Shown piece by piece: positions 1 through 64,000 of a stretch of 64,000 bases of DNA. The translations under genes were made by a program, and so were the position numbers. Position 1 is the stretch's first letter, and each line of letters opens with the position of its first letter. The notes beneath the pieces were generated by a model. It was not told the origin of the DNA and ran no database searches. It saw nothing but the letters and a program-made list of their open reading frames with translations. The DNA comes from Roseibium sp. TrichSKD4 (GTDB taxonomy: Bacteria; Pseudomonadota; Alphaproteobacteria; Rhizobiales; Stappiaceae). Location: contig NZ_GL476304.1 in the NCBI RefSeq assembly GCF_000148725.1, forward strand, positions 92,476 to 156,475, read 5' to 3'.

Positions 1-2
1 TG

Positions 3-1133
3 AACAGCCAGCTTTCCCAAACACCAGACTATATTGGGACTGGTGGTGAGCGCATGGCGGCGCTCGGCCACAAAAGCCTTTTCCCAATTAGTGATGTTGC
101 GGTCATGGGCCTAACCGCAGTGTTGGCGAGATTGCCGCTTATCATTAAGCGCGTGCATCAAACAGTAGATGCGATCGTCCAGGCGCAGCCCGATGTTTTG
201 GTGATCATCGATAGCCCCGACTTCACGCACAATATCGCCAAACGGGTTCGTAAAAAGGCACCCAACATTCCCATTGTTGGCTACGTGTCTCCCTCCGTGT
301 GGGCATGGCGTTCGGGCCGAGCCAAGCGCATGAGTGTTTATGTCGATGATCTTTTGGCACTTCTTCCGTTTGAGCCTGATGTGCACAAAAGGCTCGGGGG
401 GCCACCAACCCACTATGTAGGGCACCCGTTAAGTGAGAACGTCACCAAACTGCGCCCAAGCGAAGGTGAGCGGACACCGCTGGAGGAAGATAAAAGAGTT
501 CTGCTCGTTCTCCCCGGCAGCCGGTCATCGGAGGTCGGCCGTCTGCTGGAAACCTTCGGCCAGACAGTCGAGAAAATTGCCGCCGAGTATCCAGATCTGG
601 AAATTCTTCTTCCTGCTGTGTCGCACCTTGAATCGCGCATTCGATCTGAAGTAGCGGTCTGGCCTGTTCAGCCAACCATTGTGGTCGGGCAGGAGGCTAA
701 ACAGGGCGCATTTCGGCGGGCCCACGCCGCCCTTGCGGCCTCAGGAACGGTATCTTTGGAAGTGGCTCTGTCAGGCGTGCCGATGGTCGTTGCCTACAAA
801 CTTGATTGGTTTTATCGGCGGGTAAAGGAGCTAAACAATCTGCTGAAATTCAGCGGCGTCAATTCAATGGTTCTGCCCAATATCATTCTGGAAGAAAACA
901 TCATTCCAGAGTTTTTGGACGATAATGCCAATCCCGACGCCTTGTGTCAGAAGGTCTTGCCATTGTTGGCAGATTCCCCAGACCGTGACCGGCAAACGCG
1001 GGCCTTTGAAAAGCTGGATGACATCATGCGGCTACCTGATGGGGCTAGCCAGAGCGGTGCCGCTGCAGAAGTGGTATTGAGACGTATTGGATCGTCAAAA
1101 ATCGTACATATGGATCCAGCGGAAAACTCCTAG
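3..1133 (+). CDS. lpxB: Lipid-A-disaccharide synthase (5' end cut by window edge)
   Basis: Glycosyltransferase family 19 enzyme of the lipid A pathway, which condenses UDP-2,3-diacylglucosamine with lipid X at the inner face of the inner membrane. The frame is open from base 3, and the residues before the first ATG (position 54) read YIGTGGERMAALGHKSLFP, a typical internal LpxB segment, so 54 is not the start. About 376 residues are visible against a usual 380-395, so only some 20 N-terminal residues are missing. Further family signatures are the VSPSVWAWRSGRAKRM segment, LLPFEP, YVGHPL, LPGSR.SEVGRL and the ALAASGTVSLE donor-site region. Its place before gltA and gltX fits the rhizobial gene order. 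A broken ATP-grasp gene converges on it with a 4-bp overlap. Identification is firm. Confidence 0.95.
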   Translation, partial: NSQLSQTPDYIGTGGERMAALGHKSLFPISDVAVMGLTAVLARLPLIIKRVHQTVDAIVQAQPDVLVIIDSPDFTHNIAKRVRKKAPNIPIVGYVSPSVWAWRSGRAKRMSVYVDDLLALLPFEPDVHKRLGGPPTHYVGHPLSENVTKLRPSEGERTPLEEDKRVLLVLPGSRSSEVGRLLETFGQTVEKIAAEYPDLEILLPAVSHLESRIRSEVAVWPVQPTIVVGQEAKQGAFRRAHAALAASGTVSLEVALSGVPMVVAYKLDWFYRRVKELNNLLKFSGVNSMVLPNIILEENIIPEFLDDNANPDALCQKVLPLLADSPDRDRQTRAFEKLDDIMRLPDGASQSGAAAEVVLRRIGSSKIVHMDPAENS

Positions 1134-1510
1134 CGGCCTTTCGCATAAAGTTCTTGCCATCGCGCCAGAATAAAACGTGCATACCGAATGGCGGGCAAAC
1201 CGAAGCAAGCGCTTGCATATGCGTCGTTTATTTCCAATACCGCAGTATTTTTGGAAGATGTCACTCCAATGTCTAGGGCATATGACTTGGGCGGGTTGGA
1301 AAATGAATCTATTGATTTATGGATAGTTTCAGGTTCCGGAAACACAAGTGGATCACCTTTATAATGTCGAACTCCGACAATGTTCTTATCTTGAACAAAG
1401 ACTCTGTATTCGCTGATGAACTCGATCGGCTCGGCTATCAGTACAACCTCGTCATCAGATATGGTGGATGTGGGGATTATGGTGAGCGTTCGGTATTCCC
1501 GCTCTGACGG
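1130..1510 (-). pseudogene. ATP-grasp domain protein, 3' (C-terminal) fragment, split by IS66-type element
   Basis: The minus-strand frame encodes about 123 residues of a small ATP-grasp protein (family similar to DUF4343), with the segments FISEYRVFV, GVRHYKGDP, YALDIGV and VLEINDAYA; the last two match the ATP/Mg-binding end of the fold. The remaining N-terminal half lies on the same strand at about 3928-4324, and the IS66-type element sits between them. The open frame runs further upstream into the element to 1804, but those residues are read from transposon DNA. The exact junction is uncertain because no clean 8-bp target duplication was found. Together the halves give about 240 residues, the normal family size. 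Function is unknown. Confidence 0.7.
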
Positions 1511-1545
1511 GGAGCGCAGTGGGGTGATAATGTCCATTTTCGTTA

Positions 1546-1953
1546 ATGGACATTGTGAGGCACATTTTGGGTACGAAGAAGGGCAGCAAGAAGCGGTTTT
1601 GGTCGGATGACGAGAAGCGGTCGATCTGTTTGCAGGCCAGAGTGCCGGGGGTTTCGGTTGCGCAGGTTGCGCGCCGCTCTGCGATGAATGCGAACCTGAT
1701 CCACAACTGGCTGCGTGATGAGCGGTTTGCGCCAGAAGACAGCGATTGCGTCCTTGATGGAGCGGCGTTTCTACCAGTGGAGATAGAGGGCCCGCAGGCC
1801 GCACCAGGCCACCAGATCGCGGCGCTTGCCTCGGATATGCCGTTGTCGGCTCAGCGGGTTGATATCACGCTGTCGGACGGGCGGCGGGTATTGGTGGAAG
1901 GGACGACGGCGCTGCCGACGGTGCTGGCTTTGGTTGAAGGTCTAATGCCGTGA
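1546..1953 (+). CDS. tnpA: IS66 family accessory protein TnpA
   Basis: First gene of the IS66-type element, 135 residues. It has a helix-turn-helix of the transposase_8/IS3-orfA type in the N-terminal half ([17 protein letters not shown], then [21 protein letters not shown]) and a variable C-terminus, as usual for IS66 TnpA. It is a DNA-binding helper protein rather than the catalytic subunit. The stop overlaps the start of tnpB by 4 bp, implying translational coupling. A perfect inverted repeat of 8 bp, TGTCCATT/AATGGACA at about 1531-1552, covers the start region and might hide the ribosome binding site. Confidence 0.85.
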
Positions 1954-2297
1954 TCCCCGTGCCGTCCAACGCGCGGGTTTGGCTGGCTGCCGGGGTGACG
2001 GACATGCGGCGCGGGTTCAACACTTTGGCGGCTCAGGCGGAGAAGGTTCTGGAGCTTGATCCCTATTCTGGACATCTGTTTGTGTTCCGGGGACGGCGCG
2101 GTGATCTGCTGAAGATCATCTGGTGGGATCGACAGGGCGCATGCCTGTTCAGCAAGCGCCTTGAGAAGGGCCGGTTTGTTTGGCCTGCTGCGAAGGACGG
2201 TAAGGTCAGCGTGACGCCCGCGCAATTGTCGATGTTGCTTGAAGGCATAGACTGGCGGATGCCGCAAAAAACATGGCGGCCCCTGAGCGTCGGATAG
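1950..2297 (+). CDS. tnpB: IS66 family accessory protein TnpB
   Basis: 115-residue protein with the near-invariant IS66 Orf2 signatures: [19 protein letters not shown] near the N-terminus, [17 protein letters not shown] in the middle and [19 protein letters not shown] thereafter. It is required with TnpA for transposition in characterised IS66 elements, although its molecular role is poorly defined. The start is an ATG that overlaps tnpA by 4 bp. The length matches the family (about 115-120). No damage is visible. Confidence 0.93.
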
Positions 2298-2366
2298 GCC
2301 AATATATTGGCGTTTGCGCGCCTCTCGGGATTCAACTTACGCCCTTGATCTGATATAAGATCGAAG

Positions 2367-3893
2367 ATGCTGAAGGACCTTGATATCACCCCGGAGGACC
2401 CCGCCGAATTGAGGGCGGTGAACCGCCTTCTGGCCGACGAGGTCAAGGCTCTGAGCCTCAAGGTCGAGCAGCTTCAACACCAGTTGCACGGGGCCAATCG
2501 GCATCGGTTCGGCTCCAAGTCTGAGGGTCTGGATCAGCTCAATCTCGATCTGCTCGAGGACGCCGAGATTGTTGAGGCCGCTGAAGACCAGGCAAAACAG
2601 CCCGCCCCGTCGCAGGAGGGAGTTGATCCAAAGCCGAAGCGCAAACACAGCCGCAAGCCCTTGCCGGATCATCTGGATCGGGAAGACGAGGAGCTCTCTC
2701 CCGGTGATGAATGCGGTCGTTGTGGTGGCAACTTGCGCACCCTGGGTGAGGATGTCACCGAAGAGTTGGAATACGTGCCGGGACGCTTCAAGGTGAAGCG
2801 GATCATCCGGCCCCGCAAAGCCTGTTCATGGTGCGAGGCGATTGTGCAAGCGCCGCTGCCATCGCGCCCCATTGAGCGTGGGCGGCCCGGACCGGGATTG
2901 TTGGCCCATGTTCTGGTAAGCAAATATGCCGATCATTTACCCCTCTATCGCCTGAGCCAGATCTTTGCCCGTGAAGGCGTCGATCTGGACCGCTCGACCA
3001 TGGCCGACTGGGTTGGTCGCTCGACGGCCCTGCTGGAACCTCTTGCCGATGCCATCGGACGGATGGTGCGGCAAGGACCTGCGCTTTTTGCCGACGATAC
3101 GCCCATCAAAATGCTGGCCCCCGGCAACAAGAAGACCAAAACGGCGCGGGTCTGGACCTATGTGCGGGATGAGCGTGCCTGGTCTGGCCAATCGCCACCC
3201 TGTGCATGGTATCAGTTCACGGTGGATCGCAAAGGAGAGCATCCCGTTGCTCATTTGTCGGGATACAAGGGCTGGGTCCATGCGGATGGATATTCCGGGT
3301 TCAACGGTGTGTTCGGTGACGACAAAGCCGATGAGATGGCCTGCATGGCGCATGTACGACGCAAGTTCGTGGATGTCTTCTCCTCGCAGGGCAGCGCCAT
3401 TGCCGAAGAAGTCATCCGCCGGATTGCTGAGCTTTACGCTATCGAGAAAGAGATCAGGGGCATGCCCCCCGAAGACCGCGCTACCATCCGGCAGGCTAGG
3501 GCAAAACCGATCTTTGACGCCTTGGAAGAATGGTTGCAGACGCAATTGCCCAAAATCTCGGGAAAGTCACCACTCGCGCAGGCCATCCGCTATGCCTTGG
3601 GCCGAATGCCGAAAGCACGCCCATACCTTGAGCTCGGCCATCTGGAATTGGATAACAACACCGCCGAGCGCGCCGTTAAACCCGTCGCCATCGGACGCAA
3701 AAATTGGATGTTCTCAGGCTCCCAAGGCGGCGGCAAAGCCATGGCTATCGCTTATACCCTGATCGAAACGGCCAAGCTCAACGGTGTTGACCCTCAGGCC
3801 TGGCTGACCTGGGTCCTCGGTCAAGTCGCCGACCACAAAATCACACGCCTCGACGAACTTCTGCCCTGGCGTTACGCTGCTCAGGCAGCGTAA
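2367..3893 (+). CDS. tnpC: IS66 family transposase TnpC (DDE catalytic subunit)
   Basis: 508-residue catalytic transposase of the IS66 element. Order of parts: a coiled-coil N-terminus (about residues 5-50), a Cys-rich zinc-finger-like region (about 117-160, with CGRCGG and CSWC), then the DDE domain with the first Asp at about 243 (LFADDTPIK), the second at about 307 (HADGYSGF) and Glu at about 434 ([14 protein letters not shown]). A C-terminal IS66 tail follows ([21 protein letters not shown]). Length is typical (500-530) and no frameshift is present. It lies 69 bp after tnpB. Several long frames on the opposite strand are shadows. Confidence 0.94.
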
Positions 3894-3927
3894 CAGGCCG
3901 CATCGGTGTCGCGCCAGAGCGCCTTCG

Positions 3928-4324
3928 CCGGACGGTCACGGATTAGGTCTCTTACGCTTTGAAATAATGTGCCGTCGAACCGTTTTGTTTGGTCTGCTGA
4001 AGGTTTGGCAAAAATTGAGATTCCGTTAGAAACTAATGCACGCACTTCACCCATATTAGATGCTTGGATTTTTCGGCGTGCAAAAGGCAATAGAGAAGTT
4101 GGCACGGAATCTAGGGTCGGCACATCTATTCCAAGCCTATCCATTGCCTTTTGAGCGAATTTTATTCCTCCGACGACAATGTCACCCAATTGCAGCTGGA
4201 TGCGCTCAAAATCACACGGAGTAAACCATTGGATCGAATAAGAAAGTTCTTCAAAACCAATAGCGGCCGTAAGACGGTTGATACTGGTTTGATTGTTATC
4301 CAATTCAAGAATATGAACTTTCAT
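3928..4324 (-). pseudogene. ATP-grasp domain protein, 5' (N-terminal) fragment, split by IS66-type element
   Basis: N-terminal half of the ATP-grasp gene whose C-terminal half is at 1130-1510. It starts at the ATG of MKVHILELDNNQTS and runs to about SVRDLI before transposon sequence begins. Recognisable pieces are VPTSLLPFARRKIQ and the nucleotide-binding strand IFAKPSADQTKRFDG, which resembles the F(V/A)KP...K.F.G signature of DUF4343-type ATP-grasp proteins. The reading frame continues into the IS end to 3881, giving a chimeric tail. It is probably non-functional without the metal-binding half. The gene would have been transcribed towards lpxB. Confidence 0.7.
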
Positions 4325-4342
4325 CGTTTTGCCTACAAATAT

Positions 4343-4373
4343 ACCCCGTGCAGATAAATATCCTACACGGGGT
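4343..4373 (-). terminator. Possible terminator after the chemoreceptor gene
   Basis: An inverted repeat ACCCCGTG (4343-4350) / CACGGGGT (4366-4373) with a 15-nt loop lies 35 bp beyond the stop of the minus-strand chemoreceptor gene and just upstream of the broken ATP-grasp gene. The T-run on the minus-strand side is weak, so it may instead be an operator or a processed hairpin. Confidence 0.4.
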
Positions 4374-4408
4374 TACATAAGTTCAAACTATGCGGTGCGT
4401 TTTGTTTT

Positions 4409-6835
4409 TTAAGCCGCTGCGACTTCTTTGAGGAAAGTCTCGACTTCTTTTTTGAGATGATCTGTTTTGGAAGACAGCTTTGTAGAGGCCTCCAGAACAC
4501 GTTCAGCAGATCCCGATGTGGATTCGACGTCGTTGGAAAGCTCGGCCATATTTTCGGTAACAGCACCGGTTCTAGTCGCCGCTTTTTGAACGTTGTCTGA
4601 AATCTCCGAGGTGGCCGCACCCTGTTCCTGAACAGCTGCCGCGATCATGCCGGTGTATTGGTTCACTTCATCCATGATTTCCGTGATTTCACCGATGGCT
4701 GTTACGGATTCGGTGGTCGCACTTTGGATTTCGGCAATCTGTGAACTGATTTCTTCGGTCGCCCGAGAGGTTTGTGCAGCGAGTTCCTTCACCTCAGCTG
4801 CAACGACCGCAAAACCTTTGCCAGCTTCACCCGCACGAGCTGCCTCAATGGTCGCATTAAGCGCCAGAAGGTTGGTTTGCTCAGCAATCGCCTGGATCAG
4901 GCTGACAACTTCACCGATTTTTGTGGCTGCGGTTGCCAGGCTGCCAACTTTCTCATTGGTGCGACGGGTTCCGTCGGTTGCCCGTCCCACAACTTCTGTT
5001 GTTTGGGACACCTGACGTGAAATCTCGGCAATTGAAGCACTGAGCTCTTCTGCCGCGCTGGCAACGGTTTGCACGTTTGTAGATGCGTCATCGGTTGCTG
5101 ACAGCGTTGCTTCTGCACGCTTGGAGCTTGCATCGGCAGAGGCGCGCAAGTCATGCGCTGTGTTGTCCAGATCAGTTGCAGTTGTTTCGACAGCCGATAG
5201 CAGGTCATGTGAGGTAGTCCGGAAGGACTGGATCAAACCGTCAATTTTTTGTTGTCGTTCTTGTCTAAGGGCCTCTTCGCTGGCTGCAACCTCCTGCAGA
5301 CGTGATCTTTCAACGGCGTTGTCCCGGAAAACCTGAACGGTTCGGCTCATGTCGCCGATTTCATCCTTGCGGTCGATCTCGTCGATTGTGATCTCGGTAT
5401 TGCCTTTTGCAAGTTGCTCCATCGTTTGAGTTGTCTTGCGGATAGGGCGTGTTACCAGCAGGGTTAGGGCAATCGCCAGACCGATACCGGCCAGTATCGA
5501 CAAGAGCACTGTCAAGCCAATTGTGCTGAGCGCCTGCCCACTGGAAGCCTGAGCTGCTTTGGTCTGTTCATTCGAGATCTTTGAGATCATCGCCTGAACT
5601 TCAGCTGCGAGGGTTTGAAGTTGATTTCCTTCTTCCTCCAAGACGACACGGTTGTTGACCAACTCACCAAATGCAATGGAAAATGATTTGATTGATTTCG
5701 CGACTTTTTTGGATTCTTTGCGCACTGAGCGAATAGTGGCTGCGCGTGTCTTGAGCATTTGCTCCACGGACCAAAGCCCGTTCATGCGGTCAAGAACGGC
5801 TTGCCGCGTATTGTCATCCGGGCGCATGATAAAATCGAGCGTTGCGACCTTCAGAGAGAGCGCATTTGGGCTCAAAAGATTGGCCGCAACGGATAGGGCG
5901 GCTACATCGTCATACTGAGCATTGGCCTTCGCGGCCTGAGCATATGCATCGTCGACAGTTTGAAGTGCCTGCTGTCTGATATCTTTCGTCAAAGCATCGA
6001 GGGCACCAAAAGCGTCTTTCGCATCCTCGGTGAGGTTGACGATTTCAAAATAGTCCTTTGTTTTGGTCAGCTTAATTAGCGTCCGTGCCAAATGAGTGGT
6101 TTTCATGCTGACGTTGGAGAGCAATGCAGTATCGACGCCTTCCAGTCGGGCCATGGAAAGCTCTTCGGCCACTGGAACGAGTTTTAGGACGCCGTCTTTT
6201 ACATCCGAAACCAATTTTGCGTTTGTACCAGCCAAACTGAACTGGTTATTGAGGGTCAAGACAGTTTCCTGAAAATCGGAAGCCGCACGGCCAACCTTGT
6301 TGGCGTCAAAAAGAACGTCCTGTGAGGCCTTGTACTTCTCACCAACCTTGACCCGAATAGCTTCGGCTTCGGACGCTATGAAGTTGGAAATCCTCTCGAA
6401 CTCGTTCAGTGTTGTTTCAAGTTCGTCCCGCTTCACGGCCTGTTCGGCTTTTAGTCCGATGATCTGTTCAAAACTGGTCTGGAAGCCGGTAATCGCTGTT
6501 GAAGCTGAAACGACGGACGATCGTGCAGCCGGATCATCCTTCAAGCGGTTTTCAAGCGTTGAAAGCTCTGTGCTGAGTTCCTTCAGGCCCGCAAGTGTTG
6601 CATCCGCCGCTTTCATATCCTGACGATTGAGGAACCTCTCGCGGTCCTCGGTCAGCTTTTGAAGGTGTGCAATTGCTGTTGTGGAGTGTTCTGCAACTTC
6701 CATTCGATCTGAAAGACTATGAACCGCATAGGCTCCGACACCGCCAACAATCGCCGTAAGAGCAAGCACGGTTGCAAAACCGCCACCGACCTTGTGACCA
6801 AATTTGAGGTTACTGGCGAATTTTTTGATTTTCAT
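4409..6835 (-). CDS. Methyl-accepting chemotaxis protein
   Basis: 808-residue transmembrane chemoreceptor that controls CheA activity in response to an unknown ligand. It has an N-terminal membrane segment at about 15-37, a large helical periplasmic sensor region (about 40-430, rich in Ala/Leu/Glu, four-helix-bundle-like), and a second membrane segment at about 435-458. A HAMP domain ([18 protein letters not shown]) follows, and then the cytoplasmic signalling domain with the invariant hairpin [19 protein letters not shown] at about 655-675. There is no C-terminal NWETF-type pentapeptide; the protein ends [12 protein letters not shown]. It is monocistronic between the ATP-grasp pseudogene and gltA. 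Family assignment is certain; the ligand cannot be guessed. Confidence 0.93.
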
Positions 6836-6943
6836 CGAAGGGTCTCACAACACAGAATTGGGTTTCCAAATTTGCATGCGAGGGTAGGCGTAGCACCTTA
6901 ATTGCTAGTAAAAATTGCGAAGTGCTTGTAATACAATGCGAAA

Positions 6944-6972
6944 ACAAAAAAGGTGCCCGTAGGGGCACCTTT
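6944..6972 (-). terminator. Rho-independent terminator of gltA
   Basis: A perfect 10-bp stem AAAGGTGCCC (6949-6958) / GGGCACCTTT (6963-6972) with a GTAG loop, followed on the minus strand by a T-rich run (A-rich at 6941-6950 on the plus strand). It lies about 25 bp past the gltA stop codon, the correct place and orientation for gltA. Confidence 0.88.
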
Positions 6973-6997
6973 GTTATTGGTATTATTGACGATTTTC

Positions 6998-8290
6998 TCA
7001 GCGGCGCTGATCGATTGGCGTATAATCGCGCTCCGGGTAGCCCGTGTAGAGCTGCCGTGGGCGACCAATGCGCTGGGACGGATCTTCCACCATCTCTTTC
7101 CACTGAGCGATCCAGCCAACAGTCCGGGCCAGTGCGAACAGAACGGTGAACATGTTGGTCGGGAAACCGAGCGCGCGAAGCGTGATGCCGGAATAGAAGT
7201 CGATATTCGGGTAAAGCTTCTTCTCGACAAAATACTCATCGCTACGCGCGATTTTCTCAAGTTCCATCGCAACGTCTAGAAGCGGGTCGTCCTTGATGCC
7301 GAGTTCGCCGAGCACTTCATGCGTGGTTTTTTGCATGATCCGTGCGCGTGGGTCGTAGTTCTTGTAAACCCGGTGACCGAAGCCCATCAGGCGGAATGGA
7401 TCATTCTTGTCTTTCGCACGCGCGATATACTCTGGAATGCGGTCAACAGAACCGATCTCAGACAGCATGTTCAGTGCAGCTTCGTTTGCGCCGCCGTGAG
7501 CAGGACCCCACAAGCAGGCAATGCCAGCAGCAATACATGCAAACGGATTGGCACCGGAAGAACCAGCCAGACGCACCGTAGATGTCGAGGCGTTTTGCTC
7601 ATGATCGGCGTGAAGGATAAAGATCCGGTCCATGGCACGCGCCAAAACCGGGTTCACTTTGTACTCTTCACATGGCACCGCGAAGCACATGTGCAGGAAG
7701 TTCGACGCGTAATCGAGATCATTGCGCGGATAAACGAACGGCTGACCAATGTGGTACTTGTAAGCCATTGCCGCGATTGTCGGCATCTTCGCGATCATGC
7801 GCAGAGACGCGATCATGCGCTGATGAGGATCCGCAATATCAGTGGAGTCGTGGTAGAAAGCGGACAGCGCGCCAACGGTTCCAACCATGATCGCCATCGG
7901 GTGCGCATCACGACGGAAACCGGAGAAAAAGCGGCTCATCTGTTCGTGGATCATCGTGTGATAGGTGACACGATTGACGAAGTCGTCCTTCTCGACCTTG
8001 TTTGGCAGCTCACCATAAAGGAGCAGGTAACAGGTCTCGAGAAAATCGCCATGGTCGGCGAGTTGTTCAATCGGGAAACCGCGGTAGAGAAGTGTTCCTT
8101 GATCGCCATCAATATAGGTGATCTTGGATTCGCATGAAGCGGTCGAAGTGAACCCCGGATCGTACGTGAACATGCCGCTGTTTTTGTACAGCGAAGAAAT
8201 ATCGACAACGGACGGGCCAATTGCGCCGTCCTTGATATTAAAATTGTGGCTTACACCGCCCGCCTGGAATTCAGCTTTATTGTCGGCCAT
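6998..8290 (-). CDS. gltA: Citrate synthase
   Basis: 430-residue type II citrate synthase, which condenses oxaloacetate and acetyl-CoA to citrate at the entry of the TCA cycle in the cytoplasm. Active-site signatures are visible: [14 protein letters not shown] (about 229-242), the catalytic His in [14 protein letters not shown] (about 305) and the catalytic Asp in the DFYSGI segment (about 363). The N-terminal beta-rich extension ([12 protein letters not shown] to [17 protein letters not shown]) is typical of the hexameric Gram-negative form. The ATG at 8290 is preceded by an AAGGGGG ribosome binding site. It is followed by a strong terminator, so it is probably transcribed alone. Length equals the family norm. 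Confidence 0.97.
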
Positions 8291-8500
8291 TCAGGTAACC
8301 CCCTTATCTAGCACTCACTGCAAAGTCTAAGTGGCTGAAATCTCATAAAAATATTTATGTATGAGTTCAGCGCCGAAAGACGCAGGAGGAATGGTCGTGT
8401 CTTGCCTAGCCCATTTGCCGCACTGCCGCAAGTTGATGGGTCTAACGCTTTCGTCAAAGGCCTGTACCCCAGTCCGAACCTATGTCACGAGTTCAGAATG

Positions 8501-8531
8501 GAAAGGGGTGGTACAGATTTCAAACCACCCC
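8501..8531 (-). terminator. Rho-independent terminator of gltX
   Basis: Inverted repeat GGGGTGGT (8505-8512) / ACCACCCC (8524-8531), followed on the minus strand by TTTC. It begins about 20 bp beyond the gltX stop and separates gltX from gltA. Confidence 0.75.
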
Positions 8532-8550
8532 CTATTTCAATCGTTCAAGT

Positions 8551-9966
8551 TTACCCTTGGTCGGAAATCCGGCCAAGAGATTCATCACGTCCAAGTGCGA
8601 CCAGAACATCGTAAATTCCCGGCGATGTCCCACGTCCGGTCAACGCAGCGCGCAGCGGTTGGGCCACCTTGCCGAGTTTCAGCTCTTTCTCTTCAGCGTA
8701 GGCTTTCACCGCCGCTTCAAGCGCTTCCGCATCCCAGTTAGGGACAGCTGAAAGAACATCGTGTAGGTCAGATAGAGCCTGTTTTGCATCTGCATCGAGG
8801 ATCTTTTCAGCCTTCGCATCCAGATCAAGTGGGCGCTGCCGCCAGAGATAAGACGCGCTTTCGGTCAGTTCCACGAGTGTTTTGGCGCGTTCCTTCAGGC
8901 CGGGCAGGGCGGCAAGTGCTGTTGCCTCGTTATCTGCAAGCCAGGACAGAACCGTCTCACCTCCCTCAACATGGGACAAATACACCTTCAAATGCTTCAA
9001 GAGGTCTGCATCTCCCGTTGAGCGCATGTAATGCCCGTTGAGGTTTTCAAGCTTCTTGAAATCAAATCGGGATGCGGATTTGCCAACAGCGTCCAGAGAG
9101 AACCATTTTACCATGTCCTGGGTGGACATGATCTCTTCATCGCCGTGGCTCCAGCCAAGACGTGCGAGATAATTGCGCATGGCGGCGGGAAGATACCCCA
9201 TCTCACGATAGGCTTCTGCGCCCAGCGCACCGTGGCGCTTTGACAGTTTGGCACCGTCCGGTCCATGGATGAGCGGGATGTGCGCCATGGACGGAATATC
9301 CCAGCCCAGCGCCTTGTAGATAAGTGCCTGCTTTGCAGAATTTGTCAGGTGGTCGTCACCGCGCACAACATGGGTGACACCCATATCGTGATCATCAATG
9401 ACCACAGCCAGCATATAGGTGGGAGTGCCGTCTGAGCGCATGATGACAAGGTCATCGAGATCCTTGTTCGGAAAGGCGACACGTCCCTGTACTTCGTCAT
9501 CAATGACTGTTTCTCCATCAAGCGGAGATTTCAGGCGAATGGCCGGCGCGACACCTTCTGGCGCTTCTGACGGGTCCCGGTCCCGCCAACGCCCGTCATA
9601 GCGGGGAGGTAGGCCGGCAGCTTTCTGCTCTTCGCGCATTTGCGTCAGCTCTTCTGACGTTGCATAGCAACGATAGGCGGCGCCGCTTTCCAGAAGCTGA
9701 TCGACAACTTCCTTGTGGCGATCAAGGCGTCCAAACTGGGAAACGGGTTCGCCGTCCCAATCCAGTTCAAGCCAGGTCAAGCCGTCAATCAGGGCATCAA
9801 CGGCCTCCTGCGTGGAGCGCGCCCGGTCGGTGTCCTCAATGCGCAGCAGCATCTTGCCGCCATTATGCTTGGCCAGCAGCCAATTGAAGAGTGCAGTTCT
9901 GGCGCCGCCAATATGGAGAAAGCCGGTTGGGGACGGAGCAAATCGCGTGACGAAGTCTTGGGCCAT
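8551..9966 (-). CDS. gltX: Glutamyl-tRNA synthetase
   Basis: Class I aminoacyl-tRNA synthetase, which charges tRNA-Glu (and in many alphaproteobacteria tRNA-Gln) with glutamate. The Rossmann-fold HIGH motif appears as [10 protein letters not shown] near residue 15, and the KMSKS-like motif as AKLSKRHG near 240. The anticodon-binding C-terminal half is complete. I start at ATG 9966 ([15 protein letters not shown]), giving 471 residues, the normal length; the frame stays open upstream to 10254, but that extension has no family similarity. It is divergent from comEC, as in related genomes. No damage is seen. Confidence 0.96.
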
Positions 9967-10095
9967 GGTTCTTTTTGAAAGTCTCTGCCAATATGGATGG
10001 GAGGAAGGCGTTGCCGCCGAGAGCTGGCGAGGTCTTAGCACAGCCAGTGCCGCTGCTAAATAGGCGGTTTTCATCTGTGCGGGGTATGGGGCGTA

Positions 10096-10319
10096 TTGAC
10101 CGAGGAACGGGATCTTTTTCGCACACATATTAACCGGGGTAGTACAGCCCCAAAGTCCGAAATAGCTCAGCCCGCTAATACTCTTGATAGCTCTGCACCC
10201 GTACATGGCGGGATCGCGGAGCGCTGGTGGAGTCAGAAGCATACCAAAAAGCATAGTTCTTCAACACGCGGCTCAGATCGGGCAACGGACTTCTCCCGGC
10301 AATTGCATTTAACGGATAT
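10096..10319 (+). pseudogene. comEC: Putative N-terminal fragment of comEC, cut off by IS1380-type element
   Basis: A plus-strand open frame from a TTG at 10096 reads through a polar, low-complexity segment ([15 protein letters not shown] to RQLHLTDIS) up to the left end of the IS1380-type element. Rhizobial ComEC proteins commonly carry such a variable cytosolic N-terminus before the first membrane segment, and the ComEC ORF on the other side of the element begins almost exactly at that segment. I therefore infer that this is the displaced start of comEC. The exact start codon and coding status are uncertain, because the sequence has no conserved motif of its own. Confidence 0.42.
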
Positions 10320-11963
10320 TTCCCAAGTAACTGTGTGTTGCGACGAGGTTGACCGTTTTCACGGACGTTTGCAACTCTGACGGCAGCGTTGTCGGGGCGA
10401 TTATCGATTTTGACGGTTACGTAAGCGCGGTTTTTGAGCTTTTCGTGGACTTTATCCCGTTTGGGCTGCGACAAGACACAGCTGTGGAGCCGCATTTGTG
10501 TTGGTTTCGTTGTTTGGAGCGTCATGCAGGCCTCGGCGGGGGCTTGAGGGCGCGGATTGCGGCGAGGATTCGTCCGAAGACGTAGCCTGATACAGCCACC
10601 TCTGCCAGTTGGAACGTGATTTTGCGCGCATGGCGTACGACCTTTGCCCCGATTTTGATGAGGCGGCTCTGGATACTTGTCAGCGACCAGTCGGCGACCT
10701 CTTCCGGGAGGTCTAGCCCTTGCAGGAAGACACCAAGGTTATACGCCAATGCGTGAAGCTGAAGCCGGACCTCATTGTCACAGAACCGCTTGCAGGACAG
10801 GCGGGTCCAAGTGATGGCGTTCTTGCCTTCTTTGATGTGCTGTTCGGCTGTGCCGCGCTGATTGTAGAAGCGGATGATCCATTCCGGCTCCATCGGCAAG
10901 TTGGTGACGACAAAACCCACGCGAGGGAATAGATCACCGGGATACCATTCGATCTTGGCAACCACCTGACGGGGCTTGCTCCATGAAGCAGCCTGATACT
11001 CAAAAACCTCATAGAAGCGCTTGATCTTTGTCTTTGAGGGACGTCCCACGGGGCGGGTCAGCTGATGGCTGATCTTCTCTTCCAGCACAGCGTTCTTTTT
11101 GAGGCGGATGGCGTAGCGGTACCCTTCAGCCTCTAAAGTCTCGTAAAGTTCCGGAATGGCAAAGGCGGCATCAGCGCGAAAGAAGCGCATGATGTCGCGC
11201 TCTGCATAGCGCGCAATGACGGGTATCAGAAGAGCCTTCCAGTCATCCGCGCTGTGGACGCTGCCATTGCGCAGGGCACAGCGTTCCAAGTGGCCAAACT
11301 GATTGAAGATGAACAATGGGTGATAGCAGTTGCAGCCGAAATGCCCGTTCCATGCGGTTCCCTCCTGAGCGCCATGGGTGGGGCTGACAGAGCTATCCAT
11401 GTCCAAGGTGATGTAGTTCAGTCCTTGGCGACCATGCACCGCATCAATCCATTGACCGGGCATATCGGCCAAGGCTTCCCTGTTGGCGGCAGTCGCGAGC
11501 ACCTCAGTCTCAAAGCGGCCCATCTGGGAGGAGGATGCCGCCTGAGTGTCAACGGCACGGCCCCCGATAATCTGGCGCATTACCGGGTCACGCGACAGAC
11601 GCACGGCATCATTCACATCTTCATAGCCCGCAAGGCGACCAAATATCGATTGGCGCAGCAGGCCCATCAAGGTGTGAACGCCATTCTTACCTTTGCGGGT
11701 ATCCCGAAGGAACCGAACCGCTTTGCCGAAAAGGCCAAGGGCGTCATCAAGCTCCCGGTAAAGCAGAAGACCGCCATCAGAACTGATCTTTGAACCGTGG
11801 AATTCCAACCGCACCCGAGGGTCAAAATCCAGCCGAAAATCGCTCTCAGAACCCGCACCCGTTGGGTGTGCCATTTTTCAGCCCTCCGTCATCAAGTAAC
11901 ACGCTGTAATATAAAGAGAAAAATAGGATAGAAGAAGCTAAATCAGCTGACTACTTGGGAAAT
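10318..11963 (-). mobile_element. IS1380-family insertion sequence
   Basis: About 1.65 kb, the usual IS1380 size, bounded by a perfect 12-bp inverted repeat, ATTTCCCAAGTA (10318-10329) and TACTTGGGAAAT (11952-11963). It encodes one minus-strand transposase. The element lies between gltX and the large comEC ORF. No convincing 4-5 bp target duplication flanks the repeats, so the true tips may lie a few bases inside. About 190 bp between the left end and the transposase stop codon hold no gene. Confidence 0.8.
10522..11874 (-). CDS. IS1380 family transposase
   Basis: 450-residue DDE transposase. The family-typical N-terminus is present (RLEFHGSKISSDGGLLLYRELDD). The catalytic Asp residues lie in YITLDMDSSV (about 160) and FFRADAAFAIPELY (about 237), and the Glu in YNQRGTAEQHIKEGK (about 345). 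The C-terminus includes the RLQLHALAYNLGVFLQGLDLP segment common in the group. The frame is uninterrupted, so the element may be mobile. Opposite-strand frames in this region are shadows. Confidence 0.92.
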   Translation of the reverse strand: MAHPTGAGSESDFRLDFDPRVRLEFHGSKISSDGGLLLYRELDDALGLFGKAVRFLRDTRKGKNGVHTLMGLLRQSIFGRLAGYEDVNDAVRLSRDPVMRQIIGGRAVDTQAASSSQMGRFETEVLATAANREALADMPGQWIDAVHGRQGLNYITLDMDSSVSPTHGAQEGTAWNGHFGCNCYHPLFIFNQFGHLERCALRNGSVHSADDWKALLIPVIARYAERDIMRFFRADAAFAIPELYETLEAEGYRYAIRLKKNAVLEEKISHQLTRPVGRPSKTKIKRFYEVFEYQAASWSKPRQVVAKIEWYPGDLFPRVGFVVTNLPMEPEWIIRFYNQRGTAEQHIKEGKNAITWTRLSCKRFCDNEVRLQLHALAYNLGVFLQGLDLPEEVADWSLTSIQSRLIKIGAKVVRHARKITFQLAEVAVSGYVFGRILAAIRALKPPPRPA

Positions 11964-14081
11964 CCGGGTTTAAATAGAGTTTTGTGGGCAATATTCGGGT
12001 TAGCTGCCGGGATCTGGATTTATTTTGCGCTCCCGCAAGAGCCTTCACCATATGTTTTTCCCGCTTTGGCTTTGTTGGTTGCATCGATTGGCATTTGGAA
12101 ACATCTCAAAGGCCGGTTGGGTCTAACCGGCATGCTTGTTGTTTGGGTGGTCTGCGGTTCCGGACTTGCGAGTTTGCGAACAACCATAGTTGACGCGCCT
12201 CGGGTAACAGCGCGTGCAAGTTTTGAGGTGACGGGATGGGTGGCTGATGTCTCGCGAAGTGCCCGCGGAAAGCGGGTACTTTTGCACGTGACAGCGATTA
12301 ATGGTCCGGCCTATGCGTTGAAGCAGGGCAATCCGGAACGGGTCCGAATTTCGGTCCCTAAAGAAAGCACTGTCAGGGTTGGGTCCACTATCTCCGTGCG
12401 GGCCAGATTGTTTCCGCCTGCAGGCCCTGCCGTGCCAGGTGGATATGACTTTTCCTTCATTGCCTATTTTCAAAAGATCGGGGCATCAGGATTTGCCTTT
12501 GGTAAGCCGGATGAAGTTTCAGGAGCAGCTTCGCGCGGACGTGTGAGCGAATTTATGAGAGTTCTTGCAGGAGTGCGAGCAAGCCTGTCAGAAAGACTGC
12601 TCAAATTCACTCAAACCCCGGATGCGGGGGCGCTTGTTGCTGCACTTTTGGTGGGTAACCGAGATCACATTTCAGATGAAACGGAAGATGTCCTTCGTCA
12701 GGCCGGACTTGCGCATATTTTGGCAATTTCCGGTTTGCACATGGCCTTGTTTGCAGGTGGGGCGTTTTCCTTGCTCGTCATGCTGCTGGCGCTAAGTCCG
12801 CGCTTTGCCTTGATCCAGCCCATCCACCAGTTTGCAGCACTTGGTGCTTTGGTGGCAGCAACGCTTTATTTGCTCATCTCTGGTGCCTCCGTTGCAACGC
12901 AGCGGTCTTTCATCATGATTGCTCTGGTGTTTCTTGGCATTTTGATCGGAAGGCGGGGGCTGACCCTACGAAGTGTGGCAATTGCGGGTCTTGCGCTTTT
13001 GATCATGGCCCCTGAGAACTTGTTTCATCCCGGATTTCAGATGTCTTTTGCCGCGGTCTTGTGTCTGGTTGCAGCCTATGAAGCATTGCGCGAAAGGAAA
13101 AGTGGCAAGGAAAAGTCTGGCGGGCGGCTGACTGCACCTGGGCCAAATCGAGGTGTTCTCACTTTGATTAGCAAATGGGCTGGGGGGCTCATTCTGACAT
13201 CACTCATTGCCGGTCTGGCGACCGGGGTTGTCGGCGCATACCATTTTGGCCGCATCGCGCCCTATGGTCTTGTGGGCAATATCCTCGGAATGCCGATCTT
13301 CTCGCTCGTGACGATGCCAATGGGCTTACTTGCTCTGCTGCTATTGCCTTTTGGTCTCGCGTCCTTTCCCGTGACCGTGATGGAAGCCAGTTTGTCGCTC
13401 ATCCTGGAAATGGCGAGGTTCACCGCAAATCTGGATGCAGGACGAGGGCATGTTGTGCCGCCCCCGGCAGCCTCTGCCTTTTTATTGTTCTGCGGCTTGT
13501 TTGGCGGTCTTGTGCTGAGAGGGAGGTTACGGATCGCTGCCTTTTTGCCAGCCTTTCTCGGCAGCGCGCTTTGGCTGTTGTCGAATGGACCGGACATACA
13601 AATTTCAGCAACGGGTCTGCACCTGGCAGCCCGAGACGCTGATGGTGTGTTTCGCTTAACCTCAACTCGTCAGGGCTTTAGAAACGAGATGTGGTTGCAG
13701 CGCGAAGGGATGGATGTCTCGACACTTTCGGAATTGCCGATGGCAGACGATCAAAAGCGGTGTGATGATGAGGGGTGTGTCGTGCATGCCTTTCCCGTAA
13801 ACGGATTAGCAAACCCACTCATTGTTGCTCTGCCTCGTACAGTGTCAGCTGCCATACAGGATTGCTCGAGAGCGGATCTGGTCATCACGGACTTTGATAT
13901 GTCTGGTGCAAATTGTACGGCGCAGCTGTTTGATAGATCAAAGCGGGCGCAAACCGGAGCTGTTTCGATCTGGCTTTCCAGCATGAGGACTGACGAAGAA
14001 ATGCAAGCCCGAACAGGTATTGAACGAATTGAGAACGCAAAATCCATTCCTGCGCGTCCCTGGCATCAGTGGGCCGAGTGA
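11955..14081 (+). CDS. comEC: ComEC/Rec2 family DNA-uptake channel, 5' end displaced by IS1380 element
   Basis: Polytopic membrane protein of the competence family, thought to form the channel that brings single-stranded DNA across the inner membrane. The frame holds an N-terminal pair of membrane helices, an OB-like periplasmic region, and the ComEC core with the hallmark LAHILAISGLHMALFAGG near residue 255. Many further helices and a degenerate C-terminal region follow. The first possible start, a TTG at 11955, lies inside the right terminal repeat of the IS1380-type element and has no clear ribosome binding site. Expression from the native start is therefore broken; a shortened protein is possible only with an element-borne promoter. 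The rest of the gene shows no further damage. Confidence 0.75.
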   Translation: MGNPGLNRVLWAIFGLAAGIWIYFALPQEPSPYVFPALALLVASIGIWKHLKGRLGLTGMLVVWVVCGSGLASLRTTIVDAPRVTARASFEVTGWVADVSRSARGKRVLLHVTAINGPAYALKQGNPERVRISVPKESTVRVGSTISVRARLFPPAGPAVPGGYDFSFIAYFQKIGASGFAFGKPDEVSGAASRGRVSEFMRVLAGVRASLSERLLKFTQTPDAGALVAALLVGNRDHISDETEDVLRQAGLAHILAISGLHMALFAGGAFSLLVMLLALSPRFALIQPIHQFAALGALVAATLYLLISGASVATQRSFIMIALVFLGILIGRRGLTLRSVAIAGLALLIMAPENLFHPGFQMSFAAVLCLVAAYEALRERKSGKEKSGGRLTAPGPNRGVLTLISKWAGGLILTSLIAGLATGVVGAYHFGRIAPYGLVGNILGMPIFSLVTMPMGLLALLLLPFGLASFPVTVMEASLSLILEMARFTANLDAGRGHVVPPPAASAFLLFCGLFGGLVLRGRLRIAAFLPAFLGSALWLLSNGPDIQISATGLHLAARDADGVFRLTSTRQGFRNEMWLQREGMDVSTLSELPMADDQKRCDDEGCVVHAFPVNGLANPLIVALPRTVSAAIQDCSRADLVITDFDMSGANCTAQLFDRSKRAQTGAVSIWLSSMRTDEEMQARTGIERIENAKSIPARPWHQWAE

Positions 14082-14147
14082 TATCTTGTTGTTTTCTAAC
14101 TGTTCATTTTTCCGGAAAAAACCGGAAAGCAATCCTTAACTGTTGTA

Positions 14148-14162
14148 GAACACAGTGAGAAC
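14148..14162 (+). promoter_or_regulatory. LexA (SOS) box upstream of lexA
   Basis: GAAC-ACAGTGA-GAAC is an exact match to the alphaproteobacterial LexA operator GAAC-N7-GAAC. It sits about 53 bp before the lexA start and inside a larger inverted repeat, TAACTGTT (14137-14144) / AACAGTTA (14160-14167). It implies autoregulation of lexA. Confidence 0.88.
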
Positions 14163-14173
14163 AGTTAGAGTGT

Positions 14174-14188
14174 GTTCATGATTTGTAC
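14174..14188 (+). promoter_or_regulatory. Second, imperfect LexA box
   Basis: GTTC-ATGATTT-GTAC differs by one base from GTTC-N7-GTTC, the complement form of the operator. It lies 11 bp downstream of the perfect box and about 26 bp before the lexA start, consistent with a double operator and tighter self-repression. Confidence 0.55.
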
Positions 14189-14214
14189 CATTTGGTGGCG
14201 CTGGAGATTCGCTA

Positions 14215-14934
14215 ATGCTGACGCGTAAGCAATATGAGCTTTTGATGTTCATTAATGAACGTCTCAAGGAAACCGGTGTTCCCCCATCCTTTGACGAAAT
14301 GAAGGATGCTTTGGATTTGAGATCAAAGTCGGGAATTCACCGACTGATCACTGCATTGGAAGAACGGGGCTTTATCAGACGATTGCCGAACAGGGCCCGT
14401 GCGATGGAAGTTGTCCGTTTGCCGGAGTCAATAGCGCCGGGATTGGGTAGCCCGCGTCCGAGAGGCAGTTTCTCTCCAGAAGTTATCGAAGGGTCTTTGG
14501 GTAAGCCGCAAGCCGAAGCACGGCAGCCCTCAGCGCCAGTCGTAGAAGCTCAGACAACCGAAATACCGGTTATGGGACGAATTGCCGCCGGTGTGCCGAT
14601 TGAAGCCATTCAAACCCACAGCCACTCCATAAGTGTACCGCCAGAGCTGATCGGGAAGGGTGAGCATTATGCTCTCGAAGTCCGAGGCGATTCCATGATC
14701 GAGGCTGGTATTCTTGATGGTGATACCGTCCTGATCCGCCGGTCTGACAGCGCCGATAGCGGCGATATTGTTGTTGCCTTGGTGGATGATGAAGAGGCTA
14801 CTTTGAAACGGCTTCGAAAGAAGGGCGCGTCAATTGCACTCGAAGCTGCTAACCCTGCTTATGAAACGAGGATTTTCGGGCCTGGCCGGGTCCGGGTTCA
14901 GGGAAAGCTTGTCGCTTTATTCCGCCAATATTAG
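14215..14934 (+). CDS. lexA: LexA repressor of the SOS response
   Basis: 239-residue repressor-protease. The N-terminal winged helix (about 1-65; [21 protein letters not shown]) binds the SOS box, and a variable Pro-rich linker of about 45 residues follows. The self-cleavage bond Ala125-Gly126 lies in [11 protein letters not shown], the nucleophile Ser160 in [10 protein letters not shown] and the general base Lys198 in [11 protein letters not shown]. RecA filaments on single-stranded DNA would trigger cleavage and derepress DNA repair genes. The long linker is normal for alphaproteobacteria. Operators directly upstream indicate autoregulation. A hairpin with a T-run follows the gene, so it is probably transcribed alone. 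Confidence 0.97.
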
Positions 14935-14959
14935 GCTGGAGCCATAATTTTCGACTGTG

Positions 14960-14996
14960 AAAACCGGTGCGGCATAATTGGCAAGCCGGTTTTTTT
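14960..14996 (+). terminator. Rho-independent terminator of lexA
   Basis: AAAACCGG (14960-14967) pairs with CCGGTTTT (14986-14993) across an 18-nt loop, followed by TTT, 25 bp after the lexA stop codon. Confidence 0.65.
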
Positions 14997-15441
14997 GGGT
15001 CTCTGCTTTCCGTGGCTTGAGGGTAATGCAGATTCCAAATCGACAAACGGTATATTCCAATTCGATTGAGTAACTGTAAGATTTGCAGTAATAGAATACA
15101 ATTATAGATTGCATTATATTTGGAGAAATACACAGTTAATTGCCGGGTTTTCTAGCGAATAAAAAGCGTTGCGTGGGTGGTGCTGCATTGGAAAACGCGC
15201 TTCTAAGTCTGGCAGTTTCCGGTTTGCAATAATTTTTATGCGATTAACAGTCTGAAATATTTAGAAAATTAAGGACGAGATTTCTACCTTTCCGATTGTT
15301 GGAGAAATCATAAAGCGCACGCAGCCCAAAAAACAGCATAACGCTTGTTACTAATAACAGTATTGTTCACAATGTTCCGCAGATGCAGTTTGCTGTCAAA
15401 GTGGCACTGACCGCAATTGCAGCGCAGGAGTATTGTTTCGT
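14997..15441. other. AT-rich intergenic region upstream of the histidine kinase operon
   Basis: About 445 bp without a credible gene. It is clearly more AT-rich than its surroundings. Two short dyads lie close to the kinase gene: TGTTA-N4-TAACA and ATTGT-TC-ACAAT, between about 15345 and 15372. These could be operator sites. No RNA gene or repeat was recognised. Confidence 0.5.
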
Positions 15442-16989
15442 ATGGGTGCAAATCGTTCTCGACGCGAGGATGACATATCGACAAAGCCAAAGACCGGTCT
15501 GTCGCGCACTTTCATCCTCTATACCCTCGGATCGTTTGCAGTTCTGAGCCTAATTTTTATTGGCGGGCTGACGCAGTATCTCTGGCAGCGTGAAATGGGC
15601 CGCGCCATTACCACCACAGAAACACTTTTTCAGGCGTCAAAAGAGCCTTTGGAACGTGCGGTTTGGTCAATCAACAAGGCATCAGCTGATCAGATCGTCG
15701 CCGGTCTCTTGAGTTTGGAGGTTGTTGATCAGGTTTGGGTCGAGACACCGGACACCGGTACCTACGGCTTTCCTGCTGATGAGGCGGTCAACGATATTAT
15801 CTCGTACGATCTTCTAAGCCCAATCCAGTATTCTGCAGGCGGGCAGATCGGTACGGTTCATTTTATCATCGATCGCGCTGAGATTACGGAGCAAGTGACC
15901 TCTGTTGTTGTCTCAACAGTTATAAGCATTGTGTTCTATCTGTTATTCTTGGCCATCATTCTGCAGCTTATTTTCGATCGGTTGATAGGTTTCCCGCTCT
16001 CCAAAATCGTTGAGTATCTAAATATTCCCGGCCTCATCGAAACGCCGCCAAACATTGAGCTGTTGCCAGGCCGACAGGACGAATTAGGCGTCTTGGCAAA
16101 TTCGCTCCAAACAATGGTGATGAAGCGACATGCCGACTTGAAGCAAATTCAAGCCTACCAACAGAATTTGGAAGACCTGGTCGATCAACGCACCGAACAG
16201 CTGAAGCAGGTTCAGGATGAATTGATTCAGGCCGACAATCTTGCCGCACTTGGCTCGCTCGTTGCCGGTGTCTCACATGAACTGAATACTCCATTGGGCA
16301 ATGGCCTGATGGCCGCTACGACAATCTCGGAAGCTTGCGTGATCTTGAAGCGCGACCTTTCCCATGAAGCGCTCACAAGAGAACTTCTGGAAGAGCAGCT
16401 TGACCGGGTTACAGAGTGCTCAACAGTAATCGAGAAAACACTCGCCCGTGCGCGGGAGCTGGTGCAGAACTTTCGGCAGGTCGCAGTGGACAGGCAAAGC
16501 GAAAAACGCCGCGAATTCAACATCGACCACATCATTCGCGAAACCATTGCAACCATTCAACCCTCCATGCGAGCGACGCCTTTCTCGGTCAAGCTCGATT
16601 TGTCAGCAGATGTGAATGTTGTCAGCTATCCCGGCGCAATAAGTCAGATTGTGACCAACCTCGTGGAGAATGCCGTAAAGCACGGCTACGAGGGGCAAGA
16701 TGCAGGTGAGGTGACCGTGTCATCTCGAAAAAATCATGATGGGGCCATCATTATCGAATGCAACGATGATGGCTGCGGAATTTCCGATGGCAATCTTAAA
16801 CGCCTTTTTGAGCCCTTTTTCACGACCAAGTTTGGCAAAGGCGGGTCTGGCCTGGGAATGGCAATTGTCTACCGCCTCGTGACCGAAGTCATTGGCGGGC
16901 AAATCCATGTCAAATCGACAGTGGGTGAGGGCACCACAATCACTATAGTTATTCCGGCCTCTCTGCGGTCCATTCAGTCCGCAGCGTGA
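15442..16989 (+). CDS. Membrane-bound sensor histidine kinase
   Basis: 515-residue kinase: membrane segment at about 20-42, a periplasmic sensor loop of about 105 residues, a second membrane segment at about 150-175, a linker/coiled coil (about 220-265), the HisKA phosphoacceptor His279 in VSHELNTPLG, and a C-terminal HATPase domain (LVENAVKHG, NDDGCGI, FGKGGSGLGMAIV). ATG 15442 is chosen because the AGGAG at 15426-15430 is well spaced for it; a TTG at 15433 is too close. The stop overlaps the GTG at 16986 of the next frame, so kinase and response-regulator/EAL protein are probably co-transcribed and form a phosphorelay. The signal sensed is unknown. Confidence 0.88.
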   Translation: MGANRSRREDDISTKPKTGLSRTFILYTLGSFAVLSLIFIGGLTQYLWQREMGRAITTTETLFQASKEPLERAVWSINKASADQIVAGLLSLEVVDQVWVETPDTGTYGFPADEAVNDIISYDLLSPIQYSAGGQIGTVHFIIDRAEITEQVTSVVVSTVISIVFYLLFLAIILQLIFDRLIGFPLSKIVEYLNIPGLIETPPNIELLPGRQDELGVLANSLQTMVMKRHADLKQIQAYQQNLEDLVDQRTEQLKQVQDELIQADNLAALGSLVAGVSHELNTPLGNGLMAATTISEACVILKRDLSHEALTRELLEEQLDRVTECSTVIEKTLARARELVQNFRQVAVDRQSEKRREFNIDHIIRETIATIQPSMRATPFSVKLDLSADVNVVSYPGAISQIVTNLVENAVKHGYEGQDAGEVTVSSRKNHDGAIIIECNDDGCGISDGNLKRLFEPFFTTKFGKGGSGLGMAIVYRLVTEVIGGQIHVKSTVGEGTTITIVIPASLRSIQSAA

Positions 16990-17006
16990 GGAGAGAAAGC
17001 GTTCCT

Positions 17007-19247
17007 ATGGATTTTCTCGTTAAATCAGATCAGCGATCTAAAACAACAACGCTCCAGCCGTGGAAAGTGCTGGTCGTGGATGACGATGAGGACGTGCACG
17101 AAACAACGCGTATCGCCCTGGCCGGTTGCCGTCCGGAAAACCGGATGCTGCGTCTTTACCACGCCTATTCGGCAGAGGAGGCGAAGGACATTCTGTCGCG
17201 AAATGGTGATATTGCCGTTGCCCTGATTGATGTGGTGATGGAAACCCACACGGCGGGACTGGATTTGGTGGAGTGGATCCGAGAGCAGCTGAACAATCCG
17301 CTCATTCGGCTCGTTCTGAGAACAGGCCAACCCGGTTATGCGCCGCGCATGGATGTAATTGAGCGCTATCAAATCGATGGCTACAAGGAAAAGGCAGAAC
17401 TCACGCGCACAAAGCTCATTGCCGCCATCATTACAGCGTTGCGTGGCTACAAGCTTCTCACGTCACTTGAGACAAACCGAAAAAACCTGAAGAAACTCAA
17501 TTCCCATTTTTATGAGCTTGTCGAAAAAGACGATCTATCTCAGTTCGGAACAGCGCTCTTGGGTCAGATCGCAAGTTTGATCGGAGTTGCTCCAGAAGGC
17601 TTGGTTTGCGCCGCTGACAAAGACGCAGACCTTTCCGATCTAAGGCCGGATACAATCCGGGTTCTTGCCGCTGGCGGCGTCTACATGAGCTATGTTGGCC
17701 GAACGCTTGATGCTATCAATGCCGATGAAATCCGCGATCCGATTTTCAAGTGTATCAGCTCTGGTGAGAACCAGTTGCAGCCTTTCGGCACATGTCTCGC
17801 CCTGAAAGCCCAAACAGGGCTCAAAGCGGCTATATTCGTTGGGCTTCCTTATGCTGCTCTTGAGCGCCTCCTGGGCGAAGAGGTGTTGGGACTTTTCGTG
17901 GTTAATGCGAGCCTCGGATACGAAAAAACGGCACTCTCGGAACACATTCAACGTCTCGCTTTTGAAGACCGGGTTACAGGTCTGAACAGTTACACCGGCT
18001 TTATTGAGAGATTTCGCCGTCTGGCCTCGACAGGCCGACAGATGACTGTTGTTCTGCTGGACATTCAACGGTACCGCATGATTGAAAACGGTATTGGAGC
18101 AGAGCAGGGAGGTGACTTTCTGAAAAAGGTGGGCATGCGCCTCAAAAGCGGGTTCCCTACGGCCTTTGTTATCGCACGGAAAGAGGTGGATGAATTTCTG
18201 CTGCTGATGGATCTGGTAAATCCGAAGGCGTTACCGGATCTCGTCGATACGTTGGAGGCTCTGTTTGATGAGCCGATTGCTGTTGGCGACAGCGTGTTCA
18301 ATATCCGAATGCGAATGGGAATTGCCAATTCAGGTGATCATGGAAATGACCCCGAACAACTCACCCGATATGCTTCAATTGCATTGAATGATCTGCGGCA
18401 GCGCGGCATTGGCAACTATTCGGTCTTTACGCCAGTGATGCAAGAAAGCGCTTTTGAGCGCCTGCGGTTGACGTCTCTTCTCACCGGCACAGCCGGAAAA
18501 ACCAAATTTCTTCTGCATTATCAGCCGATCCTGCATGCGGACACCGAAGAAATCCATTCCTGCGAGGCTCTTATGCGATTTCGGACATCTGGAGGCGATT
18601 TTCTCAATACACAAAGGATGATTGAGGCAGCTGAAGCAAGCGGCATGATTATCGATGTGGGGGGCTGGATGATCCAGAACGCCACGGCCGAATTCATGAA
18701 CATGCCATTTCGCTCAAATGACATGCACCTCAATCTGAATTTGTCACCGAAGCAGGTTCAATCATCGCGCATATATAATGATGTTGAGCGGGCACTGGAT
18801 GTGACGGGCATGCAAATGAGCCAAATCACGTTCGAGGTTACGGAGGGAATTTTCGTCAACAACGACCCGGAAACCATTTCCTTTCTGACTTGGATACAGG
18901 AGAATGGCGGTAGAGTGGTTATTGACGACTTTGGCACTGGCTATTCATCATTTTCCTATCTTCGCAAGCTACCAGTCGACGGTATCAAGGTCGATCGAGC
19001 CTTCATAATGCACATGGATCAGGATGAAGATGCGCTCGCCGTTGTCCGGTCAATTGTCGCGGTTGCACAAGCACTTGGCCTGGAAGTAACAGCCGAAGGC
19101 GTTGAGACAGTCGCGCAGAGAAATATCCTTCGCGATTTAAATTGCACCTATTTGCAGGGTTATCTTTATTCCCGCCCGGTTCCTGGTAGTAACCTACCGC
19201 TGTTTCTGCAAAACGGGTTCTGTATGGATGCAAGCACCTCTCATTGA
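17007..19247 (+). CDS. Response regulator with DUF3369, degenerate GGDEF and EAL domains
   Basis: 746-residue c-di-GMP signalling protein. An N-terminal receiver domain (WKVLVVDDDEDVHE, phospho-acceptor Asp75 in VALIDVVME) is followed by a DUF3369 sensor region (about 170-310), a GGDEF domain (about 315-475) and an EAL domain (about 490-740). The GGDEF signature reads RKEVDEF, so diguanylate cyclase activity is doubtful. The EAL part keeps CEALMRF (about 519), VIDDFGTGYSS (about 640), IKVDRAF and TAEGVET, so phosphodiesterase activity is likely. I prefer ATG 17007 (MDFLVKSDQ); the frame opens at GTG 16986, overlapping the kinase stop. The output would be lowering c-di-GMP in response to the upstream kinase. 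Confidence 0.87.
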   Translation: MDFLVKSDQRSKTTTLQPWKVLVVDDDEDVHETTRIALAGCRPENRMLRLYHAYSAEEAKDILSRNGDIAVALIDVVMETHTAGLDLVEWIREQLNNPLIRLVLRTGQPGYAPRMDVIERYQIDGYKEKAELTRTKLIAAIITALRGYKLLTSLETNRKNLKKLNSHFYELVEKDDLSQFGTALLGQIASLIGVAPEGLVCAADKDADLSDLRPDTIRVLAAGGVYMSYVGRTLDAINADEIRDPIFKCISSGENQLQPFGTCLALKAQTGLKAAIFVGLPYAALERLLGEEVLGLFVVNASLGYEKTALSEHIQRLAFEDRVTGLNSYTGFIERFRRLASTGRQMTVVLLDIQRYRMIENGIGAEQGGDFLKKVGMRLKSGFPTAFVIARKEVDEFLLLMDLVNPKALPDLVDTLEALFDEPIAVGDSVFNIRMRMGIANSGDHGNDPEQLTRYASIALNDLRQRGIGNYSVFTPVMQESAFERLRLTSLLTGTAGKTKFLLHYQPILHADTEEIHSCEALMRFRTSGGDFLNTQRMIEAAEASGMIIDVGGWMIQNATAEFMNMPFRSNDMHLNLNLSPKQVQSSRIYNDVERALDVTGMQMSQITFEVTEGIFVNNDPETISFLTWIQENGGRVVIDDFGTGYSSFSYLRKLPVDGIKVDRAFIMHMDQDEDALAVVRSIVAVAQALGLEVTAEGVETVAQRNILRDLNCTYLQGYLYSRPVPGSNLPLFLQNGFCMDASTSH

Positions 19248-19347
19248 GACCATGCGCATTTCGTTTTCACGCAAGACCTATCATCACATTTTTGTGCGTT
19301 CCGCCCGGAGCTGCGGTGTGGTTGAAACAACCAAAGGGGCTTAAAAT

Positions 19348-19980
19348 ATGCTGATCGTTCACGGCCGGATCACGTCCATCAACGTCCAACCCATAACCTG
19401 GTGTTTGACTGAACTCGGAATGCAGTTCCAACGGCTCGATGTGGGCGGCGCCTTTGGAGGGACTGACACGGCTGAATATCGGGCCATGAACCCTCTCGGG
19501 CTGGTGCCGGTGTTGGTGGACGGTGAAAACTCTCTCTCCGAAAGCGGCACGATCCTTCGGTACGTCCTGCGCCAATATGGCAACCATCCACAAGACCCGA
19601 TGGCTGCGGCTCAAGTTGAGCGCTGGGGAGACATGTGCCGTTCGCACATTTACCCCCATTTGTTGCCGGTGATTTTCTGGCAATTGTTCCGCACTCCGGC
19701 CGACAGCCGCAATCACTTTGCTATCAAAACTGCAGAAGCCAATCTGAAAAGTGCGATGGCGATCATTGCCGACTTGCCAAAATCGCCACTTTTGGGTGGA
19801 AACGAGCCAAACCTTGCTGATTATCAGATCGGGTCATTGCTCTATAGATACTATGAGATGGAGTTTGAGCGCGCAGATCTACCGGCACTTGATGCGTATT
19901 ACGCGGCGCTTTGCGAGCTTCCGGCTTTCCGTGACAACGTGATGATTGATTTTCAGGCGTTGAAAGTGCCAGGGGCCTAA
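19348..19980 (+). CDS. Glutathione S-transferase family protein
   Basis: 210-residue cytosolic GST: a thioredoxin-like N-terminal domain with the cis-Pro region NPLGLVPVLVDG and the glutathione-binding LSESGTILRYV (residues about 45-75), then an all-helical C-terminal domain ending with NLADYQIGSLLYRYYEMEF. The start context suits the general class; the exact subfamily is unclear. It lies at the left edge of the PQQ cluster and converges with the metallo-hydrolase gene. In methylotroph gene sets a GST-like enzyme may act in formaldehyde/glutathione handling, but this is only a contextual guess. Confidence 0.85.
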   Translation: MLIVHGRITSINVQPITWCLTELGMQFQRLDVGGAFGGTDTAEYRAMNPLGLVPVLVDGENSLSESGTILRYVLRQYGNHPQDPMAAAQVERWGDMCRSHIYPHLLPVIFWQLFRTPADSRNHFAIKTAEANLKSAMAIIADLPKSPLLGGNEPNLADYQIGSLLYRYYEMEFERADLPALDAYYAALCELPAFRDNVMIDFQALKVPGA

Positions 19981-19998
19981 CTCAAACAGGCAACCCCG

Positions 19999-20955
19999 TT
20001 ACTGGCTCAGCGGCATCACAGTTCGTTCAATGTCCGGGTAAAGGTGCGCAACTGAGCGGTAAAACTCCTGAGGCATGGATCCCATTCCGGAAAACTCTTC
20101 TGGAATGGGAAGGTCCATGATCTCGACCATATCCAGACCCTCGCCGGCTGATCGCTTCAGGGTTGCTTCCAGCCAATCCAGATAAGCGCGTGTTTGGGTC
20201 AAGGAAGTGCCTGTACGATCAATCGGACCATGTCCTGGAATGATGGACGATGATTGTTGTTGGCTCATATCAGTCAACGCGTCGCGCCACATGGCCAAAT
20301 CGGCATGGGGTGTTGTCGGGGCGCGGTCTAGAAAGGCCAGATCTCCTGCGATCAGGGTTCCGGTTTTCTCATCCAGAATTGCCAGGTCAGCGCCAGTGTG
20401 TCCTGCCAGCGGCAGTGTCTTGAGTTTTCGACCGCCGATTGTCAAAAAGCTGCTTGTGATGTCTTTGTTTGGCGGAAGCGGTTCGGTTCCACGCATCCAG
20501 TCGCCAAGCAGCCGATACATGTTGTCAGCGAAGCCATCACCCTCTGAGGCGGCAAGCGCTCGAGTTTCAGGCAGGGCATAAATTAGGTTGTCCGCAAAAA
20601 CCTGATTGCCCAAAAAATGATCCGGGTGGTGGTGGGTGATCATGACCCCGGCTGCGCCGCGACCATTCAGTCCCCGAGCGACATCAAGCAGAGCTTCGCC
20701 ATATTTTTTTGAGGGGCCGCTGTCCACGATCAAAATGCCGATGTCGGTATCTATCAGCGCACAATTGACGATTGCGCCGCCATTCTCGCGAGAGAAATAG
20801 TCTCTGGACCCCTCAATCATCCAGATGCCGTCAGCAACAGAGAAGGGTTTCAGTTCATAGCTTGTTGGGTTTGCAAATACAGTACGTGGGGCAAGTCCAG
20901 ATGCCGCTGTTCCGACTGCCGCACCAAGCACCGCACGTCTGGTGATATGTGTCAT
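19999..20955 (-). CDS. Quinoprotein relay system zinc metallo-hydrolase (MBL fold, Tat signal)
   Basis: 318 residues with a twin-arginine signal (THITRRAVLGAAVG) and a metallo-beta-lactamase fold: metal motif ITHHHPDHFLG at about 118, further ligand His in LAGHTGADLAI, Asp in AGDLAFLDRAP and His in IIPGHGPID. It matches the SoxH-related hydrolases that accompany PQQ-dependent dehydrogenases; their reaction is not established. Its start overlaps the end of the SoxYZ-like gene by 4 bp, and it is the last gene of a four-gene minus-strand operon (cytochrome c, XoxJ-like, SoxYZ-like, hydrolase). It is probably periplasmic. Confidence 0.85.
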   Translation of the reverse strand: MTHITRRAVLGAAVGTAASGLAPRTVFANPTSYELKPFSVADGIWMIEGSRDYFSRENGGAIVNCALIDTDIGILIVDSGPSKKYGEALLDVARGLNGRGAAGVMITHHHPDHFLGNQVFADNLIYALPETRALAASEGDGFADNMYRLLGDWMRGTEPLPPNKDITSSFLTIGGRKLKTLPLAGHTGADLAILDEKTGTLIAGDLAFLDRAPTTPHADLAMWRDALTDMSQQQSSSIIPGHGPIDRTGTSLTQTRAYLDWLEATLKRSAGEGLDMVEIMDLPIPEEFSGMGSMPQEFYRSVAHLYPDIERTVMPLSQ

Positions 20956-21740
20956 TGGCTGGCCGCCGCACGAATGATGGCGTCAATTTCGTTGCCGTTG
21001 TTGTCCCGGCCGGTGACTGATATTTCGGTGCCAAGCGTAGCCTTGTCGAAATATAGCGTGAAGGCCGGGTCTTCGTTGACGGGTTCATAAAGCCGCAAAC
21101 GGGCAAGGGGAGACTTTGCGCCAGGGGTGGAAACAGTGAGATCCTCGATGATGAAGATCGGTATTCCATCTGCCAAGCCTGTATCCATCGGGTGGTCGAC
21201 AATCATGCGCAAACGTCCGTTCTCGGGCCAGACTTGACCATGAACCTTGCCGAGATGTTCTTCCCAATCATCTGCAGCATAGGCAACGGCTGGGGCCGTG
21301 CATCCGCCCCCCGCTGCATCTATCACCGTTGAACCGACGTGCCACATGCCATCGGAAGTTTGAACGGCGGCCCGCACCGGCGTTGCCTGATCAATCTTGA
21401 AGCGGAAGGATATCTTTGGCTCCGATTGTTCAGGCCAATAGGTCAGGATTTTCGGGATCGGTCCGTAGTCGACCAGAAAAACCATCTGTGTCACATCTTC
21501 GAGAGCAGTGGCATCGACCAGCACGGGCACGTTGAAGCTGTCTTCAGCCACAGCCGGTGCTTTCACCACCACGCGATCATCGAACCGGATTTTTGCAGGA
21601 TCACCAAGAATGTTGATCTGATGATAGGACCACATTCCGGATTTTAGCGGGTCATCCAACGGTACTTTCGGATCGTCCAGAGCCACGGCTTGCGTGGCAA
21701 GAAAAGCTGATAAAAAACCGACAGTTAACCGCATGATCAT
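20952..21740 (-). CDS. Quinoprotein dehydrogenase-associated SoxYZ-like carrier
   Basis: 262 residues. A signal peptide (MRLTVGFLSAFLATQAVA) is followed by a SoxY-like part, including a Gly/Cys segment (VIDAAGGGCTAPAVAYA) resembling the flexible carrier arm of SoxY, and a SoxZ-like C-terminal part (VDHPMDTGLADGIPIFIIEDL). Fused SoxYZ-like proteins of this type occur next to PQQ-dependent alcohol dehydrogenases; what they carry is unknown. ATG 21740 directly follows the stop of the upstream gene; an ATG two codons later is equally possible. The frame is open 39 codons further upstream, but that part overlaps the previous gene and lacks a signal peptide. Confidence 0.83.
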   Translation of the reverse strand: MIMRLTVGFLSAFLATQAVALDDPKVPLDDPLKSGMWSYHQINILGDPAKIRFDDRVVVKAPAVAEDSFNVPVLVDATALEDVTQMVFLVDYGPIPKILTYWPEQSEPKISFRFKIDQATPVRAAVQTSDGMWHVGSTVIDAAGGGCTAPAVAYAADDWEEHLGKVHGQVWPENGRLRMIVDHPMDTGLADGIPIFIIEDLTVSTPGAKSPLARLRLYEPVNEDPAFTLYFDKATLGTEISVTGRDNNGNEIDAIIRAAASQ

Positions 21741-21742
21741 GC

Positions 21743-22669
21743 CTACCAATCTGGCTTTGTATATGTCAGGCCGTGGGCCTTGAAGATTGCTTCCATCCGT
21801 CCGTCCTGAACGGCATAGCGAATGGCATCGTCTACGCTGTAGGAAAGCGGTCTCCAATTGTGCCGAACGGCCAACCCAAGTGTCCAGCTCGATTTCGCCA
21901 ATCCGGGAAACGGCGGGGTGTGAACCGCAGTCTCTTCACCCAAACTATGCTCCAACTGTGAAAGAGGCCCCATCACCGCCATAACCTCCCCAGCAGCCAG
22001 AGCGCTCATCGCCTCTTCATGGGTTTTGAAACGATGGATGTTTTTGAGCATTTGACCACCAGCGAAATTGCTCAAATAGAAGTCCGCCAATGTGTCATTT
22101 TCCACGCCAACAGTATCAAAGCGGAAATAGGCCGCGACCGGCGGGTCTTCAGGATAGTCTTTCGGTCGATAGGCGATGGCCATTTGCTCGTTGTAATACT
22201 GGCCATTCAGGACAACCTGTTCATTGCGACACCCCAGTTCCCGGTCATAGGGAATGTGCAACATCACATTGGCGATCTGGCCGCCAATCAACTTGCCGCG
22301 CCACACATTGTTTCTCAGATCTCCGTCGACATTCTCGTCAGCGGCGGTCGGAATAAAACGGGCCTCGACCCCCAAGTCCTCGGCGATGAGCCGACCGACA
22401 TCAATGTCAACGCCCTTGAGAACGCCCTTCTCTCGATAGGAGAAGGGCGGGAAGTCTTCATAGACTGCTATCTTGATAAATCCGCGATCCAGAATATCGT
22501 CGAGGCTCCGCCCGACAATGTCGCGCCCGACATTTTGAGGTTTCCGGTCTGCATTGAGACCGGATTTAATGCTCTCACAGTTTTGAGCCCAAGTTGCCGT
22601 GTCTTCGAAGGCACCGATGGCCATGAGAAGACAAATAACAACTGCAAACGCTTGTGAGACCCTACGCAT
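21743..22669 (-). CDS. xoxJ: XoxJ/MoxJ-like periplasmic binding protein
   Basis: 308-residue secreted protein of the extracellular solute-binding (family 3-like) fold associated with PQQ dehydrogenases. It has an N-terminal signal (AFAVVICLLMAIGAFEDTATWA), then IKIAVYEDFPPFSYREKG and LKGVDIDVGRLIAEDLGVEARFIP, the characteristic start of this fold. In MxaJ/XoxJ proteins it is thought to help mature or activate the dehydrogenase rather than feed a transporter. Its ATG shares one base with the stop codon of the cytochrome gene (TAATG), so translation is coupled. It should act on XoxF, whose gene lies 9 kb downstream on the other strand. Confidence 0.85.
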   Translation of the reverse strand: MRRVSQAFAVVICLLMAIGAFEDTATWAQNCESIKSGLNADRKPQNVGRDIVGRSLDDILDRGFIKIAVYEDFPPFSYREKGVLKGVDIDVGRLIAEDLGVEARFIPTAADENVDGDLRNNVWRGKLIGGQIANVMLHIPYDRELGCRNEQVVLNGQYYNEQMAIAYRPKDYPEDPPVAAYFRFDTVGVENDTLADFYLSNFAGGQMLKNIHRFKTHEEAMSALAAGEVMAVMGPLSQLEHSLGEETAVHTPPFPGLAKSSWTLGLAVRHNWRPLSYSVDDAIRYAVQDGRMEAIFKAHGLTYTKPDW

Positions 22670-23394
22670 TATTCGGCCGCCGAAAGTCCGATTGTCAACA
22701 CATCGATTGCCTTCTTGAGACTACCATCAGCCCCATCAAGCACAGCAACTGCACGAGATGCGACGGAGTCCGCCCTAGGAGCGCCCGATCCCGTCTCAAC
22801 TGCATCTGCTATTGCGGTCATTTCAGTCCGCAAGGCAGCTACTTCTGCCTCTGCATCGCTAGCTGACGTACCAGCTGTGCTGAGTGCGGTTATTTGATCG
22901 CGAATTTCCTTCAAACGATCAGCTTTTTCGTCCAGCGCGCCGTCATCCGGGCGGGTTTCAATATAGGTTCGGATGGCCCAGGCAGCCTCTTGTCCAAGCA
23001 GTTCGCCAAAGGCTGGCATCTTGGTGATGCCGTTCTGGGTGTAGCCGTTTTGATACCGTTCCAGATACCACTCGTCGCCGTAGTCATCGGCTTCCAGATA
23101 TCTCAGGTCCGGGGCAAGGCCACCAGAAATGGCTTCCAGTCCGTGACACCGTGCGCAGTTCTGATTGTAACCGGATGCACCGACCTCAACGGCAGTTGAC
23201 CAGAATTCATTCTCCGGGTCACGCCACGGATTTTCAGCCAGCCATTCGTCACCGAGTTCCGGCAAACCAGCCGTATCAACGGCCTGTGGCGCTACATCTC
23301 CATGTGCTCTAACAGTCTCTGTCTGTGTGAAGACCAAAAATGACGCAGCGGCGGATGCCACAAGTGTGCACAGCACAGCATTGCGTGAAAGCAT
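22669..23394 (-). CDS. pedF: PedF-like cytochrome c-550 with helical C-terminal extension
   Basis: 241-residue secreted c-type cytochrome, the likely electron acceptor of the quinoprotein dehydrogenase. A signal peptide is followed by AHGDVAPQAVDTAGLPELG and the single haem site NQNCARCHGLEAISGG, with a Met ligand candidate in TKMPAFGELLG. This part matches PedF-type c-550. After about residue 145 comes an unusual extension of about 95 residues rich in Ala/Glu/Asp, predicted helical (LKEIRDQITALSTAG, AEVAALRTEMTAIADAV). ATG 23394 is chosen because of a strong GGAGGAGAG site before it; the frame is open 17 codons further. It is the first gene of the minus-strand operon. Confidence 0.85.
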   Translation of the reverse strand: MLSRNAVLCTLVASAAASFLVFTQTETVRAHGDVAPQAVDTAGLPELGDEWLAENPWRDPENEFWSTAVEVGASGYNQNCARCHGLEAISGGLAPDLRYLEADDYGDEWYLERYQNGYTQNGITKMPAFGELLGQEAAWAIRTYIETRPDDGALDEKADRLKEIRDQITALSTAGTSASDAEAEVAALRTEMTAIADAVETGSGAPRADSVASRAVAVLDGADGSLKKAIDVLTIGLSAAE

Positions 23395-23570
23395 TGATAC
23401 TCTCCTCCCGAGTTCTCGTTTGAAAATAATCGGAAGAATTCGCACTATGCTATTGTACCAAGGGACAAAGGCAGGCGCATTGCGTAACGAAAGGAGGCGT
23501 GGTTACAGTCAAACCCGTAAATACAACAAGATGTTGCGATGTCTGATCCGCCTTGGGAGGGGTGAAATTC
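23395..23570. promoter_or_regulatory. Divergent promoter region between the cytochrome and ABC operons
   Basis: The 176-bp gap between two divergently transcribed PQQ-associated operons must contain both promoters. Strong ribosome binding sites flank it on both sides (GGAGGAGAG on the minus strand, GGGAGGGG at about 23555 on the plus strand). No clear operator dyad was recognised. Confidence 0.5.
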
Positions 23571-24743
23571 ATGCGCAAGTCATTGCCCTTTTTGTTAATG
23601 GTAGCAATGTTGACAACGCTTGGGACGGCCAGTGCCGAGGTGAAGACAACAATTGGCTATCTCGAAAAACATGTCCCGCCGCCACCAGTGCTATCCAACC
23701 TCGATCCCATTCCGGAGGATGATGGCTTGGCTGGGGCTAAGGTCGGCCTTGCCGACAATGCGACAACAGGCCGTTTCCTAAAGCAAACCTATGACCTGAC
23801 GGTTCAGGTGTCCGACAATACGGACGCGTTTTTAAATGCCGCGCGCGACATGCTGCAGCACACCCCGTACATCGTGGTCAACGCCCCGATGGACGACCTT
23901 CTAAAACTCGCAGACCTGCCAGAGGCAAAAGACGCGCTGTTGTTCAACGTTGGCAGTGCAGACAATCGCTTGCGGGACGAGGCGTGCCGGGCAAACCTTT
24001 TGCACACTCTGCCTTCGAGAAGCATGCTAACGGATGCGTTGGCGCAGTTTTCGGTCAAAAAGAAATGGATCGTCTGGGTGTTGCTGACTGGCGGGCATCC
24101 CGGTGACCTTGCCTATGCCCTGTCGCTCGAAAACTCCGCGCGCAAATTCGGCATCAGGATATTGGCGAAAAAGATCTGGGAGTTTGATGCAGACATGCGC
24201 CGCAATGCGGCGCAGGAAGTCCCGCTTTTTACGCAAAATTTCGGTGACCACCATTTGGTGGTGATCGCGGATGAGCCTGGCGATTTTGGACGGTATGTCG
24301 CGTACAACACATGGCTGCCGCGTCCCGTTGCTGGAACCGAAGGACTGGTTCCTTCAGCCTGGGATCGAACGGTCGAGCAATGGGGGGCAGCGCAACTGCA
24401 AAGCCGGTTTAGTGAAGCTTCAGAACGGGACATGAGGCCGAAAGATTTTGCTGCATGGGCGGCTGTCCGGGCCATTGGAGAAGCTGTCACACGGACCAAC
24501 ACATCAGATGTGAAAATCGTGCGCGATTATATGTTCTCCGAAAAGTTCGAGCTTGCCGGTTTCAAAGGGCGCCCTTTGACCTTCCGGAGCTGGAACGGGC
24601 AGCTGCGCCAACCAATTCCAATCACCCATCCACGCGCTTTGGTCGCCATGGCACCAATGGAGGGTTTTTTGCACGAACGTAACGAAATGGATTCTCTGGG
24701 AATCGATCAGCCAGAATCCAAATGCACAGCCTTTGAAGGGTAA
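23571..24743 (+). CDS. PQQ-dehydrogenase-associated ABC transporter substrate-binding protein (LutA-like)
   Basis: 390-residue periplasmic protein with a signal peptide (KSLPFLLMVAMLTTLGTASA), related to the leucine-type binding fold and to the family annotated as the substrate-binding protein of the PQQ-dependent alcohol dehydrogenase ABC system. Characteristic segments are YLEKHVPPPPVLSNLDPIPEDDGL, NATTGRFL and AFAAWAAVRAIGEA-like C-terminal helices (here DFAAWAAVRAIGEAV). In Methylorubrum this family is LutA of the lanthanide uptake cluster. First gene of an operon with the beta-propeller, ATPase and permease genes. ATG 23571 is preceded by GGGAGGGG; the open frame begins six codons earlier. 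Substrate in this organism is inferred only. Confidence 0.83.
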   Translation: MRKSLPFLLMVAMLTTLGTASAEVKTTIGYLEKHVPPPPVLSNLDPIPEDDGLAGAKVGLADNATTGRFLKQTYDLTVQVSDNTDAFLNAARDMLQHTPYIVVNAPMDDLLKLADLPEAKDALLFNVGSADNRLRDEACRANLLHTLPSRSMLTDALAQFSVKKKWIVWVLLTGGHPGDLAYALSLENSARKFGIRILAKKIWEFDADMRRNAAQEVPLFTQNFGDHHLVVIADEPGDFGRYVAYNTWLPRPVAGTEGLVPSAWDRTVEQWGAAQLQSRFSEASERDMRPKDFAAWAAVRAIGEAVTRTNTSDVKIVRDYMFSEKFELAGFKGRPLTFRSWNGQLRQPIPITHPRALVAMAPMEGFLHERNEMDSLGIDQPESKCTAFEG

Positions 24744-24747
24744 ACTT

Positions 24748-25719
24748 ATGCGTACATCTTTGCTTTTGGCTGCAGCCATATCTGCAGTAACCCTTTCGTC
24801 CGCCTCTGCAGATGAGATCTGGGTGTCAAACGAAAAGGACGACACGGTCAGCGTCATCGATATCGAGACGATGGAAGTTACCCGCACGATTGAGGTGGGG
24901 GAGCGCCCACGGGGGATCACATTCGCAATTGATCACTCCGTTCTGTATGTGTGCGCATCGGACAGTGACACGGTTCAGGTGATCGATCCGGATACCGGGA
25001 AAATTCTGAATGAATTGCCGTCTGGCGAAGACCCTGAGCAATTCGTCCTGCACCCCGACAACCGCCATCTTTACATCGCCAATGAGGACGACGCGATCAC
25101 CACCGTGGTGGATACCCAAACTCGCAAGGTGGTCGCCCAGATTGACGTCGGGATTGAGCCGGAAGGTATGGCTGTCTCGCCCGATGGCAAGATCGCCATC
25201 ACAACGTCTGAAACGACAAACATGGCGCATTGGATCGATACATCCACGCAGCAGCTATTTGCCAACACGCTTGTTGATCAAAGGCCCCGCCACGCCGAAT
25301 TCACGCATGATGGCTCTGAGCTATGGGTGAGTTCGGAAATCGGCGGAACGATCACAATTTTTGATGTGGCAACGCAAAGCGAGAAGGCAAAACTGACCTT
25401 CGAAATCCAGGGTGTTCATCAGGATCGCGTGCAGCCGGTTGGATTTGAAATGACCCGCAACGGGAAATATGTGTTTGTCGCTCTCGGTCCTTCAAACCAT
25501 GTTGCTGTGGTGGACCAGAAGACCTTTGAAGTCCTTGACTATATTTTGGTTGGACGGCGTGTCTGGCACATGGCGTTTAATGGAGACGAGAGCCTGCTTT
25601 TCACCACGAATGGTGTTTCTGGCGACGTGACGGTGATCGATGTTGAAGAACTTGCTGCCGTCAAATCCATCAAGGTCGGGCGCTTTCCTTGGGGTGCAGC
25701 ATACCGACCAACAAACTAA
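24748..25719 (+). CDS. PQQ-catabolism-associated YVTN beta-propeller protein
   Basis: 323-residue secreted protein built almost entirely of about seven beta-propeller blades with YVTN-like repeats (IWVSNEKDDTVSVIDIETMEV, LYVCASDSDTVQVIDPDTGK-type units). The signal peptide is RTSLLLAAAISAVTLSSASA. Propeller proteins of this family sit between the binding protein and ATPase genes in PQQ-dehydrogenase-linked ABC clusters, including the lut genes; the role is unknown, perhaps substrate or metal handling in the periplasm. ATG 24748 has a GAAGGG site seven bases upstream; an in-frame TTG at 24733 is not supported. It begins 5 bp after the binding-protein gene. Confidence 0.86.
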   Translation: MRTSLLLAAAISAVTLSSASADEIWVSNEKDDTVSVIDIETMEVTRTIEVGERPRGITFAIDHSVLYVCASDSDTVQVIDPDTGKILNELPSGEDPEQFVLHPDNRHLYIANEDDAITTVVDTQTRKVVAQIDVGIEPEGMAVSPDGKIAITTSETTNMAHWIDTSTQQLFANTLVDQRPRHAEFTHDGSELWVSSEIGGTITIFDVATQSEKAKLTFEIQGVHQDRVQPVGFEMTRNGKYVFVALGPSNHVAVVDQKTFEVLDYILVGRRVWHMAFNGDESLLFTTNGVSGDVTVIDVEELAAVKSIKVGRFPWGAAYRPTN

Positions 25720-25775
25720 GTGCCCTTGGGCAAGTGTCGGGATAGGATACGGAAAAAGAGGAGGGGGCGCGCAGC

Positions 25776-26507
25776 GTGAATGCTGGTATCAAGGTCTCAC
25801 ATATCGTTCATGGCTACGGCAAAAAGACTGCTTTGAACGATGTCAGTTTCGAGGTTGAAAGCGGGGCTTTTTGCGCTTTGCTTGGGCCGAACGGGGCTGG
25901 CAAATCTACCTTGTTCGCATTGCTGACGCGTCTCTTTATTCCACAATCTGGTGACGTGGACATTGCGGGCATCCAGCTTAAAAACAATCCTCGGCAAGCG
26001 CTTGCAAAGTTGGGTGTCGTGTTCCAACAGCCAACTTTTGACATGGACCTGACAGTCCGGCGAAATCTGAAGTATTTTGCCGCGCTTCACGGGATTTCCG
26101 GGCGCGATGCCAACAAGAGAATTGACGCCGCCCTTGAGCGTCTCGGAATGGCAGAGCGTGCGGGTGAAAAAGCCAAGGCGCTCAACGGCGGGCATCGCCG
26201 GCGGATGGAAATCGCTCGATCCTTGCTGCACGAGCCATCTGTGCTCTTGCTTGATGAACCAACGGTCGGACTTGACGCGGCAACTCGAAAGTCCATCACC
26301 GATCATGTGCATGATCTGGTGCAGGATACCGGCCTCACCGTTTTATGGGCGACGCACCTCGTCGACGAAATCAGGTCAGAAGATCGGTTGGTGGTCCTGC
26401 ATCGCGGTGAAATAGTTGCAGATGGAATTGCAGGAAAAATCGCAGGCGATCAAACGTTAGGCGATAGATTTCTTGCATTGACCTCAAGCAGTGAGGCAGC
26501 TGCATGA
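25776..26507 (+). CDS. PQQ-dehydrogenase-associated ABC transporter ATPase (LutE-like)
   Basis: 243-residue cytoplasmic ATPase. Walker A is GPNGAGKSTLFALL (about 38-51), Q-loop VVFQQPTFDMDLTV, signature LNGGHRRRMEIARSLL (LNGGH rather than LSGGQ) and Walker B VLLLDEPTVGLD, with the H-loop His in WATHLVDE. The start is GTG 25776 behind a GAGGGGG run. The stop overlaps the ATG of the permease gene by 4 bp, so the two form a transporter of the ABC-2 (drug/polysaccharide exporter-like) architecture, which makes the direction of transport an open question for this family. Confidence 0.88.
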   Translation: MNAGIKVSHIVHGYGKKTALNDVSFEVESGAFCALLGPNGAGKSTLFALLTRLFIPQSGDVDIAGIQLKNNPRQALAKLGVVFQQPTFDMDLTVRRNLKYFAALHGISGRDANKRIDAALERLGMAERAGEKAKALNGGHRRRMEIARSLLHEPSVLLLDEPTVGLDAATRKSITDHVHDLVQDTGLTVLWATHLVDEIRSEDRLVVLHRGEIVADGIAGKIAGDQTLGDRFLALTSSSEAAA

Positions 26508-27298
26508 GTGGCGCATTGATTTGTCTTCTTGCGGTAATCCAGCGCGAAGCTTTGCGCTTTGTGTCCCACCGCAGCCGATTTCTGGCGGCTCTCGTGCGCC
26601 CGCTTGTCTGGCTCATCGTTTTTGCTGCAGGGTTGCGGGCTGCGCTCGGCCTGTCGATCATGCCGCCTTACCAAACGTACATCACGTATGAAGTTTATAT
26701 CGTGCCCGGCTTATGTGGCATGGTGCAGCTGTTTTCAGGCATGCAGTCTTCTCTCAGTCTTGTCTATGACCGGGAGATGGGATCGATGCGTTTGATGCTC
26801 ACCAGTCCCATGCCGCGTTGGTGGTTGTTGTTCTCCAAACTGGTCGCAAGCACGCTGATTTCCATCATTCAAGTCTATGCGTTTTTGGCAATTGCCGGAC
26901 TTGTCGTTGGCATCGATTTTCCGTGGGAAGGGTACTTGCTGGCCTTTCCAGCGCTGCTCATCAGCGGGTTGATGCTGGGCGCTTTGGGTCTTCTCTTGTC
27001 TTCCACCATCAAGGAGCTTGAGAACTTTGCTGGCGTCATGAATTTCGTGATCTTTCCAATGTTCTTCATGTCCACCGCGCTTTACCCGCTTTGGAAAATG
27101 GCGGAAGCGTCTGTCCTGCTGCGTGATATTTGTGCCTTCAATCCGTTTTCGCATGCTGTTGAACTCATTCGTTTCGCTCTTTACGGCCAACTTAATTTTG
27201 AAGCTCTGGGTTGGGTAAACTTAGCGTTTCTGGTCTTTTTAGCTGGCAGTTTGTGGGGCTATGACCCCGCACGTGGTATGATCCGCAAGAAGGCATGA
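26504..27298 (+). CDS. PQQ-dehydrogenase-associated ABC-2 type permease (PedC/LutF-like)
   Basis: 264-residue integral membrane protein with about six hydrophobic helices and the ABC-2 permease layout (SRFLAALVRPLVWLIVFAAG at the N-terminus, GLCGMVQLFSGMQSSLSLVYDREMG, MPRWWLLFSKLVAS). It matches the permease family linked to PQQ-dependent alcohol oxidation. The gene overlaps the ATPase gene by 4 bp. Together with the ATPase, the binding protein and the propeller it completes a four-gene unit; a TonB-dependent receptor, usual for lanthanide uptake, is not present in this window. Confidence 0.87.
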   Translation: MSGALICLLAVIQREALRFVSHRSRFLAALVRPLVWLIVFAAGLRAALGLSIMPPYQTYITYEVYIVPGLCGMVQLFSGMQSSLSLVYDREMGSMRLMLTSPMPRWWLLFSKLVASTLISIIQVYAFLAIAGLVVGIDFPWEGYLLAFPALLISGLMLGALGLLLSSTIKELENFAGVMNFVIFPMFFMSTALYPLWKMAEASVLLRDICAFNPFSHAVELIRFALYGQLNFEALGWVNLAFLVFLAGSLWGYDPARGMIRKKA

Positions 27299-27343
27299 TC
27301 GGAACAAATTTAAGAAAGTGTCGGGCCTGAGGAGGTGCTGGGA

Positions 27344-27898
27344 ATGACACACGCAGTAAAACTTGCAGGATCCATCCTGCTGTTGCTGTCTGGTATGAGC
27401 AGCGCGTCGGCGGAAGACATCGATCCTGGTGGCACCTTGAACCCCGACGAAATGACCTTGAACAAATCCCTTCAGCGTGCGCTGGAAGGGGATGTTGATA
27501 TGGTTGTCTGTGCCCAAGGGTATCTGATGACCAAAAAGGGCAGCCATGAAGACGCCCGCAAGCTGTTCAAGACCTGCGGAGAAAAGGGCTGGACCGGGAC
27601 AATGACCTGGATGGCCTTTATGGACCAAAACGGTCTGGGTGATGCGGAAAATCCGGAACAGGCTGCCGAGTGGGACCGGAAGGCGGCTGAGGCGGGAGAC
27701 TCGATTGGTGAGTTCAACTACGGCCTTGATCTCTTGCGCGGATATGGCGTTGCGCAGGATGAGGCTTTAGGAAAATCCTTCATTGATCGCTCTGCGGAAC
27801 AGGGACTGGACGTTGCCCGCGACCTAAAGGACAGCGACTATGATTGGCGCTCTGTGACACCCGATGCCGACGAGTGGAAGTTCCAGCGGATTTATTAG
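27344..27898 (+). CDS. Secreted Sel1-repeat-like protein
   Basis: 184 residues with a signal peptide (KLAGSILLLLSGMSSASA), one or two Sel1/TPR-like helical repeats (about 95-165; AAEWDRKAAEAGDSIGEFNYG and ALGKSFIDRSAEQG) and two Cys residues (about 50 and 70) that could form a disulfide. Start ATG 27344 follows GGAGG; a GTG three codons earlier lies on that site. The gene is 45 bp after the permease and 9 bp before the methyltransferase gene, so it is probably the next cistron of the ABC operon. Sel1 proteins mediate protein contacts; the role here is unknown. Confidence 0.72.
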   Translation: MTHAVKLAGSILLLLSGMSSASAEDIDPGGTLNPDEMTLNKSLQRALEGDVDMVVCAQGYLMTKKGSHEDARKLFKTCGEKGWTGTMTWMAFMDQNGLGDAENPEQAAEWDRKAAEAGDSIGEFNYGLDLLRGYGVAQDEALGKSFIDRSAEQGLDVARDLKDSDYDWRSVTPDADEWKFQRIY

Positions 27899-27907
27899 GA
27901 GCATTGT

Positions 27908-28426
27908 ATGCTATTTGATTACGATGCCTTCTACGCAGAAACCCCAGAAGGGCTAGGAAAACCTACACAGGATTTTGTTGAATTTTTCGAGGGTTTGGAG
28001 GGACCGCCTAAACAGGTTCTTGATCTTGGGTATGGGCAAGGGCGTGATGCGATCTTTATCGCGCGGCTAGGTCACAAAGTGACGGGTATCGATACCTCGT
28101 CAAATGGAATTTCGCAATTGCTTGCAACAGCCAGACAAGAGGCCCTGCCTATTTCCGGACACGTGGCGGACCTAGAAGGTTACGGGCCAATTGGTAGCTA
28201 CGATATCTTGCTGGTTGATCGCACCCTTCACATGCTACCAAAAGAACGGCGCGGGCCTGTTTTGACAAAATTCTTGAATGCTCTGGCCATGAACGGTCAC
28301 CTCCTTATTGCAGACGAACCGAAAAACCTTACTGTCTTCAAGAGCCTGCTGATCGAACCCCAGCGCAACTGGCATATTATGAATGAACGGCGAGGCTTTC
28401 TTTTCGCGCAATCTGGAGCGCTGTAA
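27908..28426 (+). CDS. Class I SAM-dependent methyltransferase
   Basis: 172-residue protein with a short TehB/UbiE-like Rossmann core: motif I VLDLGYGQGRDAIFIARLG at about 38-56 (YGQG in place of the common GCGxG), acidic residue ending strand 2 in VTGIDTSSNG, and motif II-like DILLVDRTLHML at about 98-109. It is shorter than most (200-250), ending soon after strand 5, but shows no frameshift. It has a ribosome binding site (AGGAGC) and lies 9 bp after the Sel1-like gene. The substrate is unknown; its position hints at a link to the PQQ-associated operon. Confidence 0.8.
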   Translation: MLFDYDAFYAETPEGLGKPTQDFVEFFEGLEGPPKQVLDLGYGQGRDAIFIARLGHKVTGIDTSSNGISQLLATARQEALPISGHVADLEGYGPIGSYDILLVDRTLHMLPKERRGPVLTKFLNALAMNGHLLIADEPKNLTVFKSLLIEPQRNWHIMNERRGFLFAQSGAL

Positions 28427-28433
28427 GGCCAAT

Positions 28434-29021
28434 TTATGCGAGAGTAGCTGGAGAGCCCCTGAGATGCTGGATGCGCGTTGCGAGCATGCTTGCTTCCTCT
28501 TGTGAGTGAGTAACGAACAAGCTGGCAATCTTCCGTTTGTTCAAGAGCTTCTGGGTGAGTTCCATCATTTCTTCGATCCGTTCTGCATCGAGCGAAACAA
28601 ACGGCTCGTCCATTATTAGGAAGTCCGGGTCGGTCACAAAAGCACGCGCCAGTGATAGTCTTCGGCGTTGGCCGAGGGACAATTGCAGCGGATAAAGCGC
28701 CTCTTTTCCTGCAAGACCGACTTCACTCAGGGCATTGCGGGCTTTGTCCGTTGAAATCCCGGTGACAAGCGTGAGGTTCTGTAAAACAGTTCGCCAATTC
28801 AGGAGAGTGGGTTCCTGAAACACCATGGCTATGCGGTTGGGCTTTGTCAGGTGGCCGGCGAAATCGGAATCAAGCCCGGACATGATGCGCAGGAGTGTTG
28901 TTTTGCCAATGCCCGAAGGGCCAAGCAGCGCAACGCATTCTCCCGCACTGACAGACAATTTGATCTCGCCCAGAATCTGCACTGAACCAAAGGACTTGGA
29001 CTTGAGATCAACGGAAATCAT
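28434..29021 (-). CDS. ABC transporter ATPase, nitrate/sulfonate/taurine type
   Basis: 195-residue ATPase of a three-gene importer. Walker A is GPSGIGKTTLLRIM, Q-loop MVFQEPTLLNWRTV (the TLLNWRTV pattern is typical of SsuB/TauB-type subunits), signature LSLGQRRRLSLARAF, Walker B FLIMDEPFVSLD, H-loop FVTHSQEEA. It is on the short side for the family (usually 230-260). ATG 29021 overlaps the permease stop by 4 bp; the frame remains open 11 codons upstream. The operon runs binding protein, permease, ATPase on the minus strand. Confidence 0.87.
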   Translation of the reverse strand: MISVDLKSKSFGSVQILGEIKLSVSAGECVALLGPSGIGKTTLLRIMSGLDSDFAGHLTKPNRIAMVFQEPTLLNWRTVLQNLTLVTGISTDKARNALSEVGLAGKEALYPLQLSLGQRRRLSLARAFVTDPDFLIMDEPFVSLDAERIEEMMELTQKLLNKRKIASLFVTHSQEEASMLATRIQHLRGSPATLA

Positions 29022-29779
29022 CCGCGCCTCCAGCGGTTGGCACGCACTTCCCAAGGCTGCAGAATCACAAGTTCGATCAACAGCATGACCATCACAAAGG
29101 CGAGCGAATAGGCCAGCACCATCGGCACATCGAACAGTTGAAAATAAAGGTGGATTTGAAAACCAATCCCATTGGAGCGTCCGAGGAACTCAACCACCAG
29201 AACAATCTTCCAGATCAAGGCGGTGCCGGTTCGGGCACTCGCGGCGATCTGTGGCGACAATTGCGGCAGGAGAACATGGCGGGCGCGTGCCCCCAATGGC
29301 ATGCGGTAAATCTGGGCCATGTCATCCAGTTCAGGATCAAGCGCCCGTGCGCCTTCACGGATCATGGTTGTAACCATCGGGATCTTGTTGATGGCAACCG
29401 CGAGGACCGCTGCAACTTCAGTCAAACCTATCCAGAGATAACAAAGGACAATGGTGACAAGGGCAGGTAGGTTCAGGAAAATAACAAGCCAGGGATCAAG
29501 CCATCGGTCAACTTTTTTGGCCCGACCCATAACAAGTCCGAAAACCAACCCATACGACATCGCAAGCGTAAAAGCGGCCAAAACGCGCAAGAGTGTTGCG
29601 CCCATATGCTGAAACAACGGGCCGTTGACTGCTTCGCTCGCTATCAATCCGGCAACGACAATCGGGCCGGGCAAAACTTGGGTATCATCTATAAGAAACG
29701 CCAAACCAGCCCATCCCAAGAGCAGCAAAGCAAGTGAAATGAGCCGGACTGAAGTGTCTTTAGCTTTGAGGCGCGACAA
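29018..29779 (-). CDS. ABC transporter permease, nitrate/sulfonate/taurine type
   Basis: 253-residue membrane protein with about six helices and the binding-protein-dependent permease loop (EAA-like) in REGARALDPELDDMAQIYRMP-type sequence near residue 140, followed by GARARHVLLPQL. This is the SsuC/TauC layout. It overlaps the binding-protein gene by 20 bp at its start and the ATPase gene by 4 bp at its end, so all three genes are translationally coupled. Substrate unknown. Confidence 0.88.
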   Translation of the reverse strand: MSRLKAKDTSVRLISLALLLLGWAGLAFLIDDTQVLPGPIVVAGLIASEAVNGPLFQHMGATLLRVLAAFTLAMSYGLVFGLVMGRAKKVDRWLDPWLVIFLNLPALVTIVLCYLWIGLTEVAAVLAVAINKIPMVTTMIREGARALDPELDDMAQIYRMPLGARARHVLLPQLSPQIAASARTGTALIWKIVLVVEFLGRSNGIGFQIHLYFQLFDVPMVLAYSLAFVMVMLLIELVILQPWEVRANRWRRG

Positions 29780-30734
29780 ACAGGCCCTCCGGAAGGGTGG
29801 TTACGGAGCCGAGCAGCTTTTCACTGCCAAGCCGGGCCATCAGTTCCAGCATTTTGGCTGCCTGCTCTTCATTGACGGGACCTTCAGAAGGAATGCCTGC
29901 GATAAATCCATCCTTCAGTGCCTGAAACTGATTGTCGGATTTGGCCCGCATAAGCGGACGCACACGCTCGAATGCAGCAGGGTCACTCTTCAAAAGACCC
30001 TTCGCCGAGCGGGACGCGCGCATGAGACCCTGCACCAGTTCCGGATTATTCTCTGCAAGCTCTCCGTGGATCACATAGCCAAGAAGCGGTGTTTCAGGAT
30101 CCAGCCCAAGCGCATTGGCAGCATCTGATACAGAAATCAGTTCGCGCATTCCTGCTGATTTCATCTTCGCAAGGAAATGCCAAAAATTGATTGCTCCAGC
30201 GGTTTCTCCTGACAGCCCGCCCTTAAAGATCAGCGGCGGGGCGCCAAAGACCTGCTCGGTTTCTGCGGCCAGATCCATGCCATATTCTTGTTCGGCATAG
30301 GCGCGCAGGATCAGCCAGCTTTTATCAACCGGGCCTCCGGCAATACCGATTTTTTGCCCCTTCAGGTCTTGCAGTGTTTCCGCATTGCTTGTTTTCGGGA
30401 CAACAAGGCCACCCACGGCCTTGGAATAAGGAATAAAGCGGTAGTCCTTGCCTTCAGCCCGTTGGCGCACAACCCAGAGCCAGTCAGCGACCACAATATC
30501 TGCTTCACCGCCCTGAAATGCGATTCTTGTGGCTGGGTTGCCAGCCATCCCCGTTACTTCAAGCTGGAAGCCATTTTCGGTATCGAGACCATAATGCTTG
30601 ATCGTATCAAGCTCCCAGTTCACGGTTCCGATCTTCAAAACGGCGGCCTTGAGGACCGGCTGGTCTGCCTGAACCAATCCGGCTGACAACGCGAGCCCTA
30701 TAGCGGCAAGCGCGAGTTTCCGTAACGCAAGCAT
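29760..30734 (-). CDS. ABC transporter substrate-binding protein, NMT1/SsuA-like
   Basis: 324-residue secreted binding protein: signal peptide (RKLALAAIGLALSAGLVQA), then the NMT1/taurine-type fold with KIGTVNWELDTIKHYGLD, GMAGNPATRIAFQGGEADIVVADWLWV and LKGQKIGIAGGPVDKSWLILRAYA. The combination ADIVVADWLWVVRQRAEG is not the usual nitrate or taurine signature and suggests a distinct ligand. The gene is divergent from the CXXCW-family gene and embedded in the PQQ cluster, so a ligand related to alcohol oxidation or its cofactors is possible, but this is inference. First gene of a three-gene operon. Confidence 0.86.
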   Translation of the reverse strand: MLALRKLALAAIGLALSAGLVQADQPVLKAAVLKIGTVNWELDTIKHYGLDTENGFQLEVTGMAGNPATRIAFQGGEADIVVADWLWVVRQRAEGKDYRFIPYSKAVGGLVVPKTSNAETLQDLKGQKIGIAGGPVDKSWLILRAYAEQEYGMDLAAETEQVFGAPPLIFKGGLSGETAGAINFWHFLAKMKSAGMRELISVSDAANALGLDPETPLLGYVIHGELAENNPELVQGLMRASRSAKGLLKSDPAAFERVRPLMRAKSDNQFQALKDGFIAGIPSEGPVNEEQAAKMLELMARLGSEKLLGSVTTLPEGLFVAPQS

Positions 30735-30826
30735 GATTTCCTCCCAATTATATTTGAATTTAGATTAGCAGTGGCTCAGGTAACGTGAAGTAAGACTTTC
30801 GGTCGGGTTTCGGGGAGTATTGAGAA

Positions 30827-31426
30827 TTGATTTGGTTGAACCGAGTTTTGTCTGTGGTGGTCTTGTTTAGCCTTTGGGGGGCGCATGAACCTGCGCTGGC
30901 AGAATCCTACCGTTCTGTTCAGGAGCGAAGACCGGATCTTTTTCATCCTGAAACCGGTTTTCGCATATCAAGGCATCGGGCACCGACACCGGAAGATATT
31001 CCAGGCAATGTTGTTCCGGTGTCCACGGAAAGGGCGGCCAATCTCATCGGGAAAGGGGCGTTGCCGATTGATGTGTCTGGTGCGCTGATCTCCAGGTATG
31101 ACGAGCTTGAAGGAACATGGTTGGTGCAAGGTCCGCGAGACAGTTTGCCGGGTGCCGTTTGGTTGCCGGAAGTGGGGCGCGGCGTTTTGGATGAAGAGAT
31201 GGATCGCTACCTTGCATCCAATGTCACTCAATTAACAAACGGAAACAAAGATCATCCGGTTCTGGTCTTTTGCATGGCCGACTGCTGGATGAGCTGGAAC
31301 GCGGCCCAGCGCATAGAATCTCTCGGATATACAACTGTTTATTGGTTTCCTGAAGGTGTTGACGGCTGGCGTGATTCCAAGCGAGAATTTGAAAAGGTTT
31401 TGCCCGTCTCGCTAGTAGTTGAATAA
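30827..31426 (+). CDS. PQQ-dependent catabolism-associated CXXCW-family protein (rhodanese-like)
   Basis: 199 residues with a signal peptide (VLSVVVLFSLWGAHEPALA) and a rhodanese-like fold. The motif VFCMADCWMSWNAAQRI near residue 150 carries Cys-x3-Cys-Trp in the active-loop position and identifies the PQQ-associated CXXCW family. The start is a TTG at 30827 with GGGGAG nine bases upstream. The gene lies 163 bp before xoxF on the same strand and is probably periplasmic, perhaps acting in disulfide or sulfur chemistry needed by the dehydrogenase, whose active site carries a vicinal disulfide; that role is inference. Confidence 0.84.
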   Translation: MIWLNRVLSVVVLFSLWGAHEPALAESYRSVQERRPDLFHPETGFRISRHRAPTPEDIPGNVVPVSTERAANLIGKGALPIDVSGALISRYDELEGTWLVQGPRDSLPGAVWLPEVGRGVLDEEMDRYLASNVTQLTNGNKDHPVLVFCMADCWMSWNAAQRIESLGYTTVYWFPEGVDGWRDSKREFEKVLPVSLVVE

Positions 31427-31589
31427 AGAAAAACCGTAAAAGGCCGAGTTTTATTATCCAGTATGCACTTTGGTGCAATTCTCACTCATCCACCTTTCTC
31501 CTATTCTTCCGCAGCGGAATACGTCTGCATGTGTTGAGGTGCCCGGAGGAGAGGCGCCTGTTTGTGCACATAACCTGGGAGGATGCAGG

Positions 31590-31864
31590 ATGAAGAAATA
31601 TTTGGCTGTCGCCGCAGTCGGACTGTTGGCGACAACGGGCGCGCAAGCAGCCGGGGTGACCGAAGAGGACCTCGCCAACGACGCGGCCACAACGGGCGAT
31701 GTGCTGACAAATGGCATGGGTCGCCATCAGCAACGTTACTCCCCATTGAAAATCATCAACAAAGACAACGTGAAAAATGTTGTCCCGGCTTGGGCCTTTT
31801 CATTTGGTGGTGAAAAACAGCGTGGTCAGGAAAGCCAGCCTCTTATCCATGATGGCATTATGTA
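31590..31864 (+). pseudogene. xoxF: Lanthanide-type methanol dehydrogenase XoxF, 5' part, split by IS5-type element
   Basis: First 91 codons of xoxF: signal peptide (KKYLAVAAVGLLATTGAQA) and the start of the mature quinoprotein, including RYSPLKIINKDNVKNVVPAWAF and HDGIM. ATG 31590 has a GGGAGGA site six bases upstream. The frame meets a stop (TAG, 31863-31865) at the junction with the inserted element. The rest of the gene continues at 33346. Removing the element and one copy of the 6-bp duplication restores ...[13 protein letters not shown]... in frame, giving a 588-residue protein, the normal size. As it stands the gene cannot make active enzyme. Confidence 0.93.
31859..31864 (+). repeat. 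Target-site duplication TATGTA, left copy
   Basis: TATGTA immediately before the left terminal repeat of the IS5-type element; the identical 6-mer follows the right terminal repeat at 33346-33351. It marks the insertion point in xoxF. Confidence 0.85.
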
Positions 31865-33345
31865 GTCCGCCCTGAACAACGTCTAAGCCATTGATGTTGC
31901 GCGTGGCCGAAGCAATACGCAAATATTCGATTTGACCGGTTTGGGGATGGGGTTTGTGATCCAGAGCAGCAAAATGATCAGTGCATTGAGGATCAGACGC
32001 AGGTTATGACCGGCTGCGGCCAGCAGGGCGTTGATGGCATCGCCATTTTTGCCATTGAGGAAGTTCCGGTCAAGTCGTCCATCTGTTTTCATGTGGCCGA
32101 TGGTGGCCTCGATCGCTGATCGTCGTTTCAGCTCACGCTTCATCTGTGCCGTCAGCCCGCGCTTCTGGCCGGAGATCATGACCTTGGCGTCGCCCTCATA
32201 ATCATGCCCCCGATAGCCACGGTCCACATAGACACGCTCAGCTTTGGTGCCGCAGACTTTCTCAGCCTGACTGATGGTGTCATTCAAGGTGTGCCCATCA
32301 TAGGGATTGCCCTCAAAAGCCCTCGCCGCAAGAACCAATCCTTCCCGATTGGTCGTGGCAATGCCAACCTTGGCCCCGAACTCGTAAGGTGTTCGCGCCT
32401 TGCCCTTGGCAATACAGGCCACTTCCGGCGCATGCATGGAATAAATCTTGTTTTTGTCCTTGGGGGTCTGGGCCAGAAGCCGCTCCACCAGTCCCAGCAG
32501 ACGGGAGAACCGGTGCTCAAGACCTTCGTTGCCTGCGATCTTGCGGGAGATGTCGCGATAGACCCGGCCCAGATAGGTCTTCAGCTTTTTGAGTTCCCGG
32601 CGCATCCGCTTGAACTGTTTGGCATGGGCATAACGGCCCGCCATCAAGGCCGCCTTTTTGGCAACTCTGGTATGGCTGCGACGCAAGATGATGCCGGCCC
32701 TCTTGGCCTGGCGCACCAGAAGCTGCAAGGCCTTGTGATAAAGACGGCTATCGGTGGGATGGGCAATGGCTTTGGGTTGAACGGTCGTATCAACCAAGAC
32801 CCGCTCAAGGCTGCTCTTCTTGATCGTCCCGCTCTCAATCGCAACACCTACCGTAGCAGAAAGAAGCTTTTCCATTCCCTCAGGACCAATCCGTTTGCGC
32901 CAGCGGGTCATGGTTGAGGGATCAATGGGGAATTGGTGCTGGAAAAACTCAAAACCGCAGAAAGACTGCCAGTAGGGGTTTTCAACCCAACGCTCAACCG
33001 TCTCTTCATCGGAAAGATCGTACATGTGCTTGAGAAAGTGCAGCCCGGCCATCAGACGCGTTGGTTTGGCCGGTCGTCCCAAGGGGCGATAATGCCTGCC
33101 GAACTCCGCATCAAATTCATCCCAAGGCATCAGACCAGACAGCCGCACCAACGAATGGTTCATATCGATGATTGCGGCCAGGCGTTCCTTGAACAGATCG
33201 CCACACCGTTTGTTGCGTTTTGAAGGTCTCATGAGAATATGCCAGAAAATGCGTGCTTCGGATCAACTAACCGGCATATTCACACATCCAAAACCCAATG
33301 GGTATCCATACTCTTCAATCAGTTAAGGGGTTTTTCAGCGCGAAC
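31865..33345 (-). mobile_element. IS5-family-like insertion sequence inside xoxF
   Basis: A 1481-bp element. The left end (from 31865) and the reverse complement of the right end (to 33345) match at 13 of the first 16 bases (GTYCGCSCTGAAMAAC). It is flanked by a perfect 6-bp direct repeat TATGTA. It encodes a single intact minus-strand transposase. The exactness of the duplication and the in-frame repair of xoxF on removal argue for a recent insertion. Confidence 0.92.
31883..33232 (-). CDS. IS5 family transposase
   Basis: 449-residue DDE transposase. The N-terminal DUF772-type domain is clear ([20 protein letters not shown], then [32 protein letters not shown]). Catalytic residues: Asp in [20 protein letters not shown] (about 145), Asp in [12 protein letters not shown] (about 345) and Glu in [21 protein letters not shown] (about 387). 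No frameshift is seen. A 237-residue opposite-strand frame at 32204-32917 is a shadow. Confidence 0.92.
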
Positions 33346-33351
33346 TATGTA
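33346..33351 (+). repeat. Target-site duplication TATGTA, right copy
   Basis: Second copy of the 6-bp duplication that flanks the IS5-type element in xoxF; identical to 31859-31864 and directly next to the right terminal repeat. Confidence 0.85.
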
Positions 33352-34843
33352 TGTCACAGGCTCGTACTCACGTATGTATGCCATTGACGTGCGGACCGGA
33401 GAGGAAATCTGGCAGTATGATGCCCGTTTGCCGGAAGGCATTCTGCCGTGCTGTGATGTGATCAACCGTGGTGCAGCAATTTACGGAGATAAAGTCTACT
33501 TCGGTACGCTGGACGCCAGAATCGTCGCACTCGATGCAAAAACAGGCGATGTAGTTTGGCGCAAGAAGATCGCGGACTATAAAGCGGGATACTCCTATAC
33601 AGCTGCTCCGGTCATCGTGAATGGCCTCGTGGTAACAGGCAATTCCGGCGGCGAATTCGGGATTGTCGGTGAGGTTCAGGCCCGCGATGCCGAAACCGGT
33701 GAACTCGTCTGGACCCGCCCTGTAATTGAAGGTCACATGGGCACGCTGAACGGCGAAGAAAGTACCATGACCGGGACGCTGAATGCGACCTGGCCGGGTG
33801 ACCTTTGGAAAACAGGTGGCGGTGCGACTTGGCTCGGCGGCACATACGACAAGGACACAGACACGCTTGTCTTTGGTGCAGGTAACCCGGCACCGTGGAA
33901 CAGCTGGTTGCGTGCAGCCGGCAATCCGGAAGGTACAGAAGGCGACAACCTTTACGCCGCATCTCGGATTGGCATCGATCCGTCGAACGGTGAAATCAAG
34001 TGGCATTACCAGACCACACCTCGCGAAGGGTGGGACTTTGACGGTGTGAACGAGGTCGTTCCCTTCGTCGATGCCGATGGTAACAAGCGCTATGCAACAG
34101 CAGACCGCAACGGCTTCTTCTACGTGCTTAACCGTGAAGACGGTAATTTCGTCAATGCTTGGCCATTCGTAAGCGATATCTCATGGGCCGAGGGCATTGA
34201 CGAAAATGGCCGCCCGATCTTCATCGAAGAAAACCGCCCAGGCGACCCAAGCAAGGCTGTTGAAGGCAAGAAAGGTGAAGTTGTCTTCGCAATTCCGTCC
34301 TTTCTTGGCGGCAAGAACTGGATGCCAATGGCGCACAGCCCGGACACGGGTCTGTTCTACGTGCCTTCCAATGAGTGGGGGATGGACATCTGGAATGAGC
34401 CGGTCACCTACAAAAAGGGTGCTGCATATCTCGGTTCGGGTTTCACCATCAAGCCGATCTTTGAAGACCACATTGGATCTTTGAAAGCTATCGATCCGAA
34501 CACGGGTGAAGTTAAGTGGGAGTACAAAAACAACGCTCCGCTTTGGGCTGGTGTGATGACGACTGCTGGCGGGCTGGTCTTTACCGGGACACCAGAGGGT
34601 CACCTGAAAGCGTTCGACGCTGATACGGGTGAAGAACTCTGGAAGTTCCTGACTGGGTCCGGCATTGTTGGCCAACCAATCACCTGGGAAATGGATGGGG
34701 AGCAGTATATTGCTGTTGCATCCGGCTGGGGCGGTGCGGTTCCGCTGTGGGGCGGCGAAGTTGCCAAGAAGGTCAACTACCTGAATCAGGGTGGTTCAAT
34801 CTGGGTCTTCAAACTGCCAAAGCAGCTGGCCTCGGCCAACTGA
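33346..34843 (+). pseudogene. xoxF: Lanthanide-type methanol dehydrogenase XoxF, 3' part
   Basis: The remaining 85 percent of xoxF, starting within the TATGTA duplication. It contains the quinoprotein propeller repeats, the vicinal disulfide segment [12 protein letters not shown] above PQQ, and [11 protein letters not shown]: the Asp-x-Asp pair there is the hallmark of lanthanide-dependent enzymes (Ca-type MxaF has Ala at the second position). The C-terminus [11 protein letters not shown] and SIWVFKLP is intact. An open frame runs back into the element to 33239, but those residues are transposon-derived. Without signal peptide and first strands this part cannot give a functional periplasmic enzyme. 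A terminator hairpin follows the stop. Confidence 0.93.
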
Positions 34844-34856
34844 TCGCAACAAAATG

Positions 34857-34886
34857 CCACCGGCCAACATTTCGGCCGGTGGTTTC
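34857..34886 (+). terminator. Rho-independent terminator of xoxF
   Basis: Perfect 9-bp stem CCACCGGCC (34857-34865) / GGCCGGTGG (34874-34882) with an 8-nt loop and a short TTT, 14 bp after the xoxF stop codon. Confidence 0.72.
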
Positions 34887-34957
34887 CCTCGGCAGGACTT
34901 TTGATTGAGGGGTTGGTTCCGCCGGAGAGCTCAATCTATACTTGAAGGCTAAAGTCC

Positions 34958-35668
34958 ATGTTCGCTGAGACCACCGTGATGGCTAAGTTCCTGATTATAG
35001 ACGATCATCCGCTGTTTCGTGAGGCGTTGCACAGCGCTGTAGAACTGGCTTATCCCGACTCGAACACTCAAGACGCTGCATCACTGGATGAGGCCTGCGG
35101 GTATCTCGCCAAAGACAGTGGTTATGATCTGGCGCTTTTGGACCTTTCAATTCCCGGTGTTCGGGGCATGGAGGGCCTTTTGCATTTGAGAACACACTTT
35201 CCGCGGCTGCCTGTTGTGGTTGTTTCAGGCAATGACGATCCGCGCATTGTCTCTCAGGTCTTGGCCTATGGCGCGGCTGGATTTGTGCCCAAGTCTTCAA
35301 AAAAAGCGGCTCTTGCAGATGCAATTCAGCATGTCATGAGCGGGGCAGTCTATGTTCCCGAAGATATGGATGATGCCCAAACTGCCTTGGATGACAAGAC
35401 GCAGGAAATGATCCAGCGGGTCGCGAGTCTGACACCTCAGCAGATGAAAGTGTTGAAGATGATTTGTGACGGCCTTCTCAACAAACAGATTGCGTTTGAA
35501 CTGAGTGTTGGAGAAACCACCGTGAAGGCCCATGTGTCGGAAATTCTGCGCAAACTCAATGTGTTCAGCCGGACGCAGGCCGTCATTGAAATCAGCAAAT
35601 TGGAAGCCCTTGGGGCTATCGAACCGGTGTTAGGTGAGGCGCCGGATGACGCGCCCAAGGCTAACTAG
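34958..35668 (+). CDS. LuxR-family (NarL-type) response regulator
   Basis: 236-residue DNA-binding regulator. The receiver domain (FLIIDDHPLFREALH; phospho-acceptor Asp in LALLDLSIPG; Lys in FVPKSSKK) is followed by a C-terminal LuxR helix-turn-helix (LTPQQMKVLKMICDGLLNKQIA, ETTVKAHVSEILRKLNV). ATG 34958 has GAAGG nine bases upstream; ATG 34979 (MAKFLIIDD) is an alternative. Its 3' end overlaps that of the convergent hybrid kinase gene by 8 bp. Position beside xoxF and the kinase suggests that it controls the PQQ-linked cluster, like the AgmR/ErbR regulators of ethanol oxidation; this is inference from context. Confidence 0.87.
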   Translation: MFAETTVMAKFLIIDDHPLFREALHSAVELAYPDSNTQDAASLDEACGYLAKDSGYDLALLDLSIPGVRGMEGLLHLRTHFPRLPVVVVSGNDDPRIVSQVLAYGAAGFVPKSSKKAALADAIQHVMSGAVYVPEDMDDAQTALDDKTQEMIQRVASLTPQQMKVLKMICDGLLNKQIAFELSVGETTVKAHVSEILRKLNVFSRTQAVIEISKLEALGAIEPVLGEAPDDAPKAN

Positions 35669-37022
35669 TTTTGTTTTGAATCAGGTGGTTCATCAAGGCC
35701 CGCAGCTGTGCTGGCTTGACCGGTTTCGGCATATACTCAACGCCTAGCTCGTCGACGCGAGCCTGAACACGCTTGGACGTATCTGCCGTTGCCAAAATGG
35801 CTGGAACAGGCCTTGGCAAATAGTTTCTCAGATCGGCAAGTGTTTCCGTTCCCAAATCACCATCGTCCAGATGGTGGTCTGCAATAATCAGGTCTGGGCA
35901 CCAGTTTGTATCTGAAAGCGCCTGTAAAGCGGTTTGCTTGCTCGGTGCAATTCGGGCATCCACTTCCCAGTTCCCCATAAGCAAGGCCATCGCATCAATC
36001 ACAGCCGGATCGTTTTCGATCACAAGCACCTTTTTCCCCGAGAGAGATCCATCCCTCAGCATAGGCGTTGGTCGGCGTTTGGTTTGGCGTTGAGTGGGGC
36101 TGGGGGCAAATTCTGCGATTGGTACCTGAATGCGAAAGGCGCTGCCTCGTCCTGGAACCGAGGTGAGCGAAAGGGTGTGATCGAGAGTGTCAACAAGGCG
36201 GCGGACAATCGAAAGCCCCAAGCCCAAGGCGCATTCCTGAGTGCTAGCGGTCGCTTTCCCGTGGCTGCCCCGGTGAAACTCTTCGAAGATGGTTTCGAGC
36301 TGGTCCTCAGGAATGCCGCATCCGGTATCTACCACTTCTAGGGCGAGGTCTTTTCCAACCTTTCGCGTTCCAATCAACACTCCGCCTTCATCAGTGTAGC
36401 GAATGGCATTGGAGATGAGGTTCTGCAGCGCGCGCCGGAGCATGGACCGGTCAGTGTAAATGTAGCTGTCCGAGATGGCAGTCCGCAGTTTGAGGCCCTT
36501 GCGTTCGGCAATTGGACGCAGATCAGACAACACGCTTTCAATCAACTGCGCCAAAGACACAGAGGCAAAGTTGGGTTTGGTCACGCCCGCATCCAGCCGC
36601 GAAATATCCAGCAAGGTGCGCAGCAACTCATTCATGGTGTCGAGTGAGCGTTCAACTTGCTCGACCATGGAACGGGCTGCATCGCTTTCCTGAAGGTCGT
36701 AAAGCGACGAAATGGTGAGCTGAGCCGCATTCAAGGGCTGGAGAATGTCGTGGCTCGCAGCGGCAAGAAAGCGGGTTTTGGATTGGTTGGCGCGCTCGGA
36801 TATTTCTTTTTGCCGTGCCAACTCGCTGTTTGCTTCTTCAAGCGAATGCAGCGTGGTGGTCAGCTCATCGGTTCTGCGCCGAACCTGTCCTTCAAGCGAT
36901 ATAGCCGTTTGGAACAGGGAGAAGGCATTGCGTTGCTGGTCAATGGCAAGCTCCACCCGATTGACCAAGGCATCATTGATCCGTTTCAGGCGATCAACAT
37001 CGTCAACTTCAGCCAGACTCAT
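35661..37022 (-). CDS. Hybrid histidine kinase/response regulator (NahK/ErcS' type)
   Basis: 453-residue soluble kinase with no membrane segment: N-terminal coiled coil (about 10-75), HisKA with His91 in AASHDILQPLNAAQ, HATPase domain (NLISNAIRYTDEGG, DTGCGIPEDQ, ALGLGLSIVRR), and a C-terminal receiver (KVLVIENDPAV, DLIIADHHLDDGD, KPVKPAQL). The S-H-D-I-L-Q-P-L-N pattern is typical of the NahK/ErcS' group. I start at ATG 37022 (MSLAEVDDVD), which overlaps the FIST gene end by 14 bp; the frame opens 12 codons earlier. It is probably co-transcribed with, and signalled by, the FIST protein. Confidence 0.87.
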   Translation of the reverse strand: MSLAEVDDVDRLKRINDALVNRVELAIDQQRNAFSLFQTAISLEGQVRRRTDELTTTLHSLEEANSELARQKEISERANQSKTRFLAAASHDILQPLNAAQLTISSLYDLQESDAARSMVEQVERSLDTMNELLRTLLDISRLDAGVTKPNFASVSLAQLIESVLSDLRPIAERKGLKLRTAISDSYIYTDRSMLRRALQNLISNAIRYTDEGGVLIGTRKVGKDLALEVVDTGCGIPEDQLETIFEEFHRGSHGKATASTQECALGLGLSIVRRLVDTLDHTLSLTSVPGRGSAFRIQVPIAEFAPSPTQRQTKRRPTPMLRDGSLSGKKVLVIENDPAVIDAMALLMGNWEVDARIAPSKQTALQALSDTNWCPDLIIADHHLDDGDLGTETLADLRNYLPRPVPAILATADTSKRVQARVDELGVEYMPKPVKPAQLRALMNHLIQNKTS

Positions 37023-38217
37023 GAGGCCCTCCGGCGTCGTCTGCAACTCCAAACGCAATGCCAGTGAAGGTCTGGTTCAGGTGCATGGAGTGATACTGTT
37101 CGCCATAGGTGTTGAAACCAATGACGTTGTTTTCCCTGTAAAGGCTCTGAATGCGTTGGGTGGCCTGCCTGTTTTGCGCGTCAATGCGCCGAAGCACGCA
37201 ATCGAAGCCGAGAATGAAATCAATGTCGCCAAGATCATTGCGAACGGTGTCAAAGGCAGCACGTGTCGTGGCGGTCATTCCTTCCGGCTCCGCCACAGTA
37301 AGAACGATGCCGTCATCAATGGCGCAGAAGAAAGACAGAGAGCCGTCGGCGTTCACTTTTTGCACGGAGCGGCAGTAATATTCCCCTCCAACCCGCACCA
37401 CCAGTGGATGGGACGCGAAGCTCATGGGTGACAATTCGCCGGGCGGCATGCCGATCACACGGGCATATTCGCTCGCCGCTTCAGCGGCATTGAACTCATA
37501 GATGATCCGCTTCTCAGGATCTGATCGCGTGACGACAAGCTTTCGGTCCGTTGGCACGAAATTGTCGGTTTTAAAAATGCGGAACGGAACGCTGGTCCGC
37601 CCCATAATCACGATTGCACAGTCGCTGCTGATATCCCCATTGAGAATCAATGAGGTTTCAGAAAACCGCATATCGTCTCCAGCAGATCCACCGAGCAACG
37701 GTACATCATCAAGAGCCCAGTGAAGCGCGGCTGTCACCGTCTCCTCGGCCACTGATAGCCCGTCGATCAAACTAATCGCGAAGACATTTGAAGTGGGGGA
37801 CACGCGATTGTCCTCGTCAATGTCGTCTTCAGCGAGAAAACGCTTCTTCTCTTCGGTTACCCGGCTCACAATTCGGTCAAAACCGATATTCTTCAGGTCC
37901 TGAATCCGAACCGCCGAGAAAGAGAAATCACCTTTCGGAAAGAGAATCGCAATAAGGCCACCAAAGGTTACTTCAGCGCCGCCGATTTCACCTGCGGTGG
38001 AGCACGCTGCATAGTTCAACGACGGTGCGGCATTGGCCATCCCATCGCGAATGTTTTGTGGAGTAAAATGGGTTTGAGAGAAAAAAACGAGAGCATAGCC
38101 ATATCGATCGGACGCATAAGCAGCCGATAAATCGGTCCAGAATTTTGCATCGTCCAGCCGGTCGGTGGCCAAGGAAAGCACACCGCACCCAAACCGCATG
38201 CCGCCAATAGGCTGCAT
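37009..38217 (-). CDS. FIST-domain sensory protein
   Basis: 402-residue cytoplasmic protein with an N-terminal FIST domain (about 10-230; LPFLGGSAGD-like segment DVPLLGGSAGDDMRF, ALVFFSQTHFT) and a C-terminal FIST_C domain (about 235-375; AASEYARVIGM, FASHPLVVRVGGEYYCRSV). FIST domains are thought to bind small ligands such as amino acids. ATG 38217 follows GGGAGG; the frame is open 29 codons further up without similarity. Downstream is the hybrid kinase, with which it overlaps, matching the FIST-kinase pairs that regulate PQQ alcohol oxidation in pseudomonads. Divergent from the cox operon. Confidence 0.86.
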   Translation of the reverse strand: MQPIGGMRFGCGVLSLATDRLDDAKFWTDLSAAYASDRYGYALVFFSQTHFTPQNIRDGMANAAPSLNYAACSTAGEIGGAEVTFGGLIAILFPKGDFSFSAVRIQDLKNIGFDRIVSRVTEEKKRFLAEDDIDEDNRVSPTSNVFAISLIDGLSVAEETVTAALHWALDDVPLLGGSAGDDMRFSETSLILNGDISSDCAIVIMGRTSVPFRIFKTDNFVPTDRKLVVTRSDPEKRIIYEFNAAEAASEYARVIGMPPGELSPMSFASHPLVVRVGGEYYCRSVQKVNADGSLSFFCAIDDGIVLTVAEPEGMTATTRAAFDTVRNDLGDIDFILGFDCVLRRIDAQNRQATQRIQSLYRENNVIGFNTYGEQYHSMHLNQTFTGIAFGVADDAGGPHESG

Positions 38218-38304
38218 TTTTTCCTCCCAAAACGCAGGCCGCTGCTTATGTCGCAGTTTGCCGCGCCTCTCTAATTTTGTAACCTGAGGCCGAAAAAAAT
38301 GCAA

Positions 38305-38418
38305 AGATGGACATCCCGTCCAAAAGTACAGTGTACAGAGTGGCAGTGCTGTTCTTACCTGTTATGCAAATGAAATAAGCGTGCCGCATGAATTGGGCTC
38401 GCAGAGGAGGGTTTTGAT
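38305..38418. promoter_or_regulatory. Divergent region between the FIST gene and the cox operon
   Basis: About 110 bp that should hold the coxG promoter and part of the FIST-gene leader. Two small dyads are present: TGGAC-N5-GTCCA (about 38309-38323) and near-palindrome GTACAGTGTAC (about 38327-38337). They could be operator half-sites; no known consensus was matched. Confidence 0.35.
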
Positions 38419-39099
38419 ATGGACATGGAGGGCACCTACCGGATCCCGGCTCCACGGGAAAAGGTCTGGGACGCGCTGAATGACCCCGAGGTATTGAAAG
38501 CGTGCATTCCCGGGTGTGAATCTCTTGAGATGACCAGCCCGACGGAAATGACTGCTGCTGTCACGTCGAAGATTGGACCGGTCAAGGCCAAGTTCAAAGG
38601 CGCTGTGACACTGGAAAACATCAACGCGCCGGAAAGCTACACAATCGTCGGTGAGGGCAAAGGCGGTGTCGCCGGTTTTGCCAAGGGGTCTGCAGATGTC
38701 TCGCTCGCAGAAGAGGGCGCTGAGACGGTTTTGACCTATACGGCCAAGGCGCAGGTCGGCGGAAAACTGGCCCAGCTGGGCAGCCGTTTGATAGATTCCA
38801 CCGCCAAGAAAATGGCCGACGAGTTTTTTGGAAAGTTCTCTGAAACGGTGGGAGGAGCATCTGCAGGCGAAGATCTTGATGCGGGCGTTGCAGAAGAGGC
38901 CAAGCGCATCGCAATTGAGGACGCACCGGAAGCAGCAGCAAGCGCTTTGCAGTCTGCAGAACATGCTGCTGAAGAAGCCGTTCACAAGGTGGAGGAACAA
39001 GTCGAACAAGCTGCAGAACGTGGCGCTTTGGGCGGACCGATGGTTTGGGGGCTGATCGCTCTCGGCGCAATCATCGTTATTTTGGCTGTTATGAGTTGA
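38419..39099 (+). CDS. coxG: CoxG-like SRPBCC protein, membrane-anchored
   Basis: 226 residues. The N-terminal 150 residues are the CoxG/SRPBCC fold (GTYRIPAPREKVWDALNDPE, CIPGCESLE, VKAKFKGAVTLEN, LTYTAKAQVGGKLAQLGSRLI). An Ala/Glu-rich linker of about 45 residues follows, then a C-terminal membrane helix (VWGLIALGAIIVILAVM). CoxG is thought to recruit carbon monoxide dehydrogenase to the membrane and, in recent work on the form I system, to take up quinone. It is first in a coxG-S-L-M gene set and begins 92 bp before the coxS start region. ATG 38419 follows GGAGGG. Confidence 0.88.
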   Translation: MDMEGTYRIPAPREKVWDALNDPEVLKACIPGCESLEMTSPTEMTAAVTSKIGPVKAKFKGAVTLENINAPESYTIVGEGKGGVAGFAKGSADVSLAEEGAETVLTYTAKAQVGGKLAQLGSRLIDSTAKKMADEFFGKFSETVGGASAGEDLDAGVAEEAKRIAIEDAPEAAASALQSAEHAAEEAVHKVEEQVEQAAERGALGGPMVWGLIALGAIIVILAVMS

Positions 39100-39190
39100 A
39101 GAGTTTGAAAATTCTACAATTCTAAGCGTAACATAAATGTAGGCATACAAGGCAGAGTTGGAACTGCCAGACCTTGGGAGAGGAGGATTT

Positions 39191-39682
39191 ATGTCTCAAG
39201 TATCTATGGTCGTGAATGGCAAGCGTGTCAGCGGTGCGGTGGAAGATCGCACGCTGCTTGTTTCCTTTATTCGGGAGCAACAGGGCCTGACCGGCACACA
39301 CGTTGGCTGCGACACATCCCAATGCGGCGCGTGCGTCGTTCATGTGGACGGCAAAGCTGTAAAATCCTGCACCGTGTTGGCTGTTCAAGCTGATGGCAGC
39401 GAAGTGACGACCCTCGAAGGTGTCGCAAATGGTGGAGAGTTGCACCCGGTTCAGGCCGCGTTCCGTGAACATCACGGTTTGCAATGTGGTTTCTGCACCC
39501 CGGGCATGATCATGTCCGCATTGGATATGATCAACCGTCATGGCGCGGGCAATCTGGACGAAGCAACCATTCGCCACGAGCTAGAAGGCAACATCTGCCG
39601 CTGCACCGGCTACCAGAATATTGTGAAGGCCATCAAGGCCGCCTCCGATCAAATGGCAGGCATGGCGCAAGCCGCCGAATAA
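39191..39682 (+). CDS. coxS: Aerobic CO dehydrogenase-type 2Fe-2S subunit
   Basis: 163-residue small subunit of a molybdenum hydroxylase. It carries the plant-ferredoxin-like cluster [15 protein letters not shown]...C (about 42-64) and the helical-domain cluster CGFCTPG...CRCTGY (about 100-140). It passes electrons from the Mo site in CoxL to FAD in CoxM. ATG 39191 has a perfect AGGAGG eight bases upstream. It is second in the cox gene set. Sequence alone cannot say whether CO is the true substrate. Confidence 0.92.
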
Positions 39683-39818
39683 CGGCTTTCGCGCGCTGAG
39701 TGCCGACTTTTCGGCGTCTGTGCGCAATATCCGAACATGAGCGGGACAGGGCAGAGGAGGCCGGTCCCAGAGACGTCCGACCTCGGGCGTCAGATCCGAA
39801 GTTTTGGGAGAGAGACAT

Positions 39819-42182
39819 ATGGGCGTTGATGGAATTGGCGCGCGCGTCGTTCGTAAAGAAGACAAGCGCTTCATCACCGGCAAGGGCCGTTACACGGACG
39901 ATATGACCGCAAAAGGCATGGGTTATGCAGCCTTTGTACGGTCCCCTCATGCGCATGCACGAGTTAAGTCAATTGACAGCAGTGCTGCGCTCGATATGCC
40001 GGGCGTGGATGCTGTGCTGACCGGCGAACAGCTGGTTGGCGATGGCGTTGGCAACCTGATCTGCGGTTGGATGATCCATTCAAAGGATGGCTCTCCGATG
40101 AATATGGGTGCCTGGCGCGCGCTCGAGCCGGAAATCGTCCGCCATGTCGGCCAAGCTGTTGCTGTTGTCATCGCAGACACACAAGCTCAGGCACGTGATG
40201 CTGCAGACGCGGTCATGGTTGATTACGAAGAGCTCGATGCGATTGTTGATCCGATCGCAGCCATGGAGGCTGGCGCTCCTCAGCTTCACCCGGAAGCTCC
40301 GAACAACCTGATCTACGACTGGGAAATCGGAGACGAAGCAGCCACTAACGCAGCTTTTGAAAATGCGGCACATGTCACCCGCATGGACATTGAAAACAAC
40401 CGCCTTGTGCCAAACCCGATGGAACCGAGAGCTGCACTCGCCATCTATGATTCAGCGGAAGAGCACCACACACTTTACACCACATCGCAAAACCCGCATG
40501 TGGCGCGTCTGGTTCTATCTGCGTTTTACTCAATCGCGCCAGAGCATAAGCTGCGTGTGATTGCCCCGGATGTTGGCGGCGGTTTTGGCTCCAAAATCTA
40601 CATCTATCCGGAAGAAATGGTCTGCTTGTGGGCGTCCAAAAAAGTAGATCGTCCTGTTAAATGGGTATCTGACCGGACCGAAGCCTTCTTGACCGATGCG
40701 CATGGCCGTGACCACCGTTCAGTTGCTGAAATGGCAATGGATGCGGACAACAACATCATTGGTCTGCGCGTCAAAACAGTGGCCAACCTCGGCGCTTACA
40801 TGTCGCTGTTCTCGTCGTCCGTGCCGACATATTTGTATGCGACACTGTTGTCGGGCCAGTACAATATTCCGGCCATCCATGCGAACGTGAAGGCTGTCTA
40901 CACCAACACAGTTCCCGTCGATGCTTATCGCGGGGCAGGGCGTCCGGAAGCGACCTATCTTCTGGAACGCATGATGGAAACGGCGGCGCGCGAAGTGGGC
41001 ATGGCACCAGCGGACTTCCGCCGTAAAAACTTCGTCACCCAGTTCCCGCACCAGACCCCGGTGATCATGTGCTACGACGCAGGTGATTACAGCGCCACGC
41101 TTGATGCAGCCATGAATGCCATTGATTACAGTGGTTTCGTCGCTCGTAAAGCAGAGGCCGCTTCTCGCGGCAAGCTGCGCGGTATTGGCATGTCCTGCTA
41201 CATTGAGGCCTGCGGCATTGCACCTTCTGCTGCTGTTGGTTCGTTGGGAGCAGGCGTCGGTCTATGGGAATCTGCTGAAGTTCGTGTCAATCCGGTTGGG
41301 ACCATTGAAGTTCTGACAGGGTCTCACAGCCATGGTCAGGGCCATGAGACGACTTTTGCCCAGCTGATCACCGAGCGCTTCGGTATCGGCAATGATCAGG
41401 TTTCTATCGTTCATGGTGATACCGACAAGGTCCAATTCGGAATGGGGACTTACGGTTCTCGTTCCGGTGCGGTTGGCATGTCCGCTATCGTCAAGGCGCT
41501 CGACAAGGTCGAAGCCAAGGCCAAGAAAATCGCGGCCCATTTGATGGAAGCCTCCGAAGGAGACATCACCATCGAAGGCGGCGAACTGAAAGTTGCAGGG
41601 ACAGACAAGAAGTTGACCTTCACCGAAGTCGCTCTTGCCGCCTACACGGCCCACAACCTGCCTGAAGGCATGGAACCGGGTCTGAAGGAAGGCGCCTTCT
41701 ACGATCCAACAAACTTCACGTTCCCGGCAGGAACATATATCTGTGAAGTTGAAATTGATCCGGAAACCGGCAAGACCGAAATCATCAACTTTGTCGCCGC
41801 CGACGATTTCGGCAAGGTGATCAACCCGATGATCGTGGAAGGTCAGGTTCATGGCGGTCTGACCCAGGGCATAGGTCAGGCGCTTCTGGAAAATGCAGCC
41901 TATGATGAAACGGGTCAGCTTTTGACGGCCTCTTACATGGACTACTGCATGCCACGCGCGGACGACCTGCCGTCTGAGTTCAAGCTGTCGACCCACGAGA
42001 CCCTGTGTCCGGGCAACCCACTTGGCATGAAGGGCTGTGGTGAAGCGGGCGCTATCGGTTCTCCACCGGCGGTGATCAATGCGATCACAGATGCGATCAA
42101 CTCAAATGACCTGTCCATGCCTGCAACACCCGAAAAGGTCTGGCAGCTCTGCCAAAGCAGCATGAAACAGGCCGCTGAATAA
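39819..42182 (+). CDS. coxL: Form II aerobic CO dehydrogenase-like molybdopterin subunit
   Basis: 787-residue catalytic subunit of the xanthine oxidase family. The active-site loop reads AYRGAGR (VDAYRGAGRPEATYLLER, near residue 370), the form II signature; true CO oxidisers of form I have AYxCSFR. The catalytic Glu is in GCGEAGAIGSPP near the C-terminus, and molybdopterin-contact segments GGGFGSK and GQGHETTFAQL are present. Physiological substrates of form II enzymes are uncertain, and several do not oxidise CO at meaningful rates. ATG 39819 follows GGGAGAGAG. Gene order S-L-M is that of form II operons. Confidence 0.9.
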   Translation: MGVDGIGARVVRKEDKRFITGKGRYTDDMTAKGMGYAAFVRSPHAHARVKSIDSSAALDMPGVDAVLTGEQLVGDGVGNLICGWMIHSKDGSPMNMGAWRALEPEIVRHVGQAVAVVIADTQAQARDAADAVMVDYEELDAIVDPIAAMEAGAPQLHPEAPNNLIYDWEIGDEAATNAAFENAAHVTRMDIENNRLVPNPMEPRAALAIYDSAEEHHTLYTTSQNPHVARLVLSAFYSIAPEHKLRVIAPDVGGGFGSKIYIYPEEMVCLWASKKVDRPVKWVSDRTEAFLTDAHGRDHRSVAEMAMDADNNIIGLRVKTVANLGAYMSLFSSSVPTYLYATLLSGQYNIPAIHANVKAVYTNTVPVDAYRGAGRPEATYLLERMMETAAREVGMAPADFRRKNFVTQFPHQTPVIMCYDAGDYSATLDAAMNAIDYSGFVARKAEAASRGKLRGIGMSCYIEACGIAPSAAVGSLGAGVGLWESAEVRVNPVGTIEVLTGSHSHGQGHETTFAQLITERFGIGNDQVSIVHGDTDKVQFGMGTYGSRSGAVGMSAIVKALDKVEAKAKKIAAHLMEASEGDITIEGGELKVAGTDKKLTFTEVALAAYTAHNLPEGMEPGLKEGAFYDPTNFTFPAGTYICEVEIDPETGKTEIINFVAADDFGKVINPMIVEGQVHGGLTQGIGQALLENAAYDETGQLLTASYMDYCMPRADDLPSEFKLSTHETLCPGNPLGMKGCGEAGAIGSPPAVINAITDAINSNDLSMPATPEKVWQLCQSSMKQAAE

Positions 42183-42284
42183 CCGGCTGGTGTCTGGCCG
42201 GTCTCCGGCCAGGCATCCTTATCTACAAGGTGACAACCGACCCTGACTGCATTCTTTGGTCAGGACCAACGGGAGAGAAACAAA

Positions 42285-43085
42285 ATGTATGAGACATCCT
42301 ATCACAGAGCCGGTTCTGTGGCCGACGCAGTGGCGCTGATGGGAAAGGCCGAGGACGGCAAGTTCCTGTCTGGCGGCCAAACCCTTTTGCCGACCATGAA
42401 GCAACGCTTGGCTGCTCCAAGTGATCTGGTCGATCTGGCCAAGATCGCCGAAATGAAGGGCATTTGCGAAGAGGGCGGTGCCATTGCAATTGGTGCTGCA
42501 ACCACGCATGCCGAAGTGGCATCTTCTGATTTGGTGAAACAGAAAATCCCGGGTCTGGCCTCATTGGCTGGCGGCATCGGTGATCCTGCTGTGCGCCACA
42601 TGGGGACAATGGGCGGATCGATTTCCAACAATGATCCGGCAGCGGATTACCCGTCGGCGCTTGTTGCCCTTAATGCGACAGTCACCACCAGTAAGCGCAC
42701 TCTGTCTGCAGAAGAGTTCTTCACCGGCCTGTTTGAAACAGCACTCGATGAAGATGAGGTGGTTGTTTCGGTGTCCTTCCCGGTTGCCGAAAAATCTGCC
42801 TACGCCAAATACCCAAATCCGGCATCGCGTTATGCAATGGCGGGTGTGTTTGTGGCCAAACAGTCAGACGGCTCTGTTCGTGTGGCAGTCACGGGCGCTG
42901 GTCAAGAAGGCGTATTCCGGGCGACCGACATGGAAGCAGCGCTGAGCGGTAACTTCTCCACTGATGCTGTGGCGGGCATTTCAGTTGGTGCAGACAACCT
43001 CTTGTCAGATATCCACGGCTCCAGCGCGTATCGCGCAAACCTGGTGACAGTCATGGCAAAACGCGCCGTTCAGGCCGCCGGATAA
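42285..43085 (+). CDS. coxM: CO dehydrogenase-like FAD-binding subunit
   Basis: 266-residue medium subunit that binds FAD and hands electrons to the respiratory chain. Signatures: KFLSGGQTLLPTMKQRL (about 26-42), AGGIGDPAVRHMGTMGGSI and SNNDPAADYPSALVAL (about 95-130), the FAD-binding segments of the CoxM/CutM family. Length is typical. Last gene of the cox set, followed by a strong terminator. Confidence 0.91.
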   Translation: MYETSYHRAGSVADAVALMGKAEDGKFLSGGQTLLPTMKQRLAAPSDLVDLAKIAEMKGICEEGGAIAIGAATTHAEVASSDLVKQKIPGLASLAGGIGDPAVRHMGTMGGSISNNDPAADYPSALVALNATVTTSKRTLSAEEFFTGLFETALDEDEVVVSVSFPVAEKSAYAKYPNPASRYAMAGVFVAKQSDGSVRVAVTGAGQEGVFRATDMEAALSGNFSTDAVAGISVGADNLLSDIHGSSAYRANLVTVMAKRAVQAAG

Positions 43086-43110
43086 GCTATCGAATCCGAA
43101 CAAATATGGA

Positions 43111-43140
43111 AAAGGGCTGCCCACGGGCGGCCCTTTTTGT
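43111..43140 (+). terminator. Rho-independent terminator of the cox operon
   Basis: A 12-bp stem with one G-T pair, AAAGGGCTGCCC (43111-43122) / GGGCGGCCCTTT (43125-43136), followed by TTGTT, 25 bp after the coxM stop. Confidence 0.88.
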
Positions 43141-43235
43141 TATTGAAATTACACAACAACACGTTGCATTTTTGATTGACTGAAGCATCTATTCGGAAAG
43201 TCATGGTTTTTTACCCAATTCAAATTGGATGGGTT

Positions 43236-43277
43236 TAGGGTCAGGACCCATTAATTTGGATGGAATGGTAGGGATGA
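43236..43277 (+). repeat. 42-bp direct repeat, copy 1 (at the start of the type I secretion operon)
   Basis: A 42-base segment starting TAGGGTCAGGACCC and ending GGTAGGGATGA is repeated without mismatch at 63862-63903, 20.6 kb away, in the same orientation. Here it runs into the first codons of the secretion ATPase gene. It contains a short palindrome GGGTC-AG-GACCC. It may be an end of a mobile element or a shared regulatory segment. Confidence 0.9.
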
Positions 43278-45022
43278 CCGCGAAAACTCATACAGGTCAC
43301 AAAACTGAAGCGTCCGGCAAGGACAACCCCGTCTCTGAAGCCTTTCGTCCAATTCGGTCGACCTTTTGGGCTGTCGGTGTGTTCAGTTTCCTGATCAACA
43401 TCCTCATGTTGACCGGCCCAATTTTCATGCTTCAGGTCTATGATCGAGTGTTGGCAAGTGGGTCGGTTCCAACGCTTGTTGTTATCGGTGGCCTGGCAAT
43501 CGTTCTCTACGCATTTTACGGATTGTTGGAGGGACTGCGAGGTCGAATTCTCTCGCGGATCGGACAGCGCGTTGATGCGCGTTTGTCGCCGCTTGTCTAT
43601 CGGTTATCCATGTTGCTGCCGACGCGATTGGGACGGCATGCGGCAAAAATTAGGCCGGTTCAGGATCTCGATGCGGTTCGCCAGTTCTTATCCGGTCCCG
43701 GTCCCGCCGCGATTTTTGACCTCCCTTGGCTCCCACTCTATCTCGGCATTGTCTTTCTGTTTCATCCGATCCTCGGGTTTGTCGGCTTGGGCGGAGCGGT
43801 GATTATCTGCATCCTGATTGCTCTGAATGAGGTTATGTCACGTGCGCCGGTTCAAAAGGCCAATCAGCAGGCTGGGCGGCGCATGGGATACGTGGAAACC
43901 GGTCAGCGTAACTCTGAAGTTATCTCGGCTATGGGCATGGATGTTGCCCTTACAGAAAAATGGGATAACCAAAATACCGACTATCTCGACACGCAAAGAC
44001 ATGCAGCGGATCGATCCGGTTTCTTCGGTACCACGATCAAAACGATCCGGTTTGTCTTGCAGTCCGCAATACTCGGTGTCGGCGCATGGCTGGCTATCCT
44101 GGGTGAAATTACACCGGGCGTCATGATTGCGTCTTCAATTATGACATCGCGTGCTTTGGCACCCATTGAACAGGCCGTCGCTCAATGGCGCGGCTTCGTC
44201 GCTTGTCGTCAAGCACTCGCTCGTCTGCGCCAATTGCTTGGTCAAGCTGGAGATATATTCAGTTCAGATACCTTTGAACTGCCTCTTCCGTCAAAAGAGA
44301 TTTCTGTCGAGCAGTTGAGCTGTGGACCGCTTGGAGAACACGCACCTTTCGTCAATAACATCAACTTCAAACTGGAGGCCGGAGACGGACTCGGTGTAAT
44401 CGGTCCGTCCGGCTCAGGAAAATCTACTTTGGCCCGTGCCCTTGTTGGTATTTCCCCAAGTCTGCGGGGCGCTGTTCGTTATGATGGTGCAGAAATCTCT
44501 CAATACACGAGCCAACGCCGCGGTCAGTTTGTCGGGTATCTGCCACAAGATTTGCAGCTGTTTGATGGAACCATTGCAGACAACATCGCTCGGTTTCGAG
44601 AAGACAAATCAACCGAAGCGATTATTGAGGCAGCTGAACTCGCTGATGTTCACAAGCTCATCGTGACGCTGCCAGAGGGCTATAACACGGTCATAGGGTC
44701 TGCGGGACGTTCGCTTTCTGCCGGACAACGCCAGCGGATCGCTCTTGCCCGAGCTCTATATGGAGATCCATTTCTTATCGTTCTGGATGAACCGAATTCC
44801 AATTTGGATGCAGAAGGTGAAGCTTCTTTGACAGCAGCCATCAAGGAGATGCGCGACAAGGGGGCAATTGTGGTTGTCATCGCCCATCGTCCGAGTGCGA
44901 TTGCGACGGTCGATAAGATCCTTTGCCTGAGCGAAGGCAATATGGCGGCATTTGGACCCAAAGACGAAGCACTCAAACAAGTGGTGAAACCGGTTCCGCG
45001 CAAAATGGGAGGCATTGTATGA
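43274..45022 (+). CDS. Type I secretion system permease/ATPase (PrtD/HlyB-like)
   Basis: 582-residue inner-membrane exporter. Six membrane helices fill residues about 30-310 (FWAVGVFSFLINILMLTGPIFMLQVYDRVL is characteristic of PrtD-type transporters), with the ATPase domain from about 330: Walker A GPSGSGKSTLARALVG, signature LSAGQRQRIALARALYG, Walker B LIVLDEPNSNLD, H-loop IAHRPS. The start is uncertain: ATG 43274 is at the end of the 42-bp repeat, an in-frame ATG is at 43265, and the frame opens at TTG 43229; no well-spaced ribosome binding site is evident. The stop overlaps the adaptor gene (ATGA). No substrate or outer-membrane TolC gene is nearby. Confidence 0.9.
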   Translation: MTAKTHTGHKTEASGKDNPVSEAFRPIRSTFWAVGVFSFLINILMLTGPIFMLQVYDRVLASGSVPTLVVIGGLAIVLYAFYGLLEGLRGRILSRIGQRVDARLSPLVYRLSMLLPTRLGRHAAKIRPVQDLDAVRQFLSGPGPAAIFDLPWLPLYLGIVFLFHPILGFVGLGGAVIICILIALNEVMSRAPVQKANQQAGRRMGYVETGQRNSEVISAMGMDVALTEKWDNQNTDYLDTQRHAADRSGFFGTTIKTIRFVLQSAILGVGAWLAILGEITPGVMIASSIMTSRALAPIEQAVAQWRGFVACRQALARLRQLLGQAGDIFSSDTFELPLPSKEISVEQLSCGPLGEHAPFVNNINFKLEAGDGLGVIGPSGSGKSTLARALVGISPSLRGAVRYDGAEISQYTSQRRGQFVGYLPQDLQLFDGTIADNIARFREDKSTEAIIEAAELADVHKLIVTLPEGYNTVIGSAGRSLSAGQRQRIALARALYGDPFLIVLDEPNSNLDAEGEASLTAAIKEMRDKGAIVVVIAHRPSAIATVDKILCLSEGNMAAFGPKDEALKQVVKPVPRKMGGIV

Positions 45023-46362
45023 GTGAAATATCTCCCCAATCCGGTTCGGTTAAAGCCAACGCAGGGTCCTCCATGGATTCTGCCAGTGACGCGGGGTTGA
45101 AGAAGAGCGTCCGCTCGCATATCGTAACCGCGTCACTGTTGGCGTTGATCGTGGCTGGCGGCATTGGTGGATGGGCTGCAAATGCCGAAATTTCAGGAGC
45201 TGTGGTCTCATCCGGAACTGTGGTTGTTGAGAGCAACACCAAACAGGTCCAGCATCAGGAAGGCGGGATCGTCAAGGAAATCCGGGTCCAAAATGGCGAT
45301 ACGGTGAAAGCAGGCGATTTGCTTATCCGGCTGGATGACACGGTGACACGAGCCAATCTTTCCGTCATCACCAAACAGCTCAGGGAACTAAGCGCACAAG
45401 AAGTACGTTTGGTGGCCGAACGTGACGGGCTTGACCGGATAGACTTTGGCGCAGATGTAGATGTAGGGCCCATCGAGCAGGGGCAGGTTGCGCTCATGGA
45501 AGCGCGCCGGGAAAGCGTCGTTGGTCGGAAAAACCAGATAGAAGAGCAAATTCGCCAATTCGACAAACAGATAGAAGGTCTAACAGCACAGCTTAAGGCG
45601 AAGGATGTTGAGATCAAGCTGCTGGACGAGGAGCTTTCCGACCTGTCTGACCTACTGGCCAAAAACCTTGTTTCCAAAAGCCGGGTTACAGGTTTGCGTC
45701 GTGAACGGGCGCGGCTGCAGGGTGAGTATGGCGAGTTTCTCTCTCAAATTGCGCGGTCTGAACAGGCGATCAGCGAACGTCGTGTTCAAATCCTGCAAAT
45801 CGAAGACAGCTATCGCGCAGAGGTGCTGGAACAACTGCAACAGGTCCGGTCCGAGATTGCTCGGTTGCAGGAGCAGCGGATCGGTGCTGAGGACCAGCTA
45901 ACCCGCGTTGATATTCGTGCGCCGCAAACAGGATATGTGCACCAATTGGCCGTTCACACCATCGACGGCGTGATTGCGCCCGGCGAAACCGTGATGGTGA
46001 TCGTGCCGCAAGAAGATCAGCTCCTGATCGAGACGCAGGTGCGCCCGGTCGATATTGACCAGTTGGGCACCGGCCAACAAGCAACGGTCCGTTTTCCGAG
46101 TTTTGATCAGCGGACCACACCAGAGTTGAAAGCCTCGCTATTGACCGTCTCTGCCGACCTGATCATGGATGAAAGAACCGGTACTGGTTACTACACTGCG
46201 CGGCTGCTTATTCCAGAAGAAGAACTGGCGAAACTGGGTGGTAAAGCACTTATACCGGGCATGCCGGTCGAAGCATTCATGAAAACGCAGGACCGCACGG
46301 TCTTAAGTTATCTCGTTAAACCTGTGACGGATCAAATCGCGCATGCCATGCGGGAGCGTTGA
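45019..46362 (+). CDS. Type I secretion membrane fusion protein (HlyD/PrtE family)
   Basis: 447-residue periplasmic adaptor. One N-terminal membrane anchor (about 30-52, VTASLLALIVAGGIGGWAA) is followed by a barrel-sandwich strand (GGIVKEIRVQNGDTVKAGDLLIRLDD), a long alpha-helical hairpin (about 120-290, with EEQIRQFDKQIEGLTAQLKA-like heptads), the returning lipoyl half (DIRAPQTGYVHQLAVHTIDGV) and a C-terminal beta domain. It should bridge the ATPase to an outer-membrane TolC-type channel. ATG 45019 overlaps the upstream stop by 4 bp and has GGGAGG upstream. Its end lies 9 bp from the convergent moeA. Confidence 0.92.
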   Translation: MSEISPQSGSVKANAGSSMDSASDAGLKKSVRSHIVTASLLALIVAGGIGGWAANAEISGAVVSSGTVVVESNTKQVQHQEGGIVKEIRVQNGDTVKAGDLLIRLDDTVTRANLSVITKQLRELSAQEVRLVAERDGLDRIDFGADVDVGPIEQGQVALMEARRESVVGRKNQIEEQIRQFDKQIEGLTAQLKAKDVEIKLLDEELSDLSDLLAKNLVSKSRVTGLRRERARLQGEYGEFLSQIARSEQAISERRVQILQIEDSYRAEVLEQLQQVRSEIARLQEQRIGAEDQLTRVDIRAPQTGYVHQLAVHTIDGVIAPGETVMVIVPQEDQLLIETQVRPVDIDQLGTGQQATVRFPSFDQRTTPELKASLLTVSADLIMDERTGTGYYTARLLIPEEELAKLGGKALIPGMPVEAFMKTQDRTVLSYLVKPVTDQIAHAMRER

Positions 46363-46371
46363 AGCGGGAGC

Positions 46372-47574
46372 TCAAAGCTTCAGGATTTTCACCTGATCAC
46401 CCGCTTTTACAGCTGGGGCATGAGGTGGCCGGATGATGAGTGCGCCGGAATGGGCCAGCAGCGCTAGCATTGAGCTGTCTTGTCGTTTGAACGGCGTTGC
46501 AACCAATTGGCCGTTGTTATCGGTTTCCAGTTTGGCCCGAATATAATCTTGGCGCCGGTCGTTTTCCCCGAGGTCCGCGCCAAGAACAGCGGTGGTTTCC
46601 TCGCTCAGACGGCTTTCACCAAGCATGGCAGCCAGAAGCGGTTTCAAGAACAATAACCCGCAGACGAGACTGGAAACCGGATTGCCCGGCAGACCCAACA
46701 CTTTGATGTCGCCCAAACGGCCCGCCATCAATGGCTTTCCCGGACGCATGGCAATGCGCCAGAACGCAAGGTCCATACCCTGTTCGCCGAGTACGTCCTG
46801 GACCAGATCATGGTCGCCAACAGATGCACCGCCAAGCGTGATGAGGACATCTACCTTGGAATCTATTGCTCGTGCCACATAGTTGGCCATAGCTTTGGGG
46901 TAATCCGGGGAAATGCCGAGATCAAGCGGGATACCACCGCAATCTTCAACCAGCCCGGCAATCCCGGCATGATTGGAAGCAATGATTTGATCGGGGCCCG
47001 GTTCACCGCCCGGGCGAACCAGTTCGTCGCCAGTCGCCAGCACTGCCACAACGGGCTTCCGAACAACGGGAAGGACCGCATGATTCATGGCCGCAGCCAA
47101 GGCAAGATCGCGGTAGTTGAGGGTCTTCCCGACTTTGATCAGAGTATCGCCCAAACTGAAATCAAGACCCGCGGCACGAACGAAGCGGCCTTTGGTTGGC
47201 GCTTCCACCACTCGGACTTGGTTTTCAGTGCGCTCGGCGTTTTCCTGAATGAGTATTGTGTCGGCACCTTCCGGAACCGGCGCTCCGGTGAAGATACGAA
47301 CCGCTTCTCCTGTGCCGACAGCGCCTTGAAATGCATGACCGGCGGGAGCTTCGCCAATCACCGTCAGCCGAACATCGGGCTTGGCGGCGTCTTCATGCCG
47401 AACAGCATAACCATCCATGGCAGAGGCTGCAAAGGGGGGCTGGGTCAGTTTGGAAACGAGGTCTTGTGCGAGCTTCCGGCCGTTGGCCTCCTCCAGAGGC
47501 ACCCATTCGCACTCTCTGGGAAGAATGTCATCCAGCAAGGCGAGAAGCGCGTCATCGACCGGCATCAAGCTCAT
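46372..47574 (-). CDS. moeA: Molybdopterin molybdenumtransferase
   Basis: 400-residue enzyme that inserts molybdate into adenylylated molybdopterin. Signatures: PFAASAMDGYAV (about 62), EAPAGHAF, IFTGAPVPEGADTILIQE, VLATGDELV, ITLGGASVGDHDLV, GKPLMAGRLG and GLPGNPVSSLVC. I start at ATG 47574 (MSLMPVDDALLAL), one base after the moaC stop; the frame is open 49 codons upstream but overlaps moaC. Last gene of the minus-strand ppiD-trpD-trpC-moaC-moeA set. It serves all Mo enzymes, including the neighbouring cox proteins. Confidence 0.95.
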   Translation of the reverse strand: MSLMPVDDALLALLDDILPRECEWVPLEEANGRKLAQDLVSKLTQPPFAASAMDGYAVRHEDAAKPDVRLTVIGEAPAGHAFQGAVGTGEAVRIFTGAPVPEGADTILIQENAERTENQVRVVEAPTKGRFVRAAGLDFSLGDTLIKVGKTLNYRDLALAAAMNHAVLPVVRKPVVAVLATGDELVRPGGEPGPDQIIASNHAGIAGLVEDCGGIPLDLGISPDYPKAMANYVARAIDSKVDVLITLGGASVGDHDLVQDVLGEQGMDLAFWRIAMRPGKPLMAGRLGDIKVLGLPGNPVSSLVCGLLFLKPLLAAMLGESRLSEETTAVLGADLGENDRRQDYIRAKLETDNNGQLVATPFKRQDSSMLALLAHSGALIIRPPHAPAVKAGDQVKILKL

Positions 47575-47575
47575 A

Positions 47576-48091
47576 TCAGGTTCCAACACCCGGTTTGGGA
47601 CTGCTGTCATCCTTGTGCCAATGGCCGAACTTGCCGCCTTTTTTCTCAACAAGGCGAATTTCACCGATTTCCATAAATCGATCGACGGCTTTCGCCATAT
47701 CGTAAACGGTGAGACAGGCAATAGAGCAAGCGGTCAGTGCTTCCATTTCAACGCCGGTTTGCCCGCTCACCTTTGTGGTGGCCAAAACGCGAATGCCCGG
47801 CAATTGCTCATCTACTTCAAGATCAATTGAGACCTTGGAGAGCATCAAAGGGTGGCACAGCGGGATTAATTCATGGGTCTTTTTGGCCGCCATGATCCCG
47901 GCAAGGCGAGCGGTTCCAAGGACGTCGCCCTTTTTGGCATTACCGGACTGAATGAGTTCAAGGGTTTCCGGCAACATCCGGATGCGGCCTTCGGCTGTCG
48001 CTGTGCGAGAGGTGACCTCCTTTTCCGACACATCGACCATATTGGCCGCGCCGCTCGCATCGATATGGGTCAGGCTCGGATCGGCACTCAT
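47576..48091 (-). CDS. moaC: Cyclic pyranopterin monophosphate synthase
   Basis: 171-residue enzyme that makes cyclic pyranopterin monophosphate in molybdenum cofactor synthesis, acting after MoaA. Signatures: [25 protein letters not shown] at the N-terminus, [24 protein letters not shown], and [24 protein letters not shown] with KKGGKFGH at the C-terminus. Length is somewhat above the usual 160. It lies 4 bp after trpC and 1 bp before moeA. Confidence 0.96.
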
Positions 48092-48095
48092 AGGG

Positions 48096-48908
48096 CTATT
48101 CCGCTGCAGCTGTGGTCTGCTTGGTTAAAAGCGAGCGTGTCGCCGTTTCAACATCGGCCTGTCGCATCAAGCTCTCGCCAATCAGGAATGTTGAGATGCC
48201 TACTTTTGTCATTCGGTGAAGATCAGTTGGTGTGAAGAGACCAGATTCGCCGACGATAATTCGCTCGGCTGGAATTTGCGGTGCCAACTGTTCGCTTGTT
48301 TCGAGCTTCGTCTCAAACGTCTTCAAATTGCGATTGTTTATGCCAAGCAGCGGAGACGTGAGCTTGAGTGCCCGTTCCAGCTCCTCCGCATTGTGGACTT
48401 CCAGTAGGACATCCATTCCAAGGCCAAAAGCGGTGTCCTCAAGGGCCTTTGCAGTGGCATCATCAACAGCTGCAAGAATAATCAAAATGCAGTCCGCACC
48501 CCATGCCCGGGCCTCGTACACCTGATAGGTGTCATAAAGGAAGTCCTTGCGCAGCGCAGGCAGGGAAACCGCATTTTTGGCAGCGCCAAGGAACTCCGGT
48601 TTGCCTTGAAAAGATGGCGTATCCGTCAAGACAGACAGACACGCAGCACCACCAGCTTCATAGGCCTTGGCCAAGGCGGGCGGGTCGAAATATTCGCGGA
48701 TCAAGCCTTTGGAAGGGCTCGCCTTTTTAATCTCGGCGATCAGCGCATAATCGCCCGCCGCCAATTTGGTCTCGATCGCTTTCTTGAAACCCCGGCAAGG
48801 CGCAACATCGGCGATTTGTGCCTTTAACTCATCAAGCGAAACAGCAGCTTTCGCCGCCGCGATCTCTTCCCGCTTATAAGCTTCGATTTTCTGGAGAATG
48901 TCTGCCAT
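48096..48908 (-). CDS. trpC: Indole-3-glycerol phosphate synthase
   Basis: 270-residue TIM-barrel enzyme of tryptophan synthesis, converting CdRP to indole-3-glycerol phosphate. Signatures: [21 protein letters not shown] (catalytic Lys), [47 protein letters not shown] and [12 protein letters not shown]. Stand-alone form, not fused to TrpF. It follows trpD after 3 bp, so both are co-translated. Confidence 0.96.
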
Positions 48909-48911
48909 TTC

Positions 48912-49925
48912 TTATCCGTTCGAGATCGCAACGAGGCGCGCCAGATGATCAGCAGCAGCGCCTGTGTCAATTGCATTTGCGGCCTGCTCGACTCCGGCTT
49001 TCAGGTCGTCGACTTCACCAGCAACGATGAGGGAGGCTGCTGCATTTAACAGAACAACGTCCCGGTAGGCGTTTTTTTCACCCGCCAGAACCTTTTTAAG
49101 AGCTGCAGCATTTTCAGCCGGTTGGCCACCTTTAAGGTCTGCCAGGGTAGCACGCGGCAAGCCAACGGCTTCCGGGCTCACTTCAAACGACCGCATCTCG
49201 CCATCTTTCACTTCGGTTACGAAGGAAGGGCCGGTGGTTGTGATCTCGTCCATTCCATCAGAACCATGAACAACCCAAACATGTTCGGAGCCGAGGTTTT
49301 TCAGGGCTTCTGCAACAGGGTCGATCCACTTCTTGGCAAAGACGCCAACCATCTGTCGCTTAACACCTGCCGGGTTGGAAAGTGGACCAAGAAGATTGAA
49401 AATCGTTCGGGTTCCAAGTTCCATGCGGGTTGGGCCAACATGCTTCATGGCCGCGTGATGAAGCGGTGCAAACATGAAGCCGATTCCGGCACCTTCAATA
49501 CACTCGGCGATCTTTTCAGGCCCGATATCAATGTTGATGCCGAGTTCAGAAAGAGCTTCTGCAGAGCCAGATTTGGAAGACAGCGACCTGTTGCCGTGCT
49601 TGGCAACCGGTACACCACAGCCAGCGACAACAATCGCCGTGCAAGTGGAAATGTTGTAGCTGCCGGAATTGTCCCCCCCAGTGCCGACAATATCGATGGC
49701 GTTAGCAGGGGCGGAGACCGGCAACATTTTGGAGCGCATGGTTGCAACTGCGCCGGTCACTTCGTCAACGGTTTCTCCGCGAACCCGAAGCGCCATTAGA
49801 AATCCACCGAGTTGCGATGGTGTCGCTGAGCCAGACAAGATGATGTCAAATGCCGCGCGGGCTTCCTGCTCATTCAAGCTGTGCCCGTCGGCAACTCTGG
49901 CAATCGTGTCTTTAAAGGTGGTCAT
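48912..49925 (-). CDS. trpD: Anthranilate phosphoribosyltransferase
   Basis: 337-residue enzyme that joins anthranilate to PRPP. Signatures: [18 protein letters not shown] (PRPP loop, about 80), [58 protein letters not shown]-type region with [13 protein letters not shown], and [17 protein letters not shown]. Length is typical. It follows the ppiD-like gene after 23 bp; no attenuator-like leader was seen in front. Confidence 0.96.
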
Positions 49926-49948
49926 CAGCGATACCGCGCACTCGTTGG

Positions 49949-51856
49949 TTACTGTGTTTGGCCAGACTGGTTGGAAAGACCAAGCACCAGCGCCACCGCG
50001 CCGTCATTGATCTCAACACCAGCGCGTTCCTCAATGCCGGAAACATACTGGCTAAGAAGGCTGTCCTGCATTTGGTTCGCCAACTGCATACCAAGTGCCT
50101 GAATGCCTTGTTCCTCGGCAAAGAAGGCTGGTATGTTGACCTTATTGACCTTTGCCACAACGCGGGCAGCAGAATCTGCCGCTTCTACAGCTGCAACAAG
50201 GCCTTCCGGTCCTGCAAATAGCTGCGTCAAACCATTACGACTAACCGCAAGGGACGTTGCTGTCCGTTTGACACCATCGTTGGTCTGAACAGTAAGGCCT
50301 GCAGTTTCGGCCAGCGCTTGCATGGTCTCGCCATTTTTGACGCGCTCGGCATAGTCATCAGCCATGTTTTCTAGGCGCTTTGCCAATTCGGCTTCTTTCC
50401 AGGCGTCGATCACCTTCTGGGTCACTTCGTCAAGCGTGCGCTCGCGAGCCGGAATAACCTCAGAAACTTCGTACCAGAGGAAACCACGATTACCGAGTTG
50501 AACCGGGTCATTTTCAACGCCTACGTCGGAAGAAAATACGCCGGAAATCAGCTCTACGGCATCCGGAAGGGAGACAGAATTCTCATCAAGCCCTTTTCCT
50601 GCGTGGTCAAACGCGTCAGGCATAGTCGTGGTCAGTTGAAGACGTTCGGCGACCTCTGCCAGCAAATCACCGCCAGCACGGGCATCTTCGATTTCATCGA
50701 GAAGATCGAGAACTTCACGCTCTGCCTGTTCTGCAGCAAGCAGAGCCTTGATATCAGCTTTTACATCATCAAATGGCTGAGTGGCCTCAGGCTGGATTTC
50801 AAGCACATTCACAATCGCAGTCGAAAAGCGACCATCGACCGGTTCACTGGTGCCACCGACAGAAAGTGAAAACGCAGCTTCTCCAACGGCTGTGTCCAGA
50901 AAATCTTCCTGAGCCATTAGGCCGAGATTGACGTCGTTGTCTGAAAGATTGCGCTCCGCCATCAACTCTTCAAACGTCGTACCATCGGAAAGCCGCTGAG
51001 AGGCTTCCGCAGCTTCAGCCGGGTCTTGAAACACGATCTGGCGGGCCCGGCGCTTCTCAGCCTCGAAATAACGTGACTTGTCGCGCTCGTATTCGTCAAG
51101 AGCCATGTCGTCGGAAATGTCTTCCGGACGAGCCAAGGCTTCTGGTGTCAGTTCAAGAAGCGTCACTTTCCGATATTCAGGAGCACGAAACGCGACCTTG
51201 TTTTCCTCAAAGTAGGCTTCCAGTGCGGCTTGATCTGGATCTTCAATCTCACCAACCTGCTCAGCAGTCAGAACGATCAGGCTGATATCGCGTGTTTCGT
51301 TCTCATAGGCGTTGAGCACTTCCAGATATGCTGTCGGGGCTGGCATATCGCCGGAAACGGCTTGAGCAATTTGCTGGCGCTCGGCGAATTCACGTTGCTG
51401 AATGACATATTCGTCTTCGCTCATACCGATGTTGCGCAACACCTGAGCGAGAAGCGCGCGGTCATACCCGCCGCCAGCACGCCGGAAATTGGGGTCATTT
51501 TGAATGATCCCGGCCAAATGGTCATCCGAAATGCCAAGATTTAATTCGCGGCCGGTCTCATTCAGGGCGGCTTCGGCAATCATCCGACCAAGGGTTTGCT
51601 GTGGAATCCCGAACTGGGCACCCTCAGTCGTTGAAAGCGGGCGACCCAACTGGCGGCCAAAGCGATTGAGATCCTGTCGATAGGCCCGATCAAAGGCAAC
51701 GGTGGCGATTTCCGTTTCGCCGACCTTTGCGACCGTATTTTGTCCGAATCCGGAAAACACGTCCGCAACGCCCCAAACGGCGAAGCTGAAGACCAAAAGG
51801 GCAATGAATATCTTGGCAACCCAGGTGCCGGCGCCCTTGCGCAGCGCGTCGAGCAT
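49949..51856 (-). CDS. PpiD/SurA-type peptidylprolyl isomerase
   Basis: 635-residue membrane-anchored periplasmic foldase. A single N-terminal membrane helix ([23 protein letters not shown]) is followed by a SurA-N-like chaperone region (about 45-190; [18 protein letters not shown]), a parvulin domain at about 250-370 ([25 protein letters not shown]-like [26 protein letters not shown]), and further helical/SurA-like parts. It assists folding of exported and outer-membrane proteins. First gene of the minus-strand operon with trpDC-moaC-moeA, a placement conserved in rhizobia. Confidence 0.92.
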
Positions 51857-52085
51857 GTTTTCTCCCGTCGTTCTTTTTCTATCGGGCCTCAGGGTCGGCG
51901 CAACTTGCAGCCGGGCCTTGCCACTATTGGCAGGGCGCGCGGATCATAATGAGCATGGGGCAGGGGGGCAAGTGACAGAACAAGAAACTCTTTTCAGCAA
52001 TTGCAACATGTGGAATTGAAACCTTCTCTTAGTTTTGCTCTAACCTCTGCCTTGTGAGTTTTTATGAGCTGGGATGAAGCGGGCA

Positions 52086-52844
52086 ATGAGCGCAAATATC
52101 AAACCTTTGGTGGCTGGAAACTGGAAAATGAACGGGCTGAAAGCAGCGCTCAGTGAGTTCACCAAAATGTCGGAAGGCGTGACCCAAGATGTTTCGGCCA
52201 AGGTCGACACGATGATTTGCCCGCCCGCCACCTTGATATTTCCAATGGTAGAACTCGCGCAGAACGGATCAATTTCTGTCGGTGCGCAGGATTGTCATAT
52301 GGCCGAAAAAGGCGCGCATACCGGGTGTTTGTCAGCGCAAATGCTCGCTGACGCAGGCGCTAGTGCCATTATTGTCGGTCATTCTGAACGACGCGCCGAT
52401 CAGGGTGAAACAGATGATATGGTACGCGCCAAGGCCGAAGCAGCTTGGTCCGTGGGGGCAACAGCCATCATTTGCGTTGGTGAAACGGAAGCTGAACGAA
52501 AGGCCGGCGAGGCGGTGAAAGTGGTTGCTGGTCAATTGGCAGGCTCGGTTCCTGATGGGGCCAATGCTACCAACACCGTGATTGCGTACGAACCGGTTTG
52601 GGCGATTGGTACAGGATTGACGCCAACTGCTGAAGATGTCGCCGATATGCATTCAGCTATCCGAGCTAAACTTGTGGATCGTTTTGGTGAGGCGGCAAAT
52701 CAAGTTCGCATTTTGTACGGCGGCTCCGTGAAGCCCAGCAACGCAGCGGAGTTGATGGCTGTTGAGAACGTCAATGGGGCGCTCGTCGGGGGCGCAAGCC
52801 TTAAGGCCGAGGACTTCCTCGGCATCTTGGCGGCCTATAAATAG
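52086..52844 (+). CDS. tpiA: Triosephosphate isomerase
   Basis: 252-residue TIM-barrel enzyme interconverting dihydroxyacetone phosphate and glyceraldehyde 3-phosphate. Signatures: [10 protein letters not shown] (Lys near 13), IIVGHSERR (catalytic His near 98), [11 protein letters not shown] (catalytic Glu near 169; this is [10 protein letters not shown]), [12 protein letters not shown] and [15 protein letters not shown] choose ATG 52086 (MSANIKPL) by comparison with the family; ATG 52074 is in frame and possible. Divergent from the ppiD operon. Confidence 0.95.
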
Positions 52845-52948
52845 GCGTTCTTGCATCTGCCTTTCAGAAAACACATATGGAAGGGTGGTCAGGCGCGCTG
52901 GACTGGTGTAGAAGGCCGCAAACTTTCAGCAACTAGATATGGTATTCC

Positions 52949-53323
52949 ATGGAAACCGTAGTCATCGTCATTCATCTGATGATCGTCCTCGCGCTTGTGC
53001 TTGTGGTGCTTCTGCAGCGCTCTGAAGGCGGCGCGCTGGGTATCGGCGGCGGCGGCGGCGGCGGCATGATGTCCGCACGCGGCACCGCAAACGTCTTGAC
53101 CCGTGCAACCGCAATTTTGGCCGTTGCGTTCTTCATCACATCTTTGAGCCTTAGCCTGATTGCAAAGAACGAAGACCGTCCGTCTTCGATCCTTGATGCG
53201 ACAAGCCCGGCCGCTAGCGATAGCGCGCCCACAACGGCTGACGGCGAATCAGGTGGTGGAATTCTCGATGCTCTGAAAGAGCAAAGTCAGCCGTCTGGCC
53301 CTCAGGTTCCCGCCGCGCAGTAA
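52949..53323 (+). CDS. secG: Preprotein translocase subunit SecG
   Basis: 124-residue membrane protein of the SecYEG channel with two hydrophobic helices (about 3-20, VVIVIHLMIVLALVLVVLLQ, and about 52-72, TAILAVAFFITSLSLSLIA). The glycine-rich loop (GIGGGGGGGMMSARG) between the helices comes from a GGC repeat in the DNA. The C-terminal tail is Ala/Ser/Pro-rich. Placement between tpiA and pyrG is the conserved rhizobial order. Confidence 0.93.
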   Translation: METVVIVIHLMIVLALVLVVLLQRSEGGALGIGGGGGGGMMSARGTANVLTRATAILAVAFFITSLSLSLIAKNEDRPSSILDATSPAASDSAPTTADGESGGGILDALKEQSQPSGPQVPAAQ

Positions 53324-53362
53324 CATGCGCCAGCGGACTTCAACTTAAACGCACAAAAAATA

Positions 53363-53394
53363 TGCCCTGCAGGCACCTCGCAGGGCACTTTTCT
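53363..53394 (+). terminator. Rho-independent terminator of secG
   Basis: Perfect 8-bp stem TGCCCTGC (53363-53370) / GCAGGGCA (53380-53387) followed by CTTTTCTT. It separates secG from pyrG. Confidence 0.8.
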
Positions 53395-53428
53395 TGTTCC
53401 TAATGAAAACTCCCGAGTGGTCAGATGA

Positions 53429-55084
<1,656 letters not shown>

Positions 55085-55127
55085 AGGCGGCTTCTCCAAT
55101 GAACTGGTAGGGATGAGGCGAGGCAGG

Positions 55128-55946
55128 ATGGCTCGAGGACTGGATCACATTGTTCAAGTCGTCAAGGATTTGGACAAGACGGCGGAAGCTTACGAGGAGC
55201 TTGGGTTCACTGTCACGCCGACCAATCATCATGATTGGGGGACGTCTAACCGTCTGGTTCAACTCGACGGATTTTTCATTGAAATCCTGGCTGTTCGTGA
55301 TGAGAGCCTGATAGCAGAGCACGCAAATACCAGCTTTTCTTTCGGTGCCTATAATCGCAACTTTCTGAGAAAGCGCGAAGGCGCGGCGATGCTGGTACTG
55401 GACAGCAAAAACCCGGTTCAGGATCAAGCCGACTTTAAACGATTGGGCCTGACGACCTATGATCCGTTTTCTTTTGAGCGCATTGCCAACCTGAAAGATG
55501 GATCGACTGCCAAGGTAGGCTTCGACCTGACCTTTACATCCACCGACATCGCACCGGCACTTGGCTTTTTCACCTGTCACAACAGGTATCCGGATACGTT
55601 TTGGCGCACGGAGTTTCAAACGCATCCCAATGGTGCAAAATCCATCGAGGAAATCGTCTTTGTTGCGGATGACCCTTCAGACCTCCATGAATTTTTGGGC
55701 GGGTTCACCGGACAGAGATTGATGCGGGCGACCAGTCTGGGACTGGAGATGAAAACAGCGCGTGGCACAATCCGCGTTCTTACAGCTGCTGCATATCAAG
55801 GCCTCTATTCCGCTGACGCACCTGAGCTGGACCTGTCAAGCGGTCCGCAAATTGCCGCTATGAGAATCGGGGGTTTGCCCAATGCCGAGATTTCCGAAGA
55901 ATCGAATGCCATGATCGGTGGGATGCGAATCCTCCTCACGAAGTGA
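55128..55946 (+). CDS. VOC-superfamily (glyoxalase-like) protein
   Basis: 272 residues with an N-terminal glyoxalase-like domain (GLDHIVQVVKDLDKTAEAYEELGF, then WGTSNRLVQLDGFFIEIL) and a less conserved second half (VGFDLTFTSTDIAPALGFFTCHNRYPDTFW), together one paired VOC module. His in DHIV and Glu in FFIEIL are potential metal ligands. Either ATG 55128 or ATG 55113 can be the start. Similar genes often sit next to pyrG in rhizobia. The substrate is unknown. Confidence 0.83.
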   Translation: MARGLDHIVQVVKDLDKTAEAYEELGFTVTPTNHHDWGTSNRLVQLDGFFIEILAVRDESLIAEHANTSFSFGAYNRNFLRKREGAAMLVLDSKNPVQDQADFKRLGLTTYDPFSFERIANLKDGSTAKVGFDLTFTSTDIAPALGFFTCHNRYPDTFWRTEFQTHPNGAKSIEEIVFVADDPSDLHEFLGGFTGQRLMRATSLGLEMKTARGTIRVLTAAAYQGLYSADAPELDLSSGPQIAAMRIGGLPNAEISEESNAMIGGMRILLTK

Positions 55947-56072
55947 TCTCGCGGTCCATGATTATCTGTTCCAAAAATGCGACAGTTATTGTGCGCTGAC
56001 GAAAAGTACTGTCAAACGTGCAAGGCAACACTTGTGATTTTGAACAGATAAAGGGTAGGGTTGCGGCACGAA

Positions 56073-56090
56073 GGCAGCTATTTCGCTGCC
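56073..56090 (+). promoter_or_regulatory. Hairpin upstream of the RND efflux operon
   Basis: GGCAGC (56073-56078) and GCTGCC (56085-56090) form a short perfect dyad with a 6-bp spacer, 29 bp before the adaptor start. It has no T-run, so an operator or leader hairpin is more likely than a terminator. Confidence 0.3.
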
Positions 56091-56119
56091 AGCATTATTT
56101 CGTCGGAGCTTCCCCCTCG

Positions 56120-57274
56120 ATGTTCAACAAACACTTTTCAATTCCGCACAAGACACTGATTTTGAGCGGCGTGATGGCACTGGCACTTGCCGGTTGTAAT
56201 GACGATAGCAAACAGGCCGCTCCCGAAGCTCCGCCTCCCTCCGTTACAGTAGCTGCAGCTCAGAACAAGGATGTTCGCCAGAGCGTACAGTTTGTCGGAC
56301 AAATTGCAGCCGTCGATGAGGTCGCTCTGATCGCGCGCGTTTCCGGTTTCCTGAACTCCAAGGAAGTTCCGGATGGCGCGACCGTGAAAGAGGGTGACCT
56401 TCTCTTTACGATCGAAAAGTCGCAATACGAAGCAGCTCTTGAAAGCGCCAAGGCCGATCTTGCAAGCGCCAAGGCGGATGCAGCGCTGAAAGCTGCAGAT
56501 GAAAAGCGAGACAAAGATCTGCTTGAAAAAGGACATGTCTCGGAAGCTGCATATGAAGCGACGCTAGCGCAAAAACAACAAGCTGAAGCGTCCGTCGATG
56601 CAAGAAGCGCCGCGTTGAAACAAGCGGAACTCAACCTTGGTTATACAGACATCAAGGCACCGTTCCCGGGTCAGATTGGTAAATCAACCTACAGCGTTGG
56701 GGAGGTCGTCGGCCCGAGCACACAGCCTCTTGCAAAGCTGATCCGCAAGGCTCCAGTCTATGTGAACTTCTCCGTCAGTGACGCTCAGTATCTTAATGCG
56801 GTGAAAGAGCACGGCATCACGGCTGAGGATATCGATCCGAAAACAGCACCTGACCTCAGCCTTATTCTTCCAAACGGTGAAAAGTATGGCGAAAAGGGCC
56901 GGATCGTCTTCATTGACAACACAGTTGATGCAACCACAGGAACGGTTTCGTTCCGCGGCGAGTTCGACAACAAGGACGCTACGTTGCTTCCTGGCACATA
57001 CGTGTGTGTAATTATCGAAGCACCGCAGGAAACAACAGCCCTTGTCATCCCGCAGGCTGCCATCCAGCGGGATCAAAAAGGTGATTTTGTTCTCGTTGTT
57101 GGAAGCGAAGAAACCGTTGAACAGCGTTATGTCAAACTTGGCGATCAGGTTGATGGCGACTTCATCGTGTCCGATGGCCTGCAAGAAGGTGAGCGGATCA
57201 TTGTCCAGGGGCTCCAAAAAGTCCGTCCGGGCGTGCCGGTAAACGCGGTACTAGCCGCCAAGCCGGTGGAGTAA
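56120..57274 (+). CDS. RND efflux periplasmic adaptor (AcrA-like lipoprotein)
   Basis: 384-residue membrane fusion protein. The N-terminus is a lipoprotein signal with lipobox ALAGC (LILSGVMALALAGCND), then the barrel-sandwich (FVGQIAAVDEVALIARVSGFL, VKEGDLLFTIEKSQYEAAL), a helical hairpin (about 100-165, SAKADLASAKADAALKAADEK), YTDIKAPFPGQIGKS and a beta-barrel domain. It links the inner-membrane pump to an outer-membrane channel. ATG 56120 is used; the frame is open 34 codons upstream without a signal. The pump gene follows after 6 bp. No local regulator or TolC gene is seen. Confidence 0.93.
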   Translation: MFNKHFSIPHKTLILSGVMALALAGCNDDSKQAAPEAPPPSVTVAAAQNKDVRQSVQFVGQIAAVDEVALIARVSGFLNSKEVPDGATVKEGDLLFTIEKSQYEAALESAKADLASAKADAALKAADEKRDKDLLEKGHVSEAAYEATLAQKQQAEASVDARSAALKQAELNLGYTDIKAPFPGQIGKSTYSVGEVVGPSTQPLAKLIRKAPVYVNFSVSDAQYLNAVKEHGITAEDIDPKTAPDLSLILPNGEKYGEKGRIVFIDNTVDATTGTVSFRGEFDNKDATLLPGTYVCVIIEAPQETTALVIPQAAIQRDQKGDFVLVVGSEETVEQRYVKLGDQVDGDFIVSDGLQEGERIIVQGLQKVRPGVPVNAVLAAKPVE

Positions 57275-57280
57275 GCCTCA

Positions 57281-60200
57281 ATGTTCTCGCAGTTTTTCAT
57301 CTACCGGCCCAAATTCGCGCTGGTGATCTCGCTCGTTATTTCCATCGCCGGCGTTCTTGGTTATCTCGCGCTTCCCGTTGAACAGTTTCCAGATATCACA
57401 CCGCCTGTTGTAAATGTCTCTGCCAGCTACACAGGTGCCAGCGCCGAAGTGCTTGAGGAAACGGTAGCTGCGCCCATTGAGGCGCAGGTCAACGGCGTGG
57501 ATGACATGATCTATATGTCCTCCAACAGCGCAGACAGTGGCAACTATTCGCTCAATGTGACCTTTGCCGTTGGCACGGACCCCGACATTGCCACGGTGAA
57601 TGTGCAAAACAGGGTGTCGCAGGCGACAAGCCAGCTTCCAAGTGAAGTGACAGCAACCGGCGTGACCGTTCAAAAAGCCTCAACCAACATGTTGATGGTA
57701 ATTACGCTGTTTTCGCCGAACAGCTCCTATGACGAAGTGTTTTTGTCGAACTACGCTTCGATCAACATGAAGGATGCTCTTGCGCGTGTTCAGGGCGTCG
57801 GCAAGGCGGACGTCATGACCGACTTCGCGTACGCCATGCGCATTTGGTTGGATCCAGACCGTCTGGCAAGCCTTGGAATGGCCCCGACTGATTTTATCGC
57901 AGCCATTCGCGATCAAAACATTCAGGTGGCAGCTGGTCAGATCGGCGCACCTCCGGTTCCAGATGGACAACAGTTCCAATACACGATCAAGGCCAAGGGC
58001 CGCCTAACGACCGTAGAGGATTTTGAAAACATCATTTTGCGCACCGGCCAAGATGGTGCCGTGGTGACGATCGGGGATGTTGCACGGGTCGAACGAGACG
58101 CTCAATTCTACAATGCCAGTGGTCAGTTTAACGGGCAGCCGTCAACGGTTCTGGCCGTGTATCAGGCACCGGGAGCTAACGCTGTTGCTGTAGCTGCTGC
58201 TGTTAAAGAGCGCCTGGAAAGCCTGTCTCAGTCCTTCCCGGATGACATGGAATACGAAATTCCATTCGACACTACAGTGTTTGTGGAACAGTCCCTTAAC
58301 GACGTCATCGAGACTCTGTTTGTCACCTTCATTCTTGTGGTGACAGTGGTGTTCATCTTTCTGGGCAACTGGCGAGCAACCATCATTCCAACCGTGGCCA
58401 TTCCGGTATCGCTCATCGGAACCTTCGGCGTGCTGCTCGCACTCGGAATGTCGCTGAACACAATCTCGTTGTTCGCGCTTGTACTTGCCATCGGCATCGT
58501 GGTGGATGACGCTATTGTCGTCGTTGAAAACGTCGAGCGTCTGATTGCGGACGAGGGGTTATCTCCTCAAGAGGCCACTGCCAAAGCGATGACCCAGATC
58601 ACAGGACCGGTCATTGCAACAACACTTGTTCTGTTGGCGGTGTTTGTTCCAACTATCTTCATGCCGGGCATCACGGGTCGCCTCTACTCGCAGTTTGCGG
58701 TCACCATTTCCGTTTCCGTGATTATTTCTTCAATCAACGCGTTGACGCTGTCACCCGCGCTCTGCGGCCTCATTCTGCGGCCACGCTCCGGCCCAGCCCG
58801 CGGATTGTTGGCGGTTTTCGAAGGCGGCATTGGCGCGGCTCGAAATGGCTACACGGCGCTCATTCGCAGACTGGTTCGCGTGTCGTTTATGGGGTTGGTT
58901 GCAGTCGCTGGAGTCATCGTGGCAATTGGCTACTTCGGCAAAGAACTCCCTCAGGGCTTCCTGCCTTTGGAAGACCAAGGCTATCTCATGGTCGACGTTC
59001 AACTGCCCGATGGCGCATCGTTGGAGCGGACCGAGGGTGTTACCCAGCAGGTGGTTGAGATTGCCAAGAATACCCCGGGCGTTGAAAACGTGACTGTCGT
59101 GAACGGCTTTTCGATTCTGAATTCGGCCCTTTCGTCCAATTCGGCTCTTGTGATTGCAACGATGACGAATTGGCAGGAGCGCCAAGACCCGGACCTCGGG
59201 ATCAACGCGATCCTCGCCAAATTCTGGGGGCAGTTCTCGACTATTCCGGGAGCGAACATTATTTCATTCAATCCACCACCGATTCCGGGTCTCGGAACTA
59301 CGGGCGGTGTTGAGATGATCGTTCAGCAAACAGGGGGGGGAACTCCGCAAGACCTATCCTCAGCTATTGGGTCGTTGGTCTACACTGCAAATCAGAACTC
59401 AGAGATTGCGCAGGCCTATTCCACCTATCGAGCCAATGTTCCACAAATCTTCGTGGATTTGGACCGTGAGAAGGCCAAGACGCTTGGCGTGAACGTGGCG
59501 GATGTATTCACGACGCTGCAGGCCTATCTTGGTTCCTTCTATGTCAATGATTTCAATCTCTTTGGCAGAGTTTATCGCGTAATGGTTCAAGCAGAGGGTG
59601 AGTTCCGTAACAAGGCCGATGATATTGGTCGTCTTTATGTTCGGACAGGCGACGGAACCATGGTTCCAATGCGAACCTTGATGACCACCGAAAACGTTCT
59701 GGGGCCGCAAACACTCACCCGGTACAATATGTTCCGCTCTGCCAGCGTAAATGCTGAGCCGGCGCCAGGCGCATCCACAGGCGTGATCATCAACGCCATG
59801 GAAGCAGGGGCAACAGAAGCACTGCCATCAGGCTATGCCTATGAGTGGACGGGAACAGCGTTGCAGCAGCAAGGGACCGGTAATCTCGTTCTGTTCATCC
59901 TGATGCTGGCTATCCTCTTCGCCTATCTCTTCCTCGTGGCCCAATATGAAAGCTGGACCATGCCGGTGGCGATTTTGATGTCCGTAACGGTGGCGATGTT
60001 GGGCGCGTTTGTAGCGGTCTTTGTGACGGGCGGAGACGTCAATCTCTATACACAGATTGGTATGATCATGCTTGTCGGCCTTGGTGCGAAAAACGCCATT
60101 TTGATTGTCGAATTCGCCATGGAGCAAAGGGCCTCCGGGAAGTCGATCAAGGACGCCGCGATTGAGGCCGGACACTTGCGTTTCCGCGCGGTGATGATGA

Positions 60201-60436
60201 CGGCTCTGTCCTTCCTGCTGGGCGTGGTCCCACTGATGACCGCCTCAAGCGCTGGTGCTGCCAGTCAGAACGCGATTGGATTTGCCGTCTTTGGGGGAAT
60301 GCTGTTTGCAACGGTGTTTGGGGTCATTCTGATCCCGGTTCTTTTCGTGGTCATGCAAACCATGCGGGAAAAGGTCAAAGCGATGATGGGCGGTGGTAAC
60401 GCAAATAAAGCACCACCAGCAGCACCTGCCGAATAA
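57281..60436 (+). CDS. RND efflux pump, HAE1/AcrB-like
   Basis: 1051-residue proton-driven inner-membrane pump with 12 membrane helices and two large periplasmic loops. Signatures: [21 protein letters not shown] at the first helix, [23 protein letters not shown], the proton-relay Asp pair in [19 protein letters not shown] (near 408), and the second-half counterpart [16 protein letters not shown] with a Lys in helix 10. Length and architecture match AcrB-type multidrug pumps. Operon with the adaptor; a bidirectional terminator follows. Confidence 0.95.
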
Positions 60437-60462
60437 CGCAGATATTTGATCCCGCAAACAAT

Positions 60463-60490
60463 AAGGCCCGCGAGCGTTCGCGGGCCTTTC
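60463..60490 (+). terminator. Bidirectional terminator between RND pump and iron alcohol dehydrogenase
   Basis: Perfect 11-bp stem AAGGCCCGCGA (60463-60473) / TCGCGGGCCTT (60478-60488) with a GCGT loop, T-rich on the right and A-rich on the left, between two convergent genes. Confidence 0.85.
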
Positions 60491-60509
60491 ACTTTCAGAT
60501 GTGAGACGT

Positions 60510-61622
60510 CTAAAAGACCTCCTCCAAAATGGCGCGATAGTCATTTTCATCTGCCTGACGGGGGTTGGTGGCGTGGCAGTGGTCAAGGAGGGCGGCTTTT
60601 GCGACCTCATCCACATGCGCTCCAGTGACGCCCAAGTCTGAAAGCCGATTTGGAATACCAATTTGCCGGTTCAGGGCATCAATCACCTGATCTGGCTCCC
60701 CATCAAGGATCTCAGTCAGGCGATCCCATTTCGCTCCTATCTCGGATTTGTTGAACCGAAGCACCGGTGGCATCAGGATCGCATTCAACGTTCCGTGATG
60801 CAGATTAACGTCTTTCACCGCCCCAAGAGGATGGGTAAGAGCGTGAACGGCTCCCAGCCCTTTTTGAAAAGCAAGCGCGCCTTCCATGGAGGCCATCATC
60901 ATGTCCCAGCGGGCCTGTTGGTCGGTGCCGTCCTTTACCGCTCGTGGCAGCGCTGCAAAACCGCGGACCAGTCCTTCCAATGCGATTGCGTCCGCCGGTG
61001 GGTTGATCGAGGGCGCCATATAGGTCTCAAGGCAATGGGAGATGGCATCCATGCCCGTGGCGGCTGTGAGACCAGCCGGTAGACCGGTTGTCAGGGTTGG
61101 GTCACAAAGGGCAACGGAGGGTAAGTTGTGTGGGGACAGAACCCCGAGCTTCTGGCCATCTGAAAAGTTGATCACCGCCCCTCGGCCAACTTCGGAGCCT
61201 GTGCCTGCCGTTGTCGGGATCGCGATAAGAGGCGGCATGTTGCCATGAATTCGGGGGATGCCGCCTTCAATCGCTGCATATTCAACCAAGGGCCCCTCGT
61301 GAGAGACCCGCAGACGAACCCCTTTGGCAAGATCCAGCGAAGAGCCGCCGCCGAAAGCTATCACCCCATCGCAATTTCGTTTTGAGTAAACCTGTCCAGC
61401 TTCTTCAATAGCCGCTTCTGTCGGATTGGATGGAGTGCCGTCAAACAGCTGCATGTTGCTTGGAACAAGCGACAGCAGCTGATCGAAGATCGGCGTTGCT
61501 GCAATACCTTTATCGGTCACAACCAGCGGTCGCTCGATTTTCAGAGACTTCAGCTCCCGCGGCAACAATCTGAGAGCACCGAAATCGAATTCCACCCGCG
61601 TGAGATAGTTGATTGTTGCCAT
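60510..61622 (-). CDS. Iron-containing alcohol dehydrogenase
   Basis: 370-residue group III (Fe-dependent) alcohol dehydrogenase, cytosolic, NAD(P)-linked. Signatures: VIAFGGGSSLDLAKGV (nucleotide site, near 95), IPTTAGTGSEVGRGAVI, AATGMDAISHCLETYMAP (metal ligands Asp and His), GLGAVHALTHPLGA and a C-terminal HCHATNPRQ His. ATG 61622 has an AAGGGA site; the frame is open 84 codons upstream without similarity. Substrate is uncertain; such enzymes reduce or oxidise short alcohols or semialdehydes. Divergent from the aminotransferase gene. Confidence 0.93.
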   Translation of the reverse strand: MATINYLTRVEFDFGALRLLPRELKSLKIERPLVVTDKGIAATPIFDQLLSLVPSNMQLFDGTPSNPTEAAIEEAGQVYSKRNCDGVIAFGGGSSLDLAKGVRLRVSHEGPLVEYAAIEGGIPRIHGNMPPLIAIPTTAGTGSEVGRGAVINFSDGQKLGVLSPHNLPSVALCDPTLTTGLPAGLTAATGMDAISHCLETYMAPSINPPADAIALEGLVRGFAALPRAVKDGTDQQARWDMMMASMEGALAFQKGLGAVHALTHPLGAVKDVNLHHGTLNAILMPPVLRFNKSEIGAKWDRLTEILDGEPDQVIDALNRQIGIPNRLSDLGVTGAHVDEVAKAALLDHCHATNPRQADENDYRAILEEVF

Positions 61623-61735
61623 GTGGTGTCCCTTGGTAAATGTTTGATCAGCCGTTTTGCCAAGATGGATTTGGTTTGATCCAGAAGCAAATGCGAAAAT
61701 TCTAAAACAGCCCGTTTGGGGAGCACACCACCAAT

Positions 61736-62860
61736 ATGATCCCGGTCCAGCGTCACCTGTTCGATATTCCCGAAGATGTTGCCTATTTGAACTGTGCCTA
61801 CATGGGGCCTTTGATGAAGTCTGTCGCTGCAGCTGCTGAGGAGGGGGCACGGCGAAAAGCACAGCCCTGGACAATCAAGCCAGCTGACTTCTTTGAAACA
61901 CCTGAACGCGTTCGTGGTCTTGTGGCCCAACTCATGAATGCAACAGCAGATCATATTGCGATTGTTCCCTCTGCAAGTTATGGCCTCGCTGTTGCAGCTA
62001 AAAACCTGCCGGTGAAAGCGGGTGAAGAAATTGTTCTTGCTGCCGATCAGTTTCCATCCAATCGTCACATTTGGGCGAAAATCGCTGCCGAAACGGGTGC
62101 GAGACTTGTATTGGCAGACGGCGAAGACCTGACCGAGGCATTTGTTTCCTGCATCAATGAACGCACCTCAATTGTTGCAGCCGCCGCGTGTCGGTGGACC
62201 GATGGCCGAAAAATAGACCTGTTGGAGGTATCGAAAGCGTGCAGACAAAACAATGCAGCGCTAGTTTTGGACCTGACCCAGTCGTTGGGCGCTCAACCGT
62301 TCAGTGTTTCGGGGATCGATCCGGACTTCGTAATTGCTGCGACCTACAAATGGCTGCTCGGTCCCTATAGCTGCGGTGTGCTCTATGTCGCCGACCGTCA
62401 CTTTGATGGAGAGCCGTTGGAAGAAGGGTGGATGAATCGGGCGGGTGCAGAGAATTTCGCCAACCTTGTGGACTACAGCGATACATATCGTGCAGGGGCC
62501 CGTCGTTTCGACATGGGTGAAGTTGCTAATTTTGCTGCACTTCCTGCCGTTGCGTCGGCTCTTGCACAGATAAATGACTGGTCTGTGGATAACCTTTATT
62601 CGACACTTTCCCAAAGAAACCTGTATCTCGTGGAGCGGGCAAAAGGCTTGGGATTAGTCCCGGTGTCAGAAATCGAGAGAGCAGGGCACTTTTTGACGCT
62701 TGGTTTGCAAGATTCGGCTCCTGCGGATTTGGTGCAACGATTGGCGTCAGACAATGTCTATGTTTCCCAACGTGGCCGTTCGTTGCGAATTACGCCGCAC
62801 GTCTGGACCACACCTTCCGACGAAGACAGGCTCTTTAAAGCGCTAGAGCGTCATATCTAG
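61736..62860 (+). CDS. Class V aminotransferase (PLP-dependent)
   Basis: 374-residue fold-type I PLP enzyme of the cysteine desulfurase/kynureninase-like group. Pieces: VAYLNCAYMGPLMKSV at the N-terminus, the SASYGLAVAAKNL helix, the PLP Asp in ALVLDLTQSLGAQP (near 185), and the Schiff-base Lys in AATYKWLLGPYSCGVLYV (near 207). The C-terminal domain ends SQRGRSLRITPHVWTTPSDEDRLF. No active-site Cys loop of SufS type was recognised, so a simple aminotransferase or lyase role is more likely. Substrate unknown. ATG 61736 is close to the divergent dehydrogenase start. Confidence 0.88.
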   Translation: MIPVQRHLFDIPEDVAYLNCAYMGPLMKSVAAAAEEGARRKAQPWTIKPADFFETPERVRGLVAQLMNATADHIAIVPSASYGLAVAAKNLPVKAGEEIVLAADQFPSNRHIWAKIAAETGARLVLADGEDLTEAFVSCINERTSIVAAAACRWTDGRKIDLLEVSKACRQNNAALVLDLTQSLGAQPFSVSGIDPDFVIAATYKWLLGPYSCGVLYVADRHFDGEPLEEGWMNRAGAENFANLVDYSDTYRAGARRFDMGEVANFAALPAVASALAQINDWSVDNLYSTLSQRNLYLVERAKGLGLVPVSEIERAGHFLTLGLQDSAPADLVQRLASDNVYVSQRGRSLRITPHVWTTPSDEDRLFKALERHI

Positions 62861-62927
62861 AGGATCGAAAACCCCTTGTTAATCAGGGGGGGGGAACCAT
62901 TCCAGTAACTGAATTCTTGGGGAGGAA

Positions 62928-63003
62928 TGGTGAGCCGACAGGGGTTCGAACCCTGGACCTACTGATTAAAAGTCAGTTGCTCTACCAGCTGAGCTATCGG
63001 CTC
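62928..63003 (-). tRNA. tRNA-Lys (anticodon TTT)
   Basis: Full cloverleaf on the minus strand: acceptor GAGCCGA/TCGGCTC, D-arm with AGCTGGTA, anticodon arm ACTGA-CTTTTAA-TCAGT (anticodon TTT), variable AGGTC, T-arm CAGGG-TTCGAAC-CCCTG and discriminator A. The CCA end is encoded (62928-62930). 76 nt in all. Its 3' part faces the aminotransferase gene. Confidence 0.96.
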
Positions 63004-63396
63004 TCTCATTGAGAGTTTTGGAACGTCTTTGGAACCGCTCCTGCGAGGCAGTTTGTTGCGCCCCGTTGATGTGGCGTGTGTTTATGCCGGGCTGGTTTCA
63101 GATGCAAGAGGAAATTTGAATATTTTTTTGTTATTCCACTGCCTAGGTAAAACCTACAATGAATATCTTGTAATTCTCAAACAATTGAAGGTCGTTAATA
63201 ATATATTGCGTTTGTCGGTATTGAATCGAAGAGTTATTTGATGAATAACCATGTTGATGGTAGTTCAGCCCGATCATGAATTTCATGTGAGGCATTTCGC
63301 GAACCGGGGAATGTGCACTCCCCAGGCAAACAGAAATGCAAATTCGAATAGACGTTCAAAGAAAACGTCCTCGATAATACATAGAAGAGAGGTACG
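63004..63396. other. Intergenic region between tRNA-Lys and the small orphan gene
   Basis: About 390 bp, AT-rich in the middle (63100-63250), with no convincing gene. The short plus-strand open frame 63029-63241 lacks a good start site and protein-like composition. The region must hold the promoters of tRNA-Lys (minus) and the 97-residue gene (plus). Confidence 0.5.
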
Positions 63397-63690
63397 ATGT
63401 CGTACTACCAAACAGAGGGCGAAGTGAGCACGGTGGAGCTCGATTTCGTCAAGGGACACATCGCTGCGACGATGGCCCTCATCCACGGGATGATAGAACA
63501 GGATGTTCTGGATCGCCATCAACTTGATGCGTTTTTTGCCGGTTTTGTAAGTCAGTTGCCGCACACTCGTGAAACCATGAGCCTGCGCTTGATCATTGAT
63601 CAATGGCGCAAGGGTCTTCGTGATGGTGAAGAGGAAGCGGGCCTACGTGGCAAACTCTTTGAAGTTATCAATGGCGGAAAGGCCTGCTAA
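63397..63690 (+). CDS. Small protein of unknown function (97 aa)
   Basis: 97 residues, mostly helical and acidic in the first part (SYYQTEGEVSTVELDFVKGHIAATMALIHGM), with no signal peptide or membrane segment and one Cys near the end. I do not recognise a family. It has a good GAGAGG site eight bases before ATG 63397 and is followed by a strong terminator, both arguing that it is a genuine monocistronic gene. Codon use is like its neighbours. It lies between tRNA-Lys and the second 42-bp repeat. Confidence 0.7.
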   Translation: MSYYQTEGEVSTVELDFVKGHIAATMALIHGMIEQDVLDRHQLDAFFAGFVSQLPHTRETMSLRLIIDQWRKGLRDGEEEAGLRGKLFEVINGGKAC

Positions 63691-63718
63691 AAGCAGCTGC
63701 ATTGCACAACATTAAAAG

Positions 63719-63758
63719 AAGCCAGCCTGACATCTGACTGATGTGGCTGGCTTTTTTT
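63719..63758 (+). terminator. Rho-independent terminator of the small orphan gene
   Basis: Long stem AAGCCAGCC (63719-63727) / GGCTGGCTT (63745-63753), extended inside by ACATC/GATGT with a small bulge, followed by a run of T. It is 28 bp past the stop codon. Confidence 0.9.
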
Positions 63759-64000
63759 ATGGTGCATATGCAAAAAGGTACGAAACCGGTTTCGCAATTC
63801 ATGCGGGCAATTATGTTGTAATCCCGACATCAATTTCTGTTTTTTCCCAAAAGTTGCATCTAGGGTCAGGACCCATTAATTTGGATGGAATGGTAGGGAT
63901 GAATTTGTTCGGATACGAGGCGCAAGGCTGAAGGAAACCGTCCGGTTTTCAAAGATTTGCAACGACGTTGCCGGCCACATTCACCCTATCCCGCAGGGAC
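63759..64000. other. Right end of the window, probable start of a further element or operon
   Basis: No complete gene. The 42-bp repeat occupies 63862-63903, and an ATG in its last bases opens only a 10-codon frame (NLFGYEAQG then stop). What follows to the window edge has no open frame of note. If the repeat is a transposon end, the body lies beyond 64000. Confidence 0.4.
63862..63903 (+). repeat. 42-bp direct repeat, copy 2
   Basis: Identical over 42 bases to 43236-43277; similarity stops abruptly on both sides. The palindrome GGGTC-AG-GACCC lies at its left end. Confidence 0.9.

Follow-up and report, generated by a model that had tools for sequence, protein, structure and literature searches.

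An IS5-family element interrupts a gene most likely encoding a PedH/ExaF-type lanthanide-dependent alcohol dehydrogenase in a ped-type cluster

Which enzyme is affected when an insertion sequence splits a PQQ alcohol dehydrogenase gene bearing a lanthanide motif, and would the damage concern methanol? The question is raised by a locus in the window (the whole stretch of DNA analysed, 64 kb), which an earlier note had read as a broken xoxF. The host bacterium is a relative of marine Labrenzia. We consider it very probable that an IS5-family insertion disrupts a PedH/ExaF-type, PQQ- and lanthanide-dependent alcohol dehydrogenase of the ethanol class, with its ped-type neighbours open.

The element, the interrupted frame and the age of the insertion

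The element occupies positions 31865..33345 (1,481 bp, no strand assigned) and is the sole copy in the window. Its terminal inverted repeats (31865-31880 and 33330-33345), GTCCGCCCTGAACAAC and GTTCGCGCTGAAAAAC, agree at 13/16 positions when counted by eye, and a perfect 6-bp target duplication, TATGTA, lies on its left (31859..31864) and on its right (33346..33351), likewise without strand. On the minus strand, an intact, stop-free frame (31883..33232) encodes a transposase of 449 aa with DUF772 and DDE_Tnp_1 domains, which reaches 567 bits against NF033578 (cut-off 275) and also matches PF01609 and PF05598. The DDE transposase, the terminal inverted repeats and the short target duplication confirm membership of the IS5 family, and the earlier description of an IS5-type element with 13/16 ends and a perfect duplication on both flanks is thereby borne out.

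The nearest counterparts are ISRm12-like IS5-family elements of Sinorhizobium and Mesorhizobium plasmids, whose transposases are 72-75% identical over residues 1-409 (among the 25 of 441 matches listed). At the DNA level the identity is ~70-73%, with the outer 120-160 bp unmatched (among the 25 of 241 matches listed); three of the 241, outside those 25, had their best place at 80-90%. Five related elements measure 1,484-1,485 bp, within 4 bp of the window element, and their inverted ends are closely similar; the window transposase can be aligned along its whole length with five relatives of 450 aa, and departs from them at 55 of the 328 columns that are invariant in those five. A perfect 6-bp duplication is found in 4/6 elements including that of the window, three of the five relatives having one at the same position and two being without. 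A chance origin of this anatomy is not a serious proposition, because the five related elements have closely similar ends and three of them carry the duplication at the same position. Among 87 genomes from the family of the relatives, in each of which only four first-look candidates were scored, no near-identical copy was seen, and five had partial or diverged matches; in nine other genomes a search with the transposase came up empty, a result of little weight since nothing of any kind matched there. A 4-kb query for a plasmid origin returned no source record, nine records matching 35-37% of it at ~75-77% identity, and our search found no literature on ISRm12.

The dehydrogenase gene begins with an ATG at 31590, and its 5' part (31590..31864, plus strand) retains 91 whole codons, whose product has a signal-peptide-like N-terminus by eye and is 84.6% identical to the N-terminus in G057, the closest relative compared. 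A stop codon created at the left junction (31863-31865) closes the frame after these 91 codons. The 3' part resumes beyond the element (33347..34843, plus strand) and matches TIGR03075. A full-length dehydrogenase is interrupted, as had been claimed, by a junction stop and by an element lying between the two gene parts. When the element and one TATGTA are removed in silico, a frame of 1,767 nt is restored with zero internal stops; the 589 in-frame codons previously counted include the stop, and the protein has 588 aa. Just 3' of the dehydrogenase stop, a strong hairpin (34857..34882, z = -3.62) may mark a transcription end; as a terminator-like site it scored on the minus strand only, in a region that holds 3 such sites vs 4.4 in shuffles.

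The site is empty in G057, where the window flanks adjoin in the alignment with a 5-bp overlap, and it is empty in DG1229 too. The split gene shows no decay: none of 250 otherwise invariant columns is changed, and relative-rate counts for window and G057 with six outgroups are 19/18, 19/21, 18/18, 20/16, 13/13 and 16/16 (chi2 <= 0.44). The 3' part compared with G057 gives a dN/dS of 0.023, at a dS of 1.69 that is near saturation. In the genus set, 12/45 genomes carry the dehydrogenase gene at 86-93% identity, all 12 without stops, and the same 12 have a PedA2-like gene (77-88% identity) within 10 kb. These 12/12 provide a fairer count than the 100/100 uninterrupted loci from about 91 genomes, a set biased by being drawn from the best 80 of 591, where a low rank would be expected for any split gene. 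The decay-free gene argues for an insertion that is recent on an evolutionary scale, in agreement with the earlier proposal. Among the papers listed, in a survey that covers subscription journals thinly, none was recognised from its title or abstract opening as describing a naturally occurring insertion sequence within xoxF or pedH.

It is conceivable, although rather unlikely, that the insertion is carried by part of the sequenced culture only, having arisen for instance without lanthanides or alcohols, a situation compatible with a PedH/ExaF knockout. The absence of decay in the dehydrogenase and the open frames of the ped-type neighbours fit such a mixture, but a recent fixed insertion would look identical. 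Precise excision of an insertion sequence via a 6-bp repeat is a rare event, and the proposed reversibility of the insertion is accordingly a weak suggestion. We regard as very unlikely a selected, switch-like loss of the dehydrogenase under lanthanide-poor or alcohol-free conditions, coexisting with revertants, in which the cluster would go on sensing and handling alcohol while lacking its catalytic subunit.

Identity of the split gene and of its cluster

Comparison with solved structures places the split gene closest to PedH of P. putida (6zcw, 733 bits; 6zcv, 725 bits), above ExaA (1flg, 630 bits), and its closest relatives are not XoxF, since structures bearing that name score low (6dam, 289 bits; 6oc5, 279 bits). 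The methanol dehydrogenase structures 4mae and 7o6z, which we take to be XoxF, give 303 and 301 bits. Identity amounts to 63.9% with PedH of strain KT2440 (485 positions) vs 58.2% with ExaA, and falls to 38.6% with the XoxF-type paralogue of G057 (557 positions). The lanthanide Asp-x-Asp motif is present as GWDFDGVNE. According to an excerpt of PMC11845868, 6ZCW is PedH, with metal ligands Glu199, Asn281, Asp323 and Asp325; in our alignment all four (E, N, D, D) are found in the 3' part of the window gene, which upholds the claim of a lanthanide-type active site. The fourth ligand site is Ser in ExaA and in the G067 paralogue, and both Asp ligands are kept in 92/92 alignment rows. Five paralogues read EWD, AWD or TWD where the window gene has GWD. 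In an unrooted tree of 17 rows, which does not include ExaF, PedH lies outside the alphaproteobacterial group and towards ExaA (support 0.947), intermediate between that group and the part of the tree that holds ExaA and XoxF.

The split gene is most likely a PedH/ExaF-type lanthanide-dependent alcohol dehydrogenase, a designation that we adopt because of the DxD ligand, the identity, the bit scores and the cluster, rather than from a full reference tree or a comparison with ExaF. It differs from PedH in being interrupted by the insertion sequence and in belonging to an alphaproteobacterial group that stands apart in the small tree. ExaF of M. extorquens AM1 is, like PedH, a lanthanide-dependent PQQ ethanol dehydrogenase, and enters the name as a class parallel.

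The neighbourhood was assigned by comparison with Table 1 of PMC12997753. On the minus strand lie a quinoprotein relay zinc metallohydrolase (19999..20955, PP_2678-like, TIGR04558), a quinoprotein-associated SoxYZ-like carrier (20952..21857, PP_2677-like, TIGR04557), a periplasmic solute-binding protein that is PedG-like by position (21743..22669; weak TIGR01096 match, 45 bits, cut-off 256) and cytochrome c550 PedF (22669..23445, TIGR04494). The plus strand follows with a PQQ-ADH-associated ABC substrate-binding protein (23553..24743, PedA1-like, TIGR03863), a PQQ-associated beta-propeller protein (24733..25719, PedA2-like, TIGR03866), an ABC ATPase (25776..26507, PedB-like, TIGR03864), the ABC permease PedC (26504..27298, TIGR03861) and a PQQ-associated CXXCW rhodanese-like protein (30827..31426, PP_2666-like, TIGR03865). 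Beyond the split gene are a LuxR-type response regulator (34958..35668, plus strand), AgmR/PedR1-like by position, with ErdR as best model (NF041830, 210 bits, cut-off 390), and on the minus strand a NahK/ErcS'/PedS1-like hybrid histidine kinase (35661..37058; NF041832, 397.6 bits, cut-off 400) and a FIST-domain NosP-like protein (37009..38304; NF041558, 378 bits, cut-off 450). The flanking ped-type frames (PedF, PedABC, the CXXCW protein and the regulators) are open. Relative to the ped cluster of P. putida KT2440 (PP_2663-PP_2679), the window thus has counterparts of NosP, PedS1, AgmR, the rhodanese, PedC, PedB, PedA2, PedA1, PedF, PedG, the SoxYZ-like and SoxH-like proteins and PedH, with an SsuABC-like ABC transporter (28434-30734) as an extra; PedE, PedS2/PedR2, PedD and PedI of KT2440 were not recognised among the window ORFs scanned, which lie outside 1-15432 and 51857-64000.

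That the gene is instead xoxF, and that the strain has lost lanthanide-dependent methanol oxidation, is scarcely tenable. With XoxF it has in common the PQQ beta-propeller, the DxD lanthanide motif and the methanol/ethanol family TIGR03075. Against this stand the gap between 279-289 bits for XoxF and 733 for PedH, the ped genes around it, and a separate XoxF-type gene of G057, which at its own locus gives 1,083 bits to 6oc5 and 368 bits to 6zcv. The XoxF identity was rejected on structure scores, paralogue comparison and identity values, and the earlier assignment as a methanol dehydrogenase finds no support. Since G057 has its own XoxF-type gene, methanol oxidation need not suffer. By eye, some ORFs at the XoxF-type locus of G057 resemble formaldehyde-oxidation genes; none were recognised among the neighbours of the split gene that were scanned. 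With regard to a xoxG/xoxJ-type context, cytochrome and binding-protein genes are present among the window genes scanned, and the cytochrome matches PedF.

An excerpt of PMC5487730 gives PedH 0.80 U/mg with methanol vs 11.0 U/mg with ethanol, ~14-fold less, which also speaks against the xoxF reading. ExaF can sustain methanol growth if MxaFI or XoxF is absent, according to an excerpt of PMC11845868. The alcohols affected would be ethanol, others of short chain and aromatic ones rather than methanol, which is a less likely substrate of the split enzyme than ethanol or 2-phenylethanol.

Proposed consequence for the enzyme

We propose that the IS5-family element jumped into codon 92, leaving 91 whole codons and duplicating TATGTA. 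Translation would terminate at the junction stop, yielding 91 residues, and the catalytic beta-propeller would be severed from the signal-peptide-like N-terminus; a full-length periplasmic enzyme could therefore not be made. The activity has presumably been lost through the insertion. A shortened enzyme might be produced from a 534-codon frame that opens within the element and continues in frame through the 3' part of the dehydrogenase (33239..34843, plus strand), an open frame being no proof of a product. A promoter-like match (33066-33093, 9/12) lies upstream within the element on the same strand, in a region where such sites number 4 vs 2.3 expected, near chance. We give such a product very little chance, as it would lack the first 91 residues and shows no signal peptide by eye, when PQQ enzymes of this class act in the periplasm. 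Finally, it is barely credible that the element is an artefact of assembly or a repeat copy joined in error. Each border carries the perfect 6-bp duplication, also seen for three of the five relatives, which a mis-join is not expected to leave, and the window contains only one copy of the element.

Significance

The event itself is an ordinary insertion-sequence knockout in a known gene family, and the jump of such an element into a gene is commonplace. What is corrected here is the name of the gene, of the PedH/ExaF type instead of xoxF. The Asp-x-Asp motif is a sign of lanthanide use, not of methanol use, and a xoxF label on such genes leads to a false prediction of lost methylotrophy. The locus would offer a clean natural knockout of one lanthanide enzyme in an otherwise open ped-type cluster, which may be useful with the strain in hand.

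Anatomy of the insertion and the empty site

The dehydrogenase gene starts at an ATG at position 31590 on the forward strand and reads for 91 codons up to an insertion sequence of 1,481 bp (31865-33345), present once within the window. A count by eye gives 13 matches over the 16 positions of the element's ends, and a perfect TATGTA target duplication lies on each side (31859-31864 and 33346-33351). The left junction creates a stop codon at 31863-31865 that closes the frame, and scripted in silico removal of the element with one TATGTA yields 1,767 nt, or 588 codons and a stop, with no internal stops. The anatomy set out in the earlier note, comprising the element, its ends, the repeats and the restored frame, is confirmed. 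The transposase, encoded on the minus strand, is an IS5-family protein of 449 aa whose frame has no internal stop; it scores 567 bits against NF033578 (cut-off 275) and also matches Pfam DUF772 and DDE_Tnp_1. Among the matches listed (25 of 441 records), its nearest plasmid relatives are found in Mesorhizobium and Sinorhizobium, are ~72-75% identical over residues 1-409 and, where annotated, are termed IS5 family or ISRm12-like. Five relatives of the element (L116-L119, L081) were retrieved for comparison; they measure 1,484-1,485 bp, with closely similar inverted ends, and their transposases align end to end with that of the window, which departs from theirs at 55 of the 328 columns where all five agree. 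Classical IS5 subgroups have target duplications of lengths other than 6 bp. A perfect 6-bp direct repeat stands exactly at the ends of three of the five relatives (TAAGAA, AAATTA, TAAATA) and is absent in the other two; a duplication of this length is therefore usual for this kind of element.

Among the genomes compared, the closest relative is G057, a genome in the Labrenzia sp. DG1229 genus set (82% DNA and 93% protein identity over the 3' part of the gene). Its sequence is collinear over 40 kb with window 4410-47445, except for some unmatched stretches (10116-12648 and 27895-28445 among them). The window flanks adjoin in G057 with a 5-bp overlap (alignment; 5626-5630 of L115, the G057 stretch compared). 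The flanks are likewise joined, without the element, in DG1229. The PedH-type gene occurs at 86-93% identity in 12 of the 45 genus-set genomes, with stops listed in none of the 12. In a second check it is uninterrupted at 100 of 100 loci (91 genomes after removal of duplicate loci), a sample biased towards intact genes because the search behind it kept the best 80 of 591.

Assignment of the split gene

The earlier note had named the gene xoxF. In a comparison with solved structures, the best scores of the 3' part are those with 6zcw and 6zcv (733 and 725 bits), followed by 1flg (ExaA; 630 bits) and two quinohemoprotein alcohol dehydrogenases (328 and 308 bits). Lower still are the methanol dehydrogenases 4mae and 7o6z, which are XoxF enzymes, at 303 and 301 bits, and the structures named XoxF, 6dam and 6oc5, at 289 and 279. 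The window gene possesses all four metal ligands of PedH, whereas the fourth site is Ser in ExaA (alignment); the two ligand Asp residues are conserved in 92 of 92 aligned rows. According to PMC11845868, 6ZCW is PedH of P. putida, with ligands Glu199, Asn281, Asp323 and Asp325. The reverse control also holds, as a G057 paralog (locus L120) reaches 1,083 bits with XoxF 6oc5 versus 368 with PedH 6zcv. The name xoxF is rejected on the scores and this control, and the neighbours are ped-type genes. Paralogs from two other genomes scored 984 bits with ExaA (G067) and 805 bits with a quinohemoprotein alcohol dehydrogenase as best match (G044). A dehydrogenase paralog at 38-40% identity is found in 13 of the 45 genus-set genomes, four of which (G057, G071, G073, G079) also possess the PedH-type gene; one of these 13 paralogs was scored against structures and two more were placed beside it in a tree. 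In this small unrooted tree of 17 rows, the alphaproteobacterial group including the window lies apart from PedH, which sits towards ExaA and the other paralogs; we therefore use the label PedH/ExaF-type rather than PedH orthologue. The XoxF-type gene of G057 lies in a separate locus (L120; C95, 626-13699), among ORFs that by eye resemble formaldehyde-oxidation, cytochrome and beta-propeller genes. One relative can thus carry both types of lanthanide alcohol dehydrogenase.

The ped-type cluster and its surroundings

Above curated NCBIfam cut-offs, the cluster encodes a metallohydrolase (TIGR04558), a SoxYZ-like carrier (TIGR04557), PedF (TIGR04494), PQQ_ABC_bind (TIGR03863), a beta-propeller protein (TIGR03866), PQQ_ABC_ATP (TIGR03864), PedC (TIGR03861) and a CXXCW protein (TIGR03865). 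A PedG-like binding protein matches weakly, and a LuxR-type regulator, an NahK/ErcS'-like hybrid kinase and a NosP-like protein, all three below curated cut-offs, follow 3' of the dehydrogenase. Counterparts of all these genes appear for the P. putida ped cluster in Table 1 of PMC12997753; the same Pseudomonas table shows none for an SsuABC/NMT1-type ABC transporter (ATPase, permease, binding protein; 28434-30734) lying within the window cluster, which has counterparts in G057 and aligned DNA in DG1229. A PedA2-like gene (77-88% identity) accompanies the dehydrogenase in the same 12 genus-set genomes, less than 10 kb away; in the remaining 33 genomes, nine carry nothing closer than a 52-56% relative, and 24 gave no match at E 1e-40. 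One internal stop is listed in each of two of the 12 PedA2 matches (G057, G071), the G057 frame being open over query residues 5-328. Downstream of pedC, a 187-aa frame (27335-27898; G057 counterpart 76% aa) gave no match to Pfam or NCBIfam; it is followed by a methyltransferase-like gene (27908-28426) whose DNA has no match in the G057 stretch compared. Genes for a histidine-kinase-like protein and then a DUF3369-GGDEF-EAL protein (15433-19247) lie upstream of the ped genes. Directly past the cluster, a molybdenum hydroxylase of the CO-dehydrogenase type is encoded by CoxG, CoxS, CoxL and CoxM-like genes (38419-43085), which are collinear in G057; the large-subunit motif reads AYRGAGR, the form II signature.

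State of the broken gene and predicted outcome

None of the 250 columns invariant in 91 other rows is changed in the window gene; in all, 67 of the 92 rows, window included, show no change at the columns counted for them in this way. Of 333 columns with a uniformity of at least 95%, the window deviates at one (median, 2). Relative-rate counts for window/G057 with six outgroups are balanced (19/18, 19/21, 18/18, 20/16, 13/13, 16/16; chi2 at most 0.44). Compared with G057, the 3' part has a dN/dS of 0.023, the second lowest among the 14 of 17 genes with a computable ratio, with synonymous sites near saturation. A broken gene without decay is compatible with a recent insertion, as had been proposed from the sequence, although no date can be derived.

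Through the insertion, the catalytic propeller is cut off from the first 91 residues and their signal-peptide-like N-terminus (by eye). An open frame of 534 codons begins within the element with no apparent signal peptide; a promoter-like match lies upstream on the same strand (33066-33093), in a region totalling four sites against 2.3 expected. A strong hairpin lies at 34857-34882, 3' of the gene (fold z -3.62). In the terminator scan it scored on the opposite strand only, and terminator-like sites were not in excess over shuffles. PedH shows 0.80 U/mg with methanol versus 11.0 with ethanol (PMC5487730), but ExaF can sustain methanol growth where methanol enzymes are absent (PMC11845868). The earlier note was a sound observation, but it gave the wrong gene name and over-read reversibility. 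Judged from sequence, the insertion would be expected to result in the loss of a lanthanide-dependent ethanol-class enzyme, the event being an IS disruption in an already known kind of gene.
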